NCBI RefSeq assembly: GCF_014172405.1
Contig: NZ_WNXC01000010.1
Coordinates: 1 to 64,000, forward strand
Direction of reading: 5' to 3'
Source of the DNA: Pedobacter gandavensis
GTDB lineage: Bacteria > Bacteroidota > Bacteroidia > Sphingobacteriales > Sphingobacteriaceae
DNA length: 64,000 bases
In this document: positions 1 through 64,000 of the stretch, piece by piece
How the letters are laid out: each line of letters opens with the position of its first letter
Position numbering within the stretch: position 1 is the first letter of the stretch
Notes under the pieces: generated by a model
The model's input: the letters and a program-made list of their open reading frames with translations, nothing else
Told to the model about the DNA's origin: nothing
Database searches by the model: none
Position numbers and translations under genes: made by a program

Positions 1-1
1 T

Positions 2-193
2 TTCAAGTCCTTCAATACCATTGCAAAGTCGATACAGAACCATTACCAAACTATATTAAATTACTTTGATCGTAGATCTACGAATGCTTCAGCGGAATCT
101 TTTAATGCAAAGATAAAGGCATTCAGATCGCAATTTAGAGGGGTGAAAAATATTGAATTCTTCCTTTTCAGGCTAACCCAGTTGTATGCATAA
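2..193 (+). mobile_element. C-terminal end of an IS transposase (cut by the window start)
   Basis: The reading frame is open from the window edge to a TAA at 191-193 and encodes 63 residues that look like the C-terminal end of a DDE transposase. Key segments are NYFDRRSTNASAESFNAKIK, with the conserved Asn/Glu/Asn pattern of the last catalytic region, and FRGVKNIEFFLFRLTQLYA. The style matches Bacteroidota ISAon1-like elements, but the exact family is uncertain. About 50 bp after the stop, the sequence changes abruptly into a recombinase remnant at 245. The IS therefore appears to have inserted into, and truncated, an older serine recombinase gene. Confidence 0.7.
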
Positions 194-244
194 AATCGAA
201 AAAAAGTATCAGTGCTCCACAAGTTTTGGGATTGATCCAAGAAA

Positions 245-436
245 ATCGACCCGACCTTCTGGCATAACCTGCAGAAGATCAATAAAAAAGGGTTGCTTTT
301 TTACGAGCAACCCTTTGATTCTTCGGACATCAGTCCGGTATGTACCGTCTCTCCGGATTACTTTGAACATTTAGATCGTTTTTTAAGGCTTATTGAGCCT
401 ATTATTAATGATTTAAGTGTCAAAGGTTTTATTTGA
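245..436 (+). pseudogene. 3' remnant of a second large serine recombinase, with its native C-terminal tail
   Basis: Positions 245-346 are nearly identical (about three mismatches in 102 bp by eye) to 27772-27873 in the intact recombinase and keep the same frame. They encode the segment IDPTFWHNLQKINKKGLLFY and on to DISPVCT. After the ACC codon at 344-346 the frame continues for 29 residues, VSPDYFEHLDRFLR then LIEPIINDLSVKGFI, to a TGA at 434-436. The rest of the gene is missing; the upstream sequence is an IS end. This shows what the C-terminus of the intact recombinase probably looks like before integration, and that a related element once sat to the left. Confidence 0.8.
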
Positions 437-529
437 ATTTGCCTTTGCTCTAGTTGTTAATAGCGCAAATAACCTTAAGCGGACTACCTTTGAACCGAAA
501 ATTTGGAAGTAAAGTAATTTGTAGTTTGG
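343..529 (+). repeat. Cassette-junction repeat R1 (att-like)
   Basis: This is the first of four direct repeats. It starts at TACC (343-346) and continues GTCTCTCCGGATTACTTTG, then the recombinase-tail codons. After the stop come conserved non-coding blocks GCCTTTGCTCTAG, AACCTTAAGCGGACTACC, TTGAACCGAAAATTTGG and AAGTAAAGTAATTT. Equivalent repeats start at 3653, 5371 and 9296. On its left it is joined to CGGACATCAGTCCG, the same inverted repeat that sits left of the core at the tRNA junction (27851-27864), so R1 is also the junction to an older recombinase-bearing element. Confidence 0.85.
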
Positions 530-543
530 TTTACAATGCCCAT

Positions 544-611
544 GGGCTGTAATGAGTTCGAACCATCGACCAAAAGATTCTGAGTTCCTCTAACAAGCTG
601 AGCTAACATGC
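544..611 (-). pseudogene. Degenerate tRNA-like remnant
   Basis: On the minus strand this stretch contains the tRNA hallmarks TTAGCTCAGCTTGTTAGAGG (D arm), a 7-nt loop containing CTCAGAA, then GGTCGATGGTTCGAAC (variable and T arm). The order and spacing match a class I tRNA, but the acceptor stem pairs poorly and the anticodon and T stems rely on wobbles or mismatches. It is best read as a decayed tRNA carried by cassette A. The residual anticodon is too uncertain to assign an amino acid. Confidence 0.45.
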
Positions 612-745
612 ATTTGAAGCGTACCAATGTAATTTTCATATTCAAAACCACATAAAAGTGTACCAAAATAGAACAGATCGGCAATTATAATGACCTATTA
701 CTATCTTTATGAAAGATCAATTCATGTTAACTTGACTCTCAAACT

Positions 746-3511
746 ATGAAAACCAAAGCTCTTCACCTTATCATAAGTATTTTAGTTTGTGCCTTACTCA
801 ATCTTTTCAACATTGCCATGAGTTTCTCTCAGATGGCTCCCAAAGAAAATCTACATCAGATCATTACCAGGCTTAATACACAAAATGACAGTCTTTCCAT
901 CGAAAAGCTTTATCTGCAAACTGACAAACCAACTTATCTGGCGGGAGACACGTTGTGGTTCAAAGCTTATTTATTGAATGCGTCCTTTCTGACCTATTCA
1001 ACTAAAAGCGGGGTACTTTATCTCGAACTTTCAAATGACAGCAACAAGTTGGTTCAACGAATTATGGTTCCTGTAATTAGCGGAATGGCATACGGTTATA
1101 TGGGATTAGATCTGGACCTTAAGCAAGGGGGATATACGTTAACAGGATATACGAACTGGATGAGGAATTTCGGAGAGAGTTACCTATTTAAGAAACACTT
1201 TTATATTGGTAATGATGCCGGATCAAACTGGCTAATTAATTATAACGCAAATTTAATAAATGACGACAACAAGCAGAGAATTGAGTTGGGACTGAGGATC
1301 AATCAATTTGACAAATCTCCTGTGGGATTAAGAGAAATGCAGATGAGTGTTATGGATGCTAAAAGAACATGGTTTAAGGACAAAGTTGAAACAAGTTTGG
1401 ACGGGACTTTAAAGTTAAAATTTGACTTGCCTAATAAGGTATCTGGAAAAAACATCACATTAGGCATACAGGATCTACGCAAGAGCCAAGGCAGTCGTAA
1501 ATTGCTCATCCCACTTATATTTAACCGGCCAGAAAAGATTGATTTACAGTTTATGCCTGAGGGCGGAAAACTGGTCGTAGGTCAGAAAACTAATATTACA
1601 TTTAAAGCTTTAAACGAAGATGGCTATGGAGTAGCTATATCAGGTAAAATTTATAACAGCAAGCAACAGGAAATTACTTCTTTTAAGACTGCGCATGCAG
1701 GAATGGGGATATTTAGCCTTGTACCTGAAAAGGCAGAAACTTATACTGCCAGAATACAATTACCTGACGGGAAATATCAGAGCTACCAACTTCCATTTGT
1801 TGAGCAAACAGGCATAACACTAAATGTCACGAATCGATTTAAAAGTGATTCCTGTGAAGTAACACTTACCCCTACAGCAGGTATAGCTTCAACCTATTAC
1901 CTCTTTGGTATGGCTAGAAATATAGTTTGCTGGGCATCAGTAGCCGATTTTAGTAAAGGAGCAATTAAGTTTGTACTAAATAAAAAGTTTTTTCCGAGTG
2001 GTATAATTCGCCTTATTTTAATGGGCGAAGACAAGATGGGCCTAAATGAACGTATGTTTTACAATGACTTGGGTGATCATTTGAATATCCAATTGGAATC
2101 AAATAAAAGTGAGTACCAACAACGAGACAGTATTTCTTTAAATGTTAAAGTGAGTGACCATACAGGGAATCCCATACAGGGTAGTTTTTCACTTGCAGTA
2201 ACAGATAACGGACAGGTTAAAATTGATAGTATTGCAGAACGCTCAATTTTAAGCCACATGTTATTGACTTCAGACCTAAAAGGCAATATAGAAGGTCCTG
2301 GCTATTATGACGATGCGGCAACAAATTCCGAAAAATGGCAGCATCTTGATTATTTGCTTTTGACACAGGGTTGGGTAGGTTACGACTGGCCCCAGGCGTT
2401 TAAATCTGCTGAGCCTTTTGTCTACTCCAATGAGGAAGAGTTTTCAATAAAAGGAAAAGTTACCAATGCTTTTAATAAACCAGTTGCAAAAGCTCCAATT
2501 GCATTATTTTCAAAAAAACCATTATTTATACTAGATACATTAACCGATGATAAAGGTAACTTCATTTTTAGAGGGATTAACCCAATTGACACCCCTGCTT
2601 TTTTTATCAGTGCTAAAAATAAGAAAGGAAAAAGCTTTAATGTTGGCATTGAGATGGAGGAATTTAAGGCTCCGGTTTTCTCACCAGTAACGGATAGGAT
2701 CGTTCCATGGTTCGTAAATATTGACACTGGCACCAATTTAATAGTGAACAATCAGGTGACTTTAAAAAAAGAACAATTGCGCGTTACCGGAAGGAACATG
2801 CTTAAAGAGGTTGTTATTAATGCAAGAAAGGTCATTAAAGATTCGAAAAACTTAAATGGCCCTGGTGCTGCAGATGTCATTATTGATGAAGAACAATTAC
2901 TAAAAGCAGGTAGAACTACTCTCGGTGAACTCCTGGAAAAGAGCATTAAGGGATTTAGGCCAAATGCGCCATTTAATTACAAGATACACACCATGTTAGT
3001 TCACTTGATTATCGATGGTATAAATACTGATTTTTTCATTCCGCCGGAAACATCACAATACCAGTATCTCAAAGATATTTTTGAGTATTATGATGCTGAA
3101 GAAATCAAAGGGGTTGAAGTGATGACAAGTACCAGATATCAAATGAGGTATTCAACTTATTACCTTCATCCGCTAGATAAACCATGGGACCATGCCTTTA
3201 TTGAAGTAACTACCCGCGGTGGAAAAGGCCCCTTCCTGAAAAAGAGTATTGGTACTTATCTATATAAACCGATGCCTTTTATCGTTCCAAAAGAGTTTTA
3301 TAGTCCAAAATACACTTCAAGTAGTATCGCCGACAAGTCGGATATACGTTCAACTATATATTGGAAGCCAAATATCATTACGGATAAAAATGGCAAAGCA
3401 ACAGTTAACTTCTATGCTGCAGATAACCCTGGAATATATACGGTGATCATTGAGGGAGCTGATTTAGAGGGATACCTGGGCGTTAAGAGAAAGCAGATCA
3501 TCGTTAAATGA
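746..3511 (+). CDS. MG2/plug-domain surface protein (cassette A cargo)
   Basis: This 921-residue protein has a signal peptide (residues 1 to about 29, hydrophobic core then SFSQ). An MG2-type macroglobulin domain follows near residue 55 (LYLQTDKPTYLAGDTLWFKA), a family seen in many copies in Sphingobacteria. The middle has beta-rich repeats and a carboxypeptidase-regulatory-like stretch (about 570-640). A TonB-plug-like part lies near 690-830 (VTGRNMLKEVVINARK, VIIDEEQLLKAGRTTLGELL). The C-terminus (DKNGKATVNFYAADNPGIYT) is again macroglobulin-like. There is no TonB beta-barrel, so it is not a full receptor. It is probably periplasmic or outer-membrane anchored; function unknown. It is the only gene between R1 and R2 and has no neighbouring partner. 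The start is the only ATG placed correctly before the signal peptide. Confidence 0.8.
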   Translation: MKTKALHLIISILVCALLNLFNIAMSFSQMAPKENLHQIITRLNTQNDSLSIEKLYLQTDKPTYLAGDTLWFKAYLLNASFLTYSTKSGVLYLELSNDSNKLVQRIMVPVISGMAYGYMGLDLDLKQGGYTLTGYTNWMRNFGESYLFKKHFYIGNDAGSNWLINYNANLINDDNKQRIELGLRINQFDKSPVGLREMQMSVMDAKRTWFKDKVETSLDGTLKLKFDLPNKVSGKNITLGIQDLRKSQGSRKLLIPLIFNRPEKIDLQFMPEGGKLVVGQKTNITFKALNEDGYGVAISGKIYNSKQQEITSFKTAHAGMGIFSLVPEKAETYTARIQLPDGKYQSYQLPFVEQTGITLNVTNRFKSDSCEVTLTPTAGIASTYYLFGMARNIVCWASVADFSKGAIKFVLNKKFFPSGIIRLILMGEDKMGLNERMFYNDLGDHLNIQLESNKSEYQQRDSISLNVKVSDHTGNPIQGSFSLAVTDNGQVKIDSIAERSILSHMLLTSDLKGNIEGPGYYDDAATNSEKWQHLDYLLLTQGWVGYDWPQAFKSAEPFVYSNEEEFSIKGKVTNAFNKPVAKAPIALFSKKPLFILDTLTDDKGNFIFRGINPIDTPAFFISAKNKKGKSFNVGIEMEEFKAPVFSPVTDRIVPWFVNIDTGTNLIVNNQVTLKKEQLRVTGRNMLKEVVINARKVIKDSKNLNGPGAADVIIDEEQLLKAGRTTLGELLEKSIKGFRPNAPFNYKIHTMLVHLIIDGINTDFFIPPETSQYQYLKDIFEYYDAEEIKGVEVMTSTRYQMRYSTYYLHPLDKPWDHAFIEVTTRGGKGPFLKKSIGTYLYKPMPFIVPKEFYSPKYTSSSIADKSDIRSTIYWKPNIITDKNGKATVNFYAADNPGIYTVIIEGADLEGYLGVKRKQIIVK

Positions 3512-3631
3512 TGAATAGCTGGTAATGATGCCATCATGCAGAATAAAAAAAACATCCCGTAAGTCTTGAACGGTGGTCATAAGTGTTTAATTAGCATTGC
3601 TAAATATAGCGCCTATTTTTTAATAATCTTT

Positions 3632-3656
3632 CCCATATGGGAAAAATATCTGTACC
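3632..3656 (+). other. Right end of cassette A: palindrome plus TACC core
   Basis: The palindrome CCCATATGGG (3632-3641) lies exactly 11 nt before the TACC core at 3653-3656. The same palindrome with the same 11-nt spacing precedes the cores at 5371 and 9296. This fixed geometry suggests one half of a recombination site. The sequence between the end of the MG2 gene (3511) and this point contains no gene that I can support. Confidence 0.7.
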
Positions 3657-3850
3657 GTTTCTCCGGATTACTTTAAACATTTAGATCGTTTTTTAAGGCT
3701 TATGGATCCTATTATTGAAGATTTGAAAGTAAAGGGGTTCATAAAATGTATGAAAAATTAGTAGCCAAGCATTAATAAACTTTTAATGTAATACCCTTAG
3801 TGCTCTACTTTTGAACCGAAAATTTGGTTAGTAATATAATTTTGGTTTTA
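3653..3850 (+). repeat. Cassette-junction repeat R2 (most diverged copy)
   Basis: R2 begins TACCGTTTCTCCGGATTAC and encodes the recombinase tail with conservative changes: VSPDYFKHLDRFLR, then LMDPIIEDLKVKGFI and a short extension to TAG. The end of the repeat keeps TTGAACCGAAAATTTGG (3811-3827). Nucleotide changes are frequent but the protein tail is conserved, which points to past selection as coding sequence in a related recombinase. Confidence 0.8.
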
Positions 3851-3984
3851 ACTTGAGAAGTAAGCTATAGAATTGCTACAATACATATACGGGAAAAGAA
3901 CTGGCGGAAAAAGCAATGTGCAAAAAATGCATATTGCTTTTATAGGTATACATTTTAATTTGTGGCTCATATTGACATTATTTA

Positions 3985-4131
3985 CAGCTCATTTTTCGCC
4001 TATATTGAGCCGAATTTCTTACTGAAATGATCTTCATTTCTGTGATTATAATTTTGCAGCTCATTACACGCTTATTTGTAGCTCATTTATAATTAAAAAT
4101 GAGCTACATTTGTATAAACAGTGAGCTCCAT
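3985..4131 (+). promoter_or_regulatory. Iterated AGCTCATT/AATGAGCT operators and promoter of the Fic gene
   Basis: The motif AGCTCATT recurs in the 170 bp before the Fic gene, followed by inverted copies: an inverted repeat GTAGCTCATTT...AAATGAGCTAC (4077-4106), then AGTGAGCTCCATTT (4120-4133). A TACATTTG box at 4105-4112 matches the Bacteroidota -7 consensus TAnnTTTG and is embedded between the inverted copies. Transcription would start near 4119, leaving a 30-nt leader. The N-terminal winged-helix domain of the Fic protein is the obvious candidate to bind here, giving autoregulation. Binding is inferred. Confidence 0.55.
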
Positions 4132-4148
4132 TTTATCATTTAAATATT

Positions 4149-5189
4149 ATGCAGGGAAAAAATGCTACCCTAATCCTTGATTACTTAAAGGATCATCCAT
4201 TAAGTTCATCCAAAGCAATCCATGATGCGGTGAGCGAAAAGGTTGCCTATGCAACGGTAAAACGAATTTTATCGAATCTTTCCGCTCAAGGCATCGTTGT
4301 TTCTGAAGGAAAGTCAAAGGCTACAAAATACGCTGTAAGTGCTTCTTATGAGTTACTCCTACCCATTAATGTTGAAGAATATTTTAAGCAAGAGGTAGAT
4401 GAACGTCAGATTAAGGATAGCTTTAACCTGGAGCTGATTACAGAAGTGCTGAGGAATGTTAAGCTTTTCAATGATGATGAAAATCATTATCTAAAAGGAC
4501 TTCATCTCCAATTCAGGGAAAATATTGCTACATTAACTCCCGCTGCCTATAGTAAAGAACTGGAACGACTGGCCATTGACCTAAGCTGGAAATCATCACA
4601 AATCGAGGGAAATACCTATTCGCTTCTGGAAACAGAACGTCTACTAAAGGAACAAGAAACTGCTGAAGGTAAACCGAAAGATGATGCAACGATGTTGCTG
4701 AATCATAAGGAAGCGATCAATTTTATTGTAGCGCATCCTGACTATGTTGTGCCTTTAACCATTAGGAGTATAGAGGATATACATAGTCTGTTGATCAAAG
4801 ATCTGGGTGTGGACAGAAACATCCGCCAGAGACGTGTAGGTATCTCCGGAACCAATTATAAGCCCTTAGATAATGAGCATCAGATACGTGATGCCCTCAA
4901 TGATATGTGCACGCTGATTAACGAGAAAGAAAACATCTTTGAAAAAGCGTTACTGGCTTTAGTGCTGCTATCTTATATACAGGCTTTTAATGACGGTAAT
5001 AAACGTACTGCCCGGATAGTCAGCAATGCTTTATTGATCGCTCATGAACATTGCCCCTTGTCATTTAGAACAGTAGATTCAATCGAATACAAAAAGGCAA
5101 TGCTGATATTTTATGAGCAAAATAACATTAATCCTTTTAAGGAAATTTTCAAGAATCAATTTGAATTTGCTGTTAAAACCTATTTTTAG
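4149..5189 (+). CDS. Fic-domain protein with N-terminal winged helix and altered active-site motif
   Basis: This protein has 346 residues. Residues 1-70 resemble a winged helix-turn-helix (ATLILDYLKDHPLSSSKAIH...VKRILSNLSAQGIVV). Residues 150-300 form a Fic domain, including the inhibitory motif SSQIEGN (S/TxxxEGN class) and the active-site loop QAFNDGNKRTAR. Fic AMP-transferases need HxFxxGN[GK]R. Here the catalytic His is replaced by Gln (codon CAG, 4980-4982, residue 278), while the anion-binding DGNKRTAR part is intact. AMPylation is therefore doubtful, and the protein may act mainly as a DNA-binding regulator. It is the sole gene of cassette B and is preceded by iterated operators. Confidence 0.85.
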   Translation: MQGKNATLILDYLKDHPLSSSKAIHDAVSEKVAYATVKRILSNLSAQGIVVSEGKSKATKYAVSASYELLLPINVEEYFKQEVDERQIKDSFNLELITEVLRNVKLFNDDENHYLKGLHLQFRENIATLTPAAYSKELERLAIDLSWKSSQIEGNTYSLLETERLLKEQETAEGKPKDDATMLLNHKEAINFIVAHPDYVVPLTIRSIEDIHSLLIKDLGVDRNIRQRRVGISGTNYKPLDNEHQIRDALNDMCTLINEKENIFEKALLALVLLSYIQAFNDGNKRTARIVSNALLIAHEHCPLSFRTVDSIEYKKAMLIFYEQNNINPFKEIFKNQFEFAVKTYF

Positions 5190-5298
5190 TGAATTTTTAG
5201 AGATCGAACAGTATTCGGTTTTTTTTCTTCCTCCCAAGAATTCCGCCTGATCAGAAGCAACTGTTGCAAAAAAAGCAACAGTTAAAAAACTAAAAAAA

Positions 5299-5319
5299 CC
5301 TTTAGATATAATCTAAAGG
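5299..5319 (+). terminator. Terminator-like hairpin at the right end of cassette B
   Basis: CCTTTAGAT (5299-5307) pairs perfectly with ATCTAAAGG (5311-5319), flanked by A-rich sequence on the left. Cassette C has a matching hairpin in the same place (9225-9247). It probably terminates transcription before the recombination site, and its conservation suggests it belongs to the element end. Confidence 0.6.
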
Positions 5320-5349
5320 CTTCAATAAACATGTTTTTTGAAAATCTTT

Positions 5350-5374
5350 CCCATATGGGAAAGATTTCTGTACC
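5350..5374 (+). other. Right end of cassette B: palindrome plus TACC core
   Basis: CCCATATGGG (5350-5359) stands 11 nt before TACC (5371-5374), as at the ends of cassettes A and C. The flanks also match (ATCTTT before, AAAGATT after the palindrome). Confidence 0.7.
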
Positions 5375-5572
5375 GTCTCTCCGGATTACTTTGAACATTT
5401 AGATCGTTTTTTAAGGCTTATTGAACCTATTATTAATGATTTAAGTGTCAAAGGTTTTATTTGAATTTGCCTTTGCTCTAGTTTATAATAGTGCAGATTT
5501 ATTTTAAAATAACCTTAACCGGACTACCATTGAACCGAAAATTTGGAAGTAAAGTAATTTATAGTTTTGGTA
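5371..5572 (+). repeat. Cassette-junction repeat R3
   Basis: R3 starts TACCGTCTCTCCGGATTAC and encodes the same 29-residue recombinase tail ending in DLSVKGFI and TGA. It then carries GCCTTTGCTCTAG, AACCTTAACCGGACTACC, TTGAACCGAAAATTTGG and AAGTAAAGTAATTTATAG. It is almost identical to R1 and R4 through the tail and differs mainly in a short insertion after the CTAG block. Confidence 0.85.
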
Positions 5573-5724
5573 GCAACCAGATCCTAGAACCACAGAAAAC
5601 TATTCCGACATGAACTTAATCATGCCTACAGGTTTCAAAGATGAAAAGTTAGGACTTCCATTTTGCTTTTGTGAAAATTTGGAGCTCAACTCGCAGATTT
5701 TAAATTGCAGTTGAGAGCAACAAC

Positions 5725-5868
5725 CTATAAATACTTCATAGTCCCATGATATTTACCCAATTTAGAAATACCTAACGAAGGGCCATAGTGTTTTAAGGCC
5801 CAAAAGATTAAAAGAGCAATAAACAACACTAACATCGCATAAAACTGATTTCGGGTCATGTGCTTCAT
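5725..5868 (-). CDS. Small single-span membrane protein (47 aa)
   Basis: A 47-residue frame starts at the ATG at 5866-5868 and ends at a TAG at 5725-5727. It reads MKHMTRNQFYAMLVLFIALL, then IFWALKHYGP and a short polar tail. It has one clear transmembrane helix (residues 10-25) with a basic N-terminus. It begins 6 nt after the stop of the upstream minus-strand gene, so the two probably form an operon. I do not recognise the family. Confidence 0.5.
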   Translation of the reverse strand: MKHMTRNQFYAMLVLFIALLIFWALKHYGPSLGISKLGKYHGTMKYL

Positions 5869-5874
5869 AAGAAT

Positions 5875-6372
5875 TTAATTATAAATTATAGCCTTACATT
5901 TTGCAATCTGCTCTGCCCAAAACCCTCTTTTATACACTATAAATTTTTCGCTTCTTTTGCTTGTTACTATTGATAAACCGTTTCTAAGTGGGGCAAAGGA
6001 ATCATCAAAATTCACAGCTACTATTTCACTTAAGACAATAATTGACTCATGCCTTTTTATAAAACTAAAAATATTGGATCTGAAAATAAGTTGATTATTA
6101 GACAAATAAAGCTTTCCACCAACTGAAATCCCATCTTTATAATGATTTGCCAACCCAGAATAAATAATTGAATTTTTGTCTATTTTTTGAAAAGAAGATG
6201 ATTCATTATCCATTTTAGAAAACAACTTCATGTAAGAACTAATACTAAAAACAACACCACTAAATAAGCCAACAACCAACGCCAAAACCCAGTTTTCTTT
6301 GATTGTAAGATAAAGCCCAATTCCAAGACCAAAAACAAGACCTGCTAAAATTGATTTCTTAAAATTTGTCAT
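5875..6372 (-). CDS. Membrane protein with GRAM/PH-like domain
   Basis: This protein has 165 residues. Two transmembrane helices lie in residues 8-45 (SILAGLVFGLGIGLYL and WVLALVVGLFSGVVF). The rest has a GRAM/PH-like pattern: IYSGLANHYKDGISVGGKLY, LSNNQLIFRSN, VLSEIVAVNF, LSIVTSKRSEKFIV. Such domains bind lipids or proteins at membranes. It sits in cassette C among small orphan proteins, convergent to none and followed by the 47-residue membrane protein. Function unknown. Confidence 0.65.
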   Translation of the reverse strand: MTNFKKSILAGLVFGLGIGLYLTIKENWVLALVVGLFSGVVFSISSYMKLFSKMDNESSSFQKIDKNSIIYSGLANHYKDGISVGGKLYLSNNQLIFRSNIFSFIKRHESIIVLSEIVAVNFDDSFAPLRNGLSIVTSKRSEKFIVYKRGFWAEQIAKCKAIIYN

Positions 6373-6626
6373 TCATTAAATGCTTTTTGGGTGATTAATA
6401 CCCCAAATATATTCGAAAGTTCATTAAGGAGCATTAGCATCGACTCGATTTGATCTTTGTATCAAATTAATTCGGATAAAACTAACTAATTCATCCAGCC
6501 TTGATGTAATTATATCCGTTGGATATCGGATATACAAGATATTTTAAGGTTAATCTAATAACAATCGGTTTGGTTATGTAATTTATGGTATTATCGCATC
6601 ATGTCGATACACCCAAAACATACTTT

Positions 6627-7214
6627 ATGAAAGTAACTTTGTTTTTCCTGCTGTTTACTTCTATATTGAAAACCTCAGCGCAAGTCAAATTCACTAAAAA
6701 ATTAGATCCTTTAATAAGAGAAGAATATAAGAAAATTAGAAACCTAGGCTCCGATACGATAATAATTTATGAACAATACTGTGTAGGTTGTGAAATGATT
6801 TATTTTCATAAACAAGGTTCAGAAGATGCGATTAGGGAATGTGTTTACGAGGGGTTTATTAGGGGAAAGATATACTGGAAACTTCGCAATAGGTATTATT
6901 CAAAAGAAATAGCTTGCATTAATGATGCAAATATTAAAATTGCAGAAGTGAAAGGTGAAATTTTTGAATATTTCTTTTCAAATTTAAATAAATTCAAAAG
7001 CATAGAAAGACACAAGTTTAACGGAAGATTCTTTCCTCCGATTCCGGATCATACATCATATGAAAAACTTAGTATATACACTCCAAAAATTAGTCACCAA
7101 ATTCTGCTAGCGGAGCAGCAGAAAGACGATACAAATTGGAAAACCTATGAATGGATCCCGCCTACCATTGAAATTATGGAAATAGTGGAAAAAATATTTC
7201 CGCATGTCAACTAA
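6627..7214 (+). CDS. Secreted hypothetical protein (cassette C)
   Basis: The frame opens at 6585, but the ATG at 6627 gives a good signal peptide (MKVTLFFLLFTSILKTSAQ), so I prefer that start (195 residues). The mature part is hydrophilic with no motif I recognise. Two cysteines lie close together (YCVGCEMIYFH), which could bind a metal or form a disulfide. It precedes an immunity-like gene in the same orientation by 160 bp. I do not recognise the family. Confidence 0.6.
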   Translation: MKVTLFFLLFTSILKTSAQVKFTKKLDPLIREEYKKIRNLGSDTIIIYEQYCVGCEMIYFHKQGSEDAIRECVYEGFIRGKIYWKLRNRYYSKEIACINDANIKIAEVKGEIFEYFFSNLNKFKSIERHKFNGRFFPPIPDHTSYEKLSIYTPKISHQILLAEQQKDDTNWKTYEWIPPTIEIMEIVEKIFPHVN

Positions 7215-7374
7215 GTGCTTTCTCTAAATATTCTCTGGTTAGTTGAAGTATTGGATTGAAATAATTCGAGAATAATCTCGTCCCACTTAGTAGGTTCCAG
7301 CCATTAAAGGTAATACTTTGAACAAGGCTGAAATGGCTAAGAAGTTCGTAGATTAGCTTCTTACATAAACCAAA

Positions 7375-7830
7375 ATGATAAACACTGAAAATCTTTCCTT
7401 TGAAATTTCAGACTCTGGTTACTTGGTGAGACTTGAGCCGATAGAAAGGATACAATATAATTCGGAAATTGATTGGGATAAAAATTGGATCAAAACCAAA
7501 GTTTCGATTAACGCAGGGAAATTCTCAGGACAATACGAAGGTGATTTCCGAACCACAGACTTCAAGGCATTTAAGGAAGACCTATCCAAGCTTTATGATA
7601 ACCTAAATGGAACTGTAATATTTAATGACCTGGAAGGATATTTAGATCTAAAAATAATTGGTGACGGTTTTGGACATTTTAATGTAGAAGTTAAAGCATG
7701 CGACAATCCTGGTATATATGGTAGTGTCTTATCATTCAATATGGAATTTGATCAAACAGAAATAAATAAAATGGTCAATCAACTCGAAATGATTATAAAA
7801 CAATTGCCTGTCATTGGTAGCTTAAACTAA
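7375..7830 (+). CDS. WapI-like immunity protein (putative)
   Basis: This 151-residue cytosolic protein has an alternating beta pattern (LSFEISDSGYLVRLEPIER, VSINAGKFSGQYEGDF, GTVIFNDLEGYLDLKIIG, GHFNVEVKACDNPG) and an amphipathic C-terminal helix. The ISDSGYLVRL...FSGQYEGDF...LEGYLDLKI pattern resembles WapI-family immunity proteins of polymorphic toxin systems. This is a recollection of family style, not a search result. No toxin gene is adjacent, so if correct it is an orphan immunity gene, which is common in such cassettes. Confidence 0.5.
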   Translation: MINTENLSFEISDSGYLVRLEPIERIQYNSEIDWDKNWIKTKVSINAGKFSGQYEGDFRTTDFKAFKEDLSKLYDNLNGTVIFNDLEGYLDLKIIGDGFGHFNVEVKACDNPGIYGSVLSFNMEFDQTEINKMVNQLEMIIKQLPVIGSLN

Positions 7831-7867
7831 ACGTATTACTACTACCTCTAACCATAAAACGTAATAA

Positions 7868-8428
7868 ATGATTTCATTAATAGTTGGATTAATATTAACT
7901 TTTTTAGCAATAGGCTTTATTTTCCTTGCATATTGGATTCCTAAGAAAATGGGCTATTCAAAAGTTGGAAAATATTTTTCGATTATTTTGACACTATTAA
8001 TCCTTATCATGTCCTCCCTAACAATTTTCGAAGACCAGCTGTTTTCAAAAAATGACGCAGAAAAACTACTAACGGAACAGGGCATTCAACTACACGATAG
8101 CTTTAAAATTGAGGAAAATAAATCGATGTCTGCGATTGGTGACTATTACCATACGTTTACTTTGACGATCACAGTTAATGATAAAAAAAGAATTATAAAT
8201 GAAATAAAAAACTCCTTAAATTTTAATACTGAAAAACAAGTTGAAAGCTATTTTGACAATAGAACCGACTATTATACCGGTCCAAAAAGAATAAAAAATT
8301 ATGAAACAGAAGCGGAGTATGTTAGAGAACTTTTCGAACCACAGGGAGAAGGATATGCACCGACTTGGAGAAAAATAAAAATTGAAAAGAAGAACAATAA
8401 ATTAACGTTCGAAGACATTGATGAATGA
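7868..8428 (+). CDS. Hypothetical membrane protein (cassette C)
   Basis: This protein has 186 residues with two N-terminal transmembrane helices (LIVGLILTFLAIGFIFLAY, then IILTLLILIMSSLTIF) and a soluble C-terminal domain rich in Lys and Glu. It starts 37 bp after the immunity-like gene and is followed 51 bp later by another small gene, so all three may be one transcript. I do not recognise the family. Confidence 0.6.
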   Translation: MISLIVGLILTFLAIGFIFLAYWIPKKMGYSKVGKYFSIILTLLILIMSSLTIFEDQLFSKNDAEKLLTEQGIQLHDSFKIEENKSMSAIGDYYHTFTLTITVNDKKRIINEIKNSLNFNTEKQVESYFDNRTDYYTGPKRIKNYETEAEYVRELFEPQGEGYAPTWRKIKIEKKNNKLTFEDIDE

Positions 8429-8479
8429 GAAGTCGCGTTACCTTCTTCAAGCCTTAAATTGTTATAAACAGAGACAGAA

Positions 8480-9001
8480 ATGCCGACAATAGAAATAGTT
8501 TCGATTAACTCAACAGCACTTCAGCTGAACCAAGAAAACTTTAGCATTGCAATCATAGAAGAAGATAAGCTTATAAGTCATCGGGAACTTTTTTATGATT
8601 TACTTCGGCAGCAAAACGGAATAATTGTTCATATCGGCAATCCTGAGTTTAAATACGACAAGTGTGGTGGATTTTTCGCTGGTGAATTAATTGATTGGGA
8701 TATTGATTATCCAGGTGAACTTATAATACCAGTCAACAAGATCAGTGATCCAATTTTCAATAGTGACGCAAATCAGCAATTCAGTTTTAAGTTCTTAGAT
8801 CAATATAAACCTGATATTGATAAGCTATTAAAGATAGCACTTGACAAATCGCCAATTAAGAAAGTCTGCTTTCTCACAGATTATCAATTTGGCCCTGGAA
8901 AAGAAACCATAGAAATTATTTATACCATTAACGACTTTTGGCAACAACATGACAACAATGGCTTGCGCTTAAATACACTATATGAAATGTATGGACAATA
9001 A
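8480..9001 (+). CDS. Hypothetical soluble protein, immunity-like
   Basis: This protein has 173 residues with no signal or membrane segment. It is acidic, with segments LIIPVNKISDPIFN and CFLTDYQFGPGKETIEIIYT. Its size, acidity and place as the last small gene of cassette C suggest an orphan immunity protein, but no family is recognised. Confidence 0.55.
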   Translation: MPTIEIVSINSTALQLNQENFSIAIIEEDKLISHRELFYDLLRQQNGIIVHIGNPEFKYDKCGGFFAGELIDWDIDYPGELIIPVNKISDPIFNSDANQQFSFKFLDQYKPDIDKLLKIALDKSPIKKVCFLTDYQFGPGKETIEIIYTINDFWQQHDNNGLRLNTLYEMYGQ

Positions 9002-9220
9002 GAATGCAGAATTTACAACAAACCTTATGCTGGAACTGATACTGTAGCTTGCTTATTTGTTTGGTTTCTGGATAAGAACATTCTTTATAAACCAGATGGA
9101 TCAAAACGCATAGCAGACCTTGCATTGGTTGCGCTAACACTAATGATAGCTGAAAGGAAATCTGAAGAGAAGGAAATAATGGTGAAGGTAATGGTCAACC
9201 TTATAAATATCAAGAACTAA
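9002..9220 (+). pseudogene. Possible gene remnant at the end of cassette C
   Basis: A 72-codon open frame without a good start runs from just after the previous stop to a TAA at 9218-9220. It contains protein-like segments CLFVWFLDKNILYKPDGSKR and ADLALVALTLMIAERKSEEK. It may be the C-terminal end of a lost gene. Evidence is limited to the open frame and amino-acid texture. Confidence 0.3.
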
Positions 9221-9224
9221 AAAA

Positions 9225-9247
9225 GCCTCTAGATATCATCTAGAGGC
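9225..9247 (+). terminator. Terminator-like hairpin at the right end of cassette C
   Basis: GCCTCTAGAT (9225-9234) pairs perfectly with ATCTAGAGGC (9238-9247) after an A-run. It corresponds to the hairpin of cassette B (5299-5319), with paired compensating differences (CTC/GAG against CTT/AAG), as expected for a conserved stem. Confidence 0.65.
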
Positions 9248-9274
9248 TAATAAATATATTTTTTAATAATCTTT

Positions 9275-9299
9275 CCCATATGGGAAAGATTGCAGTACC
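9275..9299 (+). other. Right end of cassette C: palindrome plus TACC core
   Basis: CCCATATGGG (9275-9284) is again 11 nt before TACC (9296-9299). Confidence 0.7.
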
Positions 9300-9490
9300 G
9301 TATCTCCGGATTACTTTGAACATTTAGATCGTTTTTTAAGGCTTATAGAACCTATTATTAATGATTTAAATGTCAAAGGTTTTATTTGAATTTGCCTTTG
9401 CTCTAGTTATTAACAGCGCAAATTTAGTGAAAAATAACCTTAACCGGACTAGAATTGAACCAAAAATTTGGAAGTAAAGTAATTTAAAGT
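9296..9490 (+). repeat. Cassette-junction repeat R4, left end of the defence cassette
   Basis: R4 starts TACCGTATCTCCGGATTAC and encodes the 29-residue tail (ending DLNVKGFI, one change from R1 and R3) to TGA. It then carries GCCTTTGCTCTAG, AACCTTAACCGGACTAG, TTGAACCAAAAATTTGG and AAGTAAAGTAATTT. It is the nearest candidate left attachment site for the intact recombinase at 26368. An element from 9296 to 27870 would be about 18.6 kb. Confidence 0.85.
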
Positions 9491-9543
9491 TGAACCTAAA
9501 AAACTTGACATTTTATTTTTTTTGTATTAAAACTCTAATTACA

Positions 9544-9960
9544 CTATGATCTAAGTGCACGTATTTTTTTGACGAACCCATAAAACATCAACAAAACACT
9601 ACCTGTCAACATAATAGCAAAGAAAGTCACCACAACATAAGCTGCATTTGAGGTATTATAAGTATCATAAGATACCCCTAAATCTCGCCATATCTGATAA
9701 CAATTGACCAGCTGATAAATGAAATCAGGTATAAATACAAGCGTGAGCACGATTGAGCCTACGAGAAGTGGAATCAACTTGCTCCTCAAAATGGTCTTAG
9801 CCTTCGTATAATTCGGTTTATTATCTGGTTTCAAATCTCCAGTCTTGGGAACAACGTCGAGTATGTCCCTAATATCAGAATAGTAGAGGCCGTAAATGGT
9901 TGTCAAGGCAGCTAAGATCAAGCTTGCCGAGGATAGAACATCAGAAGAAATATCAGACAT
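9544..9960 (-). CDS. Three-helix membrane protein next to Gabija-like genes
   Basis: This protein has 138 residues with three transmembrane helices: residues 11-28 (ASLILAALTTIYGLYY), 64-85 (LIPLLVGSIVLTLVFIPDF) and 108-128 (VVVTFFAIMLTGSVLLMFYG). Its start overlaps the end of the upstream gene by 8 nt (9953-9960), so translation is probably coupled. The pair diverges from the Gabija-like operon. A small membrane protein paired with a soluble partner inside a defence cluster could be an abortive-infection effector and sensor, but I recognise no family. Confidence 0.65.
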   Translation of the reverse strand: MSDISSDVLSSASLILAALTTIYGLYYSDIRDILDVVPKTGDLKPDNKPNYTKAKTILRSKLIPLLVGSIVLTLVFIPDFIYQLVNCYQIWRDLGVSYDTYNTSNAAYVVVTFFAIMLTGSVLLMFYGFVKKIRALRS

Positions 9961-10543
9961 ATGAATTTATAGTTTGTGCAATCCCAAAATGATTGCATAA
10001 AGCCGCGTAAGAAGAATTCTGTATCGTAAAGATGCCGTTGGTTGCGCCATCCTTTTCAACCATTGGCAGTTTATTGTTCAGCTGACCCAAACGCTTATTT
10101 AGCTCATCCTTAAAAAATATATTATCCAATGGTAGCTTGAAGTTCTCCTCTTCATTTTTCAACGTTTTATCTCTTAACAGCCTAATAAGCATTCCATTAA
10201 TTATATCAGAGAGTTCATATTGGTACTTAGAGGTAATCGAGCGAATAAGCGAACGACTTTCGGCAGAAGTGATCTGAAACAGCGAACTGATTTGCTGCTC
10301 ACTGGGAATCGCACCCTGAAAATAGTGCTTGATCAGATTGAGTAATCTAAACTCCATCATATCCTTGCCCCGGGTAAATACCCGCTGACCGAGGATCATC
10401 TTATTATATTCAGTCAGCGATGCTAGACCGACCCTGGAGAGCTTTTGCTCTAATGCTGCCTGATCGGCACAATCTAGGATCCTTTTGAGAAGGTCGATCT
10501 CATCATTACTGATGTCGATCTGGAAAGCGATATTTAGCAGCAT
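9953..10543 (-). CDS. Hypothetical helical protein, partner of the membrane protein
   Basis: This 196-residue protein is mostly helical, with no signal or membrane segment. It starts ISNDEIDLLKRILDC, has a basic middle (RVFTRGKDMMEFRLLNLIKH, then SRSLIRSITSKYQY) and ends in an HTH-like stretch (YAALCNHFGIAQTIN). The 8-nt overlap with the downstream membrane protein indicates an operon. Family not recognised. Confidence 0.6.
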   Translation of the reverse strand: MLLNIAFQIDISNDEIDLLKRILDCADQAALEQKLSRVGLASLTEYNKMILGQRVFTRGKDMMEFRLLNLIKHYFQGAIPSEQQISSLFQITSAESRSLIRSITSKYQYELSDIINGMLIRLLRDKTLKNEEENFKLPLDNIFFKDELNKRLGQLNNKLPMVEKDGATNGIFTIQNSSYAALCNHFGIAQTINSYV

Positions 10544-10881
10544 GATTATTTATGTTTAGCCAAAGTGAAAAATGGTTTTAAAAAAAATTAACATATCCAT
10601 CCTTGCCATTGTATAAAATGGCATAATAAAGAAGGGATTTTGCTAAAATAGGAAATATATTATTCTAATTGGGAATAGAAATATTATATTGCTTTGATTA
10701 ACTTCAAATTAACGAAATGACCCACTCTCTAAACAAAAAGCCAAGACCATTTGGCACCGCTGCTACTTCCCTACCCACCCTGTTTATGTTATAACCTATG
10801 TAACGGAACTCCCAATAGGATAATAGCGATGCTCCCTCGCCCTATCCAAAGGAGCGTAGTGATTAACCTAAAGAAATTATT
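10544..10881. promoter_or_regulatory. Divergent intergenic region before the Gabija-like operon
   Basis: These 338 bp separate the minus-strand membrane operon from gajA and must hold both promoters. The left half is very AT-rich. A 25-codon frame (10717-10794, starting MTHSLNKKPRPFG) lies upstream of gajA and could be a leader peptide or chance. No Shine-Dalgarno-like sequence is obvious before the gajA ATG, which is normal for Bacteroidota. Confidence 0.35.
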
Positions 10882-12975
10882 ATGAAAATATTTAAAATTG
10901 AGATCGAGAACTTTCGATTATTGAAGCGATTTTCCATGGACCTTGAAAATGAACTGTCCCTAGTCATTGGAAAGAACAATACGGGCAAGACCTCCATACT
11001 GATGCTACTGGAAAAATTCTTGAATCCATCGGACAGAAACAAATTCCACTTCGATGATTTCAACATCGAATACAAAAAACAGATTAGGGAACTGCTGGAA
11101 CTGGAAACACAGCCCTTAAAGACGGACTATGTTACCTCCGGGCTTAAGCTCAAAGTGTTTATAGCTTATGATGAGCACGACAATCTGAGCAACATCAACC
11201 GAGTGATGATGGACCTGGATCCCGCAAACAACAATGTTGTCCTGGGCTTTGAGTATACCCTGGACTACCTTGGATTTGTAACAGCAAGGAAAGCATACTC
11301 TGAACACCAATTCTTAGAGAAAGAGAAACTAGCTGCAGATCCGAATTACAAGATCAAAGGCATTTACGAGTTCCTGAAACAACAGCAGGGTGATTTCTTC
11401 AAACTTAATAAAAAATCATTTGAATTCGACCGTACGAACAAAAAGGTCAACGAATTGGTGTATATCGATCTGATCAAGGAGGAGATCAGCACAAAAGACA
11501 TCATCAATTTTAAGTACATAAGTGCAAAAAGGGATGTGACCAATAAGGATGTTGACAAAACGCTCTCCACACAAACCTCTCGCATTTATGAAAAAACAGA
11601 GGCAACAGATGAGCGCAATCAAGCCGTTGAGGACTTTAAGGAGAAACTTAGTGAGACTGACGATCATTTAAGTGGGATATATAAATCTATGTTTTCCGGA
11701 ATCATAAAAAAGGTAAAATCTTTTGGTGGGATCAAGGTAAACGAATCGGACATCGAAATCATCTCAACGCTCCAACACCGTGAGCTGCTGAAGGGCAATA
11801 CCACGGTAGTCTACAAGCACGATGAGGATAATCATCTCCCTGAACACTATAATGGCCTAGGTTATATGAACCTGATTAGCATGATTTTTGAGATCGAGAT
11901 CCTCGTTCACGAGTTCAAACGCGAGGCTGGCGCGATACCAGCGGACATAAACCTGTTGTTTATCGAGGAACCAGAGGCACACACACATCCACAGATGCAG
12001 TATGTGTTCATCAAGAACATCAAGAAACTGCTTGGCGATGGCGTGAGTCGAAAAGACGGAATCATCAGGAAATTGCAATATATCATTAGTACACATTCTT
12101 CCCATATAGTAGCAGACAGTGATTTCAATGATATTAAGTACCTTAAGAAACAAGGCCAGAATGGCGTCAACGCCATCAGCCTAAAGGATCTGAAAAAGGA
12201 TTATGACCTTGAAAACAAGCATTATCAGTTCCTCACTCAGTATCTGACCATCAGCCGTGCGGAAATCTTCTTTGCGGATAAAGCCGTGCTCATCGAAGGC
12301 GACACCGAGCGAATCCTAATCCCCACAATCATGAGAAAGATCGATTTAGAGGAAAAGCAACTCTTACTTGATGCCGGAGAAGAAGATCCTATTATGCCTC
12401 TGCTCTCTCAGAATATTTCCATTATAGAGGTCGGAGCCTATTCGCAGATCTTCGAAAAGTTCATTGACTTCCTGGGGATCAAGTCACTAATCATTACCGA
12501 CCTAGATGCAGTTGGAGATGATGATAAGGCTTGTGAAGTGGCGATTGGAACGAACTATTCTAATGATGCACTTAACTACTTTTTCCGTTCCGCAACCTTG
12601 ACTGAACTGAGGGCCTTTGTAATTTCGGAAAAATGTTTTGAAAAGAGCAGTGGAACCTGGCAGCAAAATCAGAACGGACGGCTCTGTGTAGTCTTCCAAA
12701 CTGAGGAGGACACTTACCATGCTCGGAGCTTTGAGGATGGTTTCATACATATCAACCGAAATTTTATCATCACCAATAAGGAAAGCTTCAATGGTCTGAA
12801 GAATAGAAGTATTTTCGATGATACGAAAAAGAACGCCTATTTTCTGGCAGCGAACTGCATTAAAAAGAAAACACATTTTGCAATGGATATTATCTATCAC
12901 AGTGATTCTGAACTAAAGAACTGGAAGATACCGGCATATATCAAAGAAGGATTATTATGGTTGAAAAAAGATTAG
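10882..12975 (+). CDS. gajA: GajA-like OLD-family ATPase-nuclease (Gabija-like defence)
   Basis: This protein has 697 residues. The N-terminal ABC-type ATPase begins KIFKIEIENFRLLKRFSM with Walker A GKNNTGKT near residue 32. Walker B is LLFIEEPEAHTHPQMQYVF near 358, followed by ISTHSSHIVADSDF. A C-terminal TOPRIM nuclease starts near residue 465 (KAVLIEGDTERILIP, then IIEVGAYSQIFEKF and LIITDLDAVG). This is the OLD layout, and the UvrD-like helicase immediately downstream, overlapping by 19 nt, defines the Gabija arrangement. It is longer than the GajA I remember from Bacillus (near 580 residues). The family cuts DNA when nucleotide pools fall during phage infection. Confidence 0.85.
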   Translation: MKIFKIEIENFRLLKRFSMDLENELSLVIGKNNTGKTSILMLLEKFLNPSDRNKFHFDDFNIEYKKQIRELLELETQPLKTDYVTSGLKLKVFIAYDEHDNLSNINRVMMDLDPANNNVVLGFEYTLDYLGFVTARKAYSEHQFLEKEKLAADPNYKIKGIYEFLKQQQGDFFKLNKKSFEFDRTNKKVNELVYIDLIKEEISTKDIINFKYISAKRDVTNKDVDKTLSTQTSRIYEKTEATDERNQAVEDFKEKLSETDDHLSGIYKSMFSGIIKKVKSFGGIKVNESDIEIISTLQHRELLKGNTTVVYKHDEDNHLPEHYNGLGYMNLISMIFEIEILVHEFKREAGAIPADINLLFIEEPEAHTHPQMQYVFIKNIKKLLGDGVSRKDGIIRKLQYIISTHSSHIVADSDFNDIKYLKKQGQNGVNAISLKDLKKDYDLENKHYQFLTQYLTISRAEIFFADKAVLIEGDTERILIPTIMRKIDLEEKQLLLDAGEEDPIMPLLSQNISIIEVGAYSQIFEKFIDFLGIKSLIITDLDAVGDDDKACEVAIGTNYSNDALNYFFRSATLTELRAFVISEKCFEKSSGTWQQNQNGRLCVVFQTEEDTYHARSFEDGFIHINRNFIITNKESFNGLKNRSIFDDTKKNAYFLAANCIKKKTHFAMDIIYHSDSELKNWKIPAYIKEGLLWLKKD

Positions 12976-14888
12976 CGCTTGAGCCAGAGGTGCAGGAGAT
13001 ATTCTCCATTATCGATCAGGAGGGAAACTTTTTGCTCAGCGGGGGTGCTGGGAGCGGTAAGACCTATTCCCTGGTCCAAGTGATCATGCAGGTAATTAGG
13101 GAAAACCCCACGGCAAAGATCGCTTGTATGACATATACCAATGCAGCAGTGAAAGAAATCGAAGAGCGGATAAACCACGCTAACCTCAATGTCACGACCA
13201 TACATGATTTTCTATGGGACAATATCAAGCACTTTCAAAAGGAACTGAAAGCGGCATTAATTACCTTATGCAATGATGAAACCGTTACAGCCATTTCGCT
13301 TGATGAACACACTCCTTTGGCCATTAACTTTTTCGACACCTGTGAGGAAGGTATCCAATATAAGGAGTTCCTAAGGCTAAAAGAAGGTATAATTTCCCAT
13401 GATGAGGTGCTCATCGTAGCCACTCACCTCTTTGGAAAGTATCCAAAACTGAGTAACGTGGTCAAGGACAAGTATCCTTTCATCTTGATTGATGAATACC
13501 AGGATACCAGTAAGGAGGTCATTGACATCTTCCTTACCCATTTCGATCTCAGCAAAAGAAAAAACATTATCGGATTTTTTGGAGATGCCATGCAGTCCAT
13601 CTATGATGACACCATCGGCAACCTGAACGAATATCGTCACTGCATCAGGGAGGTGAAGAAACATCAAAATAGAAGAAGTCCACAAAAAGTCATCGATCTG
13701 GCCAACAAGCTCCGGACGGATGGGATTGTCCAAGTACCCTCAACAGATATCAATGCACCCAATATGAACCAAGGCAACCTAAAACAGGGGCGAATTCTTT
13801 TTTTACATTCTGCATTGACAGGCGTAAAAAAAGCAAAAGAATTTCTCATCCGGGAACAGACATGGGATTTTACCAATAGCAAAGAAACAAAGGAGCTTTA
13901 CCTTACCCACAACCTTATTGCTGACGGAGCAGGCTTTAAGAACCTAATGGATATCTATGATAAGGACCAGGTACTCGCTTACCGAACCCGAATCAAAAAA
14001 TACATACAGGACACCGGCATCAACACTGATTTCTCCTCGAATACCTTTGGAGAGGTGATTGAGCTACTGAAACAGGGAAAGACTGAAACCACACTGAGGC
14101 CGATACTACCAACCGCTGGAATGAATGATTTCATCAAAGCCCGCCCCGACCTCATGCAAATTGCCTTAGCTTCAAACTATAGCGAACTCATGAAACTTTA
14201 TGTCCACAAGGACCACCTTGTAGACGACAAGAAGAACAATGCAAGTGACGAGAAAAAGAAAGGATCGAAACGGGACGCTCTAATCAAACATCTTTTCAAA
14301 ATCCAGACCAATATACATCTTTACCAAAACCACCAGTACAATGAATTCCTCCGCGTTACTGACTATAGGATACATATCCAGAAGATTGTGGACAAACAAA
14401 TACTAAAGGATAACATAGAAAACCTGATCAATGTAGGAAACAAAACCATCGAGCAGGTTATCCTTGAAGCACACGAAAAACGGATTTGTATTATGGAGGA
14501 TAAACTCGATGAGTTTATTGCGGACAAGTCTTATCTGTACAATCGAGTAAAGGACATCCAATTCTCTGAATTTCAATCACTATATAATTTCCTTGAAGGA
14601 AAAACCCCTTTTTCCACCCAGCATAAAACAAAAGGAAGTGAATTTGACAACGTACTGGTCATCATGGACAATGGACGATGGAACAATTACAACTTTGCAA
14701 ACCTCTTCTTAAACACCGGCACAGAGACTGTACTGATCAGGACTCAAAAAATATTTTATGTATGTTGTACCAGAGCAAAGGAAAACTTGGCCGTTTACTA
14801 TCATGACCCTAATCCTTCCGTAATAGCCAAAGCTAAGGAATGGTTTGGAGTAGACAACGTCATTGACTTAAGTGCAGCTGCACCTTAA
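12957..14888 (+). CDS. gajB: GajB-like UvrD/Rep-family helicase (Gabija-like defence)
   Basis: This 643-residue superfamily 1 helicase has motif I LLSGGAGSGKTYSL (near residue 25), Ia MTYTNAAVKEIEERI, II DEYQDTSKEVIDIF (near 180), III IIGFFGDAMQSIYDD, V STQHKTKGSEFDNVLVI (near 560) and VI IFYVCCTRAKENLAVYY. All core motifs look intact. It starts inside the 3' end of gajA, so expression is coupled. GajB homologues work with GajA in anti-phage defence. This one is longer than the roughly 500 residues I recall for the founding member, mainly in the region between motifs III and V. Confidence 0.85.
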   Translation: MVEKRLALEPEVQEIFSIIDQEGNFLLSGGAGSGKTYSLVQVIMQVIRENPTAKIACMTYTNAAVKEIEERINHANLNVTTIHDFLWDNIKHFQKELKAALITLCNDETVTAISLDEHTPLAINFFDTCEEGIQYKEFLRLKEGIISHDEVLIVATHLFGKYPKLSNVVKDKYPFILIDEYQDTSKEVIDIFLTHFDLSKRKNIIGFFGDAMQSIYDDTIGNLNEYRHCIREVKKHQNRRSPQKVIDLANKLRTDGIVQVPSTDINAPNMNQGNLKQGRILFLHSALTGVKKAKEFLIREQTWDFTNSKETKELYLTHNLIADGAGFKNLMDIYDKDQVLAYRTRIKKYIQDTGINTDFSSNTFGEVIELLKQGKTETTLRPILPTAGMNDFIKARPDLMQIALASNYSELMKLYVHKDHLVDDKKNNASDEKKKGSKRDALIKHLFKIQTNIHLYQNHQYNEFLRVTDYRIHIQKIVDKQILKDNIENLINVGNKTIEQVILEAHEKRICIMEDKLDEFIADKSYLYNRVKDIQFSEFQSLYNFLEGKTPFSTQHKTKGSEFDNVLVIMDNGRWNNYNFANLFLNTGTETVLIRTQKIFYVCCTRAKENLAVYYHDPNPSVIAKAKEWFGVDNVIDLSAAAP

Positions 14889-15134
14889 GTTAATGAACGT
14901 TGTCTTAGATCAGCTCCACCTCATGGACACCTTTTTTTAGTCCTTGGGGTGGAAATATCCGATCTGCTGAGTACCAAATTTCGTCACAAAATATTCAGGT
15001 ATAAATCGAAAGTTCCGAAAATTAATATCTCAGGAATTGTCAAAACAATTATGAAGGATAACTGAAAACCATCATTATGATTGTAAATGCTCAGAAAAAA
15101 AACAAAACTATTACTAGTGGGAAGCCATCCATTT

Positions 15135-16142
15135 TTACTCTTTCGGGAGTATGACAATTCCAAACTCTTCTGCTATATCTCTTGCCATTTTTGATAGAAT
15201 TCTTTGATGATGATTATCAACGTTTAGAATATTTCCCATCAATAGATCCCAAACCTCATTCTCAGAGCTAAAAATCGATTTGTAGTCATAGTAAATTTCA
15301 CTAACGGTATTCTCAGAATAAACATGGGCCTTGGTGATGATATCCGATGCATAGTTTTTATGAAATTTATATCGATCCCTGATCAAAAAGCTCCCTAAGC
15401 TCGTTTCCGCCCTCTCTTTTAAACCGGGGTCTTTCGAATCATCATATAAAAACTCCAGTTCAAAATCTTTCTTGTGTACTAGGAAATCAACATCCGATAT
15501 ATTCGTTCTAAATTTCACAACACTCTCGACGCTTTCGAGCATTGGATGGATGTGGCTAGTAACCCTAAAGGGATCGCTTCCCTTTAAACTTGAATTACAG
15601 GTATAGCATGAGGGAATAAGATTGTAGAATGATAGCGCGAAATAAGGATGTGAGGCTTTGTCCAAGAAGTGATCTAAATGGGGACGAGCTTTTTTACCTC
15701 CTTTTTTTTTGATCGCAAAAGTGAACTGTGCATTGCAATATGGGCAGGTATTTAGCTTTAACTTGTCCACATGTTCATAAGCCAATCTACCCGAGATTCT
15801 TTTAGTAAATCCATAATCGTAGTCATAATTAAATACCTGAAAGATAATATTATTGAACCATTTCCTAACCTGAACTATGCTAAGCTGAGGATTACTTGTA
15901 ATATAGTTATTCTTAACCTCATTTGCGATCGGCTCGACCTCTGCTAATAGCTCCTCAAGCTTAGCAGGTCGCCCCATGATAAAATCATCAATACGAGGTA
16001 TGATATATGTGAATACCGGGGCAGCAAGCCCCATCAGTCCTTCTACAAGCTTATTCTTTACCCGAAGATACTTCTCTACATTTTCGAAATGTTCCACTGC
16101 CAGGGCATCCAGTTCTTCGATGCTTAATGGTGTCTTGATCAT
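15135..16142 (-). CDS. ptuB: HNH endonuclease, PtuB-like (Septu-like defence)
   Basis: This protein has 335 residues. The HNH/zinc core has two CxxC pairs: CPYCNAQFTFA near residue 135 and CYTCNSSLKGSDPF near 180. Between them lies the catalytic segment HLDHFLDKASHPYFALSFYN, then LIPS. This DHFLDKxxxP...NLxPxCxxCN pattern is typical of HNH proteins paired with AAA ATPases in Septu and of the same module in some retrons. Its ATG overlaps the stop of the upstream ATPase gene (ATGA, 16139-16142). No reverse transcriptase is nearby, so Septu is preferred over a retron. Confidence 0.75.
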   Translation of the reverse strand: MIKTPLSIEELDALAVEHFENVEKYLRVKNKLVEGLMGLAAPVFTYIIPRIDDFIMGRPAKLEELLAEVEPIANEVKNNYITSNPQLSIVQVRKWFNNIIFQVFNYDYDYGFTKRISGRLAYEHVDKLKLNTCPYCNAQFTFAIKKKGGKKARPHLDHFLDKASHPYFALSFYNLIPSCYTCNSSLKGSDPFRVTSHIHPMLESVESVVKFRTNISDVDFLVHKKDFELEFLYDDSKDPGLKERAETSLGSFLIRDRYKFHKNYASDIITKAHVYSENTVSEIYYDYKSIFSSENEVWDLLMGNILNVDNHHQRILSKMARDIAEEFGIVILPKE

Positions 16143-18001
16143 GGCTTTTTACCCTTCTCTTTCCTCAACACACGCAAACGCTCTAGAAGTATACTCTCTT
16201 CATCATTATTGAATTTCTCTATCCACATCCCCTGAAGCTTTCGTCTCAGAATCGGCTCTCCAATTAACGAAATAGTCTTTCTATAATCCTCCCGTGGAAC
16301 CGTCTTTTTCTTATCCTTAAGAAATTTGATGATATCATTGATTCTCTTTTTGGCAAAATCGCCCATCAGCACGCCGTCCATATAGAACGAATTGGCAAAC
16401 AGCTCATGGATATTTGCACCAAAGGTATTTCCCCTAATAACATCTTTTTCATGAATAATAATCTCACCAGTGGCCTTATTTCTTTCAAGGAATATAATAT
16501 GCGGATTGGTGAGATCGGAGGTCAGAAATGGTGTATTAGTGGTAAAAATCAATTGCACTGATCTCTTGTCAAAGATCTTTGATATAAACTTTATAGTATT
16601 GATAAAAAACTCCCTTTGCCATTCTGGATGAAACCCGGCATCTCCCTCATCGATCAGCAAAACAACAGTCTTTTTCAACTGAGCACCCTGTCCCTCAACC
16701 AATCCATAAATTCTTGAAAAAAAGGATAACATAGACTGCTGACCTGTGCTCAAATTACGCCATTTAAACTCCAGATAGCCCGATCTCCCTTTGGATTGAA
16801 GATAATGTACCATAAACTTTTCGAAGTCCTCCTCACTGTCTTTTCCAATCGGAAGCAGAAGTTTTCTATCCTTATTATCACTTGCGCTACCTGTTTTAAT
16901 TTTATTATCATAAACCATCTCTCCAACAATTTCCAATAATCGCAAGACTATTTTACATTTATTCTGGATGATTGGATTGCTCAACAATTCTCCATTACCC
17001 ATCCGATGATATACTATATTGGCAAAGAATATCTTAACTGTTTCCACAATAGTCAGCCCTCGAGGAAGCTTAAACTCCGACTCAGAATCACTATTTCGAA
17101 AATAGACATTCATATAAACGATGAAATTTGCAAGTACCAGAAGATGAAACTCGGCTATAATACTTCCATCCTCTTTAAGATCATCGATACCCTGAAGCGA
17201 ATCGTTAACAAACTTTATGATATCATTTCCTATCGTGAGTGGCTTCCTACCATCCTGACTATTCAAAAACCTTATATCCCTTCTATCAAAATAGATAATC
17301 AATTCTTCTGGCCTAGTAAATGGCAATTTGATATCTTTTCGATTAACCAAGAATAGCATCGTGTCCCCGATTTCGGATGCCATCAAGGCATCCAGGTTTG
17401 TAACATCTGCATTCGCTACCTCTTTAGTCGTTTTATCCCTATTGAAATGGGCGAAGTGGGCTTCCGCCAATAAGGCAGCTGTTGAAATATTCTTCAATCC
17501 TGTAAATGAGTTAACCTCTGTCTTATAATCCAGAAAAAAAGAGTAATATATATAATCCACATCGCTGAACTCCCCAAGGAGCTTTACTGGATCTCCTTCA
17601 GCGGCATTCTGATCATATTTTTTAGTTCTGAATAGGCCTGTCTCATCATCGAGATCTAGATCTATTGATGTCGGAGAAAGAACAATTAGTTCCTTTTTGT
17701 TCCCTGCACTATAGGCAAAAATATCCTCATTTATCATAGGGTTAATTCCACTTGGCAGACGATTTTTGATGTACTCGAGAATACTCGATTTACCCGTTCC
17801 ATTCTGACCAACAATCGTAGTGACATTAGAAATATTTTTAGCTTCGAAAAAGTTCGGAATATAATCAGGATTATACCCTATCCGAAGCTTTTTCCTACCT
17901 TCTTCTATTTCCGACATTTTAAATATAAATTGTGAGGATAAATTAATTCCTCTTTTCTTGAGAAAATTAAAATCATTTATCCAGATATAATGAAGTTCCA
18001 T
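16139..18001 (-). CDS. ptuA: AAA/ABC-type ATPase, PtuA-like (Septu-like defence)
   Basis: This protein has 620 residues. Walker A TTIVGQNGTGKSSILEYI lies near residue 61, an ABC signature-like NLSTGQQSMLSFFSRIYG near 420 and Walker B VVLLIDEGDAGFHPEWQREF near 448. A final RSVQLIFTTNTPFLTSDL resembles the switch His/Asn region. The long insertion (about 100-400) is lineage specific. It overlaps the HNH gene by 4 nt, the usual Septu layout. In this family the ATPase controls the HNH nuclease during infection. Confidence 0.75.
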   Translation of the reverse strand: MELHYIWINDFNFLKKRGINLSSQFIFKMSEIEEGRKKLRIGYNPDYIPNFFEAKNISNVTTIVGQNGTGKSSILEYIKNRLPSGINPMINEDIFAYSAGNKKELIVLSPTSIDLDLDDETGLFRTKKYDQNAAEGDPVKLLGEFSDVDYIYYSFFLDYKTEVNSFTGLKNISTAALLAEAHFAHFNRDKTTKEVANADVTNLDALMASEIGDTMLFLVNRKDIKLPFTRPEELIIYFDRRDIRFLNSQDGRKPLTIGNDIIKFVNDSLQGIDDLKEDGSIIAEFHLLVLANFIVYMNVYFRNSDSESEFKLPRGLTIVETVKIFFANIVYHRMGNGELLSNPIIQNKCKIVLRLLEIVGEMVYDNKIKTGSASDNKDRKLLLPIGKDSEEDFEKFMVHYLQSKGRSGYLEFKWRNLSTGQQSMLSFFSRIYGLVEGQGAQLKKTVVLLIDEGDAGFHPEWQREFFINTIKFISKIFDKRSVQLIFTTNTPFLTSDLTNPHIIFLERNKATGEIIIHEKDVIRGNTFGANIHELFANSFYMDGVLMGDFAKKRINDIIKFLKDKKKTVPREDYRKTISLIGEPILRRKLQGMWIEKFNNDEESILLERLRVLRKEKGKKP

Positions 18002-18021
18002 AATCTATTATGAGCGTTTAG

Positions 18022-18237
18022 TTATTTATTTGTTACTGGCATAAAATAGAGCGAACTTTTTAACTTTATCGTAATCGTATCGTTTATTCCACCCCGGACT
18101 GAGATCTTTTTTATAAAAAAGTCCATATTTTTGATCTCAATAGACTCCACTATTGTTAATGTATTCTTTTCAGCTTTAACGCAACAATACCAATGGAGAG
18201 TATTGCTACCTGCATATTCCGCTATATAGTTTACCAC
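18022..18237 (-). CDS. Doubtful 71-aa ORF overlapping repeat sequence
   Basis: A 71-codon frame with a GTG start lies 20 nt before ptuA. Its first codons fall inside the 24-bp tandem repeat at 18217-18260. The rest (HWYCCVKAEKNTLTIVESIE, then IKKISVRGG) has plausible composition. It may be a gene fragment fused to repeat sequence by an insertion rather than a functional gene. Confidence 0.25.
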   Translation of the reverse strand: MVNYIAEYAGSNTLHWYCCVKAEKNTLTIVESIEIKNMDFFIKKISVRGGINDTITIKLKSSLYFMPVTNK

Positions 18238-18260
18238 CCATTCCGCTACAAAGTTTACCA
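18217..18260. repeat. Two 20-bp repeats with 24-bp period, possible IS21-type end
   Basis: TTCCGCTATATAGTTTACCA (18217-18236) and TTCCGCTACAAAGTTTACCA (18241-18260) are direct repeats differing at two or three positions. Read on the minus strand they give TGGTAAACTTTGTAGCGGAA-like units, reminiscent of the multiple terminal repeats of IS21-family elements. No transposase is present, so this would be a solitary end left after decay. Confidence 0.4.
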
Positions 18261-18287
18261 GTGTTCCGAGGGAATCAACTACTTGGC

Positions 18288-18449
18288 CTAATTTAAAGAA
18301 AACACCTCATGGACCTGTGTTCTCAGAAGATAAGGATATCGAGTCTTATGTTTGAGTTTTTCCTCGGAATCCAACCCTTCACGAATGAAACTTGCCAAAG
18401 CACGCAACATATATGGAATATCTTTAGGGGACTCCTCATTATCGATAGT
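18288..18449 (-). pseudogene. Detached C-terminal coding segment of HamB
   Basis: These 53 codons plus TAG continue the hamB frame directly after its stop. The encoded sequence is protein-like (IPYMLRALASFIREGLDSEE, LLRTQVHEVFSLN), and a stop-free run of this length is unlikely by chance in AT-rich DNA. It ends about 27 bp from the IS21-like repeat. Confidence 0.5.
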
Positions 18450-21446
18450 TTAATCCCTTATAACTAAGGAAATTACTCCGAAAATAAAACTCAAATTCGG
18501 AATAAGCTTAAGACAAAAGCTTCGCGCTTTATCCAAATTATCATCCGAATTGCCTGAAATAAGAATCTGAATCCTGTAATAGTCCTTTCCATTGATATAC
18601 GCCAATAGCAAATCCTTGATGCCACTCATCTTAGTAAAGATAATTTCCTCGGTTGCCTTATTGATGGGAATATTAAGTGCTTTAGCCAATTGTGCATGAA
18701 TAGCATTTCCTGTAAAGAAACTAAATATGCGCTCCTGTTTTTCACAAAGCCAGTCCATTACCTCATCAATTATCTCATCTAAGGTCATCTCACCTAGCTC
18801 TACAATTCCAACGTCATTTACAAAATTACCGACTTCAATCACAAATTGTGGATCTAAGCCCATTTTCAGGCTCACCCGCCCTACCCAATCTTCATTGACA
18901 TATTCACCATCTACTTCCGTTCTCACCACAATTAACTTCTGAACTTTCTCCGCATATGATTCTTCCTGGCTGTCTTTAAAGGCTCTATATTTACCAAATG
19001 ACTTATCAAAGATAGTATTGATCGAATTCTCTGTATCAGGTATCAGGTTTAACCTAAATATAACATTCTTCTGTTCCGCGGTCAATTTCGTGCTATCTGA
19101 TGAGAGATTGTCCAAAAAACCTATAAGTGGGTCATTGATTTTCAAACACTGGTCGCTACTAGAGAATACTGTCTCCTTGAGCTCCCACCATTTTTGAGAA
19201 ACCGTATTATCTTTATAATGGATCAGCTTGCCCGGGATCAACAACACCATCCCCTGGGCTGCAGACCCAGCCCTACCTGCCCTACCTGCAGCATTCAGTA
19301 TTTCCTGTGGATCTATGGTCTCACGATAGCCAGTATCCTCATCAAAGCGGTCATCACCAGCCATGATCACCACCTCAGCGGGAAGATTGATACCTTGGGC
19401 TAGGGTAGCTGTAGCAACTACAACATTGATTCCGTCCTTTCGCTTGAAATAGTTCTCATTAAGCCTTCGCTCCAATGGCAACATATTCCCATGATGTACT
19501 GCGGTTCTGCCATTTGAAACAAACGAATATTTTATATCTCCTAATTCCAATGCCAGAGCTTCAAACATCTGAGGATATTTATCCATAAGATCAGTACGCT
19601 GGAAAGTAACATCCTCTAACTTAGCAGATATTTTTCGAGATGTACTTTTGGTAATTCTAGGATCGTCGACAAAAACCAGTGTTTTTATATTTCGACTGGC
19701 AAAATAGGAAGCGAATTCCGCTGCCACCTCGTTTCTATTACTTGTAAGTTTCCAATCACTATTTGCACTTAAATTAACAGGCTGAGTCAATATTCTATTG
19801 ATATAATAATCATCACTCGATTTGGATTCCCATTTATTTCTCAAACTGAAAAAGGTAAAGGGAACTGCTTGCAACTCTCTTTTTACCGCTGCACTAGGAC
19901 CTGAACTAGTACTATCTTTACGTGCTTTCCTTAAAACACCCTCCAATTTTACAATATCCTCTTCACGATACATCAAGCAGCTATGCAATTGCCTTGTTGG
20001 CTTCCAAGATGAATCAAATGCTACACACTCTCTTTTGGTAACTGAAGAAATCCACTCCGCAATCTCCGGTCCATTTTCGACCATTGCCGAAATCAGTAGA
20101 TAATCCGCATATGGTGCCTCAGCGAATAGTCTGAGCAGACAGAACATCGCATCAATGCTCCTCCTATCTTTCTTTTCTTCTCTTCCATGCACTAGGTGAA
20201 ACTCGTCAAAAACGACTAGTCCCACATCGGCAAACTCTTCTGGCCTGACGCTTATCAGCGTTAAGCACTTCTCGGGCGTCATTACTGCGATGCTTGGAAG
20301 CGCACTATCTTCAATATCAGTATACTCAAGATCGAATTCCATTATTGACTCGGGAATAAACCCTTCAAATATTCTTAGCATATTGCTATTTGCCTGATCC
20401 TCTAAAGCATGAGTAGGCACAAGATAAATCACCCTTTTTCCCGCAAGGAGAGTTGATGATATCTTTAACTCAGCAAGCGTGCTCTTCCCTGCACCAGTTG
20501 GAAAAGTAAGTACGGCAGAACACCCAGTATTAAGGAAGTTTGTTTTCACTGCATCAAAATGGTTCTCCCAAAGATAGGGTCGCTCTTTTGCTATACGGGC
20601 GAGAAATGTACCCCACAATTCTGCATCAGTATTAACCGGGGGTGAAACCTTTACAATCCCTCTCAACAGTAAGTCATCCCTTAATATATCGAGGAGCTTA
20701 GCCAAATGATAAGGTCCAGCATAAAGGCTCTCCTTCTCAAAAAGGCTTTCATATTCAGGATCAAATACAGACAGTTCTATTACCGTCTTGAAATAATCCG
20801 TCTTATCTTTGGCAAAATTAGGATCAAATAGTTCCTCAGCTAGTTGTTTGACCCCATTAAGTAAACATTCCCATAGATAATCAATTGCCTCCCTTTCCGA
20901 TTCATCAGCTTCATACTCAATATCCGGAACAGACAGATTGACTATATGTGACATCTCGCCTTTTGCCAAATGCACGATTGCACGCATCAGAAGCGATTCA
21001 ATTCGATCATCTATCAGATCCCGCTTTGCAAACCTGGAGGCTTCACAAGCGTCTGCAGGACTATTTCCAATGAGAAAAAGAACCATTGCTGAAATGACCT
21101 CTGGAATCTGGTCTCTTCCAAACATCACCGATACCAGCTCAGGCTCAGAATATTCTCTTATCTGCAGTAGCAGATACCTGGCCGTTGCGCAAACAAAAGC
21201 TATTGACCTCTTATTTTCCAAATCCGGCAAAATTACCGCCAAGGTTTCCAGATTATTTGCAAGCGAACGTAACATATCAATGCTTGCTGCGAGAGCATCC
21301 TTTTCAAAACTCCCATTAGACAGATTACTTCTGACTGAAATAACTACTGCATATATTCTAGTTAACTCCTGTGGCAATCTTTCTATATCTATGCTACCAA
21401 CCTTAGGGATCGATCTAATATTTTCCTCTGTTATCGAATTATACAT
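18450..21446 (-). CDS. hamB: HamB-like superfamily 2 helicase (Hachiman-like defence), probably cut short by a stop codon
   Basis: This 998-residue Ski2-like helicase has motif I LTFPTGAGKSTLAEL (near residue 318), Ia YLVPTHALEDQ, II VVFDEFHLVHGREE (near 410), III LLISAMVENGPEI, V VVVATATLAQGINLPAEV (near 675) and VI LNAAGRAGRAG. It begins 1 nt after hamA. The same frame continues after the TAA (18450-18452) for 53 more codons to a TAG at 18288-18290, encoding DIPYMLRALASFIREGLDSE and KLKHKTRYPY. That looks like a helicase C-terminus, so the TAA is probably a nonsense mutation and the intact protein would have about 1,052 residues. Confidence 0.8.
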   Translation of the reverse strand: MYNSITEENIRSIPKVGSIDIERLPQELTRIYAVVISVRSNLSNGSFEKDALAASIDMLRSLANNLETLAVILPDLENKRSIAFVCATARYLLLQIREYSEPELVSVMFGRDQIPEVISAMVLFLIGNSPADACEASRFAKRDLIDDRIESLLMRAIVHLAKGEMSHIVNLSVPDIEYEADESEREAIDYLWECLLNGVKQLAEELFDPNFAKDKTDYFKTVIELSVFDPEYESLFEKESLYAGPYHLAKLLDILRDDLLLRGIVKVSPPVNTDAELWGTFLARIAKERPYLWENHFDAVKTNFLNTGCSAVLTFPTGAGKSTLAELKISSTLLAGKRVIYLVPTHALEDQANSNMLRIFEGFIPESIMEFDLEYTDIEDSALPSIAVMTPEKCLTLISVRPEEFADVGLVVFDEFHLVHGREEKKDRRSIDAMFCLLRLFAEAPYADYLLISAMVENGPEIAEWISSVTKRECVAFDSSWKPTRQLHSCLMYREEDIVKLEGVLRKARKDSTSSGPSAAVKRELQAVPFTFFSLRNKWESKSSDDYYINRILTQPVNLSANSDWKLTSNRNEVAAEFASYFASRNIKTLVFVDDPRITKSTSRKISAKLEDVTFQRTDLMDKYPQMFEALALELGDIKYSFVSNGRTAVHHGNMLPLERRLNENYFKRKDGINVVVATATLAQGINLPAEVVIMAGDDRFDEDTGYRETIDPQEILNAAGRAGRAGSAAQGMVLLIPGKLIHYKDNTVSQKWWELKETVFSSSDQCLKINDPLIGFLDNLSSDSTKLTAEQKNVIFRLNLIPDTENSINTIFDKSFGKYRAFKDSQEESYAEKVQKLIVVRTEVDGEYVNEDWVGRVSLKMGLDPQFVIEVGNFVNDVGIVELGEMTLDEIIDEVMDWLCEKQERIFSFFTGNAIHAQLAKALNIPINKATEEIIFTKMSGIKDLLLAYINGKDYYRIQILISGNSDDNLDKARSFCLKLIPNLSFIFGVISLVIRD

Positions 21447-21447
21447 T

Positions 21448-22238
21448 TTAGGACTTTAGGGTTTTAAGATATGTGGCTACTTTAGGACAAAAATTATCCA
21501 TCCATTGACGAATATCGGATTGGTAAAAAGTAAGACTATTCCTTCTGACCACATCAGTTCCTTTTACCATTTTGTCATAGTCCTTGAACAACTTAGGTCG
21601 CCAAACCTGATTATTAGTATTATTTTTAGGCGTTATAGCTACTCTATATTTCCTAATCTCTGGACGATAAATATCAGCATTAATGGACGTCAAAAGCTGT
21701 GATGGATCTAGATGATGAAGCATGTATGTTATTCGACTAACCAATTGAATATTATGCGTTCCTTCTTCAAATTTCGCAAAATCTGGCCATACCTGGAGTC
21801 TTACAGTCTCCCTAGCATTTTCAGTATATTTATCCTCTGAGATGATCACCTGCTCAAGATTGTTATCGTCTTTCAGCAACACAGCAATCCCATCGATTCC
21901 ATGCTGGGCGGGAGCATCATGAGGTAACTGAACAAAGAATTTTCTTCCAATATGCTCTTGGTTAATAGCGACCCAATTGATCATTTGATATACCCAGCCA
22001 TCCCTTTTATATCTTTCCTCATTTGAGTTATAACTCAACCTTTCTATTGCTAGGTCAATTGCGCGATTATTACTTGATGGTTTGATGTTTTTTTTTTTGC
22101 TAAGATTTGCTGGACATGCAAATGATTTCCCAACAAAAGATATGCAACATTCTGAACGAGCTTATCCTCATCGCCAACCTCCAATTCAACTTCATTATGC
22201 ATTGGAGAATAATCAACATGTGTAAGTTTTACAGGCAT
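21448..22238 (-). pseudogene. hamA: HamA-like nuclease (DUF1837, Hachiman-like), frame broken at an A11 run
   Basis: Two frames together make one HamA-like protein. Frame 1 starts at the ATG at 22238 (MPVKLTHVDYSPMHNEVELE) and ends at 22050. Frame 2 runs from about 22055 to 21448 and carries the nuclease core: HGIDGIAVLL (Asp near residue 116) and VIISEDKYTEN (Glu-x-Lys near 135-137), a PD-(D/E)xK pattern. They meet at a run of 11 T on the plus strand (22088-22098). Adding one base, or removing two, restores a single protein of about 263 residues through KKKNIKPSSNNRAIDLAIER. It lies 1 nt before hamB. Options are mutation, phase variation, transcriptional slippage or sequencing error. Confidence 0.75.
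22088..22098 (-). repeat. A11 homopolymer inside hamA
   Basis: Eleven consecutive A on the coding strand lie exactly where the hamA frame breaks. Runs of this length slip readily in replication and in transcription. Confidence 0.85.
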
Positions 22239-22697
22239 TATAATATGATAATTGTAAACTAATAGATATTTAAAATTAGAAAATTCAAATTGTCACTATC
22301 CAAAAAGAGAGTACTTACTACGTTCTTAATGGAATAGAGGCCATAGCTGAAGAAATAATTTGCGTTATAGATCATAATTTTGAGTTTTAGATGTTTTAAA
22401 ACTATGGATTATATTTGGAAAATTTCGAGAACATATCTAGACTATCCAAAAAACCGGTTATTCTTAAACTTTTAGCTAAAAGGCAACAATTATAATCTAT
22501 AATCATTACATCAGACCAACTTCAAAAATAGTATACGAAAAATATATCACAAGTTTCCCCTAATTGTTAAATGCTAGAAGCGGTAACTAAAGGAGAGGCT
22601 ATTAGCGTAAGTGTTTCGCAAGCCACTAATGAGGGCCTTAAGTAATTGACTAAGGGATTAATACCAATTAAATAAAACCTTTATGCAAATAATGAAA
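22239..22697. other. Intergenic region upstream of hamA
   Basis: This AT-rich stretch of 459 bp lies between hamA and the XRE gene. It should hold the hamA promoter. The only frame of note is a 24-codon plus-strand ORF (22571-22645) with an in-frame stop directly before its ATG, which I do not regard as a gene. I see no repeats or RNA structure. Confidence 0.4.
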
Positions 22698-23216
22698 CTA
22701 GACAAGTTTTCTTCTTGAATATAAGTTAGTTGATTGTTTATTTGGATGTGGCTGTATTTCTATGAGATCTGACATTCTTTTTAATGCCGCATGCAGAGAA
22801 TTTCCTTTAAGCGTCCAGCCGTATTTATCATTAAAGAACTTTATGATCTGATTCGTTTCTTTCGGTAAATCAAGGAAATTAGTCTTAAGAAGCTTATATT
22901 TTATACAGTAAGGTATAGAAGGTTCTTCATTTAAAATTACGAATACAGATGGCTCAATCTTATACTTTTCCATTAGCCTTTCACGTAAATTCTTAGGAGG
23001 AGTAAAAGACTCTTTACTTAAATCTTCTAATTTAATTGAGGTAAAATTCAGGATTCCATCTAGGCTGCTAATTTTGAAATTATTTCTTCCAGATTCTATG
23101 TTCCCTAAGGTTGTTCTCGAAATATTTGCAAGCAAAGCGAAGTCCTTCTGAGAAAGGCCCAAAGCATCTCTTAGCTCCAATATGTTAGTACTAAGCATTG
23201 ATATTGAATTGTCCAT
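22698..23216 (-). CDS. XRE-family transcriptional regulator
   Basis: The frame opens at 23300, but its first 28 residues are an odd hydrophobic run. The ATG at 23216 (MDNSISMLSTNILELRDALG) places the helix-turn-helix at the N-terminus as usual (172 residues). The HTH reads LRDALGLSQKDFALLANISR then TTLGNIESGRNNFKISSLDG. The C-terminal 100 residues are helical and unrecognised. It faces away from the sigma/dCas12f operon and could regulate it, the Hachiman-like genes, or both. Confidence 0.75.
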   Translation of the reverse strand: MDNSISMLSTNILELRDALGLSQKDFALLANISRTTLGNIESGRNNFKISSLDGILNFTSIKLEDLSKESFTPPKNLRERLMEKYKIEPSVFVILNEEPSIPYCIKYKLLKTNFLDLPKETNQIIKFFNDKYGWTLKGNSLHAALKRMSDLIEIQPHPNKQSTNLYSRRKLV

Positions 23217-23372
23217 CAAACAAATGGACAACACTAAATCGTGATATTTTGAAAGACTTATTGTGTAATTAAAAACAATTAAGTAAATTTGAATCATCAT
23301 TGATTTGATGATAGATAAGAAATAAAAAAGATTAAGGCATTAGTTTACAAGAAGAGGTATTAATAAAAAAGA

Positions 23373-23577
23373 GTCTCGGTTACAAATTCCGACAATTTGA
23401 ATCAGAACGAGACGATAGATCTAATGCCCATAGTGAATATATATGTACTTTTGTACCGCTATAGCACTATGGGCTCTATCGTAAACCGTTTTTGAAGGCG
23501 TCGGAACCTTGTAGCACGGTGATAGGGCCCGCTATAGTATTTGCATCTGTCATAATTGGACTCGTATAAACTACGAG
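23373..23577 (+). ncRNA. Strongly structured leader upstream of the sigma gene
   Basis: Four good hairpins follow one another. GTCTCG (23373-23378) pairs with CGAGAC (23408-23413). CGATAG plus CCCATAGTG (23413-23418, 23427-23435) pairs with CACTATGGG plus CTATCG (23465-23473, 23476-23481). ACCGT and AAGG (23485-23489, 23495-23498) pair with CCTT and ACGGT (23507-23510, 23516-23520). CTCGTA pairs with TACGAG (23561-23566, 23572-23577), ending 1 nt before the sigma ATG. This density of stems indicates a functional RNA or leader. It may control sigma translation or be a second guide-type RNA. Confidence 0.55.
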
Positions 23578-23578
23578 C

Positions 23579-24382
23579 ATGAAAAGTACCAAAGTAACCG
23601 ACAGGCAGTATTATTTTAACATCTTCCAGGAAGGCAATGAAAAAGGGCTTGAGTTTTTTTACAAGCTCTTATATCCAGCTTTATATATTAGAGGATTAAG
23701 ATATATAAAGGATGACATCAATGCTGATTGTATTGTTAATGACGCATTTCTCAGGCTCTGGCTAATCAGAGAAACTATTATTGACCCAGCTCACATTGAA
23801 ACATTTGTTAAAAAATGGACTTCAGATGGCTGCAAAGCTTATTACAGAACTTCAGATACCAAATTTCAGCGAAACATGTTGAAACTGGATGACCTAGAAA
23901 ATTATCAGGAATATATCGGTGGTTACAACCCTTGGGAAGAAGAAGATACAGATGTTCTATACCAACAAGAGCTTGACGAAAATATGCGCAAGCAATGGGA
24001 ACAAGTAGAAAATGTACTCCCAAACCTTCCCGAAAATCAACAGTTATTCATCAGGCTCTGCATCAAATATTCATTTAGTTATGAACGTATTGCTTGGCAT
24101 GTTGGTGGAATCTCAGACTATCAGGTCGCTAGAACAATTGAAAAAACACTGCAATCTCTAAAATCCATTTTAACGAATAGCCAAAAGCTCAACGTTGTAG
24201 GAAAAACAAACAATTACAAGTTCGAAGGTGATCTCTGCGAAGAACAATCTACAATTCTGAACATGCGCTATGAGCTTCAATACAGCTTTGAAGAAATTGC
24301 CAGAACATTAAACCTAAGCCAAAGCTATATCCAAAAAGTTTTTGTTCAGGCCTATACCAAGATAAAAAAGGTAAAAATCTAA
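23579..24382 (+). CDS. ECF-like sigma factor with two sigma-4-type HTH regions, paired with a Cas12f-like protein
   Basis: This protein has 267 residues. Residues 14-90 match ECF region 2: FQEGNEKGLEFFYKLLYPAL, then RYIKDDINADCIVNDAFLRLW. Residues 148-195 match region 4 (LPENQQLFIRLCIKYSFSYER then IAWHVGGISDYQVARTIEKT). A second region-4-like HTH follows at 220-262 (QSTILNMRYELQYSFEEIAR then TLNLSQSYIQKVFVQAY). A duplicated region 4 is unusual for an ECF sigma. The stop is 4 nt before the next ATG, so it is co-translated with the Cas12f-like protein. No anti-sigma gene is adjacent. It would recruit RNA polymerase core to sites chosen by its partner; this role is inferred from context and from reports, as I recall them, of sigma factors paired with inactive Cas12f homologues in Bacteroidota. 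Confidence 0.8.
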   Translation: MKSTKVTDRQYYFNIFQEGNEKGLEFFYKLLYPALYIRGLRYIKDDINADCIVNDAFLRLWLIRETIIDPAHIETFVKKWTSDGCKAYYRTSDTKFQRNMLKLDDLENYQEYIGGYNPWEEEDTDVLYQQELDENMRKQWEQVENVLPNLPENQQLFIRLCIKYSFSYERIAWHVGGISDYQVARTIEKTLQSLKSILTNSQKLNVVGKTNNYKFEGDLCEEQSTILNMRYELQYSFEEIARTLNLSQSYIQKVFVQAYTKIKKVKI

Positions 24383-24386
24383 TGCT

Positions 24387-25484
24387 ATGGAAAATAACAC
24401 AATGATTATCACCCGCAAGATCCAGCTACTGATCGATTCTGATGACAGTCAATACGTCAGAGACATCAAAGACAAGCTATTCAATTGGCAATCGATTTGT
24501 TTTCGGTCGGCCAACATGATTATGAGCCACCACTTTGTACAGGAACAGGTAAAAGACTTCTTTTACTTAACAGATGAAATCATTCTTAAAATTGCTGATG
24601 AAAAAAAAGAACCAAACGGCATACTCAAGTCTTCCAGAATAAACACTACCTACCGCCTGCTTTCTAATCATTTTAAAGGACATATTCCAACCAACATCCT
24701 GAGCAACTTAAATAACACATTGTTAGCTACCTTTAACAAAGAGAGAGTTGCCTATTGGAAAGGTGAAAAATCGCTGAGAAATTACAAAAAAAATATTCCT
24801 ATGCCTTTTGCTGCAGAAGCGATCACAAAATTAGATCATGCTCCTGATAACAAAAACTTCTGCTTTAAGCTCTTTCAAATTCCCTTCAGAACCTTTCTGG
24901 GCAAAGATACAGCTGATAAAAAAATCCTTCTGAATAGAATAAAGAATGGGACAATAAAACTCCGCACCAGCCACATCCAGTTAGATAAGGGTAAAATATA
25001 TTTTCTGGCGGTGATTCAAATTGAAAAAGAGCAACATGATTTAGACACCGCAGTAATTGCCGAAGCTACTCTTTCCATAGAACATCCGGTAAATGTTAAA
25101 ATTGGAGATCAGCAATACGCCATAGGGAATAAAGAGGAATTTCTACATAGAAGGTTAGCTATACAGGCAGCCATTCTCAGGGTAAAGAAAGGAATTACCT
25201 TTAATCGTGGTGGCCATGGGGAGAAAAGAAAGAAGAAATGCCTTGTAGACTATCAGAATAATGAAAAAAAATACGTTGAATACAAATTGCATGTCTATAG
25301 CCGTCGATTGATTGATCTTTGTATAAAACATCAGGCTGCCACTTTAATCCTGGTCAATCAACAACAAAAAGAAGAAATAGCAAAAGAGGATCCGTTCTTA
25401 CTTCAAAATTGGAGCTATTATAGCCTAAAGGATAAAATAAATTACAAAGCAGAGAAAGCCGGAATTCAGGTAATTATTGAATAA
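24387..25484 (+). CDS. Nuclease-dead Cas12f/TnpB-like RNA-guided protein
   Basis: This protein has 365 residues. The C-terminal half keeps Cas12f/TnpB landmarks: the basic stretch GGHGEKRKKKCLVDYQNNEK (near 275-294), SRRLIDLCIKHQAATLILV (near 305-323) and NWSYYSLKDKINYKAEKAGI (near 341-360). The catalytic triad is missing. RuvC-I reads LSIEHPVNVKIG in place of GIDLG, the RuvC-II Glu position reads LVNQQ, and the protein stops before the zinc finger and RuvC-III Asp. It should bind RNA and DNA but not cut. It sits 4 nt after an ECF sigma gene and 10 bp before two guide-RNA-like elements. No IS605/IS607 ends or partner transposase are present, which favours a domesticated regulator over a transposon gene. 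Confidence 0.8.
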   Translation: MENNTMIITRKIQLLIDSDDSQYVRDIKDKLFNWQSICFRSANMIMSHHFVQEQVKDFFYLTDEIILKIADEKKEPNGILKSSRINTTYRLLSNHFKGHIPTNILSNLNNTLLATFNKERVAYWKGEKSLRNYKKNIPMPFAAEAITKLDHAPDNKNFCFKLFQIPFRTFLGKDTADKKILLNRIKNGTIKLRTSHIQLDKGKIYFLAVIQIEKEQHDLDTAVIAEATLSIEHPVNVKIGDQQYAIGNKEEFLHRRLAIQAAILRVKKGITFNRGGHGEKRKKKCLVDYQNNEKKYVEYKLHVYSRRLIDLCIKHQAATLILVNQQQKEEIAKEDPFLLQNWSYYSLKDKINYKAEKAGIQVIIE

Positions 25485-25494
25485 AGAATTTAAA

Positions 25495-25604
25495 GAGGCT
25501 GCTTGTAAAGCCGCATGGTGAGACAAAAAATGTACTCACTAATATTCATTTCATGGGTAATCACTCTTAAAAGAATAATACAACAGCCGGGCCTACTTTT
25601 AATC
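25495..25604 (+). ncRNA. Candidate guide RNA 1 (scaffold plus guide)
   Basis: The scaffold starts GAGGCTGCTTGTAAAGCCG (hairpin GGCT/AGCC) and continues GGTGAG...CTCACT (25517-25540, second hairpin). A TATTC...GAATA stem (25543-25578) follows, and it ends in ATACAAC (25578-25584). Unique sequence then begins AGCCGGGCCTACTTTTAATC (25585-25604), the proposed guide. Copy 2 shares the scaffold but has a different 3' sequence. Ends of the form ..CAAC directly before the guide are typical of Cas12f-type RNAs. Exact RNA ends are unknown. Confidence 0.6.
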
Positions 25605-25659
25605 ATATTTCAATGGGCAGGTAAAAAGAAAAATTGAAGAATATAATGAACATATAATT

Positions 25660-25749
25660 GAGGCTGCTTGTAAAGCCGTAGGGTGAGATCAAATGATATG
25701 CTCACTAAAATAGTTAGAAATTATACAACGGGCTGCTGTTATTCCATTT
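25660..25749 (+). ncRNA. Candidate guide RNA 2 (scaffold plus guide)
   Basis: This is a second copy of the scaffold: GAGGCTGCTTGTAAAGCCG (25660-25678), GGTGAG...CTCACT (25682-25706), an AATAGTT/AAATTAT stem, then ATACAAC (25723-25729). The following unique sequence GGGCTGCTGTTATTCCATTT (25730-25749) is the proposed guide. CTGCT near its start and AGCAG at 25754-25758 could fold into a weak terminal stem. Confidence 0.6.
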
Positions 25750-25870
25750 TAGCAAGCAGCAAAAATTAAGTTAGAGAATAATATTTCAGGAAGTTATTGA
25801 TTTTTTTAGAGCTAATATTTTGCGGAATTATGTTCCATAAAAAACCTAATTGTTGTCAAGTTTTAGGTGT

Positions 25871-26040
25871 GGATATATCCATGGATATACTTTTTTATGG
25901 GTTTAACCTAGCTTAAAGGCACTTAAATGCCAATGGATATACCCGGAGTATATCCCACCCCCCCTTAGCGATAGCGCTAGGGGCGAAAAGTAAGGCTCTG
26001 CCTAACTTCCGCTTGCTCCAATTTTTCCAAAGAAAATTGG
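25871..26040. promoter_or_regulatory. Cluster of palindromes upstream of the recombinase operon
   Basis: GGATATATCC and GGATATAC (25871-25890) are followed by GGATATAC...GTATATCC (25935-25942/25948-25955), a near-perfect inverted repeat with a 5-nt spacer. Then come CCCCTTAGCG/CGCTAGGGG (25961-25970/25975-25983) and CCAATTTT/AAAATTGG (26018-26025/26033-26040). The cassette palindrome CCCATATGGG also recurs at 26114-26123, just before the 73-aa ORF. These look like binding sites for a regulator or for recombination-directionality proteins. I see no gene here. Confidence 0.45.
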
Positions 26041-26149
26041 ACTACGAAAAGAGCCAAAGTTCTGCACATGAACCCAAGCACTTTGGTAGATTCTGCTAAC
26101 TAAGTGTAATTCTCCCATATGGGACAATGGAAATCAGATTAAACTCAAA

Positions 26150-26371
26150 TTGCTGAAAACAGTGTTTATGACAGCAATAAAGGAAAATCCAAAAATCATC
26201 AAACCAGAAATAACCTTGATACCAGACGAAGGGTACATACTTGATTTTTTGCCCTTGCCAGTTCAAAAAGTACTGGAAAAAAGCGAATATAAATTTAGTC
26301 AAAGTGAGCAGGTGTTATTGACTTTATTCGCACAAATTATAATTGAAATCATATTAAAAGAGGAATCATGA
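26150..26371 (+). CDS. Small protein coupled to the recombinase
   Basis: This protein has 73 residues (67 if translation starts at the ATG at 26168, MTAIKENPKIIKPEITLIPD). It is helical at the C-terminus (EQVLLTLFAQIIIEIILKEE). Its stop overlaps the recombinase start (ATGA at 26368-26371), so the two are translationally coupled. By position it could be an accessory or directionality factor for the recombinase, but it has no recognised HTH. Confidence 0.55.
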   Translation: MLKTVFMTAIKENPKIIKPEITLIPDEGYILDFLPLPVQKVLEKSEYKFSQSEQVLLTLFAQIIIEIILKEES

Positions 26372-27963
26372 ACGCTATTGGATACCTAAGATTAAGTACT
26401 AAAGACCAATCAAAATCTTTAGAATACCAGGAATCGACGGTTCGGGAATATTGCCGAAGAAATAACTTAAATATAATTGCGCTATTTAAAGATAACGGAG
26501 AAGACAGCTATACCTTCGACCGGCCAGATTATCGTGCACTAGAGATCTTCTTAAAGAAGTTTAAGGGAGAATGTCAATACCTCATTGTACTGGATCACGA
26601 TCGTTTCAGCCGTAATCTACCTGAAGCTTTAATGAAAATTGCAGATCTGGAAAGCAATCATGGTGTAAAGGTACTATCCACAAATGAACGCGTAGATCTG
26701 GATACATCTGATCCAGATGTTTTCATGAAAAGGGCATTTGATTACATGATTGCCAACAAAGAGCTATTCACTATCCGTAACAGAACAAGGCAAGGGATAA
26801 GAAATGCTAAAGAAAACGGACGCTATCTTGGACGTGCGCCTTATGGCTATAAAAACACTAATGATGGCTCAAAAAAGAACCATATCCATATCGATCAGAA
26901 CCAAGCCGTTATTGTGGAAAGAATATTTAATGATTACCTGCTTGGCATTGCTCCTTACATCATCTATAAAACAGTTAGAGCTATGGGATTCTCCAACAAA
27001 GGAAACAGTGCCATTCATGATATATTGAACAACTGCCTCTACGCAGGATTAATTAGAGTCCCCGCCCTAAAAGATTTACCAGAAAAGTATGTAAAGGGCA
27101 TCCATAAGCCAATAATCACCGAAGCTGAATACTGGACCGCAAACAAAATGCTCAGCAACAAACGACCGGAAAAAGTACGTCCCGACGAAGACTTCCCCTT
27201 AAGAGGCGTTTTAAAATGCTGGTGCGGACAAAGTATGACTGCGGGATGGTCAAAAGGCCGAAAACAATATTACCTGTACTATAGATGCCATATCCATAAC
27301 AATGTGAATGTACCAGGTAAACTTTTGCATGAACAATTTGACGAAGTCCTTAAAGACATTTGCTTTGAACCGCAGCAGGTAGAATTTCTACAGCTCGCAG
27401 CCAAAGCACTACTAGCTGAACCTCTAAAACAAAAGCAGGAAAGATTAAAAGAAAAACTGAATGCGATCAGCGCGGTTAACGTCAAAATTCTGGAGCTGGA
27501 AGAGAAATTCATGAATAATCAGATCGAAAACACAACTTATCAGACCTGGTTTAAGAAATACAAAGAGGAAAAAGCATCCTTGGAAATGAGCCTAAAAGGA
27601 AATCCTAAATCAAAAATAGAAATTGACAGTCTGATTGATCGGATTCTGCCCTCTCTTACCAATCTTTTTGAGATCTATGAAAAATGTAACATCTTCCAAA
27701 AACATGCGATTGTAAGGGGGGTGTTCAAAGATAATCTGGTATGGGCAGGGGGTCTACTTAGAACCGCTTTTATCGACCCGACCTTCCGGCATAACCTGCA
27801 GAGGATCAATAAAAAAGGGTTGCTTTTTTATGAGCAACCCTTTGATTCTTCGGACATCAGTCCGGTATGTACCCGGAGCCGGAGTCGAACCGGCACGGTT
27901 TCCCACAGGTGTTTGAGACCAGCGCGTCTACCAATTCCGCCATCCGGGCATTTCCTTCGTTAG
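26368..27963 (+). CDS. Large serine recombinase (integrase of the island)
   Basis: This protein has 531 residues. The resolvase domain starts AIGYLRLSTKDQSKSLEYQ with the nucleophile Ser10 and includes LIVLDHDRFSRNLPEALMK. A Recombinase domain follows near 165-275 (GRYLGRAPYGYKNTNDG). A zinc ribbon (LKCWCGQSMTAGWSKG, YRCHIHNN) and a coiled coil near 350-430 complete the family layout. At Thr502 (ACC, 27871-27873) the frame enters the tRNA-Leu gene, so residues 503-531 are antisense tRNA (RSRSRTGTVSHRCLRPARLP then IPPSGHFLR). The remnant at 245-436 shows a different 29-residue tail after the same Thr, which the circular form would encode. It is probably responsible for insertion at the tRNA gene. 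Confidence 0.85.
   Translation: MNAIGYLRLSTKDQSKSLEYQESTVREYCRRNNLNIIALFKDNGEDSYTFDRPDYRALEIFLKKFKGECQYLIVLDHDRFSRNLPEALMKIADLESNHGVKVLSTNERVDLDTSDPDVFMKRAFDYMIANKELFTIRNRTRQGIRNAKENGRYLGRAPYGYKNTNDGSKKNHIHIDQNQAVIVERIFNDYLLGIAPYIIYKTVRAMGFSNKGNSAIHDILNNCLYAGLIRVPALKDLPEKYVKGIHKPIITEAEYWTANKMLSNKRPEKVRPDEDFPLRGVLKCWCGQSMTAGWSKGRKQYYLYYRCHIHNNVNVPGKLLHEQFDEVLKDICFEPQQVEFLQLAAKALLAEPLKQKQERLKEKLNAISAVNVKILELEEKFMNNQIENTTYQTWFKKYKEEKASLEMSLKGNPKSKIEIDSLIDRILPSLTNLFEIYEKCNIFQKHAIVRGVFKDNLVWAGGLLRTAFIDPTFRHNLQRINKKGLLFYEQPFDSSDISPVCTRSRSRTGTVSHRCLRPARLPIPPSGHFLR
27851..27873 (+). other. Right attachment junction: inverted repeat plus TACC core at the tRNA 3' end
   Basis: CGGACATCAGTCCG (27851-27864) is followed by GTATG and the TACC core (27870-27873). 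From TACC onward the sequence is tRNA-Leu. The same inverted repeat and core occur at 330-346, where TACC is instead followed by the repeat R1. The shared TACC is the minimal crossover core that can be deduced. Confidence 0.7.
27870..27949 (-). tRNA. tRNA-Leu(CAA)
   Basis: On the minus strand an 80-nt tRNA starts GCCCGGATGGCGGAATTGGT and ends TCCGGGT plus discriminator A. The acceptor stem pairs over 7 bp, with a G-U at the end. The T arm is GCCGGTTCGACTCCGGC. The anticodon loop CTCAAAC gives anticodon CAA. CCA is not encoded. The second anticodon-stem pair is T-T (CTGGT/ACCTG). The last bases of the tRNA (GGTA, complement of TACC) are the integration core of the island. Confidence 0.9.
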
Positions 27964-28009
27964 CGGGTTGCAAATATAGGAACTAGTTTTATAAATGCAA
28001 ATTTTTATT

Positions 28010-28294
28010 TTAATTTTCTTCTTTTAATTTTTTATCGACGATAAATGGTGCAAAAGGAAGCAGAGAAGCTGCACCAATCATCGCTACTTTTTTAAAATTC
28101 CATTTATACTCCATCCAGGCCATGATTAAGATTACCATGTACATCACAAACAGCAAACCGTGTGCCCAGCCGGTATACTTCACCGCAAGTGGCATATCCG
28201 CCCAATATTTCATTGGCATCGCTACAAATAACAACAACAGGTAAGACAGCCCTTCAGCTACCGCAACTTTTCTAAAAATGGATAATGTGTTCAT
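28010..28294 (-). CDS. DUF3817 membrane protein
   Basis: This 94-residue protein has three hydrophobic segments. It has the DUF3817 pattern: FRKVAVAEGLSYLLLLFVAM (helix 1), GWAHGLLFVMYMVILIMAW (helix 2) and MIGAASLLPFAPFIVDKKL (helix 3). Conserved AEG, WAHG and PFAPF motifs are visible. It is an inner-membrane protein of unknown function, common in Bacteroidota and Actinobacteria. It is the first core gene after the tRNA. Confidence 0.85.
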   Translation of the reverse strand: MNTLSIFRKVAVAEGLSYLLLLFVAMPMKYWADMPLAVKYTGWAHGLLFVMYMVILIMAWMEYKWNFKKVAMIGAASLLPFAPFIVDKKLKEEN

Positions 28295-28332
28295 ATAAAT
28301 GTGTTTGATCCCAAAAGTACCTCAAACATACA

Positions 28333-28364
28333 TTGTAAAAAAGCCCTGACGGGCTTTTTTACAA
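28333..28364 (-). terminator. Rho-independent terminator after hscB
   Basis: TTGTAAAAAAGCCC, loop TGAC, GGGCTTTTTTACAA form a 14-bp perfect stem with U-tract potential in both directions, 12 bp beyond the hscB stop. Confidence 0.85.
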
Positions 28365-28375
28365 TGCGATAACAC

Positions 28376-28912
28376 CTATGCGGCAGATTCTGCCTTTTTG
28401 ATACTCTCCCGGATCCGGTATAAGTACTTATTGCGGTAATATAAATCCTTTATAGCAGTCAGGATGCGAAGCTGGGCTTCTTTGTCCTTATGTTCAAATG
28501 AAGTCGTTAGCGCAGCTATTTGGTCGCTTAAACCCTTTTCTATTTCATCTATCTCTGCTTTTAACGCTGCTAAACGTTCTGCATCCGGATCAAACTGTAA
28601 ATCCATCAGGGATTCATTCACGTCCATCATCTCCATTAGAAACGATTGAGGAAGCGTATAATGTTCTCCATCGATCAACTGTCCTTTGAGTTCCAGGATA
28701 TAATGCACTCGTTTTTGAGGATCGCTTAATACCTGATATGCTTTATTATTGATCGTACTCAATTCCAAGACCTCTGCCTGTTTTTCCTCCGATTCATTGA
28801 TATAAAAATCAGGATGATACTTTTTACTCAGCTCATAAAACTTTTTTTTGATCAATGCAGGATCAGGATGAAAAGTAACGGGTAAACCGTAAAATTCAAA
28901 GTAATCTACCAT
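28376..28912 (-). CDS. hscB: Fe-S assembly J-protein co-chaperone
   Basis: The likely start is the ATG at 28912 (MVDYFEFYGLPVTFHPDPAL), 4 nt after the rseP stop; a longer frame reaches back into rseP. The 178-residue protein has an N-terminal J domain with the HPD triad (KKYHPDFYINE) and a C-terminal HSCB helical domain (FLMEMMDVNESLMD). HscB delivers the scaffold IscU to its Hsp70 for iron-sulfur cluster transfer. Other Fe-S genes (IscX, a 2Fe-2S ferredoxin) lie at 61.9-62.5 kb. Confidence 0.85.
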   Translation of the reverse strand: MVDYFEFYGLPVTFHPDPALIKKKFYELSKKYHPDFYINESEEKQAEVLELSTINNKAYQVLSDPQKRVHYILELKGQLIDGEHYTLPQSFLMEMMDVNESLMDLQFDPDAERLAALKAEIDEIEKGLSDQIAALTTSFEHKDKEAQLRILTAIKDLYYRNKYLYRIRESIKKAESAA

Positions 28913-28916
28913 CACA

Positions 28917-30251
28917 TTAGTGTTTGAAAAAGACTTTAAACAAGTCATTCCCCAATACAAAGACCATCAAAGCCAATAAAATTACAAAACCTACCATTTG
29001 TGCACGCTCCATAAATTTATCACCAAGTGGTTTTCCTTTGATCATCTCAATTAATAAGAACACAACATGTCCACCATCTAATGCAGGAATAGGTAATAAG
29101 TTCATAAATGCCAATGCGATCGAAATAAAGCCTGTAGAAGCCCAAAATCTAGCCCAGATCCACTCGCCACCATAAACCTTACGTGCGATCTCTACCGGGC
29201 CTGAAAATGCTTTATTCGCATTCACTTTTCCGGTAACTACTTTCCAAATTCCTTTAGCATTGTCACTAAACGTTTTCCAAGCCTGATCTATACCAATTGG
29301 AAGTGCAGCAAGTAAACTATACTTAATGGTTTCTTGTTTAATCTCATTCGGATTAAAAGCAAAGCCGATGGTACCAGCAGTGTCCACGGGAATACTTAGA
29401 TCCAGGTTTTGTCCAGCACGATTGATGGTGAAATCAGTCGTTTTACCTTTATTTTTTAAAATCAACTCGCGAGCATCAATATCACTTTTAACCGGCTCTT
29501 TATTGATGGCAACAATCTTGTCCCCTTTCAATACACCAGAATTAGCGGCAGGTTTCCCTGCAATCACACTGTCTACTGTTGCCGTACGCAATGGCACACG
29601 ACTGATAAAACCTTCAATACCAGAATCTGATACTTTGTTCAAAATATTATCTGGAACCTTAACATCTAAGGTTTTATTGCCACGTACAACCGTTAATGTC
29701 GTATTTCCCAATAATACTTTAGAGCTGATCAGTTCTTCAAAACGAATCACTTTCTTGCCATTCACCGCAATTACCCTATCCCCTCTTTGCAAGCCGATTT
29801 CTCTGCCGATCTCACCAGGATTGATCCCAATAAGTACAGAACTATTCGGAATATAGGTTTCTCCATATTTAAAGGTCATCATCCAGAAAATGAAAATACC
29901 CACCACAATGTTCACGAATACCCCTCCCAACATCACAATCAGACGTTGCCAAGCTGGTTTACTTCTGAACTCCCAAGGCTGAACAGGTTGTTTCAATTGC
30001 TCCGTATCCATCGATTCATCAACCATTCCTGAAATTTTCACATAGCCCCCTAAAGGCAACCATCCTATTCCGTATTCGCAATCACCGCGTTTAAAGCTGA
30101 ATAATTTGAAGCCCCAGGCATCAAAAAACAGATAAAATTTCTCGACTTTAATCCCAAAAGCACGTGCTGCAAGAAAATGTCCTAATTCGTGTAAAATTAC
30201 CAGTATCGATAACCCCAGAAGCAACTGGGCTGCCATAATCAATCCGCTCAT
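28917..30251 (-). CDS. rseP: RIP-type site-2 zinc metalloprotease
   Basis: This 444-residue inner-membrane protease has the zinc motif HELGH (ILVILHELGHFLAARAFGIK) at residues 21-25. A second-metal motif near the C-terminus reads NLLPIPALDGGHVVFLL. Two PDZ-like domains lie at about 135-200 and 205-280 (SVLIGINPGEIGREIGLQRG; GKPAANSGVLKGDKIVAINK). The family cleaves anti-sigma factors and signal-peptide remnants in the membrane. It follows dxr by 37 bp, an arrangement common in bacteria. Confidence 0.9.
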   Translation of the reverse strand: MSGLIMAAQLLLGLSILVILHELGHFLAARAFGIKVEKFYLFFDAWGFKLFSFKRGDCEYGIGWLPLGGYVKISGMVDESMDTEQLKQPVQPWEFRSKPAWQRLIVMLGGVFVNIVVGIFIFWMMTFKYGETYIPNSSVLIGINPGEIGREIGLQRGDRVIAVNGKKVIRFEELISSKVLLGNTTLTVVRGNKTLDVKVPDNILNKVSDSGIEGFISRVPLRTATVDSVIAGKPAANSGVLKGDKIVAINKEPVKSDIDARELILKNKGKTTDFTINRAGQNLDLSIPVDTAGTIGFAFNPNEIKQETIKYSLLAALPIGIDQAWKTFSDNAKGIWKVVTGKVNANKAFSGPVEIARKVYGGEWIWARFWASTGFISIALAFMNLLPIPALDGGHVVFLLIEMIKGKPLGDKFMERAQMVGFVILLALMVFVLGNDLFKVFFKH

Positions 30252-30288
30252 ATCTTATATTAATGTTTTAATTTTGATTCGTTAATTC

Positions 30289-31440
30289 CTATTTTGTTAC
30301 TAGTTGATTCGCAAATATACGCGTATGGTAATCCGTTTCTAAATAATTATTCAGGCCCGGTTCTTCAATAAATCCAATCTCCTCCATGCAGTTTTCAATC
30401 ACCTCACTCATTTCTAAAAAGCCAATTTTATCTTGCAAAAATGCGTTTACAACCACTTCATTGGCCGCATTAATGATGCATGGCATATTCCCTCCTTTTC
30501 TCAAAGCAGTATAAGCCAGGTCAAGATTTCTAAAGGTTTTGTTATCCGCCGGATAAAAGGTCAGTTCCGGGTATTCCAGAAAATTAAAACGCTTAAAGTC
30601 CGTACTTATTCTCTGCGGGTAGGCAAAAGCGTAATGAATTGGCAATTTCATGTCGGGAACTCCCATCTGCGCCTTCATAGAACCATCCTTAAACTGCGCA
30701 ATAGAATGAATAACCGACTGTGGATGTACAATCACATCAATCTGATCTGCATCCAAATCAAATAACCATTTGGCTTCAATCACTTCCAATCCTTTATTCA
30801 TTAAAGAAGCAGAATCTATTGTGATTTTAGCACCCATGACCCAATTTGGGTGTTTTAAAGCCTGTGCTTTGGTAACATTTGCTAAAAACTCCCGGTCTTT
30901 TCCTCTAAAAGGACCACCAGAAGCGGTCAGATAAATCTTTTCCAGTGCTTCATTTCCTTCACCTACCAGGCACTGAAAAATCGCAGAATGCTCAGAATCT
31001 ACCGGAATGATGTTTACCCCATGTTTTTTAGCCAGACTGGTGATTAAATCACCTGCTACCACCAAAGTTTCCTTATTCGCCAGCGCGATATCTTTTCCTG
31101 CTTCAATCGCAGCAATCGTTGGTCTTAAACCTGCCGAACCTACAATAGCGGTTAAAACCAGGTCCACTTCAGTTAAAGCCGCAGCCTCACATAAAGCTTC
31201 TTCACCTGCCAATACCCGTACTGAAGTACCCGCCAAAGCAGATTTCACTACTAAATATTGACTTTCGTCGCCGATGACCACTAGTACTGGCTCAAATGCT
31301 AAAGCCTGACTAATTAATAAGCTGGCATTAGACTGTGCGGTTAGCGCCAAAACCTTGTATAATCCAGGATTCGCCTGAACCACAGCTAAGGCCTGAGTGC
31401 CTACAGATCCCGTAGACCCTAATATTGATATATTCTTCAA
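30289..31440 (-). CDS. dxr: 1-deoxy-D-xylulose 5-phosphate reductoisomerase
   Basis: This 383-residue protein begins with the NADPH-binding motif ISILGSTGSVGTQALAVV. It contains the metal and substrate motifs VDSEHSAIFQCL (near 150), TASGGPFRG (near 188) and NKGLEVIEAKWLF (near 215). It catalyses the committed step of the MEP isoprenoid pathway. All expected motifs are intact and the length is typical (380-400). It is upstream of rseP on the same strand. Confidence 0.95.
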   Translation of the reverse strand: MKNISILGSTGSVGTQALAVVQANPGLYKVLALTAQSNASLLISQALAFEPVLVVIGDESQYLVVKSALAGTSVRVLAGEEALCEAAALTEVDLVLTAIVGSAGLRPTIAAIEAGKDIALANKETLVVAGDLITSLAKKHGVNIIPVDSEHSAIFQCLVGEGNEALEKIYLTASGGPFRGKDREFLANVTKAQALKHPNWVMGAKITIDSASLMNKGLEVIEAKWLFDLDADQIDVIVHPQSVIHSIAQFKDGSMKAQMGVPDMKLPIHYAFAYPQRISTDFKRFNFLEYPELTFYPADNKTFRNLDLAYTALRKGGNMPCIINAANEVVVNAFLQDKIGFLEMSEVIENCMEEIGFIEEPGLNNYLETDYHTRIFANQLVTK

Positions 31441-31451
31441 TTAAATTCTCC

Positions 31452-32969
31452 CTATTCTTCGTCTGTCTGACGAATTGTAAAACTACTTAAAACCGCTGCA
31501 ATCTTCCTGTCATTTGATAAACGAGGTACTTTATTTTGTCCACCCAACTTACCTTCCGCCCTCATGTAGTTCACAAAAGCATCTTTTTGAAGGGAACGAA
31601 TGATTAAAGGTTGCAATATTTTACCTTCAATGAGGTCAAAATAGTAAATATTCTTCTTCTGCAAAGCCTGATCTACCTTTTTACTAAATGCAGCCAGGTC
31701 TTTTGGCGCAACAGAAAATTCCACAAACCACTCATGATAAGGCAATTCACCCACTGGGGTATTCACTTGCGGAGCTACAGTAAATTCGGTAATTCCTACC
31801 CCCTCTTCATTGGCCACAGTTAATAGGGCATGTTCCACTTCCTCCCCAATCACATGTTCTCCAAAAGCAGAGATAAAATGCTTGATGCGCCCTGTAACCA
31901 TGATCTTGTAAGGGTCTTTGGAAACAAATTTAATTGTATCACCAATACTATACCCCCATAAACCAGCATTCGTATTTAGAATTAACGCATAATTCTTATC
32001 CAATTCTACTTCCCCTAAACTTAAACGGGTAGGGATTTCATTGTAATACTCCTCAGCAGGCACGAACTCATAAAAGATCCCTGCCTTGGCCAATAATAAC
32101 AAGCTCTTATCTTTTTGGCTATCCTGATAAGCGATAAAACCTTCCGATGCCGGATACGTTTCTATGGCATCAATTTTCCTGCCGATACTCTCCTCTATTT
32201 TCGAGCGATAAGGTTCGTAGTTCACCCCACCATAAACGAATAAGCTGAATTCAGGAAAGATGTCCTTGATTTTTTTACCTCCTGATTTCTCCCTTAACTT
32301 GTCAAAATACATCTGTACCCATGGCGGAATGCCGGAGATCAGCGTCATATTTTCATGAAAAGTCTCTTCTACAATCGCATCAACTTTTTCTTCCCAATCT
32401 TCAATACAATTGGTCTCATAAGAAGGAAGCCTATTCTTTTGCAGGTATTTAGGTACAAGATGCGCCACGATACCCGATAAACGACCTACATTAATGCCAT
32501 TCTTTTTGGTCATCACCGGGCTGCCCTGCAAAAAGATCATCTTTCCGTTGATGAACTTTACATTACCCGTTTCATGAATGTACGTTAATAATGCATTTCT
32601 TGCAGCCTTGATGTGTTCAGGCATGGATTCCTTAGAAATTGGAATGTATTTTACACCGGAAGTAGTTCCCGATGTTTTAGCGAAATATTGTGGTTTTCCT
32701 TTCCACATGACATCGGCTTCGCCAGCCACTACCCGATCAATATAAGGCCTTAGTGCCTCATAATCCCTTAGTGGAACCTGCTTTTTAAAGTCTTCATAGT
32801 TTCGGATTTCCCCGAAACCATGGTCTTTACCAAAAGAGGTATTTTTTGAGGAATCAATGAGCTGTGCGAGAATCGTATTTTGCGCAGCAACTGCATTTTT
32901 TTTCCATTTATTGATGCCCTTAATTACAAGTGCCGCAAACGGTTTACTTAATGCCGCTTTTAATCCCAT
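31452..32969 (-). CDS. GH3-superfamily acyl-acid-amido-like protein
   Basis: This 505-residue member of the GH3 auxin-responsive promoter family, widespread in Bacteroidota, has family motifs including YFAKTSGTTSGVKYIPISKE (ATP-binding P-loop-like, near 103-122), LSLFVYGGVNYEPYR-type middle motif, and YPASEGFIAYQ (near 275). GH3 proteins adenylate carboxylic acids and join them to amines. The bacterial substrate is unknown. It ends 11 bp before dxr. Confidence 0.85.
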   Translation of the reverse strand: MGLKAALSKPFAALVIKGINKWKKNAVAAQNTILAQLIDSSKNTSFGKDHGFGEIRNYEDFKKQVPLRDYEALRPYIDRVVAGEADVMWKGKPQYFAKTSGTTSGVKYIPISKESMPEHIKAARNALLTYIHETGNVKFINGKMIFLQGSPVMTKKNGINVGRLSGIVAHLVPKYLQKNRLPSYETNCIEDWEEKVDAIVEETFHENMTLISGIPPWVQMYFDKLREKSGGKKIKDIFPEFSLFVYGGVNYEPYRSKIEESIGRKIDAIETYPASEGFIAYQDSQKDKSLLLLAKAGIFYEFVPAEEYYNEIPTRLSLGEVELDKNYALILNTNAGLWGYSIGDTIKFVSKDPYKIMVTGRIKHFISAFGEHVIGEEVEHALLTVANEEGVGITEFTVAPQVNTPVGELPYHEWFVEFSVAPKDLAAFSKKVDQALQKKNIYYFDLIEGKILQPLIIRSLQKDAFVNYMRAEGKLGGQNKVPRLSNDRKIAAVLSSFTIRQTDEE

Positions 32970-32978
32970 AAATTATTT

Positions 32979-33857
32979 TTAAACGATGTTGTGTAAGATA
33001 TCAGGATGTTCATCTCCTTTATATTCTTTCACCATTCTACGGTAAGCTACAGTTACCAGAGCTGTGGAGAATGGTACGACAATAAAGGAACTAAAAATAG
33101 CCGTAAATAAAGAAACATAGGAATAAATCTCGTAGTTAAAGATCAAGCTGATCAATTGAAAACCACTAACCACTACGATGTAGAAAAATCCAAAAACAAT
33201 TGCTTGGATCAGTACAAAACCGCCAAAAATAAACAACAATTTAATGAAGTTCCCCTTGGTAGTAGCCAGACTCAGCTTAATGGATTCGAATGGATGTACG
33301 TGCTTGTCTATGATAAAGAAAGGAAAGAAGATAATCCTGATGAACGTAAAAAAAATACTCAGAATCGCAATTGCTACTGCAATGTTCACAATCACCTTTC
33401 CTGCAGCAGTAAAATCCGCTATAAAACCTTGATTCACTGCAAACTTCAAAATAAGATCTAAAACATACAGTACCGGCAACAATAAGATTCCTACCAGAAA
33501 AATACTGATTCCAAAATATACCGTACCGACTAAAAACCGAATGATTTCTGTCCGCGTTGGTAAGGTTTCAATAATCTGAATGTCTTTGTCATCCTCCTTA
33601 TCCAGCAGGCGGAAAATATATTTCAGCAGAGAAAGGTTAACGATACAATACAATAACACAAAGATCAACAACATCACCACCCTAACGCCTGTAGGAAGTT
33701 CTCCCATAAAAAAGGCCATAAAAGTGGAGGTGGATACGGTTATAAAAACCAGGAAACACAAAGTGGCAATAGAGAAATAATTATCACGCGTAACAATCCA
33801 GGCCTGCATGATCACATCCTTCACCGTAAACGTACTCTCCTTTAAAAAATTTATCAT
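32979..33857 (-). CDS. Polytopic membrane protein
   Basis: This 292-residue protein has about six transmembrane segments (for example IATLCFLVFITVSTSTFMAF, VVMLLIFVLLYCIVNLSLL, IFLVGILLLPVLYVLDLIL and LLFIFGGFVLIQAIVFGFFY). It overlaps the upstream glycosyltransferase by 4 nt and precedes the GH3 gene by 10 bp. It is probably in one operon with them. Family not recognised beyond a glycerophosphoryl-type membrane-domain appearance. Confidence 0.7.
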   Translation of the reverse strand: MINFLKESTFTVKDVIMQAWIVTRDNYFSIATLCFLVFITVSTSTFMAFFMGELPTGVRVVMLLIFVLLYCIVNLSLLKYIFRLLDKEDDKDIQIIETLPTRTEIIRFLVGTVYFGISIFLVGILLLPVLYVLDLILKFAVNQGFIADFTAAGKVIVNIAVAIAILSIFFTFIRIIFFPFFIIDKHVHPFESIKLSLATTKGNFIKLLFIFGGFVLIQAIVFGFFYIVVVSGFQLISLIFNYEIYSYVSLFTAIFSSFIVVPFSTALVTVAYRRMVKEYKGDEHPDILHNIV

Positions 33858-34822
33858 GGTTGTTTAAATACTACTCGCTTAAAAAAATCTTGCATAAACC
33901 CTAACCCATAAGCGGTTAGTTGAATGAATGATGCAATGATACTAAAAAATGCCACTTTTAAAGATTTGTTGATTTGCCAAGAATGAAAAAAGATCATCAC
34001 AAAGTACAGCAACAACATAAAGTTACAGATAAAAGCCAATGGAGGCCATATGAAATTCATCAATATGGTGAAGATCACAAAACAAGTAAAGGCTGCAGGA
34101 AAGAAATGGACTAATTTCAATTCCGAAGGGAAATGTTTATAAATGTTGATCCTCGCTCTTCCAAAAAAATGTAGTTGCTTATAAAACTGACCGAAACTAG
34201 TTCTTCTCTTATGAAATACCTTTGCTGCTGGAATGAGGCCGATCTTAAAACCACTTTCATGGATCCTGATACTGTATTCAATATCTTCCCCTAAACGGGT
34301 TAGGATAAACCCACCAACTTTTTCCCATACCGCCCTGGAAACGCCCATATTGAAGCTTCTTGGATGAAATTGCCCGATGTGTTTCTTATTTCCTCTGATG
34401 CCACCCGTAGTAAACGGAGAGGTCATCGCATAGCTGATCGCCTTTTGGACCGGAGTAAAAGTCTCATGCGCCGCATCCGGACCACCATAAGCATCCAGGT
34501 GATGTTCAAAAAGATAATTTCTTACGGTTTCCAGGTAATCTTCAGGAATCAGGCAGTCAGAATCAAAAATAACGAAATAATCACCTTTAGCTCGCTCAAA
34601 ACCATAATTTCTTGCAAAACCCTGTCCGGCATTCGGTTTATAGAAATACTTGATATCCAGTTGATTTTCATATTCCGCAACAATGGCTTTCGCATCATTG
34701 GTTGATCCATCTTCTATCACCAAGACCTCAAACTGAGGATAAGTCTGCTGCACCAATGTATTCAGCAGTTCATCAATTTCTTGCGGACGATTATAGAGCG
34801 GGATAATTATAGAAAAAAACAT
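33854..34822 (-). CDS. Family 2 glycosyltransferase
   Basis: This 322-residue protein has the GT2 fold: SIIIPLYNRPQEIDELLNTL at the N-terminus, VLVIEDGSTNDAKAIVAEY with the nucleotide-binding Asp, YFVIFDSDCLIPEDYL (DxD-like) near 92-107, and LGEDIEYSIRIHESGFKIG (ED motif) near 198. Two C-terminal transmembrane helices (about 250-300) anchor it. It probably transfers sugars in envelope glycan synthesis. It is adjacent to a second GT2 gene. Confidence 0.85.
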   Translation of the reverse strand: MFFSIIIPLYNRPQEIDELLNTLVQQTYPQFEVLVIEDGSTNDAKAIVAEYENQLDIKYFYKPNAGQGFARNYGFERAKGDYFVIFDSDCLIPEDYLETVRNYLFEHHLDAYGGPDAAHETFTPVQKAISYAMTSPFTTGGIRGNKKHIGQFHPRSFNMGVSRAVWEKVGGFILTRLGEDIEYSIRIHESGFKIGLIPAAKVFHKRRTSFGQFYKQLHFFGRARINIYKHFPSELKLVHFFPAAFTCFVIFTILMNFIWPPLAFICNFMLLLYFVMIFFHSWQINKSLKVAFFSIIASFIQLTAYGLGFMQDFFKRVVFKQP

Positions 34823-34825
34823 GGC

Positions 34826-35779
34826 TTAAGAAATTTCCTTTTCAATCAAATAAGCATTTCTTTCCGGCGCATTTCTAGTCACCAGTTCTGCCACAAATCC
34901 CGTAAGGAATAGCTGAGAACCTAAAATAATGGCCACTAAAGAAATGTAAAATAATGGTTGATCAGTAATTTCCCTTTTATAAGGAATCAACATCGCGATA
35001 TGGTACAACTTCACACCGATCATCCAAAGTGCCATAATGGTTCCCAAAAGGAAACTCAATACCCCTAATGAACCAAAAAAGTGCATTGGTCTTTTACCAA
35101 ACTTACCGACAAAAAAGATCGACAATAAATCCAGGAAACCATTTACAAACCTGCTCAGTCCGAATTTTGTAACGCCATATTTTCTTGCCCTATGTTCTAC
35201 TACCTGCTCACCGATCTTCTTGAAACCGGCCCACTTTGCAATTACAGGGATATAACGGTGCATTTCTCCATAAACTTCAATGGTTTTCACCACCTCTTTA
35301 CGGTATGCTTTTAAACCACAATTAAAATCATTCAGCTGAATACCAGACATCTTTCTAGTCGCTGCATTGAATAATTTAGTTGGAATGGTCTTTGAAATTG
35401 GATCGTAACGCTTTTTCTTCCATCCAGAGATGATGTCCAACTTCTCTTCCTTAATCCGGCGGAATAATTCCGGAATCTCATCAGGGCTATCCTGTAAATC
35501 CGCGTCCATTGTGATGATAACATCACCCTGTGCTGCCTCAAAAGCAACATTTAGCGCTGCTGATTTACCATAATTCCTCCTGAATTTAATGCCTTTTACC
35601 GCATTAAATTGAGTTTTCAAATCTTCAATTACTGACCAGGAAGTATCAGTACTGCCATCGTCAACAAACAGAATTTCGTAAGAGAAGTTATTCGCTTCCA
35701 TCACCTTAGCAATCCAGGAAGTTAACTCCGGAAGAGACTCTTCTTCATTATATAAAGGAACTACAATAGAAATATCCAT
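34826..35779 (-). CDS. Polyprenyl-phosphate glycosyltransferase (DPM1/GtrB-like)
   Basis: This 317-residue protein has a GT2 domain with ISIVVPLYNEEESLPELTSW, EILFVDDGSTDTSWSVIEDL and the DxD site IITMDADLQDSPDEIPELFR. The motifs NDFNCGLKAYRKEV and RARKYGVTKFGLSRFVNG follow, then two C-terminal transmembrane helices (236-258, 280-300). This is the layout of enzymes that load sugars onto undecaprenyl phosphate. The next gene begins 3 bp after its stop. Confidence 0.9.
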   Translation of the reverse strand: MDISIVVPLYNEEESLPELTSWIAKVMEANNFSYEILFVDDGSTDTSWSVIEDLKTQFNAVKGIKFRRNYGKSAALNVAFEAAQGDVIITMDADLQDSPDEIPELFRRIKEEKLDIISGWKKKRYDPISKTIPTKLFNAATRKMSGIQLNDFNCGLKAYRKEVVKTIEVYGEMHRYIPVIAKWAGFKKIGEQVVEHRARKYGVTKFGLSRFVNGFLDLLSIFFVGKFGKRPMHFFGSLGVLSFLLGTIMALWMIGVKLYHIAMLIPYKREITDQPLFYISLVAIILGSQLFLTGFVAELVTRNAPERNAYLIEKEIS

Positions 35780-35805
35780 GACTTAATAACGTGCTAAAAA
35801 AAAGC

Positions 35806-35848
35806 AACGTGCAAATTTCATCAAATAAAATGATAAAACTGCACGTTG
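35806..35848 (-). terminator. Terminator after the DUF4199 gene
   Basis: On the minus strand CAACGTGCA and TGCACGTTG (35840-35848 and 35806-35814) form a 9-bp stem with a 25-nt loop, followed by a run of eight or so T. Confidence 0.75.
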
Positions 35849-35879
35849 TGTATTTATAAATACATAGGTTAAATATACT

Positions 35880-36422
35880 TTAATCTTTGTCTAAGGGTCT
35901 TTCCTTCTTGAAAACTGCAGCTCCGATCAAACTCGCAATCAAACCAATTAAGGTATAAGTAATCGCAGTTCCAAAACCAACAAACAAGCCCATATAAGGA
36001 CGCATCATTTCCACTCCTTTAACTTTTTGCTCATCACCATCAGCTTGCTCAATCGCTGCATTAAGCAATTCATCAGTAGCCGATTTGTCTACAAAAAAAT
36101 AGATAACCTGTAATAAAAAAAGCAATAATCCAGCGTAAGCAGCAACTTTAAATCCAGCAGAAAACCCACGGCCAAAGCTCATATAACCACCCAGTTCTTT
36201 TCTATGATTCGATTGTACATAGACAATCGCCAAAAAGAAAGGAACATAAGACAACAACTGACTCACCACCTTAGAAGCAGTAGACAAATGGGTATTTGCT
36301 GGACTGATGTTCAAAAATTTAAACACAAAAATCAGTACAAAAAAGTATAGTGCGAAAGCTATAGCTGCTTGAAATGCCAATTTATTTGGCTTCTTTTCCG
36401 TCTCAATTAAGTCTTGGTGCAT
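35880..36422 (-). CDS. DUF4199 membrane protein
   Basis: This 180-residue protein has four transmembrane helices (residues 19-37, 50-67, 87-105, 147-170; for example LLSYVPFFLAIVYVQSNHRK and YAGLLLFLLQVIYFFV). Motifs YMSFGRGFSAGFKVAAYAGL and the length fit DUF4199, a Bacteroidota-specific family of unknown function. It ends in a strong terminator and follows an acidic hypothetical gene by 17 bp. Confidence 0.8.
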   Translation of the reverse strand: MHQDLIETEKKPNKLAFQAAIAFALYFFVLIFVFKFLNISPANTHLSTASKVVSQLLSYVPFFLAIVYVQSNHRKELGGYMSFGRGFSAGFKVAAYAGLLLFLLQVIYFFVDKSATDELLNAAIEQADGDEQKVKGVEMMRPYMGLFVGFGTAITYTLIGLIASLIGAAVFKKERPLDKD

Positions 36423-36439
36423 ATATGATAATATAAGTA

Positions 36440-37111
36440 TTAGTTTTTGTTAAAATTAGCAATTAACGTATAAACTGCAACGTCAAATTCCTTGTGAGGA
36501 CTATATTCTTGTAAATCTTTAATTACTTCTTCACTTTCTTTTGGTTGGTGGAAGAAACACATGAAAGGAATAAACAGATCTTCCATTTCTTCACCCAGAT
36601 CAATCATACCTACATGACTGCAAATATCTTCTACGCTACTTTCTACCAGATTTTGGTTCGTGATTAAATCTTCATAGATATGGAATTCATCTTGGAACTC
36701 ATCTTCTTCTACCAATAAGAATTCCTTCAGGAAATCGCCAAGCTCTGGCTTAATACGCTCATCATGACATTCATTGATGTACAATAACAAGTTTAAAAGC
36801 TCCGTACCTCTATCGATAGTCTCTTCTTCAATATCCGCCCACTCATCAGTTTCCAAGTAATCTTCTTCTAATTTTTTTACATCATTAGCAAAGAAATTGA
36901 TCATCAATAAATCGAAGAAAACCTCTCTCAATTCCTCAAATGCAGGGTACTCATCAAATACCTCATCAAATTCTTCTACCTTCTCCAGGAAGCCAAGATC
37001 TTTACTAAATACTTCGATCAACCCCTCTTCTAATTTGATGGAATCTATTCCAGATACCGTAGCAAATTTATCTAACGACGCAATTAGCGCTGTTCTAACA
37101 TGATTATCCAT
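36440..37111 (-). CDS. Acidic hypothetical protein
   Basis: This 223-residue soluble, very acidic helical protein contains many Glu and Asp clusters (FLEKVEEFDEVFDEYPAFEE, LEEDYLETDEWADIEEETID). It overlaps the dihydroorotase-like gene by 8 nt at its start, which implies coupled translation. No motif is recognised. It is probably a conserved Sphingobacteriaceae protein. Confidence 0.7.
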   Translation of the reverse strand: MDNHVRTALIASLDKFATVSGIDSIKLEEGLIEVFSKDLGFLEKVEEFDEVFDEYPAFEELREVFFDLLMINFFANDVKKLEEDYLETDEWADIEEETIDRGTELLNLLLYINECHDERIKPELGDFLKEFLLVEEDEFQDEFHIYEDLITNQNLVESSVEDICSHVGMIDLGEEMEDLFIPFMCFFHQPKESEEVIKDLQEYSPHKEFDVAVYTLIANFNKN

Positions 37112-38366
37112 ATGCTTGTAATTGTTTGTTGTTATATACCAGTTGAACTTTACCGGTTAATTTTTTATTTAAAAGCGGCGAATTCGCTGATTTCGATTGA
37201 TTATTTGAAATGTTATATTCCCATTCTAGTGTAGGATGGTACACCGTAAAGTTGGCGATTTCATTTTCTTCGATAACTGGAACCTCAAGGTTTAACAGTT
37301 TGCGGGGGTTGATTGACAACTTTTCTACAATTTGCGTCGCATCCAATCCAGCTTTAAGCATTAATGGAAGAACCGTTTGCAAGGCAATGATGCCATAAGC
37401 AGCAATTTCAAACTCTACCGCTTTAAATTCTATCTCCTGCGGACGGTGTTGAGAACATACGGCATCAATAGTTCCGTCTTTCAAGCCATTGATCAATGCT
37501 TTCACATCTGATTTTCCACGCAATGGCGGTTTCACTTTATAATTGCTATCGAAGTCATTTAATAGTTCTTCTGTGAATACCAGGTGATGAGCCGCAACAT
37601 CACAGCTGATCTTTAAGCCGTCTTTTTTAGCTTTTTTAATCAGCGCGACCGAACCTGCTGTAGAAATATTACTAAAGTGTAATGGGGCATCATGGTAGGT
37701 AGCCAGGAAGATGTCTCTGCTGATGTGCATCTCTTCTGCTAATGCAGGAACGCCTTTCATCCCCAGTAATACACTGGTTTTACTTTCATTAATCTGCGAT
37801 TTCCCAGAGATTGATTTGTTTTCCGGATGCACCATCATCAAGCCATTAAAGCCTTTCAGGTATTGTAAAGCACGGCTCATGAATCCATCGTCACAAATCG
37901 GCTTACTGCCATCAGAGAATGCAATAGCACCTGCTTGTTGCATATCATACAGCTCTGCCAACTCTTTTCCTTCCAGATCACGACTTACTGCCCCGATTGG
38001 CAATACGTCTACCAGATTTCCAGCTGCTTTATTGATGATATAGGCGATTTCTCCCTTTGAATGAACAATCGGTCTGGTATGTGGCAATACGGCTAGTCCG
38101 GTAAAACCACCAGCCATAGCGGCACGGGTTCCCGTTTCCACATCCTCTTTAGTTTCAAATCCAGGATCTCCTATAGAGCAGTTCAGGTCAAAAAAGCCTG
38201 GTGATAAAATGGCACCTGCTCCGTCAAAAACTTCTTCCTTGCCGGAAGACTGCAGGTTACTGCCAATCGCAGTAATCTTGCCCTGTTCTACACGTACATC
38301 ACAAGTTTTTTGATGGAACTGGCTGTTTGGGTCGGCAATGGTTACCCCAGTGATGAGAAGATTCAT
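37104..38366 (-). CDS. pyrC: Dihydroorotase-like protein lacking metal ligands
   Basis: This 420-residue amidohydrolase fold is closest to dihydroorotase (SPGFFDLNCSIGDPGFETKE, AAMAGGFTGLAVLPHTRPIV, KPPLRGKSDVKALINGL). Catalytic dihydroorotases have DxHxH and a late Asp in DHAPH. Here the first is DLNCS (residues 60-64) and the second is SQHRP (residues 305-309). The missing His and Asp residues suggest a non-catalytic paralogue (PyrC-prime type), which in other bacteria assists aspartate transcarbamoylase. A catalytic pyrC should exist elsewhere. It overlaps the VWA gene by 4 nt. Confidence 0.8.
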   Translation of the reverse strand: MNLLITGVTIADPNSQFHQKTCDVRVEQGKITAIGSNLQSSGKEEVFDGAGAILSPGFFDLNCSIGDPGFETKEDVETGTRAAMAGGFTGLAVLPHTRPIVHSKGEIAYIINKAAGNLVDVLPIGAVSRDLEGKELAELYDMQQAGAIAFSDGSKPICDDGFMSRALQYLKGFNGLMMVHPENKSISGKSQINESKTSVLLGMKGVPALAEEMHISRDIFLATYHDAPLHFSNISTAGSVALIKKAKKDGLKISCDVAAHHLVFTEELLNDFDSNYKVKPPLRGKSDVKALINGLKDGTIDAVCSQHRPQEIEFKAVEFEIAAYGIIALQTVLPLMLKAGLDATQIVEKLSINPRKLLNLEVPVIEENEIANFTVYHPTLEWEYNISNNQSKSANSPLLNKKLTGKVQLVYNNKQLQAYG

Positions 38367-40411
38367 GGTTTTTGTATGTTTTTTGTTTTATTAAAAAATC
38401 GGATCAATAGTATTTCGATGGCTAAAAAAACAACAGCCAAAATTAGGCAAAGTTTCCATAACTCTATACTGCTATTTTTCGCCTGTATGTTTAGTGATAA
38501 GGCATCTTTCTGAGAATTGTGCAATGCAATCTGCTGTCCGGCGAATAAATCCTTCAGACTTTGTTCGCTAGCATAATTCATATCAGATTCCCTGCGGTCG
38601 TCATTGAAAGCCAATACCGCAAGCACAGAATCTGCACTTTTAAGCTCGTAAAAACCGGCTTTTTTCACCTGATCTGCGATGTACAACAGGGTTTTCCCTG
38701 GTGTCTGACGAATTTCCGGGATCACTTCTATGCCATCAGCTGATTTAAGGATAAGTGATTGATTCGCTCCAAGACTGATCTTTTGCTGCTCCAACAAATC
38801 ATCTTTACCTGCAGTATAATACATCGGCTGCTCTTTCGCACTACTAAATGCCACTTTAAACAAGAGCGGTACAAATACCGGATGTCTGGATAAGTTTCCA
38901 TCTTCAGGTCTCAAAGTGCTGGCCGACAAATATATTTTCCCTGCACCAGAAGGATACCTGGCAAAAAGGCTTTGATTTAATGGCAACTGAAGAATATTTT
39001 CTTTCCCTGCGGTATTTCGCTCCAGATAGCTAAAGTACCTGTTGACTACCGGGAGGTCTATATTTGCAGGAACCTGCTCAAAGACATCTTTAAACAACGG
39101 ATCTTTGAGCTCGATACTCGTCGAAACCGCCGTTCCTGTATTCAATTGTTGCACTGCCGGCAACGATAACGCCGTCAAAAATGGAGTATAAACCGCAGCA
39201 CCAGCGTCCAGATCAGGGAAAATCACTAATGATCCTCCGTTTTGAACATAGCTTTTAAGTTGCTGCGCGAGTCCAGAGGAAGGTTGCTTTAAGCCATTCA
39301 GTATGATGAGACTATATTCCGGGAAGCTCGAATATTTAATATTCGCCTCCGTCATTTCCATTAGTTTAAAATAAGGATCAGCAGCGAATAATGATTTTAA
39401 GAACTGTTGTGTAGGATCACCGGAAATACTTAACACCTTCATCTCGCTATTCACGCGGAAGCTAAAATTCAGTGCATCATCAAAGGTGATCGGGAAATCT
39501 TTTATAGACAACACCCCTTTTTGCCAGCCTTTTTGCAAACCGCTAAAGGCCAAAGTATCTTTTACTGATTTTCCTGCCGGAACTTTAATATTGCTAATGG
39601 CTTTTTGCTGTTGATTAATCAGGAGCTTCAAAGGAACATCATTCGCATCTTCTGAACCATAATTGTGCAATTGTACCACCAATTGTTCCGCCTGCTTGGG
39701 TTGATGAACCGGAGATAAGCTCCATACACTGTCTACCGCAATATTTGGAACTGCGTTCGCATTTAATTTAATCAGGGAATAACGGATACCCGGATCAGAT
39801 TTTATCTTTTCAGTCCCCGCAAAATTTTGCTGAAAATCAGAAAGCAGGTATACCAATTGATTTTTTCTAGAATCACCTTCCTGCTGTAGTCTGTTGACCA
39901 CTTGCTGCAAGGTTCTACTGGCTGGAGAAATTTTCACATCTTCCAGCATTTGAATAAAAGCTTCCTTGTTTAATTTACGTTGATGTTTCCCTTCAAAATC
40001 ATTAGTGAGCAGTTGAAATTGGTCGTTCAGTTGATAAGCTCCTACAATTTCTTTCGCCTTACGCTTCGCTTCATCCAATAGATTCCCCTCCTTATTCACC
40101 GTTTCCATGCTATAGGAATTGTCGATATAAACACTGATCAGGTTACCTTTAGTAGGATCTAAGCCTGCATCCAGCGGAATATAAGGCCTTGCAAAGGCAA
40201 GCACCAGGAATAGGATCGCAAGAATTCTGCAAGCCAATACCAATAAATGTTGAAGCTTCTCCCGGGAAGAATTCTGTTCTTTTGCTTCTTTAAGAAACTG
40301 TACATTACTAAAATATACCTTCTTAAATTTCCTAAAATTAAATAAGTGAATTACAATAGGAATGGCTATTGCCAGCAGTGCGAAAAGAAAACCTGGGTAT
40401 AGGAAATTCAT
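38363..40411 (-). CDS. BatA/VWA-domain membrane protein
   Basis: This 682-residue protein starts with the BatA-type N-terminal region (FLYPGFLFALLAIAIPIVIH and LFNFRKFKKVYFSNVQFLKE), then a second helix (LACRILAILFLVLAFARPYI). A VWA-like domain follows near 85-210 (ISVYIDNSYSMETVNKEG, LVYLLSDFQQNF). The C-terminal part has beta-rich segments and a final helix (LWKLCLILAVVFLAIEILLI). The Bacteroidota family is of unknown function. It ends overlapping the dihydroorotase-like start. Confidence 0.85.
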   Translation of the reverse strand: MNFLYPGFLFALLAIAIPIVIHLFNFRKFKKVYFSNVQFLKEAKEQNSSREKLQHLLVLACRILAILFLVLAFARPYIPLDAGLDPTKGNLISVYIDNSYSMETVNKEGNLLDEAKRKAKEIVGAYQLNDQFQLLTNDFEGKHQRKLNKEAFIQMLEDVKISPASRTLQQVVNRLQQEGDSRKNQLVYLLSDFQQNFAGTEKIKSDPGIRYSLIKLNANAVPNIAVDSVWSLSPVHQPKQAEQLVVQLHNYGSEDANDVPLKLLINQQQKAISNIKVPAGKSVKDTLAFSGLQKGWQKGVLSIKDFPITFDDALNFSFRVNSEMKVLSISGDPTQQFLKSLFAADPYFKLMEMTEANIKYSSFPEYSLIILNGLKQPSSGLAQQLKSYVQNGGSLVIFPDLDAGAAVYTPFLTALSLPAVQQLNTGTAVSTSIELKDPLFKDVFEQVPANIDLPVVNRYFSYLERNTAGKENILQLPLNQSLFARYPSGAGKIYLSASTLRPEDGNLSRHPVFVPLLFKVAFSSAKEQPMYYTAGKDDLLEQQKISLGANQSLILKSADGIEVIPEIRQTPGKTLLYIADQVKKAGFYELKSADSVLAVLAFNDDRRESDMNYASEQSLKDLFAGQQIALHNSQKDALSLNIQAKNSSIELWKLCLILAVVFLAIEILLIRFFNKTKNIQKP

Positions 40412-40432
40412 TAAAAACCAAAGGTAGAACTT

Positions 40433-42010
40433 TTACATGAATTTCCTCATAGCTGACCATAAAGTTTCATCTAAACCATAAACATCGGCTCTATATTGCA
40501 TTGAACCGTTCTGTGACCAGGCAGTAATGTAATTTATAATCAATGGAACCTGTTTTTTCGTACCAAACCAGGTAGGTTTTAGCTTAAATAAATTCACGGT
40601 ATCTGCTTTCTTTGCCAGTTTCTTACGATACAGCGCCATTTTTGTGGTATCTAAAGGAGGAAGATTTACTTCCATCCTGAGTTGATCATAACGGTTTTTA
40701 TCTTTAACCAGGTTCTGTGCAAACTCTAAAGGTTTTTCTACACGGATACAACCATGGCTAATGGCGCGATTGGCTTTTGCAAAACCGCTTTTATTGTTGG
40801 TATCATGCAGGTAAATGCTAGAGCCGTTGTCGAAGATAAATTTAAACTTCCCTAAAGCATTCCCATCTCCAGAACCCTGTTTAAATTGGTAAGGCAATTT
40901 CTCTCTTGAGTAATTACTCCACTGAATGGTATCAGGCTCACCAATCAATTGCCCATTTCGGTACACATTGATGTTACTATTAGAAAGGTAATAAGGATCT
41001 TTTCTTGCCATCCAATAAATTTCATTTCTGGCGATGCTCACGGGAATATTCCAGATTGGATTTACCTGAATAGAATTTAGCTTACTAAATAAGATGGGCG
41101 TTTCATGATTTTTAGGTTTATCATCCAGGTTACCACTTTTCTGATATTTGGCAATTTTCTCTGCATATCCATCTTCTCTCTTCCCTCCTACGCAAACTTT
41201 CATATGGCTCAACGTGTCTTCTTTGCTAAACCAGGTCAGCGAAAAATCAGGAATATTTACCTCTACGTACTCGTTCCCCATCTCGGGCAGCTTCCACCTC
41301 AAACGTTCCATATTTACCAAAATAGTTTTCGCTTGGTCGCTCTTTCCTAAACCAGCTGCTTTTAAACTAGCCAGTTTTTGTTGCATGGCTAAATATTGCT
41401 TAGAATTGGGTTGAATTTCTTTCAATAAACCCTGAACATCCTTTGTAGCCAACACCTGAGATATACTTGCACTATCAGGGCGTTTTACCGGAACATAATA
41501 ACGGGAGAACAGTTTACGTGGATTTACACTCCCATAGCTTACAAAATTATCATACTTGGTTAAGCTTTCCGCAGCATTTAGTTCTAAATCAGCAACAACA
41601 GGGTAAACTTCCTGGATCGTTTTAAATTTGTTAACAGACAAGCCTTGCAAAGCCTTCTTCAATTCTTCCAGGCGGAAGAGCTCCGGATTATAACCATGTG
41701 CATCTACTCTTGCGATAAAAGCCGTTAAAGTATCCAGTCCACCGTTAATAAAAAACTGGGTCACCAAACGTGGTTCCTCGTTATGGCTTGCATAAAAGTG
41801 CTGAATGGTATTTGGATTCGTTAATTTTCCTTTCAAAGCATCAAAACGTTGCTTAAAGACTACATTATATTCAGCAGTATCAAAATCTTTGTAAAGTTTG
41901 CGGTCAAAATGCTTAGAAAGCACTAAACCGATCTCAGGGGTATCTTTAAACCAAGAACAGGCATTTAATAGTAAACAGAACGGGATTATAAGGAACAGTA
42001 TTTTTTTCAA
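40433..42010 (-). CDS. L,D-transpeptidase (YcbB-type) lipoprotein
   Basis: This 525-residue protein has a lipoprotein signal (MKKILFLIIPFCLLLNACSW, lipobox LNAC). A scaffold and peptidoglycan-binding-like region leads into the YkuD catalytic domain near 250-450. The catalytic motif is ISHGCIRVEKPLEFA with the nucleophile Cys, and HETPILFSKLNSIQVNPIWN precedes it. Enzymes of this family cross-link peptidoglycan through mDAP-mDAP bonds or attach proteins. It diverges from the his operon. Confidence 0.9.
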   Translation of the reverse strand: MKKILFLIIPFCLLLNACSWFKDTPEIGLVLSKHFDRKLYKDFDTAEYNVVFKQRFDALKGKLTNPNTIQHFYASHNEEPRLVTQFFINGGLDTLTAFIARVDAHGYNPELFRLEELKKALQGLSVNKFKTIQEVYPVVADLELNAAESLTKYDNFVSYGSVNPRKLFSRYYVPVKRPDSASISQVLATKDVQGLLKEIQPNSKQYLAMQQKLASLKAAGLGKSDQAKTILVNMERLRWKLPEMGNEYVEVNIPDFSLTWFSKEDTLSHMKVCVGGKREDGYAEKIAKYQKSGNLDDKPKNHETPILFSKLNSIQVNPIWNIPVSIARNEIYWMARKDPYYLSNSNINVYRNGQLIGEPDTIQWSNYSREKLPYQFKQGSGDGNALGKFKFIFDNGSSIYLHDTNNKSGFAKANRAISHGCIRVEKPLEFAQNLVKDKNRYDQLRMEVNLPPLDTTKMALYRKKLAKKADTVNLFKLKPTWFGTKKQVPLIINYITAWSQNGSMQYRADVYGLDETLWSAMRKFM

Positions 42011-42087
42011 TGTGGTATTTTTTTTACAAAACTAGATGTTAATTGTCATTATCAAACTGAAATAGGCAAATTAAATGCCATATATAT

Positions 42088-42117
42088 TTTGTTTTGTGCT
42101 TTCAATCTATATATTTG
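42088..42117 (+). promoter_or_regulatory. Probable his operon promoter
   Basis: TTTG (42088-42091) and TATATTTG (42110-42117) match the Bacteroidota -33 (TTTG) and -7 (TAnnTTTG) elements with 18 bp between them. Transcription would start near 42124, about 40 nt before the His-rich leader ORF. Confidence 0.6.
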
Positions 42118-42166
42118 CAGTTCCACAGCATGCTAACACTTGTTGATTAAGGACTTAAAAAGAATT

Positions 42167-42229
42167 ATGACTCAAATTTTGAACCATCACTTACATTTGC
42201 ACCATCGCCTGTCGGCGATGTATATGTAA
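42167..42229 (+). CDS. hisL: His-rich leader peptide of the his operon
   Basis: This 20-codon ORF reads MTQILNHHLHLHHRLSAMYM, with five His in seven consecutive residues, and stops at 42227-42229. It lies between the promoter and hisG, as expected of a histidine attenuation leader. A 7-bp GC-rich hairpin (CATCGCC/GGCGATG, 42203-42220) begins two codons after the start of the last His pair, and GTTTTG/CAAAAC (42231-42247) follows the stop. Ribosome stalling at the His codons would alter these structures. No classical U-tract is seen, so the exact mechanism is inferred. Confidence 0.75.
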   Translation: MTQILNHHLHLHHRLSAMYM

Positions 42230-42303
42230 TGTTTTGTACTTCAAAACTTGTTTCCGAAATATCTTCTTGTCCAATATTCAATAATTTCAACCTAGCATAA
42301 TCA

Positions 42304-43155
42304 TTGAAAACACTTAAAATAGCTATCCAGAAATCTGGTAGATTAAACGAAAAGTCAGTAGAAATCCTTAAAAATTGTGGTTTATCATTCGAAAACTACA
42401 AAAGTTCCCTAATATCCACAGTGACGAATTTCCCATTAGAGATTCTTTTCCTGAGAGATGATGACATTCCAGAATATGTTCAGGATGGCATTGCCGATTT
42501 AGGTATTGTTGGTGAAAACGTAATTGTGGAAGCCGGTGCAGATGTCACTTATCTTCAACGACTAGGTTTCGGAAAATGCACTTTAAAAATTGCCATTCCT
42601 AATGAAAGCAGAATCACTGAGGTTGCACAACTAGAAGGCAAAGCTATCGCTACATCTTACCCGGTGATCTTAGAAAAATACCTAAAAGAAAACCATGTCA
42701 ATGCGGAAGTAAGAACCATTTCGGGTTCTGTAGAGATTGGTCCGGGATTGGGATTGAGTGATGCCATTTGCGATATCGTATCTACTGGTGGAACTTTAAA
42801 GAGCAATGGTTTAAAACCTTTCTCAGAAGTTATGAAATCTGAAGCCATCCTGATTGGCAGCAAAGGTTCGGAGCTTCTTCCTGAAGTTCAGGAGCTGTTA
42901 CAAAGAATCCTTTCTGTTTTGCGCGCTAAAGAAACTAAATATGTGGTACTGAATGTGGCGAAGGTTAATTTAAAGAAAGTTGTTGATTTATTACCAGGGG
43001 TAAAAAGTCCAACAGTAGTTCCTTTGTTCGATGAAGAATGGGTTGCTGTTCATTCTGTCATTGCGGAACATGATTTCTGGGAGAAAATCAACAGCCTGAA
43101 GGCTGCCGGTGCCCAAGGAATTGTAGTTATGCCAATTGAGAAAATCATCGCTTAA
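42304..43155 (+). CDS. hisG: ATP phosphoribosyltransferase (long form)
   Basis: This 283-residue protein starts LKIAIQKSGRLNEKSVEILK. It has the substrate motif FLRDDDIPEYVQDGIADLGI and the PRPP loop ISGSVEIGPGLGLSDAICDI near residue 140. The length and the C-terminal ACT-like domain (about 210-283) indicate the long, histidine-sensitive form. It catalyses the first step of histidine synthesis and is the first gene of the his operon. Confidence 0.95.
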   Translation: MKTLKIAIQKSGRLNEKSVEILKNCGLSFENYKSSLISTVTNFPLEILFLRDDDIPEYVQDGIADLGIVGENVIVEAGADVTYLQRLGFGKCTLKIAIPNESRITEVAQLEGKAIATSYPVILEKYLKENHVNAEVRTISGSVEIGPGLGLSDAICDIVSTGGTLKSNGLKPFSEVMKSEAILIGSKGSELLPEVQELLQRILSVLRAKETKYVVLNVAKVNLKKVVDLLPGVKSPTVVPLFDEEWVAVHSVIAEHDFWEKINSLKAAGAQGIVVMPIEKIIA

Positions 43156-43190
43156 AAACTCAACACCACCTTTAAAAACAATATACTCTG

Positions 43191-44477
43191 ATGAAAATCT
43201 ATAGTTATAAAGAGTTGACTGAGCTAGAGATCACAAATCTCTGCTTAAGACAGCTAGAAGACGATAGTAGTATTCTGGATCGTGTAACTCAAATCGTTGA
43301 GCAAGTAAAAATGCGCGGAGACGCTGCATTAATCGATTATGCACAGCAGTTTGATCAGGTCGCTTTAACGGAATTATACCTTTCGGAAGCGGAGATTGAA
43401 CGCATAGCCGCTACGATTCCCGCAGCAGAAAAAGCGGCTATTGATACGGCCTATGCAAACATTTGGGCTTTTCACGCGGCTCAAGCCAACACAGAAGATA
43501 AATTGGAAACCATGCCTGGCGTAACTTGCTGGCGGGAATCCAGACCAATCAGTCGTGTGGGATTATACATCCCCGGAGGATCGGCAGTATTACCAAGCAC
43601 ATTTTTGATGCTTGGCATTCCGGCAGTATTGGCAGGATGTAAAGAAATTGTAGTCTGCTCCCCTCCTCAAAAAGATGGAAAAACCAATTGTTACCTGGCT
43701 TACTGTGCGGTAAAACTTGGTATTAAAAGAATATATATGATTGGTGGCGCGCAAGCCGTTGCTGCCATGGCTTATGGAACAGCAAGCGTACCCAAAGTCT
43801 ATAAGATCTTTGGCCCGGGAAACCGTTATGTGACTCAGGCGAAACAACTGATTCAATCCAGCAGTATGACCGCTATAGATATGCCTGCAGGCCCTTCAGA
43901 AGTTTTAGTCATTGCTGATGAAACTGCAAACCCGGCATTCATTGCGTCGGATTTACTGGCTCAGGCAGAACATGGTGCCGACAGTCAGGCGATTTTAGTC
44001 GCTACCTCTTCCGAAATAGTTGCCGAAACATTAAAACAAATCGAAGTTCAGCTTGCTGTACTTCCTAGAAAAGAGGTCACAGAGAAAGCCATTGCCAATT
44101 CTTATGTCGTACAAGTAGATAACCTGGAACAGGCTATGCAGTTTAGCAACGAATATGCTCCTGAACACTTAATTTTAGCAAGCAGTCGATTTGAGCAGCT
44201 GATCCCCTTAATTGAGCATGCAGGTTCTGTATTTCTAGGAAACCTGACTCCAGAAAGTGCCGGCGATTATGCTTCAGGAACCAACCATACCTTACCGACC
44301 AGCGGTTTTGCAAAAGCATACTCTGGAGTATCCCTGGATTCTTTCCTGAAGAAAATTACCTTTCAGCACATCACAACACAAGGTTTAGCCAATATTGGCA
44401 GTACCGTTGAAGTTTTAGCCGCAGCAGAAGGTCTGCAAGCGCACAAAAATGCAATCACTATTCGTTTAAAATCATAA
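43191..44477 (+). CDS. hisD: Histidinol dehydrogenase
   Basis: This 428-residue protein has PISRVGLYIPGGSAVLPSTF, GPGNRYVTQAKQLI and TAIDMPAGPSEVLVIADETA (zinc and substrate motifs). A late ESAGDYASGTNHTLPTSGFA contains the catalytic and zinc His. It oxidises histidinol to histidine in two NAD-dependent steps. It follows hisG by 35 bp. Confidence 0.95.
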   Translation: MKIYSYKELTELEITNLCLRQLEDDSSILDRVTQIVEQVKMRGDAALIDYAQQFDQVALTELYLSEAEIERIAATIPAAEKAAIDTAYANIWAFHAAQANTEDKLETMPGVTCWRESRPISRVGLYIPGGSAVLPSTFLMLGIPAVLAGCKEIVVCSPPQKDGKTNCYLAYCAVKLGIKRIYMIGGAQAVAAMAYGTASVPKVYKIFGPGNRYVTQAKQLIQSSSMTAIDMPAGPSEVLVIADETANPAFIASDLLAQAEHGADSQAILVATSSEIVAETLKQIEVQLAVLPRKEVTEKAIANSYVVQVDNLEQAMQFSNEYAPEHLILASSRFEQLIPLIEHAGSVFLGNLTPESAGDYASGTNHTLPTSGFAKAYSGVSLDSFLKKITFQHITTQGLANIGSTVEVLAAAEGLQAHKNAITIRLKS

Positions 44478-44479
44478 AG

Positions 44480-45526
44480 ATGGATATCAATAACCTCCAA
44501 AGAGAAAACATCAAAAATCTGAAACCATATTCTACCGCAAGAGATGAATATAAAGGACAGGCCAGTGTATTTTTAGATGCCAATGAGAACGGATATGGTT
44601 CTCCACTAGATGTAAATTTCAACAGGTATCCAGATCCATTACAACTGGATCTTAAAGATGCGATCAGCAAAATTAAAGGCGTTCCTATTGAAAATACGTT
44701 CCTGGGCAATGGCAGCGATGAAGCAATAGACTTGCTGTTCCGTGCCTTTTGCGAACCGGGAAAAGACAACGTGATCATTCTTCCTCCAACCTATGGAATG
44801 TATGAAGTTTCTGCCAACATCAACAATGTAGAAGCCCGAAAAGTAAACCTCCTGCCGAACTACCAATTGGATCTGGAGAAAATTGCAGAAGCAATTGATG
44901 AAAACACGAAACTAATCTTTATCTGTTCTCCAAATAACCCAACTGGAAATTCCATTATCCGCACAGATATTGAAACTGTTCTGGCTAATTTCCAGGGATT
45001 GGTGATCATTGATGAAGCCTACATTAACTATGCAAAACAACGCACCTTTATTAAAGAATTGACGGAATATCCAAATCTGGTAATCCTACAAACTTTTTCT
45101 AAAGCATGGGGACTTGCCGCATTGCGCTTAGGAATGGCATTTGCTGCCCGTCCGGTAATCGACATCCTTAATAAAGTAAAACCTCCATACAACATCAACC
45201 AGGCCACACAGGACCTTGCATTGAAAGCGTTGGAAAATATTGCACAGGTTAACGAATGGATTAAAATCACTGTTGCAGAAAGAGAAAATCTGAGCGAAGC
45301 GCTGATCGATTTACCAATCGTTAAAAAAGTTCATGCTTCTGATGCCAATTTCATACTAATTGAAGTCATAGATGCGTTAAAAACTTATGACGCCTTAGTA
45401 AACCAGGGCATCATTGTCAGAGACCGTTCTAAAGTAACATTATGTGAAGGTTGCCTTCGAATCACCATAGGAACCCCACAAGAAAATGAAATCCTCTTAG
45501 CAGCTTTGAAAGCGCTTAACCCCTAA
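44480..45526 (+). CDS. hisC: Histidinol-phosphate aminotransferase
   Basis: This 348-residue PLP fold-type I aminotransferase has the PLP-binding region LIFICSPNNPTGNSI and LVIIDEAYINYA, and the Schiff-base Lys in LQTFSKAWGLAALRLGMAF (near 212). An Arg in LRITIGTPQEN near the end binds the substrate phosphate. It starts 2 bp after hisD. Confidence 0.95.
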   Translation: MDINNLQRENIKNLKPYSTARDEYKGQASVFLDANENGYGSPLDVNFNRYPDPLQLDLKDAISKIKGVPIENTFLGNGSDEAIDLLFRAFCEPGKDNVIILPPTYGMYEVSANINNVEARKVNLLPNYQLDLEKIAEAIDENTKLIFICSPNNPTGNSIIRTDIETVLANFQGLVIIDEAYINYAKQRTFIKELTEYPNLVILQTFSKAWGLAALRLGMAFAARPVIDILNKVKPPYNINQATQDLALKALENIAQVNEWIKITVAERENLSEALIDLPIVKKVHASDANFILIEVIDALKTYDALVNQGIIVRDRSKVTLCEGCLRITIGTPQENEILLAALKALNP

Positions 45527-45607
45527 AATAGGAAACCATGATCGGCATAAACTTAAAACCAGTATAATTATCCTGATCATAGTTTCAGAACCATTGAAAA
45601 CAATTAC

Positions 45608-46747
45608 ATGCTAATGAAAAAAGTATTATTTATTGACAGAGACGGAACCCTCATTAATGAACCACCTGATGAGCAAATCGACTCTTTTGAGAAACTGGAG
45701 TTCTACCCACGTGCGCTTTATTACCTTTCAAAAATAGCCAAAGAGCTGGATTATGAATTGGTCATGGTGACCAACCAGGATGGATTGGGAACTGAGGCCC
45801 ATCCGGAAGCCAACTTCTGGCCGGTACATAACTTTGTCATGAATACCTTCGCCAATGAAGGCGTAGTGTTCAATGAGGTGATCATCGACAAAACTTTTGC
45901 CCATGAGAATGCCCCGACGCGAAAACCTAACATCGGTTTGCTGCAACACTTTCTAACCTCAGATTACGACCTGGAAAACTCTTTTGTAATCGGCGATCGC
46001 ATCAATGACATCATTTTGGCTAAAAACCTGGGTGCAAAAGCCATCTGGTTATGTAATAACCTGCAATTGGGAGCCAATGAAAAACTAGATAAAATAGAAG
46101 CCCTTAACGAATATATCGCGTTAAAAACTCAGAACTGGGAAGACATCTATACCATGCTGAAAGCAGGAAGCCGAAGTATTCACCAGGAAAGAAACACCAA
46201 TGAAACAAAAATCAGCATCGATATTGATCTGGATGGAACGGGAAAAGCGGAGATCTCTACAGGATTAAACTTCTTTGACCACATGCTGGATCAGATTTCC
46301 CGTCATGGCAGCATCGACCTGAAAATTAAAACTGATGGCGATCTTCATATCGATGAGCACCATACCATTGAAGATACAGGTATCGCACTTGGCGAAGCAT
46401 TTGCAAAAGCAATTGGCAACAAATTAGGTTTGGAGCGCTATGGTTTCTGCTTACCTATGGATGATTGTTTAGCACAAGCAGCGATCGACTTTGGCGGTAG
46501 AAGCTGGATTGTTTGGGACGCAGAATTTAAGCGTGAAAAGGTAGGTGACATGCCTACGGAAATGTTCTATCATTTCTTCAAATCATTTAGTGATGCGGCA
46601 AAGTGTAACCTGAATATCAAAGCTGAAGGTGAAAATGAACACCATAAAATTGAAGCTATTTTTAAAGCTTTCGCAAAAGCCATCAAAATGGCCATTAAAC
46701 GCGACGCTGAAAAGTTAGTCTTACCGAGTACTAAAGGCGTATTGTAA
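45608..46747 (+). CDS. hisB: Bifunctional histidinol-phosphatase / imidazoleglycerol-phosphate dehydratase
   Basis: This 379-residue protein has an N-terminal HAD phosphatase ([45 protein letters not shown]). A C-terminal dehydratase starts near 188 with the metal motifs [36 protein letters not shown], and later [18 protein letters not shown]. Start may be the ATG at 45614. It follows hisC by 81 bp, and its stop overlaps the hisH start (TAATG). Confidence 0.95.
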
Positions 46748-47340
46748 TGATTGGAATTGTAAACTACGGCGCAGGCAATATCTTTTCGCTAACCTCAGCG
46801 TTAGAAAGACAACACCTGAACTATGGAATGGTAAATACGGAAGCAGACCTGGATAAATATACCCATATCATCATTCCAGGTGTGGGCCATGCTGGTGCAG
46901 CCATGAAAAAATTGGAACAAACCGGACTGGTAGGACCAATTAAAGCACTAAAAAAACCAGTATTGGGTATCTGTGTAGGCATGCAGCTTTTAACCGATCA
47001 TTCCGAAGAAGGAGATGCAAGACTCATGGGTATCTTCCCCTTAAAAACCCGCCTGTTTGATAAAAATCAGGGTATTAAAATCCCACACATGGGCTGGAAT
47101 AATATCGAGCACAAAAACAATCCATTATTTGATGGCGTAGCAAATGAAACGCAATTTTACTTTGTGCATTCGTACTTTATTGAATATAACCCTATTTTTG
47201 ATATTGCCACTGCAAATTATGGCACGCCATTTTCTGCAGCTATACAAAAAGACAATTTCTACGGCGTTCAGTTCCACCCGGAAAAATCCGGTACCGCCGG
47301 AGAACTTTTATTAAAAAATTTCTCAACCTTAACACCATAA
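46747..47340 (+). CDS. hisH: Imidazole glycerol phosphate synthase, glutaminase subunit
   Basis: This 197-residue class I glutamine amidotransferase has the nucleophile elbow VLGICVGMQLLTDHSEEG (Cys near 77) and the His-Glu pair in YGVQFHPEKSGTAGELLLKN near 180. MGWNNIEHKNNPLF and YFVHSYFIE are family signatures. It pairs with HisF to supply ammonia. Confidence 0.95.
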   Translation: MIGIVNYGAGNIFSLTSALERQHLNYGMVNTEADLDKYTHIIIPGVGHAGAAMKKLEQTGLVGPIKALKKPVLGICVGMQLLTDHSEEGDARLMGIFPLKTRLFDKNQGIKIPHMGWNNIEHKNNPLFDGVANETQFYFVHSYFIEYNPIFDIATANYGTPFSAAIQKDNFYGVQFHPEKSGTAGELLLKNFSTLTP

Positions 47341-47341
47341 A

Positions 47342-48091
47342 ATGTACATAATACCTGCTATTGATATTTTAGATGGAAAAGTAGTTCGCCTTAGAGAAGG
47401 TGACTATAACCAGAAAACTGAATATGATGTTTCCATCGCCGAAATGATCGAAACTTACCGTTCTAACGGTACAGAGTTCATACATATTATTGACTTAAAC
47501 GGTGCCAAAGGAGATTTCAGTAACCAAAAAGCATTGTTTGAAATCATTAGTAAAACTGATATGCGCGTACAATACGGAGGAGGTATCCGTACCATTCAAC
47601 AAGTTACTGACTTATTGGATGCAGGAGTTCACCGCGTTATCGTAGGTACACAAGCCATCACCAACCCAGATTTCCTTGCGGAATTAAGTGAGGAAGTAGG
47701 CAAGAAATATGACTACGCCAATAGAATCGTCATTGCGATTGATGTATTGGATGAGGTGATTAAATATTCTGGATGGATGGAAAGCTCACCTGTTAAATTA
47801 ATGGATTACGTAGATAAATGTCTGCAATTGGGCTTTTTCAGATTCTTATGTACCGACATCAACAAAGACGGAAAACTTGGCGGAGCAGCAGTAGACCTTT
47901 ATAAAAAACTATTGGAACACTCACCCTTCATTAAACTGATCGCTTCTGGTGGTGTGAGCTCTATGGCTGATATTGAAGAGTTGGCAAAATTAGACATCCG
48001 CTCTGTAGTCGTAGGTAAAGCCATTTATGAAAGCAGAATCACTATTGAGGAGATCAAAGAGTGGAATTTAAAGCAAATGACTTCTCTTTAA
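47342..48091 (+). CDS. hisA: ProFAR isomerase
   Basis: This 249-residue (beta/alpha)8 barrel starts [20 protein letters not shown]. It has [20 protein letters not shown], the catalytic Asp in [20 protein letters not shown] and phosphate-binding [15 protein letters not shown]. It catalyses the Amadori-type isomerisation of the pathway. It starts 1 bp after hisH. Confidence 0.95.
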
Positions 48092-48095
48092 GCCG

Positions 48096-48851
48096 ATGCT
48101 AAGTAAACGTATCATTCCATGCCTGGATGTTAAAGACGGCAGAACGGTAAAAGGTGTCAACTTTGTTGACCTTAAGGATGCCGGAGATCCGGTAGAACTG
48201 GCCTGGCAATATGCGCAGCAAGGTGCCGATGAACTCGTATTTCTAGACATAACCGCAACTCATGAACGTCGAAAGACGATGATAGAAATGGTGAAATCAG
48301 TTGCCCGTCAGCTGAACATTCCTTTTACCATTGGTGGCGGGATTACCACTATCCAAGATGCGGAAGCCCTGTTAAATGCAGGTGCAGATAAGATCAGTAT
48401 CAATTCTGCAGCGGTCAAAAACCCGGCTTTAATTGAAGAACTGGCCAACGCATTTGGCGTTCAATTTGTAGTAGTTGCCGTAGATACCAAACTGGTGGAA
48501 GGTAAAAACCGCGTTCACCTAAATGGGGGTAGATTAATCACCGAACTGGAAACGGAAGATTGGATTCGTCAGGCAGAAAATAGAGGTGCCGGAGAAATCT
48601 TGTTAACCTCGATGGATCATGACGGGACAAAACAAGGATTTGATTGTGGATTATTGAATACGATTACTCAAATGATCAATATTCCTGTAATTGCCTCCGG
48701 AGGAGCGGGAACTGTGGAACATTTCATAGAAGTCTTTGAAAAAACAGGCGTTGATGCAGCCCTTGCGGCTTCGGTATTTCACTTTGGTGAGATTCCCATT
48801 CCTGACCTGAAACAAAAATTAAAATACCACAATATACCTGTAAGGTTATGA
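48096..48851 (+). CDS. hisF: Imidazole glycerol phosphate synthase, cyclase subunit
   Basis: This 251-residue barrel starts [20 protein letters not shown] with the catalytic Asp near residue 11. It contains [34 protein letters not shown] (second catalytic Asp) and [17 protein letters not shown]. It pairs with HisH. Its last 4 nt overlap hisIE. Confidence 0.95.
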
Positions 48852-49438
48852 ATATAGATTTTGAAAAAACAGATGGATTGGTTCCGGTGATCATTCAGGA
48901 CGACCAGACGCTGGAAGTTTTAATGCTGGGTTACATGAACCAGGAAGCCTGGACAAAAACTCAGGAAGAAGGCAAAGTAACCTTCTTTTCCAGGTCTAAA
49001 AACCGACTGTGGACTAAAGGTGAAGAAAGTGGAAACTTCCTTTTCGTAAAAGAGACGCATATTGATTGCGATCGCGATACCATATTAATTAAAGCGAGCC
49101 CGGTAGGCCCAACTTGTCACACCGGAAGCAGAAGCTGCTTTAAAACCGACTACAATCAAAACTTCCTTTTTGAATTGGAAAGCATTATCTCAGATAGGTA
49201 TGAAAACCCTTCAGAAGAATCATATGTGAACAAACTTCGCCAGAAAGGTCTGAATAAGATTGCACAAAAAGTAGGTGAAGAAGGTGTAGAAACTGTAATT
49301 GCTGCTTTAAACGAAACAGATGAAGATTTTGTAAATGAAAGTTCAGACCTGATTTTCCACCTTTTAGTACTGCTGAAAGAAAAAGGAAAAAGCTTAACTG
49401 AGATTGCTCAAAATCTGGAAAAAAGACACCGAAAATAG
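48848..49438 (+). CDS. hisIE: Bifunctional phosphoribosyl-AMP cyclohydrolase / phosphoribosyl-ATP pyrophosphatase
   Basis: This protein has 196 residues. The N-terminal HisI domain (1 to about 105) has [40 protein letters not shown] and the zinc Cys. The C-terminal HisE domain has [20 protein letters not shown]. It is the last gene of the his operon. A WD40 gene follows after 51 bp. Confidence 0.95.
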
Positions 49439-49489
49439 AAACCATTGCTGTCAGTAAAAAACAGCAAGTAATACCATTACAAAAATATC

Positions 49490-50386
49490 ATGCTGAAACA
49501 CTTACATACCCTTAACGGACACCAAAACCCTATCTATTCCTTAGCGAACTCCCCTAAAAAAGACACCTTTTTTAGTGCCGGAAATGACAAAGGTGTAGTG
49601 GAATGGTCACTGGAAACGATGGGTTTTGTAAAAGTTCTTGTGCCGGTGCAAAGCTCTGTATATGCTTTGCACCGATTCGGCAACCTATTATTTATTGCCC
49701 AACGCAGTGGATCGATCCTGGTCTTTAACCTGGATGAAGCGCAGGTAATTGCGACTTTAAACTTCCATCAAAAGGGCGTATTCGATCTTAAAACCATCGC
49801 TTATAAAAATGAACTGGTAAGCAGCGGAGAAGATGGGATACTTGCCGTATGGTCTTTAGCTGACTTCTCCTTGTTATATCATTTCCAAGTGATTCCGCAA
49901 ACAGTAAGGGTAATTGCATTGAGTAATGATGAAAAGGAATTGGCATTAGGTGGTAAAGATGGTCTGATCCGAATCTATAATTCGGAGGATTACAGCCTCA
50001 TTAAAGCGCTTAATGCGCATACTTTTCCGGTCACCTCCTTACAATACTCCCCTGGAGGAGATTACCTGATTTCAGGGAGCCGAGATGCCCAATTAAAAGT
50101 ATGGAGTTTACCTGATTATGAATTGATCAATAGCATCGCTGCACACCTATTCAGCATCTATGCCATTGCATTTCACCCTACCGAACCTTATTTTGCAACC
50201 TGCAGTCAAGATAAAAGCATTAAGATATGGGGCAGCAAAGATTTTAAACTTTACAAAATTCTAAGTTTAGAAAAGAATACAGCAGGACACTCCCACTCCA
50301 TCAATAAACTGATCTGGAGTACCAATGGGGACTTTCTGATTTCCACAGGAGATGACCGACAAGTCATGGTTTGGAAATTTAACTAA
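49490..50386 (+). CDS. WD40 beta-propeller protein
   Basis: This 298-residue protein is made of about seven WD40 repeats (for example FFSAGNDKGVVEWSLETMGF, LVSSGEDGILAVWSLADFSL, YLISGSRDAQLKVWSLPDYE, YFATCSQDKSIKIWGSKDFK, LISTGDDRQVMVWKFN). It has no signal peptide. It is a cytosolic scaffold of unknown role, frequently found after the his genes in this group. It may be co-transcribed with the his operon. Confidence 0.85.
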   Translation: MLKHLHTLNGHQNPIYSLANSPKKDTFFSAGNDKGVVEWSLETMGFVKVLVPVQSSVYALHRFGNLLFIAQRSGSILVFNLDEAQVIATLNFHQKGVFDLKTIAYKNELVSSGEDGILAVWSLADFSLLYHFQVIPQTVRVIALSNDEKELALGGKDGLIRIYNSEDYSLIKALNAHTFPVTSLQYSPGGDYLISGSRDAQLKVWSLPDYELINSIAAHLFSIYAIAFHPTEPYFATCSQDKSIKIWGSKDFKLYKILSLEKNTAGHSHSINKLIWSTNGDFLISTGDDRQVMVWKFN

Positions 50387-50473
50387 CAGGTTATCAGAAT
50401 ACTGCCATTTACTTTCAAAAAACTAAGGAAAGAAAACTAAGAATGATTAAATTGGTATAAAATAGTACCAATC

Positions 50474-50950
50474 ATGGCAAAAGAACACCAATATAAGACC
50501 GCAGTCACCTGGACAGGGAATAAGGGTTCAGGAACGATGGATTACCGCTCATACGACAGAAGCTACGTCATTTCTATTGACCATAAAGCAGAAATTTCAG
50601 GTTCTTCAGATTCCGCCTTTCTAGGCGATAAAACCAAGCACAATCCCGAGGATTTACTCGTTTCTTCCCTATCCTCTTGTCACATGCTTTGGTACCTTCA
50701 CCTTTGTTCCCAAAATGATATTATTGTGATGGACTACAAGGACAATGCTGTAGGTACGATGATCGAAAATGCTGACGGTAGTGGTCACTTTTCAGAAGTC
50801 ACTTTATATCCCATCGTGACGATTACCAGAGCAGTGGATCAGGATAAGGCAAATGCCTTACATGAGCAAGCACATAAAATGTGTTTCATTGCCAATTCCT
50901 GCAATTTTCCCGTAAAGTGTCAACCCAGCTGTGTGATTGAAGGGAATTAA
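50474..50950 (+). CDS. OsmC-family peroxiredoxin-like protein
   Basis: This 158-residue protein has the OsmC fold: HKAEISGSSDSAFLGDKTKH, NPEDLLVSSLSSCHMLWYLH with the first Cys, and CFIANSCNFPVKCQPSCVIE with the second. The family reduces organic hydroperoxides. It is a single gene between convergent and divergent neighbours. Confidence 0.9.
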   Translation: MAKEHQYKTAVTWTGNKGSGTMDYRSYDRSYVISIDHKAEISGSSDSAFLGDKTKHNPEDLLVSSLSSCHMLWYLHLCSQNDIIVMDYKDNAVGTMIENADGSGHFSEVTLYPIVTITRAVDQDKANALHEQAHKMCFIANSCNFPVKCQPSCVIEGN

Positions 50951-50986
50951 CAAAATAAATTAACGCCAGTCTAAATGGCTGGATAT

Positions 50987-51769
50987 TTAAATAAAGCGCT
51001 TAATGATTCTGAGTTGGTGACTATAACGTCCCAACTCCGCATTGTAAATTCCCTGATCATCTATCGGATCAATTCTGACCTTTCCCGAAGCATGGATGAT
51101 GCGATCAGTACTCAACATAATACCTACATGTATAATCCGTCCATCAGCATTGTCAAAAAAAGCAACATCACCTGGTTTTACAGCCGGTAAAAAGTCTACT
51201 ACCTCCCCTTGCTCTGCCTGCTGCCAGGCATCCCTTTGTAATTGAAATCCGTTCAATTTAAACACGATCTGTACGAAACCCGAACAATCTATCCCAAACA
51301 AATTCCTTCCACCCCATAAATAAGGAGCATTTAGAAAGAAAAGTGCGTGCTGAATCAATTCCTCCACCGTATGAAAAGCCGTAGTTTTTAAAGGGGTAAA
51401 CATGACCGCATATTTTTGTTGCCCAAGTGTGCAAAAGCCATTTTCCAACATCGGAAGGTTACTTCCTGGAGAAAGATAGTATCTGGTTCCCGCTTCATCA
51501 ATCACCGTTCCCATAAGCTCGGCAGGAACCACATGGTCACAACTGTGGTTGTTCACATATTGTTCTAAAGAAATCATAGACAGCTGTTTGAAATCCATCC
51601 ATCCCTCATAGCTGTCTGCAGCATTGCAAACCAACCACCAGTTTTCTTTCTTTTCTAAAATCTCCACATGATCACCAAAAAGCAATTGAGAACTAATCTC
51701 AGCTTTATCGGAAGGTTCAGTCCTTAGGGGGGCAATGGCCACCCTGCAAATTCCATATTCTTGTTCCAT
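50987..51769 (-). CDS. NlpC/P60 (C40) peptidase with SH3-like domains
   Basis: This 260-residue protein has N-terminal SH3-like segments (VAIAPLRTEPSDKAEISSQL, WWLVCNAADSYEGWMDFKQL) and a C-terminal NlpC/P60 domain. The catalytic Cys is in LFGIDCSGFVQIVFKLNGFQ near residue 172 and the His in GRIIHVGIMLSTDRIIHAS near 222. No signal peptide is clear. The layout resembles dipeptidyl-peptidase VI (YkfC), which trims cell-wall peptides in the cytosol. Confidence 0.85.
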   Translation of the reverse strand: MEQEYGICRVAIAPLRTEPSDKAEISSQLLFGDHVEILEKKENWWLVCNAADSYEGWMDFKQLSMISLEQYVNNHSCDHVVPAELMGTVIDEAGTRYYLSPGSNLPMLENGFCTLGQQKYAVMFTPLKTTAFHTVEELIQHALFFLNAPYLWGGRNLFGIDCSGFVQIVFKLNGFQLQRDAWQQAEQGEVVDFLPAVKPGDVAFFDNADGRIIHVGIMLSTDRIIHASGKVRIDPIDDQGIYNAELGRYSHQLRIIKRFI

Positions 51770-51977
51770 ATTATTACTGACTCTGCTGCTATAAAAATAA
51801 CAATAACTCTATCATTATTACAATCCAGAATAGATTTCTATAATACCCCTGAAAATCTATATATTAGATAAAATCATTGCCCTTTTTAGGAATGTTAAAT
51901 TTTTATATCGCTTTAAATAAGCAAACAATTTACAGTAATAAGATGTCTTAATAGTATAACCCTTAATTTGTAAGACC

Positions 51978-52436
51978 ATGAACCTTAAAAAGATTTTAAT
52001 TGCTGTCGACAATAGTACCTGCTCCGAAAAGGCGGCCAAGACAGGGTATGAAATCGCAAAAACATTTGATGCAGAAGTAGCCCTGGTCAACATCATAGAG
52101 CCGATTCCGGCCAATATCAACCCGGATCTGACCCTTGCCCCTGTTTTTTTGGAGACGTACGACAACAGCGAAGAGAATAGTAATATGCTATTGAAAGAAA
52201 TAGAAGGAAAGTACAGTTTGGGGATTAAAACCACTTATTTAAGTGTGATTGACAATGCTGCACATGGCATCATCCAACAATCGGACGAATGGGGTTCCAA
52301 CCTGATTGTAATCGGTACTTATGGCCGTACTGGCCTCTACCATTTCTTAATGGGAAGTGTTGCAGAACACGTAGCCAGAAAATCCGCCTGTCCGGTACTG
52401 ATTGTGCCTAATAAATATGAAGAGAAAGAGGAATAA
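51978..52436 (+). CDS. Universal stress protein (UspA family)
   Basis: This 152-residue protein starts KILIAVDNSTCSEKAAKTGY. It has the ATP-binding Usp motif NLIVIGTYGRTGLYHFLMGS (GxxGxxxxxxGS) near 110-130, and ends VARKSACPVLIVPN. It is a single-domain, probably ATP-binding Usp. It is followed by a strong terminator. Confidence 0.9.
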   Translation: MNLKKILIAVDNSTCSEKAAKTGYEIAKTFDAEVALVNIIEPIPANINPDLTLAPVFLETYDNSEENSNMLLKEIEGKYSLGIKTTYLSVIDNAAHGIIQQSDEWGSNLIVIGTYGRTGLYHFLMGSVAEHVARKSACPVLIVPNKYEEKEE

Positions 52437-52445
52437 CTCCAAAAA

Positions 52446-52469
52446 AAAGGACGCTAATCAGCGTCCTTT
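52446..52469 (+). terminator. Bidirectional terminator between uspA-like and ferredoxin genes
   Basis: AAAGGACGCT, loop AATC, AGCGTCCTTT form a 10-bp perfect stem, with A-rich and T-rich flanks. Confidence 0.9.
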
Positions 52470-52491
52470 ATATTTTTCAATAATTCTGTTC

Positions 52492-52842
52492 TTAGTTTTC
52501 CTGATGTAACCAGGCCTTTTTAGCCAATAGCTCTTCTTCAGTTTCACGCACATCTTCATCATCAACACAACAATCTACCGGGCAAACTGCCGCACATTGA
52601 GGTTCATCATGAAAGCCTTTACATTCTGTACATTTATCGGAAACGATATAATAAACTTCGTCAGATCCAGCTTCCATAGAAGCTTCTGAGTCTATTTCTT
52701 TCCCGCCAAAATCAATGATACCATTTAAATTGGTTCCATCAGAGAATCTCCAGGCTGTGCCTGCGTCATAAATCGCATTATTGGGGCATTCAGGCTCACA
52801 TGCTCCACAGTTAATACATTCGTCTGTTATTTTAATAGCCAT
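52492..52842 (-). CDS. 4Fe-4S dicluster ferredoxin
   Basis: The best start is the ATG at 52842 (MAIKITDECINCGACEPECP), which puts the first cluster motif at the N-terminus as usual (116 residues). The longer frame upstream would overlap the divergent gene's leader. The first cluster motif is CINCGACEPECP and the second is CTECKGFHDEPQCAAVCPVD. Low-potential electron carrier. Confidence 0.9.
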   Translation of the reverse strand: MAIKITDECINCGACEPECPNNAIYDAGTAWRFSDGTNLNGIIDFGGKEIDSEASMEAGSDEVYYIVSDKCTECKGFHDEPQCAAVCPVDCCVDDEDVRETEEELLAKKAWLHQEN

Positions 52843-52917
52843 GTCTTCGTCTAATTCTAATGCTAAGGTTACCTTTGCAGTGCAAATATAACACATAAAC
52901 TTTAAAATAATTGGAAT

Positions 52918-53937
52918 ATGGCAATCCTTACTGCTGAAAAACTCATAATTGCATTCAAAAAGCTCGGTCAATTTACTGCCAATCCTGATCCTGACTTTAA
53001 AAATTTAATTTTATCAGCACCAAATAGCAATGCCTGGTTTACGGTTGAAGAGGTAGAGAAAGCGTTAAAAGCTTTACATCACATGCTCAATGACCAGGAT
53101 ATTGAAACCTGGTTTAAATCCATTAAAGTTAGTGCAAGCCCGAAAAAGGTAGGATTAATCCTGGCTGGAAACATCCCGATGGTCGGTTTTCATGATGTAA
53201 TTTCGGTATTGGCTACAGGAAATATTGCCCTGATCAAACTATCAAGCTCTGACGACAAGCTATTACCAGCATTACTGAAAAGATTGGTAGACATCGAACC
53301 TTTATTGGCTGATCATATTGTTTATGTAGAAAGACTAAAAGATTTTGATGCGGTTATAGCTACTGGTAGCAACAATACCTCCAGATATTTCGAATATTAT
53401 TTTGGCAAAGTGCCTAATATCATTAGAAAAAACAGAAATAGTGTTGCCGTACTAACTGGTAAAGAAAGCAAGGAAGAAATCGCAATGTTAGGTCATGATG
53501 TATTCGATTACTTCGGATTAGGTTGCAGAAATGTATCCAAACTTTTCATCCCTGAAGATTACGACATTAAGAATTTCTATGAGCCTATAGAATCCTTCCA
53601 AAACATCATCAATCACTTCAAATACAACAACAACTACGATTATAACAAATCCATCTACCTCGTAAATGCAGCGACACATTTTGACAATGGATTTCTACTA
53701 CTGAAAGAAGACGTAAATATGGTATCGCCATTGGCTGTCCTGTTTTATGAGCGTTATAAAAACCTGGAAGAAGTACAGGAAAGACTGGCCCAGGAAGAAG
53801 AAAATATCCAATGTATTGTTTCTAAGGCTGATTTAAAGCTTAACACTACGGTATTGGCACCAGGACAAAGTCAGGCACCCAAATTATGGGATTATGCAGA
53901 CAATGTAAACACCATCGATTTCCTGAACAGCCTGTAA
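52918..53937 (+). CDS. Acyl-CoA reductase (LuxC-like)
   Basis: This 339-residue protein has the LuxC/acyl-CoA reductase fold: GLILAGNIPMVGFHDVISVL, IALIKLSSSDDKLLPALLKR, VIATGSNNTSRYFEYYFGKV and the catalytic Cys in YFGLGCRNVSKLFIPEDYD (near 202). It would reduce an acyl-CoA to an aldehyde. The electron-carrying ferredoxin gene diverges from the same intergenic region (75 bp). Confidence 0.8.
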   Translation: MAILTAEKLIIAFKKLGQFTANPDPDFKNLILSAPNSNAWFTVEEVEKALKALHHMLNDQDIETWFKSIKVSASPKKVGLILAGNIPMVGFHDVISVLATGNIALIKLSSSDDKLLPALLKRLVDIEPLLADHIVYVERLKDFDAVIATGSNNTSRYFEYYFGKVPNIIRKNRNSVAVLTGKESKEEIAMLGHDVFDYFGLGCRNVSKLFIPEDYDIKNFYEPIESFQNIINHFKYNNNYDYNKSIYLVNAATHFDNGFLLLKEDVNMVSPLAVLFYERYKNLEEVQERLAQEEENIQCIVSKADLKLNTTVLAPGQSQAPKLWDYADNVNTIDFLNSL

Positions 53938-54016
53938 AGGTCTGATTCTTGTACCCCGACATAGGAAGCGGTAAAATTAGGGCAACCGCTTCATTTCTCA
54001 TTTTGAAATACTATTT

Positions 54017-54229
54017 TTGAACAAAATGTATATAATCAAAGTTAAAGGCATTGCCAAAATCCCAGACTATGTACAGTTGAGGGATGAGAAATTTACGCTA
54101 TTGGCGTACTTTAGGGTAGATAGACCGGAGAAATCCTTGGAAAAACTAGGTCTGGGCGACAAATTGACCGCTATAATGAATTTTGTAAACGATTTGCCTT
54201 TCGGACAAATTGCTAAATTAGATATTTAA
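54017..54229 (+). CDS. Small conserved protein before the FtsE-like gene
   Basis: This 70-residue protein (67 from the ATG at 54026) has no known motif. It contains YIIKVKGIAKIPDYVQLRDE and KLTAIMNFVNDLPFGQIAKL. It ends 2 bp before the ATPase gene, so the two are probably coupled. Family not recognised. Confidence 0.65.
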   Translation: MNKMYIIKVKGIAKIPDYVQLRDEKFTLLAYFRVDRPEKSLEKLGLGDKLTAIMNFVNDLPFGQIAKLDI

Positions 54230-54231
54230 AC

Positions 54232-54915
54232 ATGACAGAAAACGCAGTTATAAATTTAAAGAACGTAGATGTGTTCCAGCAAAAACACCTGGTCTTATCT
54301 AATGTAAATCTGAATGTGGATAAGGGAGAGTTCGTTTTTCTAATCGGTCAGACAGGCTCCGGTAAAAGTAGTTTACTAAAAATCATTTATGGTGACCTCC
54401 ATATCGGAAACGGTGAAGGACAGGTTGCAGGATTTGATTTAAAAAACCTGGCGATTAAAGATGTACCTTATTTACGTAGAAAACTGGGCATTGTGTTTCA
54501 GGATTTCCAACTGCTAACCGATAGAACGGTAGAAAAAAATTTAGAGTTCGTATTGAAAGCAACAGGCTGGAAAGATTCAGCATTAATCCAGGAACGCATT
54601 AAAGATGTGCTTGAAAAAGTGGGCTTACGCTCTAAGATTAGAAAAATGCCTCATGAGCTTTCCGGTGGAGAGCAGCAGCGTGTGGTGATTGCCCGTGCTT
54701 TATTGAATAACCCGGAAATTATCCTGGCCGATGAGCCTACAGGAAACCTGGATCCGGATACTTCTGAAGAAATTGTAATGCTACTGAAACAAATCAGTCA
54801 AGGGGGAACCGCGGTATTAATGGCTACCCACGACTACCATATCATCCGTACTTTACCTTCCAGAATCATAAAATGTGAAGGTGGTATCGTGCATGAAGAT
54901 GCACAAATTGTGTAA
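54232..54915 (+). CDS. ftsE: FtsE-like ABC ATPase
   Basis: This 227-residue protein has Walker [21 protein letters not shown], the Q-loop in [19 protein letters not shown], signature [19 protein letters not shown], Walker [20 protein letters not shown] and switch His in [15 protein letters not shown]. The closest match is cell-division ATPase FtsE, which works with FtsX in septal peptidoglycan hydrolysis. No ftsX is adjacent, so a LolD-type role is an alternative. Confidence 0.8.
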
Positions 54916-55041
54916 CCATATTCTGACAAATTATTATTATTCAGCCATTCTAGTCAGTCTTTTCATTTGAAAACTGACAGTATGGCTGATATCATTCATT
55001 GGCAAACCTTTTGAGTTTGAATCCAAAAATTCTACTATACC

Positions 55042-55626
55042 ATGTTTAGCAAGAAGAAAAAAAACGACATCGAAGATCCTATTATGGGAAATACTGCTGA
55101 TGAGCAGGTAACCAACGTGCAAGCCGAAGAAAGTGCAGATGCCGCTTCTACTCCAGAAGAAGCTCAACCTGAGCTTTCTGTTGAAGAGAAACTACAACAA
55201 GAAGTTGCTGCATTAAATGATAAATATCTGCGCTTATTTGCAGAGTTCGACAACTATAAACGTCGTACTCAAAAAGAACGCGTAGAGCTTTTACAAACTG
55301 CAGGTAAAGACGTAATTGTCTCCATGCTTCCGGTATTGGACGATTTTGACCGCGCCAATAAGGCGATGCAAGGTGCTACTGATGTTGCCCCGATCCTTGA
55401 GGGTCTGGCATTAGTTCACCACAAATTAAAAAGTACATTAGCCCAAAAAGGTCTGAAAGAAATGGAAACATTACATACGCCATTTGATACAGACCATCAT
55501 GAGGCAATAACGAATATTCCTGCTCCAAACGAAGAGTTAAAAGGAAAAGTGATGGACGAATTAGAAAAAGGGTACACTTTAAACGACAAGGTAATACGCT
55601 TTGCAAAAGTCGTTGTAGGGAGTTAA
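55042..55626 (+). CDS. grpE: Nucleotide exchange factor GrpE
   Basis: This 194-residue protein has an acidic N-terminus and a long coiled coil (EKLQQEVAALNDKYLRLFAE then FDNYKRRTQKERVELLQTAG). The beta-domain has HHEAITNIPAP and MDELEKGYTLNDKVIRFAKV. It releases ADP from DnaK. It is immediately upstream of dnaJ (6 bp), forming a heat-shock pair. Confidence 0.95.
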   Translation: MFSKKKKNDIEDPIMGNTADEQVTNVQAEESADAASTPEEAQPELSVEEKLQQEVAALNDKYLRLFAEFDNYKRRTQKERVELLQTAGKDVIVSMLPVLDDFDRANKAMQGATDVAPILEGLALVHHKLKSTLAQKGLKEMETLHTPFDTDHHEAITNIPAPNEELKGKVMDELEKGYTLNDKVIRFAKVVVGS

Positions 55627-55632
55627 TATTTT

Positions 55633-56808
55633 ATGAGCAAGAGAGATTATTATGATGTGCTTGGCGTGTCCAAGGGTTCATCTGCTGAAGAGATTAAAAA
55701 GGCTTATCGTAAGTTAGCCATTAAGTTTCACCCGGATAAAAATCCGGATGATAAATCAGCAGAAGATAAGTTTAAGGAAGCAGCTGAAGCTTATGAGATT
55801 TTAAGTAATCCAGAGAAAAAACAACGTTATGACCATTATGGACATGCGGGTGTTGGCGGTGCTTCTGGCGGCGGTGGCGGCTATGGCGGTGGCGGCATGA
55901 ACATGGAAGATATCTTCAGTCAATTTGGAGACATCTTCGGTGGTGGTGGCGGCAGCCCATTTGATAGCTTCTTTGGCGGCGGTGGTCAGCAATCTCGTGG
56001 TGGCGGCCGACGTGTAGCGAAAGGTACCAACCTGCGCATTAAAGTAAAACTTACCTTGGAAGAAATCGCCAACGGTGTAGAAAAGAAAATCAAAGTTAAC
56101 AAACAAGTTAGCTGTAAAACCTGTGATGGTTCAGGTGCTAAAGACCGTAATTCGGTAAGTACTTGTCAGACTTGTGGTGGAAGTGGTGCAGTACGCAGAG
56201 TAACCAATACCATATTGGGACAAATGCAAACAACCTCTACCTGCCCTACCTGTAATGGTAGCGGTTCACAAATTACCTCTAAATGTACTTCCTGCCATGG
56301 TGAAGGTATCACCCGTGGTGAGGAAACCATTACCATCAATATCCCTGCTGGGGTAAGCGACGGTATGCAATTGAGCATGAGTGGTAAAGGTAACGCAGCA
56401 CCTCAAGGTGGAATTCCAGGTGATTTAATCATCCTGATTGAAGAAATTCCTCATGAATCTCTAAAACGCGAAGGAAACAATGTCGTTTACGACTTACACG
56501 TTTCTATCGTTGATGCGGCTTTAGGTTACAGTGCGGAAGTTCCTACCATTGATGGTAAAGCAAAAATCAAAATAGAACCAGGTACACAAAGCGGCAAACT
56601 TCTACGTTTGAAAGGCAAAGGTATCCCGGAAATCAATTCTTACCACCGTGGTGATGAGATCATCCATGTGAACATCTGGACACCGAAAGCATTAAGCTCG
56701 GAAGAAAGAAGTATGCTGGAGAAACTTAGGGAATCTCCTAACTTCAAACCTCAGCCAGGAAAGAATGATAAGAGTTTCTTTGAAAAAATGAAAGAATACT
56801 TTGACTAA
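55633..56808 (+). CDS. dnaJ: Chaperone DnaJ (type I)
   Basis: This 391-residue protein has a J domain with [20 protein letters not shown] and a Gly-rich region (about 75-130). Four CxxCxGxG zinc repeats follow near 150-215 ([32 protein letters not shown]) and the C-terminal substrate-binding domains. It stimulates DnaK ATPase. It is followed by a strong terminator. Confidence 0.97.
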
Positions 56809-56829
56809 CCCCGGTTAGTCGGCATGCTA

Positions 56830-56857
56830 AAAAAGCTACCTTCGGGTGGCTTTTTTT
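56830..56857 (+). terminator. Rho-independent terminator after dnaJ
   Basis: AAAAAGCTACC, loop TTCG, GGTGGCTTTTTTT: stem with one G-U, a stable tetraloop and a clear T-run. Confidence 0.9.
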
Positions 56858-56945
56858 ATGTCTCATTTTTATTTCATTCGAAATTATTACCACATAATCA
56901 GTAACATTTTAATAAGTTAGTATACTAAACTACTAAAACTAAAAG

Positions 56946-57851
56946 ATGCTGATTATAAATAACATTGTCAAGCAATATGCTGCTCATCGCGCTTTGGATG
57001 ACGTCAGTCTACGCGTAGAAAAAGGAAAGATCTTCGGCCTTTTGGGCCCAAACGGTGCAGGAAAGACCTCCCTGATTCGAATCATCACTCAAATTACTGC
57101 ACCAGATAGCGGAGAGGTGATTTTTAACGGAGAAAGACTCAACGTAAAACACATCTCTCAAATTGGCTACTTGCCAGAGGAGCGAGGCCTTTATAAGAAA
57201 ATGGAAATTGGCGAACAGGTTTTATATCTTGCCAGACTTAAAGGATTAAGCACTCCTGAGGCCACCAAAAGAATCAGATATTGGTTTGAAAAACTCGACA
57301 TGGCCGATTGGTGGAATAAAAAAGTAGAGGATCTGAGTAAAGGGATGCAGCAAAAAGTGCAGTTTGTGGCTACCGTATTACACAAACCAGAGCTCATCAT
57401 CCTTGATGAACCCTTTTCAGGCTTCGATCCGGTGAATGCAGATGTCATCAAAAACGAAATATTAGAACTCAATAAAGAAGGTGCTACTTTCATATTCTCC
57501 ACCCATAGGATGGAATCGGTAGAGGAGCTTTGCGACAATATCGCCCTGATCCACAAATCTAAAAAGATACTGGATGGACCAATGGCAGAAATCAAAGCCC
57601 AATACCGCAACAATACTTATTGGTTGGAATATCAGGGGGAATACAACTTTGAAAATGCAAGGGAGATTTTTGAAGTGCTGGAAAACACAACTACAGCCCA
57701 TAAAACCCGGCTTAAAATCAAAATCAGGGAACACCGAAATGCAAACCAGGTATTGTCGGCACTACTTCCTTATGTTTCCATTAACAGACTGGATGAAGTC
57801 ATCCCAACCATGAACGATATTTTCATTGAAAAAGTAACCCAACAAAGCTAA
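56946..57851 (+). CDS. ABC transporter ATP-binding protein (NatA-like)
   Basis: This 301-residue protein has Walker A IFGLLGPNGAGKTSLIRIIT, signature EDLSKGMQQKVQFVATVLHK, Walker B LIILDEPFSGFDPVNADVIK and switch His in FIFSTHRMESVEELCD. A 90-residue C-terminal domain (DUF4162-like) is typical of NatA/CcmA-type exporters. It is coupled to the permease gene 4 bp downstream. Confidence 0.9.
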   Translation: MLIINNIVKQYAAHRALDDVSLRVEKGKIFGLLGPNGAGKTSLIRIITQITAPDSGEVIFNGERLNVKHISQIGYLPEERGLYKKMEIGEQVLYLARLKGLSTPEATKRIRYWFEKLDMADWWNKKVEDLSKGMQQKVQFVATVLHKPELIILDEPFSGFDPVNADVIKNEILELNKEGATFIFSTHRMESVEELCDNIALIHKSKKILDGPMAEIKAQYRNNTYWLEYQGEYNFENAREIFEVLENTTTAHKTRLKIKIREHRNANQVLSALLPYVSINRLDEVIPTMNDIFIEKVTQQS

Positions 57852-57855
57852 CATC

Positions 57856-59193
57856 ATGAACAAAATCTTACTCATTATACAAAGAGAATACTTATCAAGG
57901 GTAAAGAAAAAGTCCTTTATTGTAATGACTTTGCTAACCCCAATTATCATCGCCTCTTTTTACGGATTGATCATTTACTTTTCAATTGAAGGTGTCAAAG
58001 GAACGCATAGTAAAGTAGCGGTTGTAAATAACAACAAGACCTTAACTGAGCAACTTGCCTCCACTAAAAACATCAGCTATACGTATGTCAACCAATCTTT
58101 GGAGGACATGAAAGCTTCTTTTAAAAAGACAGACTACGATTATATCTTATACCTCCCTCCTTTTGAGCTGAGCGAACCAAAGGGAATTCAACTCTTGGGT
58201 ACCAAACAAGCTGGCCTATCCCTCAATGGACGGATCTCCGGAGATGTAGAAAACATGATTCGTAACCAGAAGTTGAAAGCTTCCGGTATTGCACAATCAG
58301 ACCTTGATGGCTTAAAAACCAATGTTGATATTGACAACAAAAAGATCGGAGAAAGTGGCAAAGAGGAAGATTCCAGCGCAGGTGCCAGTACCATTATCGG
58401 TACCGTTGCCGGTATCCTCATGTTCATGTTTATCATGTTGTATGGCATCCAGGTGATGCGTGGCGTCATTGAAGAAAAAACCAGCAGGATCATAGAGATC
58501 ATGATCTCTTCCGTGAAACCCTTCCAATTGATGATGGGAAAAATCGTCGGTATTGCCCTTGTAGGATTGACACAATTTATCTTATGGATCGTACTGACTG
58601 CTTCCATTTCTACAATTGCCGTCACAACTTTGGTAGGAAAAGACGAGCTGAAGCAGCGTACTAGCAGCATGAATATAAAAGCAAAAGACGGCAGCACCAT
58701 CAACACACCTATGACTTCCGCCGTAGACAGTCCGGTGTTATCGATGCAGAAAAGCCTGGCCAGTCTACCACTGACTAAAATCATTCTTGTATTTATATTT
58801 TTCTTTATTGGCGGATATTTATTCTATAGTGCGCTATATGCAGCGATCGGGTCCGCGGTAGATAGTGAAACGGAAACCCAGCAATTTATGATGCCCGTCA
58901 TGATGCCTTTACTGGTTGGTTATGCACTGTCATTAAGCGTGGTAACCAACGATCCTTATGGACCAGTTGCTTTTTGGCTATCCATGATCCCTTTTACCTC
59001 TCCTATCGCCATGGTGGTTCGTTTACCTTATGGTGTACCAGATTGGCAATTGGCATTGTCAATGCTTATTTTAGTGGTCGGTTTTGTGGGCACCGTTTGG
59101 CTGGCCTCCAGAATCTACCAGGTAGGAATTTTAATGTATGGCAAGAAAACCAGTTTGAAAGAAATGATCAAATGGTTTGCTTATAAAAACTAA
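57856..59193 (+). CDS. ABC-2 type permease (NatB-like)
   Basis: This 445-residue protein has an N-terminal helix (SFIVMTLLTPIIIASFYGLI) and a large periplasmic loop (about 45-175). Five or six helices follow (for example TIIGTVAGILMFMFIMLYGI, VGIALVGLTQFILWIVLTA, IILVFIFFFIGGYLFYSAL, MPVMMPLLVGYALSLSVV). The segment VIEEKTSRIIEIMISSVKPF is the ABC-2 cytosolic motif. It forms an exporter with the upstream ATPase. Substrate unknown (Na+ or lipids are typical). Confidence 0.9.
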   Translation: MNKILLIIQREYLSRVKKKSFIVMTLLTPIIIASFYGLIIYFSIEGVKGTHSKVAVVNNNKTLTEQLASTKNISYTYVNQSLEDMKASFKKTDYDYILYLPPFELSEPKGIQLLGTKQAGLSLNGRISGDVENMIRNQKLKASGIAQSDLDGLKTNVDIDNKKIGESGKEEDSSAGASTIIGTVAGILMFMFIMLYGIQVMRGVIEEKTSRIIEIMISSVKPFQLMMGKIVGIALVGLTQFILWIVLTASISTIAVTTLVGKDELKQRTSSMNIKAKDGSTINTPMTSAVDSPVLSMQKSLASLPLTKIILVFIFFFIGGYLFYSALYAAIGSAVDSETETQQFMMPVMMPLLVGYALSLSVVTNDPYGPVAFWLSMIPFTSPIAMVVRLPYGVPDWQLALSMLILVVGFVGTVWLASRIYQVGILMYGKKTSLKEMIKWFAYKN

Positions 59194-59198
59194 TCACA

Positions 59199-60137
59199 AT
59201 GAGGGTTGCAGTTATAGACTTAGGGACCAATACTTTTCACTTGATCATCGCTGATCTTGATGGGACTGAGCCTAATATTATCTATAAAACCAATCTGCCT
59301 GTCAGACTTGGCGAAGGAAAAATTAATGACAACATCATCATCCAGGAGGCCTTTGAAAGAGGACTCCTGGCTCTGCAACAATTTAACTTACGCATTAAAG
59401 AACATGGGGTTAGCCTGGTAAAAGCCACAGCGACCTCTGCGATCAGGAGCGCTGCCAATGGTGCTGACTTTGTCAAAGCGGCAAAAAAATTTGCAGGAAT
59501 TGAGATTACCGTGATCAGTGGGGAAGAAGAAGCTGCTTTTATTTACCAGGCTGTAAAAGCCACAGGACTCGTAAAGGATCGTTCTTTAATCATGGACATT
59601 GGAGGTGGAAGCACGGAATTTATCATTTGTGATCCTAAGCAAGTCTTCTGGAAGAAGAGTTACAATATCGGCGCAGCAAGGCTGATGCAAGCCTACTTTC
59701 ATTCGGACCCCATCAATACCAGGGATAAATCTGCGATTACAGCGCATTTAACTACTGAATTAGCCGACTTAAAGGAAAAATTAGATAAGTACCTGCCAAA
59801 TCATTTGATTGGTTCTGCGGGCGCATTTGAGACTTTTACGGGGATGATTTATCCGGAGCTGGATTTAAAGACGATTAAATCCCATACAATCCCAATGGAC
59901 GATTATCAAAAGTTATCGGCAAGGTTTATCAATTCCAGTCATGCGGAAAGAGAAAACATGCCAGGTCTGATTAAATTAAGAGTCGATATGATTGTGATGG
60001 CAGCCCTGCTCACAGATTATATCCTGGAGCTGGGCAACCTTCAACAAATGAGTTTATCTACCTACGACCTAAAAATGGGGGTCTTGGCAAGTTTAAAAGA
60101 TCAGACAGACCAGTTACCTTCAGCTAAAGCCTTGTAA
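59199..60137 (+). CDS. Ppx/GppA-family phosphatase
   Basis: This 312-residue protein has the acetate kinase/Hsp70-like fold: VAVIDLGTNTFHLIIADLDG (phosphate 1), ATATSAIRSAANGADFVKAA, VISGEEEAAFIYQAV, LIMDIGGGSTEFIICDPKQV (phosphate 2) and IGSAGAFETFTGM. It is a short, single-domain exopolyphosphatase or pppGpp phosphatase type. It overlaps the convergent maf gene by 37 bp at the 3' end. Confidence 0.9.
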   Translation: MRVAVIDLGTNTFHLIIADLDGTEPNIIYKTNLPVRLGEGKINDNIIIQEAFERGLLALQQFNLRIKEHGVSLVKATATSAIRSAANGADFVKAAKKFAGIEITVISGEEEAAFIYQAVKATGLVKDRSLIMDIGGGSTEFIICDPKQVFWKKSYNIGAARLMQAYFHSDPINTRDKSAITAHLTTELADLKEKLDKYLPNHLIGSAGAFETFTGMIYPELDLKTIKSHTIPMDDYQKLSARFINSSHAERENMPGLIKLRVDMIVMAALLTDYILELGNLQQMSLSTYDLKMGVLASLKDQTDQLPSAKAL

Positions 60138-60682
60138 AGTCTTTCTGTTGGCAAGCCCATCACATTGGTATAAGAACCGATAATTTTCGCTACAGCGATT
60201 AAACCAATCCAATCTTGAATACCATAAGATCCTGCTTTATCCATGGGTTGATAGTTTTTGATATAATATTCAATTTGTACTGGTGTCAAAGTATTGAAAA
60301 ATACTTCTGTCGTATCGTAGAAAGAGCGTATTTCACCATTACAAGTTAAACTTACCCCGGTATATACCTGATGATTGGTACCTGACAATTTCGTTAACAT
60401 TTCGGTAGCATGGTGTGCATCTTCTGGTTTCCCAAGAATTTCGCCATTATACGCAACGATGGTATCCGCAGTAATGATTATACTTCCTTTGCTGTCTTCA
60501 TCAAATGCTTTCGCTTTTTTCTCTGCGATGTAAACCGCGATTTCTGCTGGAAGCAAGTCTTCCGGATAAGTCTCATCCACCTCTTTCAATACGACCTTAA
60601 AATCAAGGTTCATTGCTTTCATTAGCTCTTGTCTGCGTGGAGATTTTGAGGCTAGGATAATGGGAAGTTTTTGCTGATACAT
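60101..60682 (-). CDS. maf: Maf-like nucleotide pyrophosphatase
   Basis: The start at 60682 (MYQQKLPIILASKSPRRQEL) gives the usual N-terminus; the longer frame runs through a terminator. The 193-residue protein has ASKSPRRQELM, VDETYPEDLLPAEIAVYIAE, IIITADTIVAYNGEILGKPE and DKAGSYGIQDWIG. Maf enzymes hydrolyse non-canonical nucleoside triphosphates (dTTP/UTP type by the pattern). Confidence 0.9.
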   Translation of the reverse strand: MYQQKLPIILASKSPRRQELMKAMNLDFKVVLKEVDETYPEDLLPAEIAVYIAEKKAKAFDEDSKGSIIITADTIVAYNGEILGKPEDAHHATEMLTKLSGTNHQVYTGVSLTCNGEIRSFYDTTEVFFNTLTPVQIEYYIKNYQPMDKAGSYGIQDWIGLIAVAKIIGSYTNVMGLPTERLYKALAEGNWSV

Positions 60683-60710
60683 AAATAATATTTGTGCAAA
60701 AATAACAAAA

Positions 60711-60725
60711 GCGGCCAATGGCCGC
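60711..60725 (-). terminator. Terminator after the DUF4890 gene
   Basis: GCGGCC, loop of 3, GGCCGC, followed on the minus strand by TTTTGTTATTTTT. It lies 39 bp beyond the stop of the DUF4890 gene and just before maf. Confidence 0.85.
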
Positions 60726-60763
60726 CTTTATTATTTGCAATAAAATAATTTATTGCTCCCCCC

Positions 60764-61159
60764 CTACTTGGATCCTTGACCCATCCTATTACCTTTCATG
60801 CGTTCCTTGCGCTCCGCTTTATACGTTTCGTAATCCTTTTTCTGATCAGCGGTTAAAATAGCACCGATCTTCGCATCTGTATCCTCTGATAATTTCATCA
60901 TCTCTGCTCTTCTTGCCTCTTTATCACTGTTATCAGTTGCACGCAACTTATCCATGGCATTCGCTTGATCTAAAAATATCGCCGTAGCTTTAGTTTTTTG
61001 ATCCTCATTCAGGTTTAATTTTTTAGATAAACCTTCAGCACTCCTTTGTGCTCTTTGCTCTGGGGTCATTTTTTGACGACCACCGTCTTGTGCGTGTGCG
61101 AATGTAATTACACTGAATAACAGTCCGCAGATCATTAGTAATTTCTTCATGTGGTTCAT
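60764..61159 (-). CDS. Secreted DUF4890 / Spy-like protein
   Basis: This 131-residue protein has a signal peptide (MKKLLMICGLLFSVITFAHA, preferred start 61150 or 61159). The helical mature part contains MTPEQRAQRSAEGLSKKLN, LNEDQKTKATAIFLD and ILTADQKKDYETYK, the LTxxQ pattern of Spy/CpxP-like and DUF4890 proteins. It is probably a periplasmic chaperone-like protein. Confidence 0.8.
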   Translation of the reverse strand: MNHMKKLLMICGLLFSVITFAHAQDGGRQKMTPEQRAQRSAEGLSKKLNLNEDQKTKATAIFLDQANAMDKLRATDNSDKEARRAEMMKLSEDTDAKIGAILTADQKKDYETYKAERKERMKGNRMGQGSK

Positions 61160-61327
61160 TTTAATTTTCTAAAGTTCTAAGTTCAACACACCGATCCGCT
61201 AAATTACGTTCAGTATATAGCGCTTATTTTTTGTAGGATTAGAGAAAAAAAAAAGCACATGGTTTAAGACCTCTAATGTAACATATCTATTACAAAAGAA
61301 AGCAAGAAACAAAAAGAAATATTTGAT

Positions 61328-61855
61328 TTATTTACCAGAATCGGCAGCAGCAGGATTTTCGTCAAACCAAGTACCTTGTACACGCATTACTTTTTCAATC
61401 AGATCTCTCACGGCAGTTTTACCACCGGTATAGGGAGAAATATATTGAGAAATGGCTTTGATTTCAGGAACGGCATCTGCCGGACAAGTAGGGAGCCCTA
61501 CCAGTTTCATGACCTTTAAGTCTGGGATGTCATCTCCCATATAAGTTACCTCAGCCAGATTGAGCTGACGTTTATCCAGATAATTATTCAACACCTGCAC
61601 CTTATCAGATACGCCCAGGAAAACAGCTGTAATGCCTAAGCCTTCAAAGCGCTTCTGCATGGCCAAACCTTTTCCACCGGAAATGATACATACCTGATAA
61701 CCTTTTTTTACAGCGAGTTGTAAGGCATACCCATCCTTAATATTAAATGTCCGCAAAAACTCCCCCGAATCTGAGGCCAGGATATCCCCGTTTGTCAATA
61801 CACCATCTACATCAAAAATGAAGGTGGTAATCTCTTTGAGTTTTTGCAGAAACAT
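61328..61855 (-). CDS. KdsC-type HAD phosphatase
   Basis: This 175-residue C0-type HAD phosphatase has IFDVDGVLTNGDILASD (nucleophile Asp), NIKDGYALQLAVKKGYQVCI, IISGGKGLAMQKRFEGLG and YMGDDIPDLKVMKLVGLPT. KdsC removes phosphate from KDO-8-phosphate in LPS core synthesis. Other kds genes are not in the window. Confidence 0.85.
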   Translation of the reverse strand: MFLQKLKEITTFIFDVDGVLTNGDILASDSGEFLRTFNIKDGYALQLAVKKGYQVCIISGGKGLAMQKRFEGLGITAVFLGVSDKVQVLNNYLDKRQLNLAEVTYMGDDIPDLKVMKLVGLPTCPADAVPEIKAISQYISPYTGGKTAVRDLIEKVMRVQGTWFDENPAAADSGK

Positions 61856-61860
61856 CAGGT

Positions 61861-62103
61861 TTAATTTTGGTTATCTCTCCATTCATAAACCCAAGCCGAC
61901 TGGATTTGCTCCAGGTGACCTTCAGAACTTTCTTCTTTGGTTCCTTTAAAATTAGGTAGAGAAAGTACCCATTCTAATAATTCAGTAAACCTGATACGGT
62001 ATATTTTGGCTTCATTGAATTCGTCCCCAAATTTCTCATATAATTCCTGAGCAATATCTTCGTGGTCGTTCCAATAAATTGGTAAAGCAAATTTATCTTG
62101 CAT
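61861..62103 (-). CDS. iscX: Fe-S cluster assembly protein IscX
   Basis: This 80-residue protein has YWNDHEDIAQELYEKFGDEF, RIRFTELLEWVLSLPNFKG and a final LEQIQSAWVYEW. These match IscX, a small acidic partner of IscS. It sits between kdsC and a 2Fe-2S ferredoxin gene, the usual neighbour in isc clusters. Confidence 0.85.
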   Translation of the reverse strand: MQDKFALPIYWNDHEDIAQELYEKFGDEFNEAKIYRIRFTELLEWVLSLPNFKGTKEESSEGHLEQIQSAWVYEWRDNQN

Positions 62104-62122
62104 AATGCTGTTTGTTTGTTAA

Positions 62123-62455
62123 TTAATGGCCTAAAAATTCGGATTGATCTGGGATAGTCACTTCAATATCTCCGCTGATCACTACACATTGGCAGCCTAA
62201 TCGGGAAGTAATTCTAGGACGGACAGCACGGTCAATAAAGTCTTCTTCCTTATCGGAAATTTCCTGAATATTGTCCATACCCTTGGTCACGTAAACATGA
62301 CAAGTACTACATCCACAAACACCACCGCAGTTGTGTTGTAACTCTATTCCGTGATCATGGCATACATCAAGAACTGATTCGCCTCCAGCGATAGGAAGTT
62401 CAATTGGTTCTTTACCCTGCTCTTCAAAATTTATCTTTAATTTAAAAATACTCAT
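62123..62455 (-). CDS. 2Fe-2S ferredoxin (adrenodoxin type)
   Basis: This 110-residue protein has the cluster motif HNCGGVCGCSTCHVYV and a later Cys in SRLGCQCVV. MDNIQEISDKEEDFID is typical of the isc-linked Fdx class that supplies electrons for Fe-S assembly. It is in an operon with iscX (19 bp). Confidence 0.9.
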   Translation of the reverse strand: MSIFKLKINFEEQGKEPIELPIAGGESVLDVCHDHGIELQHNCGGVCGCSTCHVYVTKGMDNIQEISDKEEDFIDRAVRPRITSRLGCQCVVISGDIEVTIPDQSEFLGH

Positions 62456-62499
62456 AATTTATGTGTCAAAAATAAGCACCAAAAACGGTAATTAAACTA

Positions 62500-63273
62500 T
62501 TAAACTGTTTTTTTAATGCTTTTACTTAAAGTTTCATAGAGATCCTGAAGCTCAGGCATCCCTGTTAACAATTCTTTATGTTTGGATAATGTTTGTTCAT
62601 CATTACGGATGGCCGGTCCGGTTTGTACATCGCGGGGAAAAGCATGTTGCACTTTTTCTGCGGTTTCCATAATTAATGGCCGTAAAATCTCAAAATCAAG
62701 CTGGTTCTTTTCCAGAATATCCTGACCAATTGCATACAGGTAATTGCTGAAATTACAGGCAAAAACTGCCGCTAAATGTAAGATCCTTCTTTGCGCAGAA
62801 TTCACCTCATAAACCAATGGGCTCAAGCTCAGGGCAATCTTTTTCAAAACCGCCAATACCCTTTCATTTTTTGCCTCCAGACAAAGCGGCACCTTCGAAA
62901 AATCGAGTGCTTTAGTCTTCGAAAACGTTTGTAAAGGATAAAGTACCCCGCAGTTCTTCATCGAGGCAGGAAATATCACAAGGTCCGTTGCACCGGAAGT
63001 ATGTACCACCAACCCATCAACCTCAGCCAATACTTGTACCATTTCCGGAATCGCATCATCTTTTACCGCGATCAGATACAAATCGGCATGAAGGTCAATA
63101 TCCGCTTCAACGGAAATCGCCTGAGCTCCAACCTGATCTGCTAATAAAATTGCATGGTCCTGATTTTTGCTCCATACCTGTATCAATTCATATCCTGCTG
63201 CAACAAATGCAGTAGAAAAATGTGTGGCCACATTCCCAGAACCGATACAAACTACTTTCATTTTCAGGGTCAA
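62500..63273 (-). CDS. Rossmann-like / DUF2520 domain protein
   Basis: This 257-residue protein has an N-terminal NAD(P)-binding fold (VVCIGSGNVATHFSTAFVAA) and a DUF2520 C-terminal domain (SLSPLVYEVNSAQRRILHLA, VFACNFSNYLYAIGQDILEK, MPELQDLYETLSKSI). It resembles F420/NADP-dependent oxidoreductase-like proteins found in pantothenate-related contexts. Reaction unknown. Confidence 0.85.
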   Translation of the reverse strand: MTLKMKVVCIGSGNVATHFSTAFVAAGYELIQVWSKNQDHAILLADQVGAQAISVEADIDLHADLYLIAVKDDAIPEMVQVLAEVDGLVVHTSGATDLVIFPASMKNCGVLYPLQTFSKTKALDFSKVPLCLEAKNERVLAVLKKIALSLSPLVYEVNSAQRRILHLAAVFACNFSNYLYAIGQDILEKNQLDFEILRPLIMETAEKVQHAFPRDVQTGPAIRNDEQTLSKHKELLTGMPELQDLYETLSKSIKKTV

Positions 63274-63280
63274 ATTAAAT

Positions 63281-63323
63281 GCCTGAGCTTTCCAAATGAA
63301 TTGATCATCAGGAAAGCTCAGGC
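63281..63323. terminator. Perfect 13-bp inverted repeat between genes
   Basis: GCCTGAGCTTTCC (63281-63293) and GGAAAGCTCAGGC (63311-63323) form a 13-bp perfect stem with a 17-nt loop. It lies just after the cytochrome assembly gene on the minus strand. The U-tract is weak (AATATATT), so termination is likely but not certain. Confidence 0.6.
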
Positions 63324-63332
63324 AATATATTA

Positions 63333-64000
63333 TTAAACTACTTTAGCTTCTTTTTGTCTTCTCAGGATCGATAATAAAAATCCGATCACCATCACTATGG
63401 TACCCGCCCAATATAAATTGATGTAAGGGAACTCAATAGATTTAAATACCACCCAGTCCTTCGCCATCTGAGGCTTTTCGAATACCTGTAACTCCGCTTT
63501 TCCTTGGTCAGGAAGTATTTTGGTAAATCTGAATCTCAATCCAAGCTCATCAATGTTACGGGCGAAATCAAAGGTATTATTTCCTTTAACCAGGAAGATG
63601 GGTTCTGTTTTGTATACTTTACCATTTACTTCAACTTCCAGTGGTAAACCTACTGCAAGATCGTTTTCTCCTAATACCAGACTTTTTGCTGCTGGTTTAT
63701 TATTCAACGCTTTCACGGTGATGATGCCGCTACTGGTATGTAAGGTATCTCCTACTTTTACATTCGCTATTCTAGGTGCCTTATAGTTTTCTTCAGGATT
63801 ATGATCTTCGTGATCCTCGTGTGTCTCTCTTTTATCCGGCGCACTGGTAATGTGTGTATACACATCATAAGTCAGGTAATGTTTCGTATCCGGAGAAGCA
63901 ATCAATCCCATCTTTTCATTCGCCTGAACATGTGGATTCAATTCAAAATCTTCTTTCAGTTTACCTGTTTCATCGTAAACCTTAAAGTTCAAGGTATAAA
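63333..64000 (-). CDS. CcmF/CcsA-type cytochrome c assembly protein, C-terminal end (cut by the window)
   Basis: The frame is open to the window edge, so only the last 222 or so codons are present. A long beta-rich periplasmic region (YDETGKLKEDFELNPHVQAN, PDTKHYLTYDVYTHITSAPD) is followed by a last helix (YWAGTIVMVIGFLLSILRR). This matches the C-terminus of CcmF/CycK-like cytochrome c haem lyases; the HxxxxxxEDHEDH cluster is a local His-rich loop. Confidence 0.75.
   Translation of the reverse strand, partial: YTLNFKVYDETGKLKEDFELNPHVQANEKMGLIASPDTKHYLTYDVYTHITSAPDKRETHEDHEDHNPEENYKAPRIANVKVGDTLHTSSGIITVKALNNKPAAKSLVLGENDLAVGLPLEVEVNGKVYKTEPIFLVKGNNTFDFARNIDELGLRFRFTKILPDQGKAELQVFEKPQMAKDWVVFKSIEFPYINLYWAGTIVMVIGFLLSILRRQKEAKVV

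What the first reader, a model, noticed from the sequence alone, without database searches (positions are those of the whole stretch)
23579..25749. Sigma factor plus nuclease-dead Cas12f-like protein plus guide-RNA copies: a likely RNA-guided transcription activator
An ECF-like sigma gene and a Cas12f/TnpB-like gene are 4 nt apart. The Cas12f-like protein lacks all RuvC catalytic residues (LSIEHP instead of a GIDLG motif, LVNQQ instead of the Glu motif, truncated before RuvC-III). Two guide-RNA-like elements follow directly. No transposon ends or second transposase are present. The simplest reading is that the guide brings the complex to a promoter and the sigma brings RNA polymerase. I recall reports of inactive Cas12f homologues paired with ECF sigma factors in Bacteroidota; this locus sits in a mobile defence island, a different setting from nutrient-uptake genes.
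Basis: partly seen in the sequence, partly recalled or inferred. Interest (0 to 1): 0.95.

Follow-up and report, generated by a model that had tools for sequence, protein, structure and literature searches.

The report
RNA-guided sigma factor, island-borne, with targets
This Pedobacter locus is a member of a recently solved family in which a dead Cas12f uses a guide RNA to place a sigma factor at chosen promoters; one of its two guides points at the control region of a nutrient-uptake operon, and guides of several relatives point at the same kind of hairpin-rich control region.

Summary
In detail: sigma gene 23579-24382, Cas12f-like gene 24387-25484, then two guide-RNA units ending at 25604 and 25749. 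It is a member of a known family: the Cas12f-like protein aligns end to end with the solved 'nuclease-deactivated Cas12f' (PDB 9n9c, E 5e-133), the sigma with its RpoE partner (9n9q, E 6e-41). 95 of 399 same-family genomes carry a homologue. Guide 1 has no target found. New here, as far as my searches reach: guide targets in Pedobacter and Flavobacteriaceae lie in palindromic leaders, on one strand of a hairpin that can also pair with a downstream, terminator-like segment. With a G required in front, 63 of 24,656 guide-by-leader comparisons matched, all at that position (shuffled guides: 3). The sigma operon carries such a leader; in 14 of 78 loci a guide matches its own operon's leader. Leaders of the window's type also occur in 12 of 20 genomes without dCas12f, so they are not exclusive to it. 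The locus ends a 27.6-kb tRNA-Leu island with Gabija. Activation and attenuator bypass are inferred.

The parts
22698..23300 (-). Divergent Cro/C1-type (XRE) regulator gene
   Evidence: HTH_3 E 2.8e-10. 9 of 10 chosen genes in the same place beside related leaders are also HTH proteins.
23371..23563 (+). Palindromic control leader of the sigma-dCas12f operon (type A), from GAGTCT to GGACTC
   Evidence: Folds better than all 200 shuffles: z -5.3 as RNA, -3.8 as DNA (taken on 23366-23580). Covariance models R1/R2 find it and its relatives; 32-row alignment covaries.
23413..23435 (+). Leader segment 1, pairs with segment 2
23446..23453 (+). TACTTTTG, a match to the Bacteroidetes -7 motif TANNTTTG (motif recalled), in the loop
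   Evidence: TANNTTTG in the loop of 23 of 38 type A leaders, 1.5 expected from mononucleotide shuffles
23464..23482 (+). G plus segment 2, the position at which guides of relatives match related leaders; neither guide of this locus matches it well (none of its candidates reached 12 of 17)
23521..23537 (+). Leader segment 3, complementary to segment 2 (terminator-like stem, without a clean T run in this copy)
   Evidence: 13-bp stem, coordinates
23579..24382 (+). ECF-like sigma factor, homologue of RpoE in PDB 9n9q
24387..25484 (+). Nuclease-dead Cas12f, homologue of PDB 9n9c/9n9m/9n9q
25495..25604 (+). Guide RNA unit 1; guide 25585-25604, no target found
   Evidence: targets sought
25660..25749 (+). 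Guide RNA unit 2; guide 25730-25749, candidate target: the SusC operon leader at G000:C11:83174-83193 (minus strand)
26368..27963 (+). Serine recombinase, its 3' end overlapping tRNA-Leu (27869-27949, minus)
   Evidence: Resolvase E 2.7e-24, tRNA
245..346 (+). Left 102-bp direct repeat of the island
   Evidence: 97% identical to 27772-27873
27772..27873 (+). Right 102-bp direct repeat of the island, abutting tRNA-Leu

Best explanation
This is a dCas12f-sigma RNA-guided transcription system. The two downstream units are made as guide RNAs; dCas12f with a guide opens DNA at a site next to a G; the partner sigma brings RNA polymerase, which starts downstream of the opened site. Guide 2 is aimed at the leader of a SusC-SusD-thioredoxin operon elsewhere in the genome. 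Target leaders are palindromic: segment 1, an ordinary promoter in the loop (type A), segment 2 (the guide target) and segment 3, which can pair with segment 2 as a terminator-like stem. A transcript from the ordinary promoter carries segments 2 and 3 and could stop early; a guided start beyond segment 2 leaves that stem out and reads into the genes. The sigma operon carries the same kind of leader, so it belongs to the same control circuit; in Flavobacteriaceae a guide, mostly the first, matches its own operon's leader (self-activation). Shown by sequence: homology, inactive RuvC, covarying guide scaffold, guide-leader matches, covarying leader stems. Inferred: RNA binding, activation, start site, attenuation and its bypass.
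For: Solved homologues of both proteins and best fold match to the dCas12f-gRNA-DNA complex. Guide scaffold covariation. Guide-to-leader matches of at least 10 exact bases, a G in front required: 63 of 24,656 comparisons (368 guide candidates from 24 dCas12f loci x 67 leaders), all 63 on the + strand at segment 2, against 3 of 24,656 with shuffled guides. Without requiring the G: 85 matches of at least 10 (63 G, 12 A, 7 T, 3 C in front), 47 of at least 12 (45 G, 2 T). Window guide 2: 11 exact, 14 of 18, in the genome's own SusC leader, and 17 of 18 in three leaders of other Pedobacter genomes (L175, L176, L196). Other same-genome pairs: G281 12 exact, 16-17 of 18, at two leaders, one before a TonB-plug receptor gene; Yeosuana marina 16 exact bases at its own operon and 10 exact, 16 of 18, at the leader of a TonB-plug receptor gene. 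Own-operon matches of at least 14 of 17: 14 of 983 guide candidates in 78 loci, shuffled 1 of 983. SusC by TIGR04056 E 7e-149 and 4e-153, SusD by Pfam. Segment 2-3 stem: type B paired in 99.5% of cells of 20 rows.
Against: Guide 1 has no target in the genome or in any of 67 leaders (best 11 of 16). The guide 2 match is contiguous for only 11 bases. Neither window guide matches its own operon's leader. Type A leaders occur in 14 of 21 genomes with dCas12f and 12 of 20 without, so they do not depend on it. 56 of the 63 matches are between genomes, and leaders and guides are related within the genus, so the matches are not independent. Without the G rule 12 matches of 10 or more have A in front, 10 of them at segment 2. 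Many type A segment 3 copies, the window's included, lack a clean T run, and 5 of 38 best stems are below 9 bp. The guides in the solved system's own genome (L075 against G400 leaders) gave no match of 10 or more. In type B the 34-pair segment 1 structure is mixed: 84.2% paired and covariation score above all 500 shuffles, but the number of pairs changed on both sides (226 of 500 shuffles reach it) and of further pair types (472 of 500) do not exceed shuffles.
Confidence: 0.72

Rival explanations
1. The proteins are a working dCas12f-sigma pair but this copy's guides are decaying or aimed elsewhere (another host, plasmid or island), so the SusC match is a relic.
For: Guide 1 has no target; guide 2 fits leaders of other species better (17 of 18) than its own genome's (14 of 18); the locus lies in an island bounded by direct repeats beside a recombinase.
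Against: Guide 2 is 11 exact bases at the one leader position used throughout; both guides are largely kept in P. panaciterrae O48, guide 2 at 19 of 20 (read); both protein ORFs are open and full length.
Confidence: 0.3
2. dCas12f works as an RNA-guided repressor (TldR-like) at these leaders, blocking the ordinary promoter; the sigma has a separate task.
For: The targets follow closely on a TANNTTTG promoter-like motif in many type A leaders (23 of 38).
Against: 75 of 84 sequences have an ORF of at least 200 aa ending within 200 nt before dCas12f, as the sigma does here (not each was tested as a sigma); the homologous sigma shares a PDB entry with dCas12f.
Confidence: 0.12
3. The leaders are operators or attenuators served only by the neighbouring XRE regulator; guides resemble segment 2 because they were copied from it and do nothing there.
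For: Divergent HTH genes next to 9 of 10 chosen leaders; leaders in 12 of 20 genomes without dCas12f.
Against: Matches start directly at the repeat end, lie on one strand at one position, and without a rule on the base in front 45 of 47 matches of 12 or more have G there; but that base is itself conserved in the leaders.
Confidence: 0.15
4. An IS200/IS605 remnant: TnpB-like gene with chance neighbours.
For: TnpB profile NF040570 matches weakly (E 1.6e-8, below its cut-off).
Against: End-to-end homology to dCas12f, conserved upstream ORF; no tnpA-like gene recognised by eye in the ORF list (not searched by profile).
Confidence: 0.02

Closest known systems
dCas12f-sigma RNA-guided transcription, PDB 9n9c, 9n9m, 9n9o, 9n9q (reported by the Sternberg and Chang groups, 2025: recalled, papers not held)
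   Same: Both proteins align over nearly full length; no RuvC motif; guide scaffold with stems GGNTG/CANCC and GTGAG/CTCAC; G next to the target. The printed RpoE residues equal those of the sigma in L075 (Allomuricauda taeanensis) as far as both are shown.
   Different: 51-55% identity in dCas12f; Pedobacter host; end of a defence island beside a serine recombinase; two single guide units; type A rather than type B leader.
TldR, TnpB-like nuclease-dead repressors
   Same: Dead RuvC nuclease turned into an RNA-guided regulator.
   Different: TldR comes from TnpB and represses (recalled; a passage in PMC13418256 calls them TnpB-like nuclease-dead repressors); this one is Cas12f-like and is paired with a sigma.
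Type V-F CRISPR-Cas12f
   Same: Fold and guide RNA plan; Cas12f profiles match.
   Different: RuvC dead and truncated; no regular CRISPR array, only two scaffold-plus-guide units.
Transcription attenuators (terminator/antiterminator leaders)
   Same: Three segments of which the middle one can pair with either neighbour.
   Different: Here the middle segment is also the DNA target of guide RNAs; no Rfam match in the window's leader or six sampled loci.

Membership tests
dCas12f-sigma RNA-guided transcription | Nuclease-dead Cas12f homologous to the solved dCas12f | tested here: met
   E 5e-133, residues 3-364 of 365; Asp to Thr, C-terminus missing; fold
dCas12f-sigma RNA-guided transcription | Adjacent sigma homologous to the partner RpoE | tested here: met
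   E 6e-41, residues 13-263; 4 nt apart
dCas12f-sigma RNA-guided transcription | Conserved guide RNA scaffold followed by a variable guide | tested here: met
dCas12f-sigma RNA-guided transcription | Genomic target with 5'-G upstream of a gene | tested here: inconclusive
   Guide 2 met with 11 exact bases; guide 1 not met
dCas12f-sigma RNA-guided transcription | Protein binds the guide RNA and recruits RNA polymerase | not testable with these tools
   Needs RIP-seq, ChIP-seq or reconstitution
Type V-F CRISPR-Cas | Intact RuvC | tested here: not met
Type V-F CRISPR-Cas | Regular repeat-spacer array | tested here: not met
   Two copies 165 nt apart, 78% identical
TldR repressors | Closer to TnpB than to Cas12f | tested here: not met
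   dCas12f best by far, TnpB profile below cut-off
Transcription attenuator (for the leader) | Mutually exclusive stems | tested here: met
   Type A: segment 1-2 stems covary (on an alignment fitted to the model); best stem between segment 2 and downstream of at least 9 bp in 33 of 38, where 23% of shuffles reach 9. Type B: segment 2-3 99.5% paired, segment 1-2 mixed
Transcription attenuator (for the leader) | T run after the terminator stem | tested here: inconclusive
   Present in most flavobacterial rows of type B (by eye), absent in the window's copy and in many type A copies

The most novel reading that the evidence does not exclude
A portable RNA-guided sigma factor acts as a trans key to a pre-existing lock: a dispersed family of XRE-linked palindromic leaders in which the ordinary promoter is followed by an attenuator whose first terminator strand is the guide target. 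Guided initiation starts beyond that strand and so bypasses the attenuator. The same lock sits on the key's own operon, which gives a self-amplifying switch for SusC-SusD expression that travels on defence islands.
Probability: 0.33. Interest if true: 0.82.

Novelty: new member of a known kind. Interest (0 to 1): 0.6.

Why it matters
RNA-guided transcription by dCas12f-sigma is young (recalled), and I found no description of native regulons in the papers I could search. This locus gives a concrete native guide-target candidate in an environmental genus, and its relatives suggest a rule: guides are aimed at one segment of a conserved leader. That makes three questions directly testable: what the system controls, whether it controls itself, and whether it works by jumping over an attenuator. 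It also shows the system at the end of a defence island with exchanged cargo, so a guide set may move between strains whose SusC leaders it can address. The leaders, found also without dCas12f and matched by no Rfam family in the searches made, are a regulatory element worth describing on their own.

Tried and rejected
Guide matches at 2-3 mismatches elsewhere in the genome (L003, L118-L121, L123-L133): all 16 lie inside an ORF of at least 100 codons, as does the one other hit (the site of L133); treated as chance. 14-base exact repeats between the guide region and the rest of 84 sequences: most were unrelated repeats; the useful signal was the flavobacterial own-operon site. Guide class GCCGGGGYATGC, a relative of guide 1: 2 of 15 genomes, one being the gRNA itself, the other inside an ORF. 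The conserved G000/G344 hits GCTCTATTGTAATTCCTCAT lie inside an ORF and were dropped. Guides in viral contigs: 0 for guide 1, 1 for guide 2, at the end of a reading frame, taken as chance. Plasmids: 5 records, distant TnpB-like hits only. Viral contigs: 3 relatives of dCas12f at 41-49% identity. Idea that leaders mark dCas12f genomes: not supported, 14 of 21 with against 12 of 20 without (my notebook entry gives 15 and 11, a miscount). Idea of invertible promoters: considered, not tested. The readings of minus-strand loci were in the wrong orientation and were redone. Papers: five searches on this system, one on TldR, one broad and one on SusC leaders listed no paper on dCas12f-sigma or on these leaders; the library holds no preprints and few subscription papers, so this says little about what is in print. 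Passages only were seen of PMC13418256, PMC12250444 (dCas12f as an engineering tool) and PMC12857756 (one passing mention of Cas12f).
Full report
WHAT IS THERE. A 267-aa sigma gene (23579-24382) and a 365-aa Cas12f-like gene (24387-25484) are 4 nt apart on the + strand. Two direct repeats follow at 25480 and 25645, each carrying the stems GGCTG/AGCC and GTGAG/CTCAC and ending in ATACAAC and a guide. In 84 sequences examined (83 fetched loci plus the window), a script with a strict motif filter found 85 such scaffold copies in 52. In 22 rows that I chose the stems are paired in 99.1% of cells, with 9 cells changed on both sides (shuffled mean 1.6).

WHAT IT IS. Against the PDB, the Cas12f-like protein's best match is 'Nuclease-deactivated Cas12f' (9n9c and three more entries), E 5.5e-133 over residues 3-364; active Cas12f nucleases follow at E 6e-37 and weaker. 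The sigma's only strong match is RpoE of 9n9q, E 6e-41. In the alignment to an active Cas12f the VGVDLG motif is AEATLS and the C-terminal part is missing; AEA.L is invariant in 20 homologues aligned. An AlphaFold2 model (mean pLDDT 78, pTM 0.63, residues 57-81 poor) matches best the solved dCas12f-gRNA-DNA complex 9n9m (E 3e-38, TM 0.75) and next 9n9c; Cas12f nucleases follow. 95 of 399 genomes of the same family hold a match at E 1e-10. 80 loci with organism names were fetched, among them Pedobacter, Mucilaginibacter, Sphingobacterium and Flavobacteriaceae (300 stretches encoded a relative, the best 80 were kept); the closest are Pedobacter. The printed RpoE residues agree with the sigma of L075, Allomuricauda taeanensis. 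The recalled literature names dCas12f-sigma as RNA-guided transcription with a 5'-G next to the target; I could not read those papers here.

WHERE THE GUIDES POINT. First clue: in 78 loci with an upstream ORF of at least 180 codons, 983 guide candidates were compared with the 300 bp upstream of their own sigma gene, both strands, G in front required. 14 reached at least 14 of 17 bases, against 1 of 983 shuffled guides. The 14 loci are L064, L065, L066, L071, L073, L083, L084, L091, L092, L093, L104 and L106-L108; by their genus names they are Flavobacteriaceae (recalled; two genera looked up). In 13 of the 14 the guide lies 79-90 nt after dCas12f, that is in the first unit. Second clue: a Pedobacter guide class GCTCTATTGTAATTCCGTT matches intergenic sites in other Pedobacter genomes, several before SusC-like genes. 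Those sites lie in a leader of about 190-205 bp that resembles the region upstream of the window's sigma gene.

THE LEADERS. The window's leader, 23371-23563, was folded within 23366-23580 and folds better than all 200 shuffles (z -5.3 as RNA, -3.8 as DNA). A covariance model from 10 copies (R1) found 25 matches in 13 of 22 same-genus genomes. A second model (R2) from 32 rows found 51 in 26 of 41. On the 32-row alignment 88.9% of cells pair, with 114 cells changed on both sides against 36.6 shuffled; slid structures pair in 30-43% (that alignment was fitted to the model, which favours it). A second, related leader type (B), built from 20 copies (R3), occurs in 8 of 21 dCas12f-bearing same-genus genomes and in all 4 flavobacterial genomes searched, two copies in each of the latter. 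There one copy precedes the sigma-dCas12f operon; in three of the four the other precedes a gene with TonB plug and CarboxypepD_reg domains, in G402 a second sigma gene. Type B was not sought in genomes without dCas12f. In type B the target segment pairs in 99.5% of cells with a downstream segment, which in most flavobacterial rows runs into a T run (by eye). In type A the best stem between the segment 2 region and the stretch downstream averages 13.0 bp against 7.8 with that stretch shuffled (mononucleotide shuffles); 33 of 38 are at least 9 bp, which 23% of shuffles also reach; TANNTTTG stands in the loop of 23 of 38, 1.5 expected (the 38 are those of the leaders found that had been fetched as loci). 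36 of the 38 have a divergent ORF in reach, and 9 of 10 chosen ones are Cro/C1-type HTH genes. No Rfam family matches the window's leader or six sampled loci.

GUIDE AND LEADER MEET AT ONE PLACE. 368 guide candidates from 24 dCas12f loci were compared with 67 leaders (38 type A, 28 type B, one more upstream region): 24,656 comparisons. 63 have at least 10 exact bases from the guide start behind a G (the G was required); all 63 lie on the + strand at segment 2. Shuffled guides under the same rule gave 3 of 24,656. A rerun without the G rule gave 85 matches of at least 10 bases (63 with G in front, 12 A, 7 T, 3 C; 76 on the + strand) and 47 of at least 12 (45 G, 2 T); the two with T lie off segment 2, and 10 of the 12 with A are flavobacterial guides at segment 2 of Pedobacter type B leaders. 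56 of the 63 are between genomes, 7 within one. Within-genome pairs: window guide 2 with the leader at G000:C11 (11 exact, 14 of 18); two dCas12f loci of G281 with two leaders each (12 exact, 16-17 of 18); Yeosuana marina with its own operon (16 exact) and with the leader of a TonB-plug receptor gene (10 exact, 16 of 18). Guides and leaders are related to one another within the genus, and the base in front is conserved in the leaders, so the 63 are not independent events; the constancy of strand and position is the stronger point.

THE WINDOW'S REGULON. Its genome has three type A leaders: before the sigma-dCas12f operon, at C14:170205-170346 and at C11:83140-83281, and no type B. From the target in the C11 leader it is 330 nt to the start of a 1065-aa SusC (TIGR04056 E 7e-149), followed by a SusD gene (SusD-like_3 E 4e-27) and a thioredoxin-domain gene. 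By my arithmetic about 0.00014 such matches (12 fixed bases) are expected for two guides in three leaders. The C14 leader precedes a 154-aa gene, an ECF-sigma-like gene, another SusC (E 4e-153) and a SusD gene (E 6e-39); no window guide matches it, but a guide of P. cryoconitis (L035) does for 16 bases. Guide 1 found nothing: three genome searches gave only ORF-internal or own-locus hits, and the best leader match is 11 of 16. Its counterpart in P. panaciterrae O48 keeps the core GCCGGGCCTACTTT, so it is probably not noise.

HOW IT MAY WORK. Segment 2 can pair with segment 1 or with segment 3. A transcript from the loop promoter holds segments 2 and 3; a guided transcript starts downstream of segment 2 (start site tens of bases beyond the opened DNA: recalled) and lacks segment 2. 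This predicts that guided transcription escapes an attenuator. The step is inferred. Against it: several segment 3 copies, the window's too, lack a T run, and type B segment 1 pairing is only partly supported. Leaders of type A occur in 14 of 21 genomes with and 12 of 20 without dCas12f, so they must have a life without it, perhaps with the XRE regulator.

SETTING. 102-bp direct repeats, 97% identical, at 245-346 and 27772-27873 bound about 27.6 kb; the right copy is the 3' end of the serine recombinase at tRNA-Leu. Inside are GajA/GajB (E 6e-282, 3e-232), a PDC-M62 pair and a HamB-like helicase. In P. panaciterrae O48 (L034) the alignment to the window starts at 23559, at the leader's end, and runs through sigma, dCas12f, guides, recombinase, tRNA-Leu and core genes (80% identity); left of it stand a different leader and regulator and a Druantia-like DruE. 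So in these two strains the sigma-dCas12f-recombinase end is kept while leader, regulator and defence cargo differ.

VERDICT. A new member of a known kind, with a native candidate target. The guide-leader rule and the attenuator idea are what I would follow up; whether either is already in the 2025 papers I could not check.

Noticed in passing
window 10882-22038: Defence cluster: GajA/GajB (Gabija), PDC-M62A/B pair, HamB-like helicase with a small partner gene (21448-22038) that matches no PADLOC model.
   Followed up: partly
window 245-346 and 27772-27873: 102-bp direct repeats, 97% identical, made of the 3' end of the serine recombinase gene; island boundaries, possibly of stacked islands.
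   Followed up: partly
window 1-195: End of a transposase-like reading frame just left of the left repeat (by eye, not searched).
   Followed up: no
L192 (G000:C14:162000-176500): The second SusC leader lies near coupling-protein-like and relaxase-like genes (by eye), so this SusC operon may ride on a conjugative element.
   Followed up: no
L222, L223, L242: Type B leaders before ECF-sigma-like genes without dCas12f (L222 tested by Pfam; the others by eye), so the leader family may serve other regulators too.
   Followed up: partly
L035 5299-7064, L115: Long guide clusters: ten scaffold copies in L035 with extra AATTTGAAAGGTATATACAAC-type repeats between some of them; L115 (viral contig) has repeats about 66 nt apart like a regular array.
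   Followed up: no
L168, L173, L187, L203: A family of about 430-aa proteins beginning MK(A/T)K.ITIAGK.LS.FY.LPLEKGSRVL or similar directly after type A leaders, function not looked up.
   Followed up: no
window 25585-25604: Guide 1: conserved core in two species, no target found anywhere searched.
   Followed up: yes
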